Part shown: one piece after another, positions 1 to 24,347 of the stretch | How positions within the stretch are numbered: position 1 is the first letter of the stretch | Layout of the letters: each line of letters starts with the position of its first letter | Origin: a virus | Virus record (IMG/VR): IMGVR_UViG_3300010430_000433 | Span: 1 to 24,347 of that record | Length of the DNA stretch: 24,347 nucleotides | Strand: one strand, 5' to 3' | Notes under the pieces: model-generated | The model's database searches: none | Seen by the model: the letters and a program-made list of their open reading frames with translations, nothing else | What the model was told of the DNA's origin: nothing | Translations under genes and position numbers: made by a program

Positions 1-138
1 CCACTGGTTGGGAGCAAACTGGCACTTGATAATCTTGCTGCTGCTGCCGGCCACCGGCTTTGGATTCGACGAACAGTCGATGAGGATGCTGACAATTTAA
101 ACGATGATTTAGCTGAACTCCACGTATGGAGTTCGTAA
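1..138 (+). CDS. 3' end of an upstream virion-region gene (partial)
   Basis: An open frame enters from the left edge and ends at a TAA at 136-138, giving the last 45 residues of a protein, including the stretch LDNLAAAAGHRLWIRRTVDE and a C-terminus LHVWSS. The frame is uninterrupted and the stop sits 9 bases before the next start, so it behaves as the end of a real gene in the same operon. The fragment is too short to identify. Its place just before a tail fibre makes a structural protein likely, but that is inference. Its last codons overlap an 8-bp hairpin (115-134). Confidence 0.6.
   Translation, partial: PLVGSKLALDNLAAAAGHRLWIRRTVDEDADNLNDDLAELHVWSS
115..134 (+). promoter_or_regulatory. 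perfect 8-bp hairpin at gene junction
   Basis: GAACTCCA (115-122) and TGGAGTTC (127-134) are exact reverse complements around a CGTA tetraloop. The hairpin lies in the last codons of the upstream gene, directly before its TAA and the AAGGAG ribosome-binding site (137-142) of the fibre gene. There is no T-run, so it is not a standard terminator. It may be an mRNA processing or stability element between the two genes. Confidence 0.5.
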
Positions 139-147
139 GGAGATAAT

Positions 148-2943
148 ATGGCAACTTGGTTTTCAGCCTCTAATTTAACCCCTGCTGACCCCAATAGTCT
201 GCAAGAGGTAGTTCCCTTCGAGGGGGCTTACACAGATCTTGTAACCGGGGACAAGTGTCTTGTTACAGTCAACGGTGAGAACACCCGTATATACATTTAT
301 GATGAAACGAGTACTGAGTCTGAAGACTTCTTTCTGACAGTGGTAATACCAACAGCCAATGCAACAGGCACAGGTGCTTGGGTAGAGAAAAGAATCACAG
401 GTATCATGTCAGCCTTTCAGGGCACGATGGCTAATGAGTTTGACCTTACTGTATCAGAAGCCGGTGGTGTTGTTTCAGCCGACTTCGAAGCATCCGGTGG
501 AATACCGGGCTTAGGCATCTTCAACAACCAGTTCGTAACAGTACCAGTTCAATCGGTCACACTAACTGCTGGATCGGATGCAAGTCCCACACCAAACTAC
601 GTCCATATATTAGGATCAGACCCGACGAACCTTGCTGTATCTACGTCTAACTGGCCAACAGCCTTCCACATTAAGGTTGCTTTTTTACTCGTTCCGTCAG
701 CTGCTTATGTGGCTTCAGCCGGGCCTTACATTAACCAGAACTGGAACGATGGCAATCACGTTGGTGAAGAAGGTCACATACGACACATTGGTGAAGCCAT
801 AAGGCTGACCATGCAGGGTGCTACGTGGCACAGTGGTGTTGCTGCAAACGGTGCAACCGATGGGTACATCACCATCGATGCCGGTGACACACCGGATAGT
901 GTATACTTTCTATCCACTGCTGGAGTTGCTTATCAAATGCATCAGCACACTATTCCTGCAATCGATACCTCTGGAACTGATGACATTCATGTTGTTAATT
1001 CTTCAGTTGCTGCTTACAATTCGATACAAGATATCTCGGATGAGGTTGCTGATTCAACAGGAGGCTCACTAAACAATAAGTATTACAACGTTGTTATTGC
1101 TGGTGTGTGTAACAAGACAGGTGAGTATTCTCCCCTGCTTATGAACATGCCCTCCGGTTCGTACAATACAGCAACCGGTGCTATCAATGATACCAGTGGA
1201 TACGACGTATACGATCTGCCCCATGAGTTTGTTCAGGACAGTTGTACAGCCTTTCTGATTTGTCGAATTACCTTTCGAAACCAGGGTGGCAATCTTACAG
1301 TACAAAACACAACCGACCTTCGGGGTCGTACACCTGGCACTGCCTCTGGTTCAGTAATTGCCAGTGACGTAGAGTTCCCGGATAATCAATTCAGGATCTT
1401 CGACGAAGCAGACGACACAAGAGAAATAGCTTTCTCTGCCGACGGCATCACGACCGGGAACACCCGGACGATTACGATGCCTGATGCTGATACGACCCTG
1501 CTTACCCAGACTGAGGTCACCGACCTCACCGACGGTGGGAATACAGATCTCCATCAGCACGATACTCTGAATGAATCGGCTGGTGGTCTGGTGTCACTGT
1601 CTGCTGTGACAGACGGCATACTGGTTAGGGATACCAATGGTACGGACTCAAACGTCATCCTTACGAGTGACGGAGGTTCCTACCTTGCCAACTACAAAGC
1701 CACCAGTACATATGCTGCAATGCAGTTATACGTCAGTGGTTTTGAGAATGCTATTATTGCCAGACATAACGGTGCTGTCGAGTTGTACTACGATAATACG
1801 GCTGTGGCTAAGACTATTATATCCGGTACGGATTCTGGACTCAGTGTATATGACAGTGATAGTCAATATGGTCAGCTCTTGAAAGTCAACACAGGGATGC
1901 TGTTGCTCTATAACAGAGAGGTTAGTGGTCACGTAACATTGGCTGGCACTGACTCAGGTTCTGCTTACTCGGCTGTACTTGTTGGTGATCCTGATGATGC
2001 TATTCAATTGTTTTACAATGGCCTCAGAGCTCTTGCAACAACAGCTGTTGGAATAGATGTGTTTGATACTTCAGGTGGTGAGGCTAATATAATCTATAAA
2101 ACATCTGGTGGTGCTAAGATGGCTACCCTATTAGCCAACACGACATATGCACTACTCACACTTGGTACAAGTGCAGAGAATGCACTCAAAGCAACCCTCA
2201 ACGGTGCTGTCGAGTTGTATTACAATGATGCAGTGGCTCTTAAAACAGCTGCTGATGGTGTAGATGTTTTATCTGGCACCAACGACGATCCAGTCATAAG
2301 TCTGTATGAAGATGACGGTTCAACGTTAGTTGGAACTTTTAGGTCGAACGGTGCTTCTGACCTGTATATTACAAGTGAACGGAATGGTGGTGATGTCTGG
2401 ATATATGGTAAGGATGAAACAGGTACTGCAATGTGGGCCGGCATAGACGTTAGCTCCCCAGCTTTCAGGCCGAGTCCTGACAGCACTGTAAATCTGGGTA
2501 ACAGTTCATACTGTTGGTTAAACATATATGGTGATGCTGGAGTTACAAGTTGTTCTGACGAGAAGTATAAGAAGGACGTACAGCAAACAACACTCGGTCT
2601 GCAGTTTATCGACGACCTTGTACCGGTTGCTTTTAAGTTTAGAACCGACGGCCTACGGCCTAAGAATCATCACAGGTTCTATCAGGGCATGCTGGCTAAT
2701 GAGGTTGAAGCTGTTCTGCAGGATCACGGTCACACGTATGCTGACTTTGCTGGTCTGACAGAAGACTTCGACGATGAAGGTAACAGATGGTTAGGTTTGA
2801 AATATGAGCAGTTCATAGGCCCATTGATCAAAGCTACTCAACAGTTACATAGCAAAGTCAAAACTCAACGACAACGTATAATTGAATTGGAAACCCAGAT
2901 GACGGCCGTGCTTGCACGACTTGATGTTCTGGAAACAACATAA
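148..2943 (+). CDS. Tail fibre/spike protein with C-terminal S74-type intramolecular chaperone
   Basis: A 931-residue host-attachment fibre. Its start has a strong AAGGAG site 5 bases upstream. The N-terminal two thirds is rich in Thr, Gly, Asp and Ser. Residues about 425-470 contain a fibre-type segment (FRIFDEADDTREIAFSADG then TRTITMPDADTTL). Residues about 510-715 hold three degenerate repeats of roughly 70 residues built around NGAVELYYDN, IQLFYNG and NGAVELYYND, as expected of an intertwined trimeric beta fibre. From Cys802 the end reads CSDEKYKKDV and continues to a short C-terminal coiled coil (about 896-930). In the peptidase S74 family this domain folds the trimer and then cuts itself off at the Ser-Asp bond, here Ser803-Asp804. 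Family knowledge supports fibre plus autoprocessing; the receptor is unknown. Confidence 0.9.
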   Translation: MATWFSASNLTPADPNSLQEVVPFEGAYTDLVTGDKCLVTVNGENTRIYIYDETSTESEDFFLTVVIPTANATGTGAWVEKRITGIMSAFQGTMANEFDLTVSEAGGVVSADFEASGGIPGLGIFNNQFVTVPVQSVTLTAGSDASPTPNYVHILGSDPTNLAVSTSNWPTAFHIKVAFLLVPSAAYVASAGPYINQNWNDGNHVGEEGHIRHIGEAIRLTMQGATWHSGVAANGATDGYITIDAGDTPDSVYFLSTAGVAYQMHQHTIPAIDTSGTDDIHVVNSSVAAYNSIQDISDEVADSTGGSLNNKYYNVVIAGVCNKTGEYSPLLMNMPSGSYNTATGAINDTSGYDVYDLPHEFVQDSCTAFLICRITFRNQGGNLTVQNTTDLRGRTPGTASGSVIASDVEFPDNQFRIFDEADDTREIAFSADGITTGNTRTITMPDADTTLLTQTEVTDLTDGGNTDLHQHDTLNESAGGLVSLSAVTDGILVRDTNGTDSNVILTSDGGSYLANYKATSTYAAMQLYVSGFENAIIARHNGAVELYYDNTAVAKTIISGTDSGLSVYDSDSQYGQLLKVNTGMLLLYNREVSGHVTLAGTDSGSAYSAVLVGDPDDAIQLFYNGLRALATTAVGIDVFDTSGGEANIIYKTSGGAKMATLLANTTYALLTLGTSAENALKATLNGAVELYYNDAVALKTAADGVDVLSGTNDDPVISLYEDDGSTLVGTFRSNGASDLYITSERNGGDVWIYGKDETGTAMWAGIDVSSPAFRPSPDSTVNLGNSSYCWLNIYGDAGVTSCSDEKYKKDVQQTTLGLQFIDDLVPVAFKFRTDGLRPKNHHRFYQGMLANEVEAVLQDHGHTYADFAGLTEDFDDEGNRWLGLKYEQFIGPLIKATQQLHSKVKTQRQRIIELETQMTAVLARLDVLETT
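1680..2290 (+). repeat. Three degenerate ~70-residue repeats inside the fibre gene
   Basis: The protein pattern NGA-V-E-L-Y-Y-(D/N) followed by A-x-K-T and G-x-x-V recurs near 1768, 1999 and 2200. Copies one and three share 20 identical bases (1768-1787 and 2200-2219), while the middle copy is diverged (IQLFYNGLRALAT). The repeats lie just before the S74 domain and probably form repeated turns of the fibre shaft. Near-identical DNA in copies one and three could allow recombination that changes shaft length. Confidence 0.65.
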
Positions 2944-2952
2944 ACCCATAAC

Positions 2953-2972
2953 TAATTATGGAAGGATAATTA
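2953..2972 (+). promoter_or_regulatory. RBS hairpin with GGAAGG hexaloop (copy A)
   Basis: TAATTAT (2953-2959) pairs perfectly with ATAATTA (2966-2972) around a GGAAGG loop (2960-2965). AAGGA in the loop and its closing base is the Shine-Dalgarno element, 8 bases before the ATG at 2975. It has the same loop and same spacing as the hairpins before 3546 and 9641. Confidence 0.7.
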
Positions 2973-2974
2973 AA

Positions 2975-3151
2975 ATGGATGCAACCGTACAAGAAGTAAT
3001 CAACCAACTATTACAGCAGTTCACTCAGGAAGAGGCAGGTAACAAGGTCACTCGAAATAACATGCTCGGTCTATCAATGCAGATCGGGATGGCATTCGAG
3101 GGCAAGATCACTCTGCAGAAATCTGAGCCGAAGGCTGTCGAGGAGAAATAA
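2975..3151 (+). CDS. Small helical protein of unknown function (58 aa)
   Basis: A 58-residue protein starting MDATVQEVINQLLQQFTQEE. The frame is open further upstream, to an ATG at 2912 inside the fibre gene, but the ATG at 2975 is chosen because a GGAAGG ribosome-binding site lies 9 bases before it and the upstream ATG has none. Predicted to be mostly helical with a charged C-terminal tail (KSEPKAVEEK). It stands two genes before the large terminase, so a small-terminase or other packaging role is possible. It is shorter than usual small terminases and shows no clear DNA-binding motif. I do not recognise its family. Confidence 0.75.
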   Translation: MDATVQEVINQLLQQFTQEEAGNKVTRNNMLGLSMQIGMAFEGKITLQKSEPKAVEEK

Positions 3152-3154
3152 AAT

Positions 3155-3523
3155 ATGAAGCTTGAAATCGAATCAGGCAAGATTACCATTCAAGCTGATG
3201 CTTCCGACTGGGGGCCGTTCACCTTCGATCTCGAAGATGCAATGCCCTCAGGTCGTACGGTTGCCTCAGCTGTCGTCAAGACATACCTTGGCCGGGTAAA
3301 GCCGGCTGACTCTGACGACTTGTCCAGTGAGACTGAAACGACATCCGAGTTGATCAATACCAACTCAATGTCCAGTGACTACATTGTGGCAGTGTACTTC
3401 GATAGACCGACCACTGCTGCTTACATTAACAAAAAACACTCGATGGTGATTACGTTTACTTTGGATGCCTCCGGTGGGGGTGGAACCCACTCAGCATTCT
3501 TTTATGCCATTGAAGTTATATAA
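3155..3523 (+). CDS. Hypothetical beta-rich protein upstream of terminase (122 aa)
   Basis: A 122-residue protein starting MKLEIESGKITIQ, with AGGAG at 3141-3145 inside the end of the previous gene. The gene begins 3 bases after that gene's stop, so the two are probably translationally coupled. The sequence alternates hydrophobic and polar residues (ITIQAD, FTFDLED, YIVAVYFD, MVITFTLDASGGGG), suggesting a small beta-sandwich. No catalytic or DNA-binding motif is visible. Position beside the terminase suggests a virion or packaging accessory protein, but I cannot name a family. Confidence 0.75.
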   Translation: MKLEIESGKITIQADASDWGPFTFDLEDAMPSGRTVASAVVKTYLGRVKPADSDDLSSETETTSELINTNSMSSDYIVAVYFDRPTTAAYINKKHSMVITFTLDASGGGGTHSAFFYAIEVI

Positions 3524-3547
3524 TTAGGATGGAAGGATTTTAATTAT
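3520..3547 (+). promoter_or_regulatory. RBS hairpin with GGAAGG hexaloop (copy B)
   Basis: Bases 3520-3530 (ATAATTAGGAT) pair with 3537-3547 (ATTTTAATTAT) around the GGAAGG loop at 3531-3536. The 11-bp stem includes two G-U pairs (3527-3540, 3528-3539), which pair only as RNA. The stem contains the stop codon of the 122-aa gene on one side and the AT of the terminase start codon on the other. The first loop G is 15 bases before the ATG, as in copies A and C. Confidence 0.7.
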
Positions 3548-5069
3548 GGTAGACTTTTCTTTAGACTATACGGCCAACAATACATTTGCACAGGTGCATC
3601 AAGACCCGAACAAATATATATTCATAAGAGGTTCAGTTGGATCAGGTAAATCCTCTGGATGTATTCTGCACATTTTTCTGAATGCAATGAAACAGGCACC
3701 GGATCTTAACGGCATACGAAAGTCGAAGTATGCAATCCTCCGGGCATCGTATCCTAACTTAAAGTCAACCACGATTGACTCTTGGGTCAACGATTGGTTT
3801 GGCCCAACCATCGAAATCGTTTATGATATCCCCATCCGGGGAACGGTCCATATGAACCACCCGGATGGTAAGACAACGATCGAAATGAAGCTTATCTTCC
3901 TTGCACTTGACCGAGAAGAAGACGTCAACAAGCTGCAATCATTACAGATTAATGGTGCTCACTTGAACGAAACAGCTGAGATCCCGAGAGGGGTTTATCA
4001 GATGCTGAAGTCTCGAATCAACCGTTACCCCAAGAAGTTTGGGATTGACAAGGTCCACCCGGATTACCGGGATGAGTACCGGCCCTTCCTGAACAAGCAT
4101 GGAAAGATCGAATCGATCGAACCTTTTATCATTCACGACTACAACTCGATCCCGACCGAACATTGGCTATATCAAATAGCCGAAGAAGAAAAGCCTGACA
4201 ACCATAGCTTTTATGTACAACCCTCAGCCCTGCTTATGACATCTAAGCAGAAAGGCTTTGTCCATGATGCTGAGGAAAACTGGTACATGATCAACCCACT
4301 GGCTGACAACCTGGAGAATCTATCCGAGGATTATTATGTTGATCAGGTTCAGGGTGCTGATCCAGAATGGATCTCAGTTTTCGTGCTAAACAATTATGGT
4401 AACCTCAGAGCAGGAAAACCTGTATACAAGATGTATGACGACCGTGCTCATTACACGGACAGGCCTTTCGAGGTATCGAAGGGTATACCCATTGTTATAG
4501 GAATGGATACAGGTCTGACTCCAGCTGCAGCTTTTACTCAGTTCACATCTTCGGGGCAATTCGTTTGTTTCGATGAGTTAGTTTCAGAAGACTGTTCGAT
4601 CAACGAATTTGCCCACGACATATTGTGGCCTCATTTAAGAAACAACTATAGAGGATACGACTTTAGAATAGTCCTTGACCCGGAGAACAAGAGAGCCCAG
4701 ACCGATAAGAGAACGGCAAGGGACATACTCATCAAGGCCGGGCTGCCGGTGACATTAGGTAGGACCAATAACGTAGCTCAGAGATTTGAGTCTGTCGTTT
4801 ACTTCTTAAGAAAGAAGGATGGTTTCTATGTAACGTCGGCTTGCCCAGTGCTGAGAAAAGGATTCTTATCTGAGTTCAAGTTTGACAAAGTGTCAACAAC
4901 AGTCAAGGGAACCAAATGGAAAGAGAAGCCTGAAAAGAATATCTACTCCCATATCCATGAAGCTTTACAGTATGCTGCCATGGAATTTGTTGAAGGTAAG
5001 ATGTTTGCTAAGAATACGGCTAAGAGACAAAAATATACTACACCGGCCGACTCCGTTGCCGGGTACTAA
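3546..5069 (+). CDS. terL: Terminase large subunit (packaging ATPase-nuclease)
   Basis: A 507-residue motor that pumps DNA through the portal and cuts it. The N-terminal ATPase has a Walker A motif GSVGSGKS at residues 29-36 and the segment INGAHLNETAEIPRGV, with Asn141-Glu142 in the position of the catalytic acid found in podovirus terminases. The C-terminal RNase H-like nuclease is shown by GMDTG (Asp321), VLDPEN (Asp378) and the final SHIHEALQYAAMEF near residue 469, where an Asp is more common than His. Length is normal for the family. The gene follows the GGAAGG hairpin and ends 10 bases before the portal gene, the classic terminase-portal order. No small terminase is recognisable nearby. 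Confidence 0.95.
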   Translation: MVDFSLDYTANNTFAQVHQDPNKYIFIRGSVGSGKSSGCILHIFLNAMKQAPDLNGIRKSKYAILRASYPNLKSTTIDSWVNDWFGPTIEIVYDIPIRGTVHMNHPDGKTTIEMKLIFLALDREEDVNKLQSLQINGAHLNETAEIPRGVYQMLKSRINRYPKKFGIDKVHPDYRDEYRPFLNKHGKIESIEPFIIHDYNSIPTEHWLYQIAEEEKPDNHSFYVQPSALLMTSKQKGFVHDAEENWYMINPLADNLENLSEDYYVDQVQGADPEWISVFVLNNYGNLRAGKPVYKMYDDRAHYTDRPFEVSKGIPIVIGMDTGLTPAAAFTQFTSSGQFVCFDELVSEDCSINEFAHDILWPHLRNNYRGYDFRIVLDPENKRAQTDKRTARDILIKAGLPVTLGRTNNVAQRFESVVYFLRKKDGFYVTSACPVLRKGFLSEFKFDKVSTTVKGTKWKEKPEKNIYSHIHEALQYAAMEFVEGKMFAKNTAKRQKYTTPADSVAGY

Positions 5070-5079
5070 GGAATAAACA

Positions 5080-7140
5080 ATGGATGAATACAATGACACT
5101 TTCGACCAGATAAAGGACCATAAGGATGACAGTGAGTCTGGGGTCAACAGGATCCCAGCCATGAGCTTGGCACCCTTTCAATCTGACATAGGTACTGCCC
5201 TCCATGCAGAGTGGCAGGAAGCAGAATCAGGAAAGCTGTTTGATGAACGTCGGTTTGTCCGATCACTCAGACAGTATCGTGGTCAGTACGATCCTGAAGT
5301 TAAAGCAAAGATCCACCCGAACCGATCAAAAGCTTTTATCCGGTTGACCCGTACCAAAGTTAAAACCTATGATGCCCGGATGATGGACATCAAGTTTCCA
5401 TCAAACGAAGACAAGGACTGGTCTATCCAACCTACTCCAGTTCCTGACCTTAACCCCCAGCTTATAGAAGACATTGCCGGCCAGATGTTCGAACAGAACG
5501 GTGGTGTGATGCCGACGGCTGCCGAGGTAAAGGACGTTGTCTACAAGCAAGCCGAGGAAATGGCACAGGGTATGGAGATGGAAATAGCCGACCAGCTGGA
5601 TGAGTTCGATTACAGAACAGTGATAAGAAATGTGGTACACTCAGGTCACGTGTATGGAACAGGTATCCTGAAGGGGCCACAGGTCAAGATCATCACCCAG
5701 AAACGTTGGCATAAAGTCGGTGACACTTGGAAGCAGGTCAATATTAAAAGGATGATCCCGACGGCCCAGTGGGTCTCAGTCTGGGATATCTACCCTGACA
5801 TGTCTGCCAAGAGAATCAAGGATGCCAGGTATATTTGGCAAAAGCATCTGTTCAGTAAGAACAATCTTTATAAGCTGTCCCTTCGAGACGACTTCGATGG
5901 TGATGCTATCAAAGCTTTCATGGATGCTTACAAAGACGGTAATGCCGTATACAAACAATATGAGCAGGACTTCCGTGAAATGTCCTCAAACTCTGAGTCT
6001 GACGGAGACACCAGTCCCCCGAAGAAAGAGAAGTATGAGGTCCACGAACGGTGGGGCTACATGGATATCGACCAGGCCAAGGATCTTATTCCAGGCCAGT
6101 CCGAAGATATGTGGAATGCAATGGGACCGGAGGTTGCTTGCAACGTCTGGTTGATTGACGGTATAATCATCAAGGCTATCGTAAGCCCCGTCGAGGGTGC
6201 TGAGATACCTTACTACTTTTATTACTTCGACAAAGACGAGACCAGTATCTTCGGTGACGGTATCCCTGAGATAATGAGAGATCCCCAACAGCTTTACAAT
6301 GCAAGTATCCGAGCCATGCTTGACAATGCTGCTATAGCTGCTGGACCCATTATCGAGGCAAACATAGACCTCTTGGCTGATGGAGAGGATCCCACGGAGT
6401 TGTTTCCGTTCAGGGTTTTCCAGAGGATAGGATCAGGCATCGATGCAAACACCCAGGCAATTCGAGTTACGAAGTTACCTTCTTATACAAACGAGTTCCT
6501 GAATCTGGTTCAGTTCTTCCAGCAATCAGCCGACGAATCTACAACTATCCCGAGAGCAATGTCAGGGATGGATGAGATGCAGGGTGCTGCTGCAAAGACA
6601 GCTACGGGCATGTCCATGCTTATGGGTGCTGCCAACATTACCTTGAAAGATCAGGTCCACTTCTTTGATGAAGGTCTGACCCGACCGTTTATAAAATCAA
6701 TGTATTTCTGGAACATGGAGTTCAACGTCAAAGAGCAGATCAAGGGAGACTTCAATATCGTAGCCCGAGGCTCTAAGTCTTTGATTGCCAAGGAAGTAAA
6801 GATGGAGCAGATCAATCAGTTCCTTTCCTTGACGTCCAATGAGTACGACCAGAAGTATATCAAACGTGACGTCTTGTTACGTGAATTGTCAGAGGTGTTC
6901 GACCTCGATAAGCTTGGCTTCATTAGAACTGCTGCTGAAGTGGAGAAGATGGAACAGGGCATGGCTGAATCTGAGAAACGAAATCAGGATCAAGAGATGC
7001 TCATTAAGGCCATGGAGGCTGAGTCGTCTGGTCATGTACCAGATGCAGTCGAGAGAACAATTCAGATGTTCAACATTCAACTTCCGGGAGGGGGAACTCC
7101 GACAGGGAATCAGGAGGTTCAGGATAAGCTAAATGTCTAA
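5080..7140 (+). CDS. Portal protein
   Basis: A 686-residue dodecameric portal forming the DNA channel at one capsid vertex. Evidence: position directly after the terminase, size within the podovirus portal range, and typical segments TYDARMMDIKFP near residue 90, WVSVWDIYPDMSA around residues 231-243 and SIFGDGIPEIMRDPQQLYNA from about residue 389. The segment SADESTTIPRAMSGM and a charged helical C-terminus also fit. TAAGGA at 5067-5072, overlapping the terminase stop, is the ribosome-binding site. The last 8 bases overlap the next gene, indicating coupling. The exact portal subfamily is not certain. Confidence 0.9.
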   Translation: MDEYNDTFDQIKDHKDDSESGVNRIPAMSLAPFQSDIGTALHAEWQEAESGKLFDERRFVRSLRQYRGQYDPEVKAKIHPNRSKAFIRLTRTKVKTYDARMMDIKFPSNEDKDWSIQPTPVPDLNPQLIEDIAGQMFEQNGGVMPTAAEVKDVVYKQAEEMAQGMEMEIADQLDEFDYRTVIRNVVHSGHVYGTGILKGPQVKIITQKRWHKVGDTWKQVNIKRMIPTAQWVSVWDIYPDMSAKRIKDARYIWQKHLFSKNNLYKLSLRDDFDGDAIKAFMDAYKDGNAVYKQYEQDFREMSSNSESDGDTSPPKKEKYEVHERWGYMDIDQAKDLIPGQSEDMWNAMGPEVACNVWLIDGIIIKAIVSPVEGAEIPYYFYYFDKDETSIFGDGIPEIMRDPQQLYNASIRAMLDNAAIAAGPIIEANIDLLADGEDPTELFPFRVFQRIGSGIDANTQAIRVTKLPSYTNEFLNLVQFFQQSADESTTIPRAMSGMDEMQGAAAKTATGMSMLMGAANITLKDQVHFFDEGLTRPFIKSMYFWNMEFNVKEQIKGDFNIVARGSKSLIAKEVKMEQINQFLSLTSNEYDQKYIKRDVLLRELSEVFDLDKLGFIRTAAEVEKMEQGMAESEKRNQDQEMLIKAMEAESSGHVPDAVERTIQMFNIQLPGGGTPTGNQEVQDKLNV

Positions 7141-7372
7141 ACTTTCAGAAACACAATACCTTAACAACCTACGAAGCTATACAGAAGGGAAGACGTACAT
7201 CAACCTCATAGGTCTGCTGAACTGCAGGCTTGAGATACTGAAGACATCCCTTCTTACAGCTGAGGGTTTAGAGGTACAAAAAATTCAAGGTCAGGCCAAG
7301 GAGATAACTCATCTTCTAAAGAGCCTGACAAGAAAGCCCATGACCCAGCAACATACAGGGGCTTTTAATTAG
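7133..7372 (+). CDS. Small helical protein between portal and scaffold (79 aa)
   Basis: A 79-residue protein starting MSKLSETQYLNNLRSY, whose ATG lies inside the end of the portal gene. AGGAT at 7121-7125 is a plausible ribosome-binding site. The centre is amphipathic helix with LEVQKIQGQAKEITHLLKSL. Small proteins with a Q-G-x-A helix are common just after portal genes in podoviruses, but their role is not established and I give none. Possibly a head-assembly accessory. Confidence 0.75.
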   Translation: MSKLSETQYLNNLRSYTEGKTYINLIGLLNCRLEILKTSLLTAEGLEVQKIQGQAKEITHLLKSLTRKPMTQQHTGAFN

Positions 7373-7454
7373 GACGTTCGACCGGTCGACACCGACACCG
7401 AGTACCTAACTTTATAAATTCGGGATATCCATTATGGACCCCAAAGGAGGCAGT
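7373..7454 (+). promoter_or_regulatory. Palindrome-rich gap before scaffold/capsid genes
   Basis: This 82-base gap is one of only two sizeable gaps in the window. It holds a perfect 12-bp palindrome TCGACCGGTCGA (7378-7389), two tandem CGACAC copies (7387-7398), the palindromes TTTATAAA (7411-7418) and GGATATCC (7423-7430), and a TATAAA that could serve as a -10 box. No convincing -35 box is seen at normal spacing. It could be a promoter or operator region for the highly expressed scaffold-capsid pair; this is inference. Confidence 0.35.
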
Positions 7455-8429
7455 ATGCCTAAAGACAGTATAGATGAATTACAGGAAGGTAGAGCCAAAG
7501 ATCGACAGGAGTTCGAGGATGCATTCAATGACGTTCTCGGGAGTACTCCTGAAGAAGTTGAAAAAAAGCTAAAGGAAGAAGCTGAAGCCGAAGCTTCTGC
7601 TGGGGCAGGGGATGCCCAAGGAGAGCAGAAGAATGAAGCCGATGGTTCCAATTATGCTTTTGGAAAACAGCAGGAAGAAGGCACCGACCCGAAGCCGGCC
7701 GTAGAGCCCGTACCGGATACCAGTGCTCAAGGAACCGATTGGCAAGCCAAAGCATCACAGCTTGAGGCTGACCTTGCTAAGGAGAAACAACGTACGGCAT
7801 CTTGGGATGGTCGAATCAAATCGGCCAACGAGAAAACAAAGAAACTCGAAGATCAGATTGCAGTACTCCTGAAAGACCGGGAGGAAAAGCAGTCGGCCAA
7901 GACAGCTAAGCAAGACCTTGACGACACAGAAAAGATGGACCTGTTCAAGGAAAACTTCCCAGAGTTGGCAGACTTTGCTGACATCCTGCAACGTAGGATG
8001 GATGGCTTTCAGTCACCAGCCCCGGCTAAGGTGGACCCCGAGCCAGAGTCCAAACCCAGTGAAGAGGAAGCCCCGGCCAAGGCTGAACCTACTGGTCCTT
8101 CTGATCACTACCTTGCTATTACGAAGATCCACCCCGAACTTGACGAGATCGTCAACAGTGGAAAACTCCTTTCATGGATCAACCAACAGGCTGATTACAT
8201 CCGACCACATCTATCGAAGGTGTACAATGGTGGCACAGCTGATGAAGTTATCTCAGTGGTCACTGAATTCAAAAACAAAACCGGATGGACGTCTTCCGTA
8301 TCGACTCCCAATCCGAAGCAGGACAAGCTCAACAGCATGCTCGAAGCTGACGGTGAGAGCCCCGGACCCAAGTCTGATGGCCCTGACAAGAATGACTTTG
8401 CTGGCACTGCTAAGAGTATAGGCCTGTAA
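7455..8429 (+). CDS. Capsid scaffolding protein
   Basis: A 324-residue acidic, low-complexity protein directly before the capsid gene. I choose the ATG at 7455 (MPKDSIDELQ) because AAAGGAGG at 7443-7450 precedes it; the in-frame ATG at 7434 has no such site. Composition is dominated by Glu, Lys, Ala and Asp. A long coiled-coil segment (WQAKASQLEADLAKEKQ through LEDQIAVLLKDREEK) lies at about residues 95-150, followed by a Pro/Glu-rich linker and a folded C-terminal part. Scaffolds of tailed phages have this make-up and position; they shape the procapsid and leave before or during packaging. The identification rests on context and composition, not on a catalytic motif. Confidence 0.8.
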   Translation: MPKDSIDELQEGRAKDRQEFEDAFNDVLGSTPEEVEKKLKEEAEAEASAGAGDAQGEQKNEADGSNYAFGKQQEEGTDPKPAVEPVPDTSAQGTDWQAKASQLEADLAKEKQRTASWDGRIKSANEKTKKLEDQIAVLLKDREEKQSAKTAKQDLDDTEKMDLFKENFPELADFADILQRRMDGFQSPAPAKVDPEPESKPSEEEAPAKAEPTGPSDHYLAITKIHPELDEIVNSGKLLSWINQQADYIRPHLSKVYNGGTADEVISVVTEFKNKTGWTSSVSTPNPKQDKLNSMLEADGESPGPKSDGPDKNDFAGTAKSIGL

Positions 8430-8446
8430 TAATCTGTAGGAGATTA
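8430..8446 (+). promoter_or_regulatory. Hairpin presenting the capsid gene RBS
   Basis: TAATCT (8430-8435) pairs with AGATTA (8441-8446) around a GTAGG loop (8436-8440). The Shine-Dalgarno AGGAG begins in the loop and runs into the 3' stem. It follows the scaffold stop directly and ends 5 bases before the capsid ATG. It is a shorter, looser relative of the GGAAGG hairpins and could affect capsid translation. Confidence 0.45.
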
Positions 8447-8451
8447 CAATA

Positions 8452-9561
8452 ATGGGTACAACAACTTATGGTGATATTACTCCCCGTACGGCTGCTTACG
8501 TAGTCAAAGACCTTCTGAAAAGAGGGATGCCTTATCTGGTATTCGAGAAGTTTGGTCAGTCCAAACCGTTGCCGGCTAACAGCACAAAAACCATCGAGTT
8601 CCGTCGGTACTTCCTTGAGAAGACCTTCACCATTCCTTCTGGAAACGTGATGTTCAACCCCCAGGAATACTTCAACGACGTAGAAGACGATGCTGATACA
8701 TGGTCTACAGCTCAGGATTTCATGAATCCGTCCAGCCGAACTCTGACAGAGGGAACAACTCCTGATGCAACAGAGATCGATTCTCAGGACTACGAAGCCA
8801 CACTGACTCAGTATGGTGATCGTGTTGTGATTACTGACGTCATCATGGACACCCATGAAGACAACGTCCTCCGTGAGGCCGTTGACATTCTTGGTGAGCA
8901 GGCTGCCGTACTTATCGAAAAAACTCGTTTCAACGTCCTGAAGGCTTGTGCCAACGTTGTGTATTCTGACACAGCTGACACAGCTCGTAACGAAGTTGAC
9001 AAGGCTTTCAGCCTGCTGATGCAGAGACGGATTACCCGTTTTCTGAAACGTCAGCTTGCCAAGCCCATCACATCCATCGTAAAGAGCACACCGGCTTACG
9101 GAACAGAAGCCATTGCTCCTTCATTCATCTGTATCGTTCACCCCGACATGGAGTCCGACCTTAGGGCCGTTGCTTCTTTCGTGCCTTGTGAAAAATACGG
9201 TTCGATGACACCTTACGAAAACGAGCTTGGTAAGATTGAAGACGTCCGTTACCTGACCTCTACAATCGTTCAGCCGTTCTATGCAACAGGTGCAGCCGTT
9301 GGTGCAACCGGTATGGTTGCTGCTGACTCCACCAACTTGGACGTATACCCGATGATCTACCTGGCACGTGATGCTTACGGCATCGTGGCTTTCAAGGGTG
9401 CAAACTCCTTGACCCCGATGGTAGTGAATCCTCATGCTTCTGACTCAGATCCTCTGGCACAGAGAGGGCATGTAGGTTGGAAGGGCTACTCTGCTACCAT
9501 TATACTCAATGACTTTTGGATGGTACGTGGTGAAGCTGCAGTCTCTGACCTTGCCAGCTAA
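8452..9561 (+). CDS. Major capsid protein, N4-gp56 family
   Basis: A 369-residue shell protein. The N-terminus (YGDITPRTAAYVVKDLLKRG, then LVFEKFG and KPLPANSTKTIEFRRYF) matches the N4-gp56 capsid family, as do the following TLTEGTTPD, LTQYGDRVVITDVIMDTHED and LREAVDILGEQAAVLIEKTR segments. The C-terminal part ends with LAQRGHVGWKGYSATIILND, also typical. The length is close to other family members. It lies 22 bases after the scaffold gene and is followed by a terminator-like hairpin, as expected for a very highly expressed gene. The family adopts the HK97-like fold. Confidence 0.93.
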   Translation: MGTTTYGDITPRTAAYVVKDLLKRGMPYLVFEKFGQSKPLPANSTKTIEFRRYFLEKTFTIPSGNVMFNPQEYFNDVEDDADTWSTAQDFMNPSSRTLTEGTTPDATEIDSQDYEATLTQYGDRVVITDVIMDTHEDNVLREAVDILGEQAAVLIEKTRFNVLKACANVVYSDTADTARNEVDKAFSLLMQRRITRFLKRQLAKPITSIVKSTPAYGTEAIAPSFICIVHPDMESDLRAVASFVPCEKYGSMTPYENELGKIEDVRYLTSTIVQPFYATGAAVGATGMVAADSTNLDVYPMIYLARDAYGIVAFKGANSLTPMVVNPHASDSDPLAQRGHVGWKGYSATIILNDFWMVRGEAAVSDLAS

Positions 9562-9574
9562 GAAGTACTTTAGC
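9557..9574 (+). promoter_or_regulatory. Small hairpin over the capsid stop codon
   Basis: GCTAAG (9557-9562) can pair with TTTAGC (9569-9574; five Watson-Crick pairs plus one G-U) over a 6-base loop. The capsid stop TAA (9559-9561) lies in the 5' arm. It is the first of three hairpins in a row (also 9585-9606 and 9617-9640) and may help stabilise or end the capsid message. Confidence 0.35.
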
Positions 9575-9584
9575 ATATAGCTTT

Positions 9585-9614
9585 AGCCCCCGGCTTAAAG
9601 GGGGCTCACTTTTA
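9585..9614 (+). terminator. Terminator-like hairpin after the capsid gene
   Basis: AGCCCCC (9585-9591) pairs perfectly with GGGGGCT (9600-9606) around an 8-base loop, followed by CAC and TTTT (9610-9613). The GC-rich stem and short T-run fit an intrinsic terminator, though the T-run is short and offset by three bases. The downstream genes are in the same direction with no obvious promoter, so it is probably leaky and sets capsid transcripts above downstream ones. Confidence 0.65.
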
Positions 9615-9616
9615 AC

Positions 9617-9640
9617 TTTAAATATGGAAGGATATTTAAA
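9617..9640 (+). promoter_or_regulatory. RBS hairpin with GGAAGG hexaloop (copy C)
   Basis: TTTAAATAT (9617-9625) pairs perfectly with ATATTTAAA (9632-9640) around a GGAAGG loop (9626-9631). The stem ends on the base before the ATG at 9641. Loop sequence, closing U-A pair and 15-base distance from loop to ATG are identical to copies A and B, while the outer stem sequence differs. Confidence 0.75.
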
Positions 9641-10201
9641 ATGTCAACATCAAAAAAGCCCAACTACATGACAATGAAGGTCGAAGAACTCGAAAAGATT
9701 ATGGAAGGTTACAGTATGGACAAGGCAACATTCACACAAGAGAATGGTAGCCTGAACCGTAAGATGGTAGCAGACATGATTAAGATCATCGATGTTCAAG
9801 TCGGCAAAGTAAAAGAGGTTATCGTGCAGGATGAGAAGGGTAACGTGGAAACCCACAGCCCAGTTCGAAAGATCAACGGCACGGCACTCTCTGGAATGAT
9901 GGTCGAGATCGAATTCTTTAACATGAGTGAGAACGACCTGCCTTATGTCCAGCTTGGTTTACAGGGAACAGCTCTTACAATCCCGAGGGAAGTTAAGGTC
10001 TGGATACCGAAAGAATTTCTTGACGGCTGCCTTAAGCACACGGTCACGACCATGCTTAAGATGGTGGTCAACCGAGAAACCGGCAAGATCCGGTATGAAC
10101 CGAAACAGGTGCCACGGTTTCAATACACCGTGCATGATATTATGCATATCGATGAGCTCAAGAAACTGGCCGTCGAAGGCAAGGGAAAAATCAACCGTTA
10201 A
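9641..10201 (+). CDS. Unknown virion-region protein between capsid and adaptors (186 aa)
   Basis: A 186-residue protein starting MSTSKKPNYMTMKVEELEK, translated from the GGAAGG hairpin. The first 60 residues look helical; the centre (GTALSGMMVEIEFFNMSEND, LGLQGTALTIPREVKVWIP) looks like beta structure with an Ile-Pro-Arg turn, then a further helical end (HDIMHIDELKKLAVEGKGK). No signal peptide or catalytic motif is seen. Position between capsid and head-tail adaptors suggests a head or neck component. I do not recognise a family. Confidence 0.75.
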   Translation: MSTSKKPNYMTMKVEELEKIMEGYSMDKATFTQENGSLNRKMVADMIKIIDVQVGKVKEVIVQDEKGNVETHSPVRKINGTALSGMMVEIEFFNMSENDLPYVQLGLQGTALTIPREVKVWIPKEFLDGCLKHTVTTMLKMVVNRETGKIRYEPKQVPRFQYTVHDIMHIDELKKLAVEGKGKINR

Positions 10202-10216
10202 TAAAGGAGAACAACA

Positions 10217-10867
10217 TTGTCTTTCACAGCATTGAACTATATAGAAGATGCTGCTGAACTATACTCCGATACTGCTTACGACAGAATATCAACGACGACG
10301 TGGATCAAATATCTCAATGCTGCTTTGAGAACATTGGTCCTCGTACGTCCTGATGCTGGAGCAGTCACAGAGTCCGTTCAGTTGGTATCCGGGATTAAAC
10401 AAAGCATTCCCACGGCAGCCTTAAGACTGCTTGACATACCACGTAACATGGGGTCGGACGGGTCCACTGCTGGAAAGATCATCACCCCGTCAAAGAGAAA
10501 ACACATTGACTATTCCAATTTACTGTGGCCTCAGGATACTGGGGAAACGTACATTGAGAACTTTTCACACGATCCAAATACACCCGACATCTTTTATGTT
10601 ACACCTCCTGTGATCTCGACCACTGACGTTTACGTTGAGATGTCAAGCTCACAGCTACCTACGACTATAACAGCCACCGGAGACTCGGTGTCTACAAATG
10701 ATATCTACTTCGAGCCTGTCGTTCAGTACATGCTGTACAAAGCATATGCTGCTGACGATGAGGGAGTTGAATTCCAGAAGGCCGAAGCTATGTTCAACAA
10801 ATTTTTAAACCTTCTGAACGTCGAAGCCAAAGCTGCAACGGCTCTCGGCCCAGAACCGAAGGAGTAA
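10217..10867 (+). CDS. Head-tail adaptor protein 1 (podovirus connector, DUF6682-like)
   Basis: A 216-residue connector starting at TTG (10217), supported by AAAGGAG at 10203-10209 with 7 bases of spacing. Segments typical of podovirus adaptors: an N-terminal helix pair with WIKYLNAALRTLVLVRPDA, the strand pair VQLVSGIKQSIPTAALRLLD followed by IPRNMG, then FYVTPPV and a C-terminal helical VQYMLYKAYAADDEG. Proteins of this type dock under the portal. The DUF6682 assignment comes from motif memory and is moderately sure. It is followed after 3 bases by a second adaptor. Confidence 0.75.
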   Translation: MSFTALNYIEDAAELYSDTAYDRISTTTWIKYLNAALRTLVLVRPDAGAVTESVQLVSGIKQSIPTAALRLLDIPRNMGSDGSTAGKIITPSKRKHIDYSNLLWPQDTGETYIENFSHDPNTPDIFYVTPPVISTTDVYVEMSSSQLPTTITATGDSVSTNDIYFEPVVQYMLYKAYAADDEGVEFQKAEAMFNKFLNLLNVEAKAATALGPEPKE

Positions 10868-10870
10868 TAA

Positions 10871-11590
10871 ATGGCAACAGCATCAACAGGATTTGTTCTG
10901 CTGGACGTGTTTGTTCCTGAGATCCTACAATTTTGTCACGGTGCCCCTACAATCTTGGTTCGTAATACGGTCAAGAATATAATCATAGAGTTCTGTAAAC
11001 GTACACTCGTTTTAAAAGCAGAACCGGCACCGTTCTATTTGGATGAGGACGTTCACACCTACACATTGAAGTATGCTTCTGACAGATACACGACGTTGGA
11101 TATATTGGATATGAGGAAAGGTGAGACAGATTCAAACAACAAATTAGAGTCTATAACAACGAAGAAGCTTGACAGCACTGACCAAAACTGGAGAGTCAGG
11201 ACTGGTACACCGAAGGCACAGATGCTTACGGATGATACCAACGGACTCCGGGTTTATCCCATACCCAGTGCAGACAGTGATGAAGATTATTATGTCAAGG
11301 CTATCGTATGCCCGAAGAAAGATCAGACTGAAGTTCCCGAGTTCATATATGAGAAGTGGGAAGAGGCCATTCAATTTGGTGCCCTTGCTCGACTGCTGTC
11401 CATGAAGGGTTCCAGTTGGTTCGACAGAGATCTCAGTCGTAGCTTCTTTCAGAAATATCGACGTTCTTTAAAGAATGCTCGAAAGACCACATTAACAGGC
11501 ATCGGCCAAGTACCAGGTCAGGTCACCCCACGGAGTTATAACATCATGGGTGACAGTAATGCTACAGGGAGAATAAACTCATGGGAATAG
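10871..11590 (+). CDS. Head-tail adaptor / tail completion protein 2 (gp4-like)
   Basis: A 239-residue protein with AAGGAG 6 bases before the ATG. The N-terminal helical part (VRNTVKNIIIEFCKRTLVLK), the central beta part (DEDVHTYTLKY, LRVYPIPSADSDEDYYVKAI) and the helical ending (FGALARLLSMKGSSWFDRDL then FFQKYRRSLKNARKT) match the pattern of podovirus connector or tail-tube proteins of the P22 gp4 or T7 gp11 type. The gene overlaps the following fibre gene by 10 bases. The role, completing the neck between portal and tail, is inferred from pattern and position. Confidence 0.75.
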   Translation: MATASTGFVLLDVFVPEILQFCHGAPTILVRNTVKNIIIEFCKRTLVLKAEPAPFYLDEDVHTYTLKYASDRYTTLDILDMRKGETDSNNKLESITTKKLDSTDQNWRVRTGTPKAQMLTDDTNGLRVYPIPSADSDEDYYVKAIVCPKKDQTEVPEFIYEKWEEAIQFGALARLLSMKGSSWFDRDLSRSFFQKYRRSLKNARKTTLTGIGQVPGQVTPRSYNIMGDSNATGRINSWE

Positions 11591-12567
11591 CATTCAGCAA
11601 TAATGGCTCTACGACTTTGAATGGTGGGATCAATGACTCCACCACATCAGTCGTCGTGACAGCCACAGCATCCTTCCCGACAGTTGGTGGTGGTGATTAC
11701 TTCTATGCCACACTAATTAAGCAGGACGGAACAAGAGAGATCGTGAAATGTACGTCACTCTCTTCTCAAACATATACCGTTGTCCGTGGTGCAGACGGCT
11801 CGACCCCGGCAGCATTCTCATCTGGTGACCGTTTTCAACTACGGTGCCCGTCAATCGTCCTCGAAGAGTTCAGGGATGATATTGCAACAAATGCAACGGA
11901 CCTTGCAGGAACAACCAATGCAGGGACCGTGCCGGCCCCTTCTGGAACAAATATGTTTTTCTATCAGGCAGCTGCCCCGACCAACTGGACAATCTATACG
12001 ACAGTGGAAGACTGTCTCTTGTCAGTTAAGGGTGGATCGAATGCCTACAATATTGCCGGTGGAACCGGAGCAGAAGCAGGTGCAGCTTGGGGAACATTTG
12101 GTGCCCATGTCCACGGCATGAACAGTCATACACATGGCTTTGCTCATACTCATGGACAGGCAGCTCATATCCATACGATGCCAACACATTGGCATACACT
12201 AAGTGCTCATACTCATACCGGCCCATCCCATGATCATACGTTTAGTGATTCATTTGTTACTGGACAGGAGTCTGCTGGATCAGCAGATGCTGATGGTTCG
12301 GGAGACGACTTTGCCAAGGACAACCATACACATAGTGGTTCTGTAAGTGGTACCACAGGTGCAGATGGAACTGGGAACACAGGTGTCCCGAGCTCAGACT
12401 GGACCAACACCAAAGATCCTGGAGATACCAATCCAACGGATGCTGGCTCAACGAACAGTCAGAGTGCCCCGGCCACGGATGCCAGTGTTGTCGACACCGA
12501 GAGTGCAGCACCTGGATCAACCGACCGGCCGTTGGCTGCCGTCGGTATCTTAGCAACGAAGGACTAA
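11581..12567 (+). CDS. Short tail fibre/tip protein with seven HxH metal-binding motifs
   Basis: A 328-residue fibre. Residues 1-95 form a small beta domain containing VVRGADGSTPAAFSSGDRF. Residues about 122-165 resemble a phage tail collar-like domain (MFFYQAAAPTNWT, GGSNAYNIAGGTGAEAG). Residues 176-219 carry seven HxH motifs (HVH, HTH, HTH, HIH, HWH, HTH, HDH) spaced 7, 6, 7, 7, 7 and 7 residues apart, with an eighth at 249-251. In T4 gp37 such motifs hold a line of iron ions in the core of a trimeric needle, so this stretch is probably a metal-stabilised trimeric needle. The C-terminal 75 residues are rich in Gly, Thr, Ser, Asp and Pro. The gene starts within the end of the adaptor gene. 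Confidence 0.85.
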   Translation: MGIAFSNNGSTTLNGGINDSTTSVVVTATASFPTVGGGDYFYATLIKQDGTREIVKCTSLSSQTYTVVRGADGSTPAAFSSGDRFQLRCPSIVLEEFRDDIATNATDLAGTTNAGTVPAPSGTNMFFYQAAAPTNWTIYTTVEDCLLSVKGGSNAYNIAGGTGAEAGAAWGTFGAHVHGMNSHTHGFAHTHGQAAHIHTMPTHWHTLSAHTHTGPSHDHTFSDSFVTGQESAGSADADGSGDDFAKDNHTHSGSVSGTTGADGTGNTGVPSSDWTNTKDPGDTNPTDAGSTNSQSAPATDASVVDTESAAPGSTDRPLAAVGILATKD

Positions 12568-12570
12568 TAC

Positions 12571-12906
12571 TTGAAATACCTACTATCTATGGTGCAGGCT
12601 TTATTGCTGTGCTCATGTACAGTGCTCTCAGGACAACGTGAACTGTTGCCCGAGGTAATAAAGCCTACACCATTAGATCAGGTTGACATAACTATAACGG
12701 AGATGGGATACTTAGAAGCAGGATGGACATGCCTGGCTAATGCCGACATGCCAAAGTTTCTACATCCCATCGTAGTTCAAGTGTTCGGATGCTCAGATGT
12801 GTACACAAAGAACGGGAGGGTGGTCAGGTGTGACGTCATACTTGGCACCAGCTCAGCATACATCAGAGACCACGAACTTAAACACTGTGAAGGATACACA
12901 GACTAA
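12571..12906 (+). CDS. Candidate lipoprotein with HELKHCEG zincin signature
   Basis: A 111-residue protein starting at TTG (12571) with GAAGGA 7 bases upstream. The N-terminus MKYLLSMVQALLLCSCTVLS reads as a short signal peptide with an approximate lipobox (LCSC, Cys16), suggesting export and lipid attachment. The C-terminal DHELKHCEGYTD contains HExxHxxG, a zinc-binding metallopeptidase signature; His102, Glu103 and His106 would be the catalytic set. Two Cys in VFGCSDVYTKNGRVVRCDV could form a disulfide outside the cytoplasm. It lies among tail genes, so it may be a virion or exported protein acting on the envelope. An outer-membrane spanin is an alternative, but the metal motif speaks against that. 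Confidence 0.7.
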   Translation: MKYLLSMVQALLLCSCTVLSGQRELLPEVIKPTPLDQVDITITEMGYLEAGWTCLANADMPKFLHPIVVQVFGCSDVYTKNGRVVRCDVILGTSSAYIRDHELKHCEGYTD

Positions 12907-12926
12907 AAGTGATGGGGGAAACTATC

Positions 12927-13238
12927 ATGGCTCAAAGATCAGATACGTGTCACGAGAAATGTCCGTTCTGGAAAAAATACAAAAAGAATTGCCCCAACTT
13001 CGTTGAGGGTGAATGGAGAACAATGGAAGGGCACACGTACAAAACGTTTGACTGTGCCCCCAAACGTTCAATGATATTGTGTCAGCAGGTTTACGATCAC
13101 ATGATTGACGTCCGTAAGGATTATAATCAGGTACGGAATGTTGCCGGCCAGTTGATGGAAACCGTTGCCCGACAGGCAAATATGGACGTCCTCATAACAG
13201 ACGGAGACGTGGAGGATGCAAAACTAATTGAGGAGTAA
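12927..13238 (+). CDS. Small Cys-cluster protein, function unknown (103 aa)
   Basis: A 103-residue protein starting MAQRSDTCHEKCPFWKKYKK. The ATG at 12927 is chosen because GGGGGA lies 7 bases upstream; an in-frame GTG at 12909 is also open. The N-terminus has Cys-x3-Cys-x9-Cys (CHEKCPFWKKYKKNC) and later DCAPKRSMILCQQ, which together could bind one zinc ion. The rest is helical and acidic. Small proteins with a similar Cys cluster and a CAPKR motif occur in tail regions of other podoviruses, but I know no function. Its stop is 2 bases before the next gene. Confidence 0.75.
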   Translation: MAQRSDTCHEKCPFWKKYKKNCPNFVEGEWRTMEGHTYKTFDCAPKRSMILCQQVYDHMIDVRKDYNQVRNVAGQLMETVARQANMDVLITDGDVEDAKLIEE

Positions 13239-13240
13239 AC

Positions 13241-15541
13241 ATGAAAATTCAAGTTAATGAGTTCACCGGGATCATGCCCAAGATGGCAAACGATAAGTTA
13301 TCCCCGGACATGGGTCAGACCATGCAGGATGTAAAGACCTCCTCTAAAGAGTTGGTGCCGTATAAAAGATCCTTGAGTGACGTGGCCTTGGCCGGCAGCT
13401 CATATAAAACTTTGTTTGAATATTTATATAGCAGCACTTCGAGTTGGTGCTATTTTGATAGGGTCGTACACTGGGCACGAAGTCCAGTGGCTGATGATTC
13501 CTATGAGAGACTTTACCATACCGGTGGGCCGGCTACTAAAGCTCAGGGCACCGTAACATTTTTAGACTCGATCACTGATGGAGAGACTGTAACTATTGGG
13601 GCCGATACTTATGAGTTTGATATTGCCGACGACGGAGTCGGAGGTGGCAACATCGATACAGGCTCGTCTGCCACGACCACAGCTATCTTGGCCGGTGCTG
13701 CTTTGACCACAGCTATAACAGACAGTGCAACAGAGCCGGTCACGGCAACTGACAACGGAGACGGAACAGTTCTCGTTGAATATGACACAGCTGGTACTGC
13801 TGGCAATGCAATAGCCTTCTCAAACACTGGTACCAAAGTGTCGACCGACACATACGGTGACACGTCTTTCCTTGGTGGAACTCAGGAAGGTTGTGATGCC
13901 AACACGTACCGGGCATATGCAAACGATCTCGTGAGCTCTCCTTTTGATATGGACAACGATGTCTATTATCCGGGAGCAGACTCAGGAGCTGCACCTACCA
14001 TCGTACCTGATGCCAGTGCTGGTGATTATGTAGCATATTTCTACACCTACGTTTCAAAGTACGGTGAGGAAGGTCCACCGAGTACAGTGGCTGAGTCTGC
14101 CTTGGCAACCGACGACGGACGTAATAATATTGATAGCTTCACCTATCCCACTGATAACCATCTCATAGATGGTACTGGAGCTGCAGAGCCCTACGTCAAA
14201 CTTTACCGGACGGTAACCGACGGTCAAGGCAATGCTTTATTCTTGCACATCCTTGATGCTTACTGGGTAGACAGCACCACAACATACACCGTTGGACAGT
14301 ATGTACTTTCTGATGACGGTGGTGGATGGGATCTCTTTGAGTGTACAGTTCAAGGAACATGGGCTGCCGGCACATTTGACCAGGGAGAAAACGTTCTGGC
14401 TGCCAGTCTCACTGGAGACGTCTGCCCGAGCATTTATTATGACCGGGCCGTCGACGGGATGACAAACCTAAGGGCTCACCCTAATGGTTTTTTCGTAGCT
14501 TCAAAAGGCAATATGCTTTACTTTAGTGAACCATTTGCCCCGTGGGCCTGGCCCGAGGATTACAGGATACCACTGGATGCTCAGGTCGTAGGCATAGGTA
14601 TTTTTGGTTCGACCATCGTTGTTGCAACGGATGCCTGGGTCTACACATTTGCTGGACCACACCCCAGCTCGTTATATAAAACGAAGCTGTCTTTTCAACC
14701 TTGCCTTGCTCAGAGAGCCCTGGTTGAAACGGATGAGGGTGTGATGTTTCCCTCACTCGAAGGGTTTCAACTCGTAAATGCTTCTGGTGTTACCAACGTC
14801 ACTCAGGATCTATTTGACCCTGAAGACTGGGCAGACTTTGAGCTCGGTGATTCTCATGGTGCCTACTATAATAAATCATACTACGGTTTCTTCAAGTCCT
14901 CGGACTACGAAGGGAACTTCAGAATTGACTTTATTAATGGTGCTATCACGACAGGTAATGATTATCATTATGCTGCATACGTAGCACTTGAGGACGGGAT
15001 CTTCAGAACGATATTCTACTCAGACCTATCTGCAGTGAACACGTTGAACATATGCCGGTGGGATGCAAGCCCCTATGCTTACAGGAACTTCACATATAAA
15101 AGCCCTCGGTATATTACTGAGAAGCTTGTGAACTTTAAAGTCTGTCAGATTATTATTGACTCGGAGTTTTATGCTGATCTGCTGGAGACCATTGGAGACG
15201 ATGATGCTCTGGAAGATTTGAATCAGACCGAGTGGGATAAACTGGCAGCTGGTAACAACTGGGGTGCTGGTGATCTCGAAGGTCCACTGAATGAGTTCCT
15301 ACTGGATATGCAGGAAGTCAACGGTGACACCCTGTACAGTCTCACGAACTCTGGAGCTCAGAGTTACATTGACTTCAGGCTATATGCTGACAGTGTATTG
15401 AAGTTTACCAAGCAGGTATCCAACAGTACAATGTTCAAACTCCCCCGTGGGTTCCGTGCTAAGAAGTGGCACTTCGAAGTGTCAGGTCAAATCCCGGTTA
15501 AACGGATAACCCTGGCAACAAGTACAGAGGAGATTGCATAA
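13241..15541 (+). CDS. Large podovirus tail protein (tail hub/nozzle-type)
   Basis: A 766-residue protein with GAGGAG 6 bases before its ATG. The N-terminus (MKIQVNEFTGIMPKMANDKL) is the form seen in large podovirus tail proteins. The core from about residue 220 has YFYTYVSKYGEEGPPST and KLYRTVTDG, then AHPNGFFVASKGNMLYFSEP, IGIFGSTIVVATDAWVYTF and FPSLEGFQLVNASGVTNVT, resembling beta-propeller-like blades. Residues about 102-216 form a separate repeat-rich beta domain (VTIGADTYEF ... AGTAGNAIAF ... FLGGTQEG) inserted into this framework, of a kind found as accessory domains in many phage structural proteins. The C-terminus (FRAKKWHFEVSGQIPVKRIT) is also characteristic. It probably forms the lower tail tube or hub. 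Confidence 0.8.
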   Translation: MKIQVNEFTGIMPKMANDKLSPDMGQTMQDVKTSSKELVPYKRSLSDVALAGSSYKTLFEYLYSSTSSWCYFDRVVHWARSPVADDSYERLYHTGGPATKAQGTVTFLDSITDGETVTIGADTYEFDIADDGVGGGNIDTGSSATTTAILAGAALTTAITDSATEPVTATDNGDGTVLVEYDTAGTAGNAIAFSNTGTKVSTDTYGDTSFLGGTQEGCDANTYRAYANDLVSSPFDMDNDVYYPGADSGAAPTIVPDASAGDYVAYFYTYVSKYGEEGPPSTVAESALATDDGRNNIDSFTYPTDNHLIDGTGAAEPYVKLYRTVTDGQGNALFLHILDAYWVDSTTTYTVGQYVLSDDGGGWDLFECTVQGTWAAGTFDQGENVLAASLTGDVCPSIYYDRAVDGMTNLRAHPNGFFVASKGNMLYFSEPFAPWAWPEDYRIPLDAQVVGIGIFGSTIVVATDAWVYTFAGPHPSSLYKTKLSFQPCLAQRALVETDEGVMFPSLEGFQLVNASGVTNVTQDLFDPEDWADFELGDSHGAYYNKSYYGFFKSSDYEGNFRIDFINGAITTGNDYHYAAYVALEDGIFRTIFYSDLSAVNTLNICRWDASPYAYRNFTYKSPRYITEKLVNFKVCQIIIDSEFYADLLETIGDDDALEDLNQTEWDKLAAGNNWGAGDLEGPLNEFLLDMQEVNGDTLYSLTNSGAQSYIDFRLYADSVLKFTKQVSNSTMFKLPRGFRAKKWHFEVSGQIPVKRITLATSTEEIA

Positions 15542-15542
15542 G

Positions 15543-15758
15543 ATGGCAACTCAGAATCAACCTGAAGACAGTTACACACTTGAAATAAAATTACCGAACA
15601 TCCCCGACGTTGCTGGGGAGTTTGCAAAAGATCAACAGCTACGGGATCTTCTTGTAGCTATAAAAACCACTCTTGAAATGTTGACCGGATCCCATGCATC
15701 GTCTAACGATTATCTGATCCGGTTCATCAACATGGAAAAGAATGATGGCAATGATTAA
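15543..15758 (+). CDS. Small hypothetical protein (71 aa)
   Basis: A 71-residue protein starting MATQNQPEDSYTLEIKLPNI. The ATG at 15543 fits the GAGGAG at 15527-15532 (10 bases); an in-frame TTG at 15534 is too close to it. The start is 1 base after the stop of the tail gene, so the two are probably coupled. A beta strand (YTLEIKL) is followed by amphipathic helix (QLRDLLVAIKTTLEMLTG). No recognised family; the context suggests a tail or internal-protein accessory. Confidence 0.65.
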   Translation: MATQNQPEDSYTLEIKLPNIPDVAGEFAKDQQLRDLLVAIKTTLEMLTGSHASSNDYLIRFINMEKNDGND

Positions 15759-15770
15759 GGAGATTATAAA

Positions 15771-17078
15771 ATGGCAGCTTGGGTAGTTCCTGCAATATCA
15801 GCAGTTGGTGCAATAGCCAGTGCCTTCGGAGGTAGTGGAGACAGTGGTAGTGGTGGTGGCACCCACAAACCGAAGATCTTACCGAAGACAGAATCTGGTG
15901 AATCAGAACAGTCAACTCAGATACAATATGACCAAGCATCTTTGGATGCTATGTCAGAACTGGCCGATCAGATCGGTGAGTTTGCTGACTTCAATGAAAA
16001 CTTTATTCGAGATGAGTACATGCCTATGCAGCAACAGTTTGTGCAGGCCAATACACAGATGATCCCCCAGATGGAAAGTGTGGTGGGTGATTCTTTGGAG
16101 AGCATGACAAAAGATCTCGTGACATCAAACGTAATGGGTGACATGCTCAAGGCCCGAGTGGCCGGGGACAATGATCCTAATAGTTTCACCAATAAAACAT
16201 TCAAGGCTTTTCAGACAGAGATTGAAAACCTACCGACAGAGAGTGAACGTGTTGGTCAGGCTTTAGCCTCCGTCGAGCATCAGTTCAAGGGTGCTGGCAA
16301 GAATCTTGCAGCTGACTTTGCTTCCAGAGGACAGTCTATATCTCAGGCATCAGCCAGAGACTTAGCAATGAAAAAAGCAACAGCCAAGGCTGGTGCAGCT
16401 GGACTTGCAAAAGAATCAGCCAGAGCTGAACGTGTTAATATGCTGGAGAAGGGTGTTGCCGTAGGCCAGGGCAAACGGGCAAGAGAAGAACAGATTGCTG
16501 GTGCTGCCACTCAAGGTTTACTGGGACTGGGTCAAGTCTCTCAAGCTGGACTTGGTGCAAAGGCTGGTCTATTCGATACAGACCGACCGGACCCCACAGG
16601 TATCAGAGGACAAGAGATGGGCCTTACAGGACAGCTCGGGGTTCTTCACCGTGGAACAGAGACACAGCAGAATCAGTTGGCTCATACCCAGAAGGGTATC
16701 AAGAGCAGACCGGAGATTCAGGAAGACGGATCTATTAAGATCGGAAGTAAGATCTTACAGTCTGAGGAGTATGAAGCCCTCAAGAAAAAATACAATAACA
16801 TGGAAGACATGATTGCTGACCTCGAAAGTGGTGGTGGTCGTTTTGGTGCTGACAGCCGAGGTGGCCAAGGCAATGAACGTGGACAATCAAGAACCAACAA
16901 TGTCGACACAAGAACTATGACATCACGGGAACGTGGCATTGGCCGAGGCATGATGGATGCAGCAACCGGTGGACTGTTTGGTGGTATTTCTGATGCCGTT
17001 GGAGGTATGTTCGGTGGTGGAAATGAAGGTGGTTCAGACAGTAACGGTGGTAAAGGTGCCGAAGGAGGAGACAGATAA
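15771..17078 (+). CDS. Internal virion / DNA ejection protein 1
   Basis: A 435-residue protein with AAGGAGA 8 bases before its ATG. The N-terminus (MAAWVVPAISAVGAIASAFG) is a short hydrophobic stretch, followed by Gly/Ser linker and long helices. Residues about 186-225 (RGQSISQASARDLAMKKATA, then KAGAAGLAKESARAE) match the Ala-rich pattern of podovirus internal proteins, in the style of the P22 and epsilon15 ejection proteins. The C-terminus is very Gly-rich (GGLFGGISDAVGGMFGGGNE). It likely lies inside the capsid and passes into the host with the DNA. It is followed by a TAATG overlap with the next gene. Confidence 0.75.
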   Translation: MAAWVVPAISAVGAIASAFGGSGDSGSGGGTHKPKILPKTESGESEQSTQIQYDQASLDAMSELADQIGEFADFNENFIRDEYMPMQQQFVQANTQMIPQMESVVGDSLESMTKDLVTSNVMGDMLKARVAGDNDPNSFTNKTFKAFQTEIENLPTESERVGQALASVEHQFKGAGKNLAADFASRGQSISQASARDLAMKKATAKAGAAGLAKESARAERVNMLEKGVAVGQGKRAREEQIAGAATQGLLGLGQVSQAGLGAKAGLFDTDRPDPTGIRGQEMGLTGQLGVLHRGTETQQNQLAHTQKGIKSRPEIQEDGSIKIGSKILQSEEYEALKKKYNNMEDMIADLESGGGRFGADSRGGQGNERGQSRTNNVDTRTMTSRERGIGRGMMDAATGGLFGGISDAVGGMFGGGNEGGSDSNGGKGAEGGDR

Positions 17079-18229
17079 TGGGAAGTAGCATTTTAAGAGG
17101 TCTTGGTGCTGGTCTTCAAACGTTTGGTCAGGAGTACGGCAGGGCTTTAGATAAAGAGAGGGCTGCCAAAGAACGTGAGGATAGATTCACCGAGCAGAAA
17201 AGAATGAACGACTCAACCCTTGCTTATCGGGACATGCAGATGAAACAGATGGAGTTTACAAATGAGATGAAGAAGGCAGCTTATGCTCAGAATAAGATTG
17301 CTCAGGTCGTCTCTGCTTCTGGTTATGCACCCGACGGAGCTGGTGTTGAGGCTTACAATAAGTGGCATCCATCGAAAGTGGCATGGAAATATGATGCTGC
17401 CAAGAGTTCCCCGAACGATGTTCATATGCAACGAGGTTACTATAAACGGGACAAGGAAACTGGTGAGCCCGAGATTGGTGACGACGGTAAGAATATCTTC
17501 GTACCATTTGCTGGCAAGTCCGGTGTGTGGAACGGAACCGATGTTCAGTGGATTGAGCAGTTCAATAAGGGCATGGATCCTACGTACGGTCAGGCTATGC
17601 AGCAAAAGAAGAACGGCCTTGAAATGGAGATCAAGCATGCTGATGCATTACACAAAGCAAAGCTTGCCAATGACAAGGACTACAAAATGTGGTATGAGTC
17701 TACACCTCAGGGTAAACGTGAGGCCGACTTCAAAGAATCCCAGACAGCCAAGATCAAAAAGGAAACTGAGCTGATGGGTACCAAGGGAGTTAAACCCCCG
17801 GCTGCCACGTTCAAGGGCATTGATGGAAAGAAGCATGCTGCTACATCTCAAGAAGTTGAGATAGCCAAGGCTGATCAACGGATGCTCCAAGACCAAGGAC
17901 TGGAAGGAATCAAGGTTGGTGATGCTTATAGAATAGGTCAGCTACAAGATGACAGCATGTCCATGAGAACACTTGACACACAGCTCAAGAAGGTTCTGGA
18001 TGAGACAATGTCACCGACTGAGTTCTTGAAGTTCAGCAAAGAGTTAAATGTACCGAGAGCTTTCTTACAGAAGCTGCTTGATGATGCTATGGAAAACCCG
18101 GAGATGTTTACAACCGGTGAGTCTGGAGTACAGGCACAGAAGTCTTCTGGTGGAATCTCGGGTTGGTTTAAAAACATATTTAGTGGCAGTACCTCAGACG
18201 ACTCCAGTACTGGTGGGGTAATGTTCTAA
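17078..18229 (+). CDS. Internal virion / DNA ejection protein 2
   Basis: A 383-residue protein whose ATG shares its A with the stop of the previous gene (TAATG), implying coupled translation; GAAGGAGGAG lies about 8 bases upstream. The N-terminus MGSSILRGLGAGLQTFGQEY leads into a charged coiled coil to about residue 75 (EREDRFTEQKRMND, MQMKQMEFTNEMKKAAYAQN). The centre is charged and helical; the C-terminus is Ser/Gly-rich (SGGISGWFKNIFSGSTSDDS). Position between another internal protein and the giant polyvalent protein supports an internal virion role. No enzymatic motif is seen. Confidence 0.7.
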   Translation: MGSSILRGLGAGLQTFGQEYGRALDKERAAKEREDRFTEQKRMNDSTLAYRDMQMKQMEFTNEMKKAAYAQNKIAQVVSASGYAPDGAGVEAYNKWHPSKVAWKYDAAKSSPNDVHMQRGYYKRDKETGEPEIGDDGKNIFVPFAGKSGVWNGTDVQWIEQFNKGMDPTYGQAMQQKKNGLEMEIKHADALHKAKLANDKDYKMWYESTPQGKREADFKESQTAKIKKETELMGTKGVKPPAATFKGIDGKKHAATSQEVEIAKADQRMLQDQGLEGIKVGDAYRIGQLQDDSMSMRTLDTQLKKVLDETMSPTEFLKFSKELNVPRAFLQKLLDDAMENPEMFTTGESGVQAQKSSGGISGWFKNIFSGSTSDDSSTGGVMF

Positions 18230-18249
18230 ACAAACAAAGGAAATAAAAC

Positions 18250-21200
18250 ATGGCATCATGGAAAGAAGCTTTAGAAGAACAACGGATGCTTGAGCAAGAG
18301 GGTGGGAGTGATGCCACCGATCTCCAGGATACTGGAGCTATTGACTCGGGCAGTTCGTTTGACAGTCTTCGAGAAGAAGAAGCAAATAAAATCAAGAGTA
18401 CAAGGGCACGGTCACTCAGGGCAAATGAGAACTACCGTACTATGACCCAGACCGACACTGGTCTAATTGACACCATTCTCTATAAAAAATCAAAAGCCTC
18501 AGAACCGGAAGGTGTTATGTCCAAGACCGGTGCTATGGTACGTGAAGGTACCAAGGATACGATCCGTAACATCGGTGTCTTTGGTACGTCCATGGTTGAG
18601 GCAGATGCCTTACGGCATATGTCTGAGGAAGCCCAACGGATGGAGAAAGACGAGCCATTTAGTGTATTCCCGAAGGGTCACATGCATAAGAAACTTTTTA
18701 TGCAAGACCTTGAGAAACGAGGCATTGACATGGCAGAGTTGATGAAGGATCCTAATGCTTATGCTCAGGAACGAATCAACTATATGCTGAATCAGAATGA
18801 GCAGTGGGCATCCGGTGCCAAGAAAGCACGTATGCAGATTCAGGAAAGCCTTAAGGCAGATCCCAATTATCTTGGTTCACAAGGATTCTGGTATGACCTT
18901 GCCCGACTTGGTCCCCAAGTTGCTGGTCAGATAGGGGTATCTCTACTAACTGGTGGTGTTGGTGGTGGACTATACATGTTCTCCAACATAGCCGGTGGAA
19001 CCGTTCAAGCACAGATGGAGAAAGGTGTACCGATTGAGCAGGCTACACAGCTTGGTGTTCTCGACGGTATACTGCAGGCACCCCTCGAAGCAATAGGTAT
19101 TGGCAAGACAGCTAAGTTCATGAAGCTGATGACACCAATCAAGAGCAAGTATGCCAAAGCCCTTGAGGCCTACGGAACAGAGGCACTGACTGAGTATCTA
19201 CAATCTTACCCGGCCCTAATGGTGGACATGCTTGGTGATGGTGACCTCAAAGGACTGGAAGGTTTAGAGAAATATCTTGACGTAATTCTTAAAGACGAAT
19301 TTCAGAAGGGTGCATTGTATGAAGGCTCATTGGGTGCTGCAGCCACGGCTGTAATGACGGCTCCTAAATTAGCAAGCAGTGTATTGAAAGACGATCCTAA
19401 GACAACTGCCAGTGATCTTCAACTGAAACCCAAGGGTGATGTGGAGAAACCGGCTGCCGGCCGTACTCTGATTAAGCCAGAGGGGGAGATAGCTACTTCC
19501 GACATTCAGGATGAAGCTATGAAAGACGGTAAGCCAACTATCGAGCATCTCATGGCTATCAACGAAGATGGTGCTGGAGTTAATGTTGATGACCTTGTCG
19601 ACCCCACACAAGAGGCAGCCCTCGAAGCTGGAGATCTGGAGCACCCGTCCCTACAGGGTCGGACTGTATCAGACAACCTCACAGTTTCACCGAAGGCAGC
19701 CACGGAACAGTTGGGTACCAATGATTCAATCAACTCAATACTTGAGGGGCTCCAGTTAAGTAAAGGACTCAAGAAGACTGAAAGCCAGATCGTGGCTAAC
19801 GAAGAGGCCATGCTGTCTGCCAAGAAGATGTATGGCAAGTCCACTGCTGATGACGATGTACAGTCGGCACTGGATCAAGCCAGAAAGTATCAGGACTTGG
19901 CAGGTCAACAGTCTGTCTTACTCAAGGAGTATGGTGATACCAAGTCAGCTTATCTTGCAAAGGACGGTAAAGAAATCAGTCCTGACGAGATAGCCGGCAT
20001 CGAAGTATATAATGCAGAGAACACAGAGACGGCCGAACGAACTGTCAAGGCTCTTGAGACAAGAGTTAAGGCAGAGGAAGCAACAAAGCTTGGCCTGTTT
20101 CAGGAATCTCTGGAAGATCCGAAGGCATTAAAGAAAGGCTTAGCCGTTGCTGAGGCTCAGGATACAGCCCGGTCCACAAAGAAGGGCACAATCTACTCAG
20201 ACGTAACGGACATGCTGGACCTTGATGAGACGACCACACCTGATTACTTCCTGAAGGAACAGAAAATTCCGAAGCTGATAAAGCAGAAGAACGATCTCCA
20301 ACGGGAGATGGCCAAGGAAGCTATTGATCCTAAAGTAACTCCTGAGGCTAAAGCTATAGATCAGGCTACTGTCAACTACCTTGAAGACACCATTGCCAAG
20401 AAACAGGCATGGGAGTTCGAACAGGATCTGGCAAAGGCTCGTGACGAAGAGGCTGCCCTTGAGGAGAAAGCTCAACGAGAGAATCAGGCTGCTGCCAAAC
20501 GTCTCACCAGTGCAGATCCAAAGGTTAAAAAGGAACGGGCTAAGACAGCTGGCAATGCAGTTACCAAGACTCAGGAAAGAGTTAAGCAGGTTGCTGCAGC
20601 AAAGGCTAAGAAAGCCACAGCTGTAAAAGCTAAATCTGTTGTCAAGAAACGGGAGACCGTTCAGAAGCAACAGCCGAAAGTTAGAAAGCAACCGGCCACT
20701 CCCGTGGCCGATGATCGAAGACAAGAGATCCAGGCCTCTCGTAAGAGGGCCATGGCTAAGAAAAAGCAAAGGGACGAAGTTGCAAAGATGGATAGCAAGT
20801 CCCCTACCTCGACAAAGACTGTCAAGGATAGCCCTGGTACAATGAAGTACACACATCAGTTAAAGGAGTCTAAATATTCAGAGGTACTAACAATACCGAA
20901 ACCTGCCCAGATCCTTAAAGAGATTAAAGATGGGTCAAGAATAGTTAAGACCACAGCTGATGGGAAAGCCGGGTACTCAGTCAAAGACGGTGACATTCAA
21001 ATGGTCTTCAATAATTCAAACCAACGTGGTTTGGGTGTGGAGATGGTTAAGTATGCTATCAAGGATGGTGGCAGAACACTCGATGCCTTTGACGGATATC
21101 TGATTAACTTTTATAAGAAGCTTGGATTTGTTGAAACAGGTCGGGATAAATTTGATCCTAAATATGCCCCGGATAATTGGAAAGATACAGTACTTAAGAA

Positions 21201-24200
21201 TAAACCTGATGTCGTGTACATGGAATTAAAAGATACAGGTAGTGTGCTTAATACTGAGTCGTATCAATTAACAGGAGACGAAGTCTCCGTTGCTAAGAAA
21301 GCATTTCGTTCAGCAGGTATCAAGTATAAGGGCAAGACTTACGAAGGTGCAAGCCATGCCTCGATCCTAATGCAGCACGATGAGTTAGCTGATGCAGTGC
21401 TGAAGACTCCAACCCACTTGATCCATTCTACTTTCGATCATGGTTTCGTGACACACTCGGGTCAGTACGTTGACCGAATGTCTGCCACTAAAGCTATGAA
21501 CTTGAAGGAAGGAAACTATATTCAGAGTGAAGACTTTCTGAAACCGATCCTTGCTGCCAAGGCAAAGCAGAATGATACCGTGGCTATGCCCGGCTTTGAA
21601 GGACAGACCCTGAAGCAACAGATGGGGATGCTCGAAGTGGCAGAGTCCATGAAGGATGAGATGGAGAATGGTGAGCATGCTTGGCTGTTCAAGAAGACAA
21701 AGGATCTCGGTGTTGAGACAGTGATGGTTACGTCGGCCGGGCAGTATGGCAAGGACGAAGCTGTCAAGAGATTCTACCCCGACCTGAAGTCGAAGGACGA
21801 TGCAGTCCGTAGATTTGAGGGTGGCTTAAAGGTTAATCCCCAAACCGGACAGATGGTTCAGGCCGGTGGAGTGAAGGGTTTATACCTGAAGGCAGATCCA
21901 ATGAAGGGCAACTATGGTGGGAAGGCTTTCATAAACCTACCGACGATCTCTGCCCGGACTGGCAACATGAAGAAGGCCATGGAGACCCTGGTCCATGAAC
22001 ACGTTCATGGGTTGGTTGATCATGGTGTTCGAGCACTGCCTCGGAATGACCAGAACAAACTGATCTTTGATTTGAATCAACTGTGGGATAGCATACCTAA
22101 GGAATATGTTGATGAGACGTTGGCTGCCAAGGATACTCATACCCGAGTAGGGGCCGGCATCATCCAGATCCGAAGGGACGGGCCAGGTGAGTTGATCACC
22201 TATGCCATGGCACACCCGGAGTTTGCTAAGTGGTTGCAAACAATACCAGCAAGCCCGAGGTTCAGAGCTCAGTCCAGTAAAATTAAAACAATGTGGGATG
22301 CCTTGGTTGATATGATAGCTAAGAGGGTACTGAAAGTGCCGACGAAGCTTGATGAGGTAGCCGACGTATTAAATAAGTACCTGAAGACTGCAGACGATGT
22401 CATGTTCTCGAAAGAGGCAGCAGCTGACTTTGACTTCGGTGCTAATGTAAATGTAGACAACGTCACGGAGTGGAATAAAGATTTATCTGAAACTGCTTCT
22501 GATGTAGCTGAGTCCATTGTCGTGCAAACTAAAGAGGATGCAGAGAAGATCCTTGGCAGAGAGCTTGACGACACCGTGGTTTCGGTCTGGGCCGATGAGG
22601 CTAAGACAACGACCAAGGTGTACGGTGCAAAGGGCACAGGCAAGCAGCAAGTAAAGATCATACCTGAGAGGGTCATCTTCATTGCTGACAACATCCAGTC
22701 ACAAGAACATTTCATATCCAAGTGGATGCATGAGCAAGTGGCACATCATGGGTTACGTGAAGTGTTCGGTGAGAAGAATGTTCTGATGAACCGGTTCTTG
22801 CAACAGGCTTATGGCCTATTCAGTATCAAGGACAAGGCATTGCTGGATGAGATCGTTGAGCTCTATGACATAGGTAAGGTGGATAGTAAGGGTAAGAGAT
22901 TGCTCACACCTCCACAGAAGGCCATGGCTGCCGAGGAAGTTATTGCTAAGAAAGCTGAACAGCTTAGCACGGTATCCAAGAGAGGCCTAATCAAACGGCT
23001 CGGGGATCTCCTGAAACGTTGGCTACCTAAGAAGTTCATAGGGATCAAAGACACTTTCAAAATGACAGAGGCTGATATCTGGACGATGCTTGAGTCTGCC
23101 AAGGCTCACGTCATTCTGGGGAATACCAAACCAAGTCAGATGCTGGTCAAGGCTCTCGAAGCACGGGGACCGAAGGTCAAGTATCAGGGTTGGAAGACTC
23201 TCCCGAATTTCATGGAGAAAGATGAGACGTATAAAGAATGGGTACATGCTGTAGAGAAGGTGGCACCGAACTTGAGAAAGTGGTACGACAATCATACCAT
23301 GGATATTCAGAAGGACTTCAAGGACGATGCTGATATCTTCAATGTACTCTTGGCAATAACCTCACCTCAGGCTGACGTGAATACCAACGTGGTGTTTGCT
23401 GCACAGACCTATGCCTATTTACTGGGCCGGGTCGACAAGCCGGGTGCTTTGTATCCGAACACGTTGAAGGAAAAGAAGCTTGACAAGTGGACCTCACCCG
23501 AGGAGATGATGAGATCGTTGGAGTCGGCTAACTTTAAAGTTACCGAGTTCGGCCGTGCTCTACTGGGTGATGTGAATGCTACCGTGGGAGACCTCTGGAT
23601 GTACCGGGCCTTCTTTGGTGACCATGCTTATTTCAACCGGGCAGGTGAAACATTCTCACAACCCCATGTCGTTGCTATGAGACAGAAGCTTCATGATATT
23701 GCAGAGCAGATGTCGGCCGAAGGCAACGGGGTTTACACACCTCGTGAAGTCCAAGCTGCTATCTGGGTCCACATCAATGGCAAAATGTCTGGTACCGATA
23801 TCACAAAGGTTTCTGATTACAGCTCAGCCTTAAACAAACCAGCTGAAATTTTCGGTGGGTTGAGCCCCAGAGAATGGCTGAAGAAGACCGTCCCGGAAAT
23901 GGGGACCGGAGCTTTATCCAAGAAACTGGGAGTGACCAAGATGCCCATGGCACCGAAGTCACCGTTGGCTAAACAACGTATCCAGCAGATCCGTTTGGAA
24001 ATGAAGGCAAACAAAAAGAAAACCAAATACAAAGTTTCACCGTCTGGTGAAATTACCTTTGTACCTACGACTGAGGATGCTGATATCCAGAACGTGATTG
24101 ATGCTCTCGTCGACGACGGCCGGTCCATTACACCAGTGGATGAAACTCAGGCCGAATGGTTAAAGGAAAACTTTGGTTTTGAATATCAAACTGATGACAC

Positions 24201-24347
24201 GATGGTCCTCTCTGAGAGGGCTGAGAACCTGTTCAAGTCTGACAAGACAGGTAAGGTATCGTTCGGTGATATCCGATCCAACCTTGGAGGTTTCAGTGGT
24301 GCCTATACTCAAGAAGTTAGGTTTGCACGTGAGGCTCGGGATGCCAC
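18250..24347 (+). CDS. Giant polyvalent internal virion protein (5' part, runs off window)
   Basis: The frame opens at the ATG at 18250, with AAAGGA 8 bases upstream, and stays open for 2032 complete codons to the window edge. In order: charged N-terminus; hydrophobic segment about 218-256 (VAGQIGVSLLTGGVGGGLYM) followed by GVPIEQATQLGVLDGILQAP; coiled-coil part about 500-760; very basic Lys/Ala linker about 758-860; GNAT-like segment about 890-995 (RGLGVEMVKYAIKDGG, INFYKKLGF); unknown domain about 1018-1097 (HGFVTHSGQYVDRMSATKA); zincin 1 with HEHVH at 1249-1253; zincin 2 with HEQVAHHG at 1494-1501; a helical domain about 1645-1860 with TSPQADVNTN, then FGRALLGDVNATVGDLWMYR and YTPREVQAAIW. 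Such giant multi-enzyme proteins are packaged and ejected by some podoviruses (compare the giant internal protein of Bcep22-like phages). Each activity is inferred from motifs. Confidence 0.85.
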   Translation, partial: MASWKEALEEQRMLEQEGGSDATDLQDTGAIDSGSSFDSLREEEANKIKSTRARSLRANENYRTMTQTDTGLIDTILYKKSKASEPEGVMSKTGAMVREGTKDTIRNIGVFGTSMVEADALRHMSEEAQRMEKDEPFSVFPKGHMHKKLFMQDLEKRGIDMAELMKDPNAYAQERINYMLNQNEQWASGAKKARMQIQESLKADPNYLGSQGFWYDLARLGPQVAGQIGVSLLTGGVGGGLYMFSNIAGGTVQAQMEKGVPIEQATQLGVLDGILQAPLEAIGIGKTAKFMKLMTPIKSKYAKALEAYGTEALTEYLQSYPALMVDMLGDGDLKGLEGLEKYLDVILKDEFQKGALYEGSLGAAATAVMTAPKLASSVLKDDPKTTASDLQLKPKGDVEKPAAGRTLIKPEGEIATSDIQDEAMKDGKPTIEHLMAINEDGAGVNVDDLVDPTQEAALEAGDLEHPSLQGRTVSDNLTVSPKAATEQLGTNDSINSILEGLQLSKGLKKTESQIVANEEAMLSAKKMYGKSTADDDVQSALDQARKYQDLAGQQSVLLKEYGDTKSAYLAKDGKEISPDEIAGIEVYNAENTETAERTVKALETRVKAEEATKLGLFQESLEDPKALKKGLAVAEAQDTARSTKKGTIYSDVTDMLDLDETTTPDYFLKEQKIPKLIKQKNDLQREMAKEAIDPKVTPEAKAIDQATVNYLEDTIAKKQAWEFEQDLAKARDEEAALEEKAQRENQAAAKRLTSADPKVKKERAKTAGNAVTKTQERVKQVAAAKAKKATAVKAKSVVKKRETVQKQQPKVRKQPATPVADDRRQEIQASRKRAMAKKKQRDEVAKMDSKSPTSTKTVKDSPGTMKYTHQLKESKYSEVLTIPKPAQILKEIKDGSRIVKTTADGKAGYSVKDGDIQMVFNNSNQRGLGVEMVKYAIKDGGRTLDAFDGYLINFYKKLGFVETGRDKFDPKYAPDNWKDTVLKNKPDVVYMELKDTGSVLNTESYQLTGDEVSVAKKAFRSAGIKYKGKTYEGASHASILMQHDELADAVLKTPTHLIHSTFDHGFVTHSGQYVDRMSATKAMNLKEGNYIQSEDFLKPILAAKAKQNDTVAMPGFEGQTLKQQMGMLEVAESMKDEMENGEHAWLFKKTKDLGVETVMVTSAGQYGKDEAVKRFYPDLKSKDDAVRRFEGGLKVNPQTGQMVQAGGVKGLYLKADPMKGNYGGKAFINLPTISARTGNMKKAMETLVHEHVHGLVDHGVRALPRNDQNKLIFDLNQLWDSIPKEYVDETLAAKDTHTRVGAGIIQIRRDGPGELITYAMAHPEFAKWLQTIPASPRFRAQSSKIKTMWDALVDMIAKRVLKVPTKLDEVADVLNKYLKTADDVMFSKEAAADFDFGANVNVDNVTEWNKDLSETASDVAESIVVQTKEDAEKILGRELDDTVVSVWADEAKTTTKVYGAKGTGKQQVKIIPERVIFIADNIQSQEHFISKWMHEQVAHHGLREVFGEKNVLMNRFLQQAYGLFSIKDKALLDEIVELYDIGKVDSKGKRLLTPPQKAMAAEEVIAKKAEQLSTVSKRGLIKRLGDLLKRWLPKKFIGIKDTFKMTEADIWTMLESAKAHVILGNTKPSQMLVKALEARGPKVKYQGWKTLPNFMEKDETYKEWVHAVEKVAPNLRKWYDNHTMDIQKDFKDDADIFNVLLAITSPQADVNTNVVFAAQTYAYLLGRVDKPGALYPNTLKEKKLDKWTSPEEMMRSLESANFKVTEFGRALLGDVNATVGDLWMYRAFFGDHAYFNRAGETFSQPHVVAMRQKLHDIAEQMSAEGNGVYTPREVQAAIWVHINGKMSGTDITKVSDYSSALNKPAEIFGGLSPREWLKKTVPEMGTGALSKKLGVTKMPMAPKSPLAKQRIQQIRLEMKANKKKTKYKVSPSGEITFVPTTEDADIQNVIDALVDDGRSITPVDETQAEWLKENFGFEYQTDDTMVLSERAENLFKSDKTGKVSFGDIRSNLGGFSGAYTQEVRFAREARDA

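Follow-up and report, generated by a model that had tools for sequence, protein, structure and literature searches.

The window analysed here, meaning the whole stretch of DNA under study, is a 24.3-kb IMG/VR virus record (24,347 nucleotides) whose late genes follow the order of a podovirus-like phage. A tail spike gene (148-2943) is followed by a 58-aa ORF without a family match (p58; 2975-3151, plus strand), a 122-aa ORF (p122; start at 3155), the gene of the terminase large subunit (terL; 3546-5069, plus strand; phrog_2, E=1.9e-20), an SU10-type portal gene (start at 5080), a putative scaffold gene (start at 7452), the major capsid protein gene (8452-9561, plus strand; phrog_1357, E=3e-54), a gene for a protein of 186 aa with no confident family assignment, which we call the post-capsid gene (9641-10201, plus strand), and an SU10-type adaptor gene (start at 10217), after which come further structural genes. 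A very large ORF begins at 18250 and stays open to the end of the window at 24347; it has no Pfam match, and a 3132-aa protein occupies the matching place in a 41-kb relative (G007, locus L153). The early region of this relative, on the strand opposite to its late genes, has genes for RtcB (an RNA ligase), for another member of the RNA-ligase family that carries a PHA02142 OB-fold domain and for a DNA polymerase A (L153:4490-5617, 8864-9994 and 12028-14157), besides a tRNA-Ser(gct) (641-726); together these are a set for RNA repair in the phage clade to which the relative belongs.

The post-capsid protein of the window and its relatives shares a conserved N-terminal helical motif, ELxxLxEKYxLDKxDY...GSLNRKKL, which by eye resembles a small SAP/HeH-type module and has no database match. 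Its structural model, of low confidence (mean pLDDT 68, pTM 0.43), places a short N-terminal helical region before a beta-rich core, and gave no usable match in the PDB or the BFVD.

In front of p58, terL and the post-capsid gene, the Shine-Dalgarno (SD) sequence is found in the same six-base loop of a plus-strand hairpin. Copy A (TAATTAT-GGAAGG-ATAATTA, 2953-2972, loop 2960-2965) has a stem of 7 bp and precedes the ATG of p58 at 2975. Copy B, (TATAATTAGGAT)-GGAAGG-(ATTTTAATTATG), spans 3519-3548 with its loop at 3531-3536; its stem of 11 bp, or 12 when a terminal U-G is counted, includes two adjacent G-U pairs, and the start codon of terL (3546) lies inside its 3' arm. Copy C, TTTAAATAT-GGAAGG-ATATTTAAA (9617-9640, loop 9626-9631), has 9 bp and abuts the ATG at 9641. 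The original prediction had described three GGAAGG hairpins with stems of 7, 11 and 9 bp, two G-U pairs in copy B and the first G of the loop 15 nt before the ATG, and each of these points can be read directly from the window, the distance being 15 nt in 3/3 copies. Between the capsid gene and copy C there is also a hairpin with a T run, AGCCCCCGGCTTAAAGGGGGCT...TTTT (9585-9615, plus strand), which is terminator-like and at which, from its sequence, we infer that transcription would terminate. Nearly all relatives have a GC-rich, terminator-like hairpin 3' of the capsid gene, and its sequence and stem vary among phages; the post-capsid hairpin lies directly behind it, often with YTAACT on its 5' side.

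The window contains 17 GGAAGG hexamers, 14 on the plus strand and 3 on the minus strand; copies A, B and C are flanked by stems of 7, 12 and 9 bp and the other 14 hexamers by 0-2 bp. The original prediction had proposed comparison with shuffled sequence, and stems this long are not reproduced when the arms are shuffled (P = 0.0010, 0.0005 and 0.0005 for copies A, B and C). No partner hairpin with a complementary CCUUCC loop and a stem of at least 5 bp exists on the coding strand of the window. By thermodynamics alone, each hairpin of the window is weak, copy B having a predicted dG of -6.7 kcal/mol. The predicted minimum-energy fold in a 60-nt context includes copies B and C; copy A faces a competing CCCAUAAC...UUAUGG fold (window 2941-2972), which is predicted to be more stable and to dominate over it. 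This competing fold would pair the first two Gs of the copy A loop, and it is possibly a second conformation of the region. Given the weak energies and the competing fold of copy A, the case for the element rests on covariation and not on folding energy.

The relatives considered here form a clade of uncultured tailed phages, defined as IMG/VR records, themselves fragments of genomes, whose TerL is 72% identical or more. Searching IMG/VR with TerL returned 30 contigs (74-89% identity). One more clade member (L044, 72%) came from a profile search, together with outgroups at 45-56%, and profile searches with the post-capsid and capsid proteins contributed about 20 more clade loci and some 50 outgroups. 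A stem-enclosed GGRAGG precedes the ATG at all 21 terL starts readable in the clade, and the hairpin is present at 26 of 27 post-capsid loci, the sole exception being a distant outgroup (L084, 40% identity) with an extra gene inserted after the capsid gene. The 41-kb relative, which reaches the early region, carries the post-capsid copy only; its sequence stops a little upstream of the post-capsid gene and so would not be expected to include a terL copy. Of the eight copies of p58 tested, four have the hairpin (the window, L004, L009 and L013). The three genes named in the original prediction are therefore correctly identified as those served in the window, but p58 is not a core target of the element.

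Outside the clade (TerL up to 56% and post-capsid protein up to 43% identical), none of the 16 terL and 26 post-capsid candidate starts has GGAAGG, some of these starts being uncertain, and the outgroup starts that were examined have ordinary SDs, which indicates that the element arose, or became fixed, inside the clade. Named relatives in INPHARED have TerL proteins of 22-35% identity, and the element is absent from the five that were searched. A scan of genome contigs for a host or prophage did not find a relative.

A covariance model of the hairpin (R1) scores copies A and C at 31.9 and 32.6 bits, and across the clade loci it retrieves terL, post-capsid and p58 starts only. The model is short: an unrelated record gave chance matches of up to 21-22.5 bits, compared with 23-33 bits at true sites, so that matches below about 23 bits are not believed. 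A Vibrio phage among the INPHARED relatives gave one match of 15.6 bits, far under the scores of true sites. Scans of IMG/VR for the exact patterns of three specific hairpins returned the terL and post-capsid sites of the clade and two further matches. One of these is a single sequence within an HNH gene, seen in L057 and L059, which we judged to be a chance occurrence. The other is CTAGAT-GGAAGG-ATCTAG at a gene start in an unrelated phage contig of 54% GC (L157, minus strand near 1216-1241), which we judged to be either a chance match or a case of convergence, that is, an independent use of the same hairpin.

The comparison of 45 distinct copies separates what is fixed in the element from what is free. 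The loop reads GGAAGG in 44 copies and GGGAGG in one, and the closing pair (pair 1) is U-A in 45/45, giving an invariant block UGGAAGGA. Pairs 2, 3 and 4 can form in 45/45, 45/45 and 43/45 copies, with 3-6 standard pair types. In the first 34 distinct sites, which were selected by a GGRAGG upstream of a gene with their stems ignored, these pairs form in 34, 34 and 32 copies, and shuffling predicts 18, 15 and 14.5. The covariation score is 0.712, compared with 0.192 +/- 0.028 for shuffled alignments, none of which reached the observed value in 500 trials, and structures in which the pairing is slid by 1 to 3 positions in either direction score 0.172 or less. Since pair 1 never varies, covariation cannot prove it.

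The substitutions were also placed on protein trees. On the TerL tree, pairs 2, 3 and 4 changed their pair state at least 6, 6 and 9 times, with 21/21 copies paired; on the post-capsid tree they did so at least 9, 12 and 11 times, with 26/26, 26/26 and 24/26 copies paired. As lower bounds, the totals are at least 21 and at least 32 changes, respectively, and on these trees the stem is rebuilt many times by paired mutations. In some copies the helix continues beyond a bulge or mismatch, as in L024 (GTTTA-C-GAT / ATCTAAAC) and in L033. The arms differ even among the copies of one genome (the window, L006), so the arms themselves are not a recognised sequence. Judged by this pattern of substitutions, a hairpin RNA structure is under selection, with its loop and closing U-A fixed and the sequence of its arms free.

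The hairpin is also specific with respect to the genes that carry it. SD-region stems of at least 4 bp occur at 20/20 terL and 21/22 post-capsid starts; the corresponding values are 6/19 for portal, 6/18 for capsid, 2/10 for adaptor and 5/19 for p122, and the starts of these four genes have no loop in common. The capsid gene, with its ordinary SD, serves as a control within the operon. At the capsid start of the window, TAATCTGTAGGAGATTA (8430-8452) places the SD in a short stem that is not conserved among relatives. The hexamers TCTCAT and CTTTCG, which also rank high for stems, were rejected as candidates, as they represent mostly one homologous coding position each and not independent sites. 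As far as comparison among relatives can establish it, the element is a clade-specific, cis-acting mRNA element placed over the ribosome-binding sites of terL and the post-capsid gene.

The identity of the pairs indicates the nucleic acid in which the hairpin acts. A G-U pair can form only in coding-strand RNA (or coding-strand ssDNA), and an A-C on the coding strand corresponds to a G-T on the template strand. At pairs 2-6 we counted 10 G-U and 0 A-C cells, with 17.8 and 11.9 expected from shuffled columns; the presence of G-U and the absence of A-C identify the element as coding-strand RNA and not DNA. The distance from the end of the loop to the ATG is mostly 8-12 nt, and the relation between hairpin, SD and start codon is fixed. 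The original prediction had suggested selection on RNA structure and had pointed to the flanks in related phages as the place to look; the flanks are paired, and the covariation in dozens of relatives, the G-U pairs without A-C and the restriction to the same genes strongly support that suggestion.

Predicted hairpin energies centre on -3.8 kcal/mol for terL, -4.0 for post-capsid and -3.1 for p58 copies. Stems with G-C pairs have 3-9 bp, mostly 4-6, and stems made of AU pairs only have mostly 9-10; the Spearman correlation between the G-C content near the loop and stem length is -0.76, uncorrected for phylogeny. Short GC-containing stems and long AU-only stems both lead to a stability near -4 kcal/mol, and this trade-off between length and composition is what would be expected from selection for a marginally stable hairpin.

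We consider that the hairpin is a translational operator, as the original prediction had suggested, with a probability of roughly one half: a trans-acting factor would read the loop and set the access of ribosomes to the TerL and post-capsid messages. The marginally stable hairpin (about -4 kcal/mol) would display the SD within the invariant U-GGAAGG-A loop, and an invariant loop on a stem free in sequence and tuned in stability would be the signature of an operator read by an RNA-binding factor, encoded by the phage or by its host. With the factor bound, the stem would be locked and the 3' arm, which is the spacer between SD and start codon, would be double-stranded and exclude ribosomes; with the factor absent, the weak hairpin would melt and the exposed AAGGA would permit initiation. 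Such an operator would coordinate the production of these two proteins with respect to the capsid genes that lie in between. The coat-protein hairpins of MS2 and PP7 are phage translational operators, and small hairpins with a conserved loop and a sequence-tolerant stem near a phage start codon are common to them, to the gene 43 operator and to the element described here, which is likewise a conserved-loop RNA hairpin at or near the start codon. The gene 43 hairpin of T4 and RB69 lies about 40 nt upstream and has a UAAC loop (PMC3014915). In the present element, in contrast, the loop is the SD itself, and one and the same hairpin is used at two or three late genes.

A serious rival, which the original prediction had also offered and which we think less probable, is that the hairpin presents the SD with no dedicated regulator, holding it in an open loop insulated from neighbouring sequence, or acting as a ribosome docking or standby site that fixes the initiation rate, so that the stems drift and pairing alone is selected. 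This would likewise predict a conserved stem with the SD in its loop, and it agrees with the uniformly modest stability, with the position of AAGGA in the loop at a normal distance from the ATG, and with the predicted ensembles, whose loops have a median probability of being unpaired of 0.98 for terL and 0.90 for post-capsid. In local context the helix, too, is mostly formed, though not in all copies. Mere presentation of the SD leaves unexplained, however, the six fixed bases of the loop, the invariant 5' GG, the U-A closing all 45 copies, and why only two or three genes have the hairpin, when capsid and portal also need good initiation and yet have plain SDs. Moreover, initiation should be hindered, not helped, by a 3' arm that lies over the spacer and, in the case of copy B, over the start codon as well. 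The 5' GG of the loop is invariant although AAGGA suffices as an SD, and this points to recognition beyond pairing with the 16S rRNA. For these reasons we prefer the operator; that the loop is fixed, that the stem is free yet tuned and that the hairpin lies over the ribosome-binding sites of the same two genes all speak for its being recognised by something.

It is doubtful that the reader of the loop is CsrA/RsmA of the host, or a CsrA-like protein, which would bind the GGA and repress or time the translation of late genes. The SELEX consensus of CsrA has A and C where the phage loop has an invariant G and G, and no phage-borne CsrA was found in a search of 14 records from the clade or close to it. 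AAGGA is present in 44/45 copies (GAGGA in L004), but its final A closes the covarying helix, and the motif would be wholly looped, inside an octaloop, only if the unproven U-A pair were open. Nor do the copies form the canonical apical hexaloop ANGGAN (CANGGANG): GGAAGG is enclosed in all of them, the A of GGA being the invariant closing base, and sliding the register by 1 to 3 positions makes the covariation collapse. CsrA sites are nonetheless, by analogy, the closest known precedent for the phage hairpin. The hairpins of CsrA, RsmA and RsmE share with it an AAGGA over the SD, a stem backed by compensatory changes and free arms, whereas the phage element has a register shifted by two bases (GGAAGG, not ANGGAN), an invariant 5' GG and U-A, and a place at phage late genes. 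Of 328 CsrA co-IP peaks in C. jejuni, 276 contained an AAGGA motif in a hairpin loop, and the flaA leader of Campylobacter has an AAGGA hexaloop over the ribosome-binding site, with compensatory changes (PMC4894983). The statement of the original prediction that no element of this form had been described holds for Rfam 15, whose covariance models gave 0 matches in the whole window at E up to 1, and for the open-licence papers searched, in which an element of the same form was not found; it had overlooked these CsrA sites as a close formal analogue (PMC4894983). We do not file the element as a CsrA site because its register is not the canonical ANGGAN and because an invariant GG lies 5' of AAGGA.

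We give very little credence to the loop being an endoribonuclease or processing site, at which a RegB-like nuclease of the phage or host would inactivate messages at a set time. T4 RegB does cut GGAG in SD sequences and, without S1, requires GGA to be unpaired, the fourth base being partly constrained; its sites lie in early genes and are A-rich on their 3' side, and structure is inhibitory (PMC3014915). The likeness is that a purine-rich SD is targeted by phage post-transcriptional control, but here GGAAGG is held in a conserved hairpin at late structural genes, and GGAG is missing from most copies, the AU class reading GGAU. Least probable of all is a DNA-level element, either a cruciform or ssDNA hairpin promoter of the N4 virion RNA polymerase type or a palindromic protein site: N4-like phages do have small fixed-loop hairpin promoters before their genes, and N4-like podoviruses have capsid and portal proteins of the same families, but those promoters are template-strand ssDNA with a short loop at early genes and predict the opposite of the coding-strand bias seen here, in which G-U is tolerated and A-C never occurs, the arms are unconstrained in sequence, and the relation to ATG and SD is fixed. 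A scan of 10 proteins from the early region of the 41-kb relative recognised no RNA polymerase.

Returning to the translational operator, we propose tentatively, and with less confidence than for the operator itself, that a dedicated and probably phage-encoded RNA-binding protein would recognise the invariant loop and co-repress the packaging ATPase and the post-capsid protein, thereby coordinating head assembly with packaging at the post-transcriptional level. No RNA-binding family was found in p58, p122 or the post-capsid protein.

The control of the structural (late) genes of tailed dsDNA phages is usually ascribed to transcription and operon order, and, to our knowledge, strongly covarying RNA elements at phage late-gene start codons have rarely been reported. 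Being short, placed at non-homologous genes, built around a fixed loop that is the SD, and flanked by clean outgroups without it, the element offers an easily testable case for the translational control of packaging. It also illustrates that a plain annotation of a ribosome-binding site can mask a regulatory structure, and the hairpin could serve directly as bait in the search for a new RNA-binding protein. If the loop is indeed read by a dedicated RNA-binding protein, these phages would possess an undescribed regulatory system in which the SD itself is the recognition sequence of the protein.
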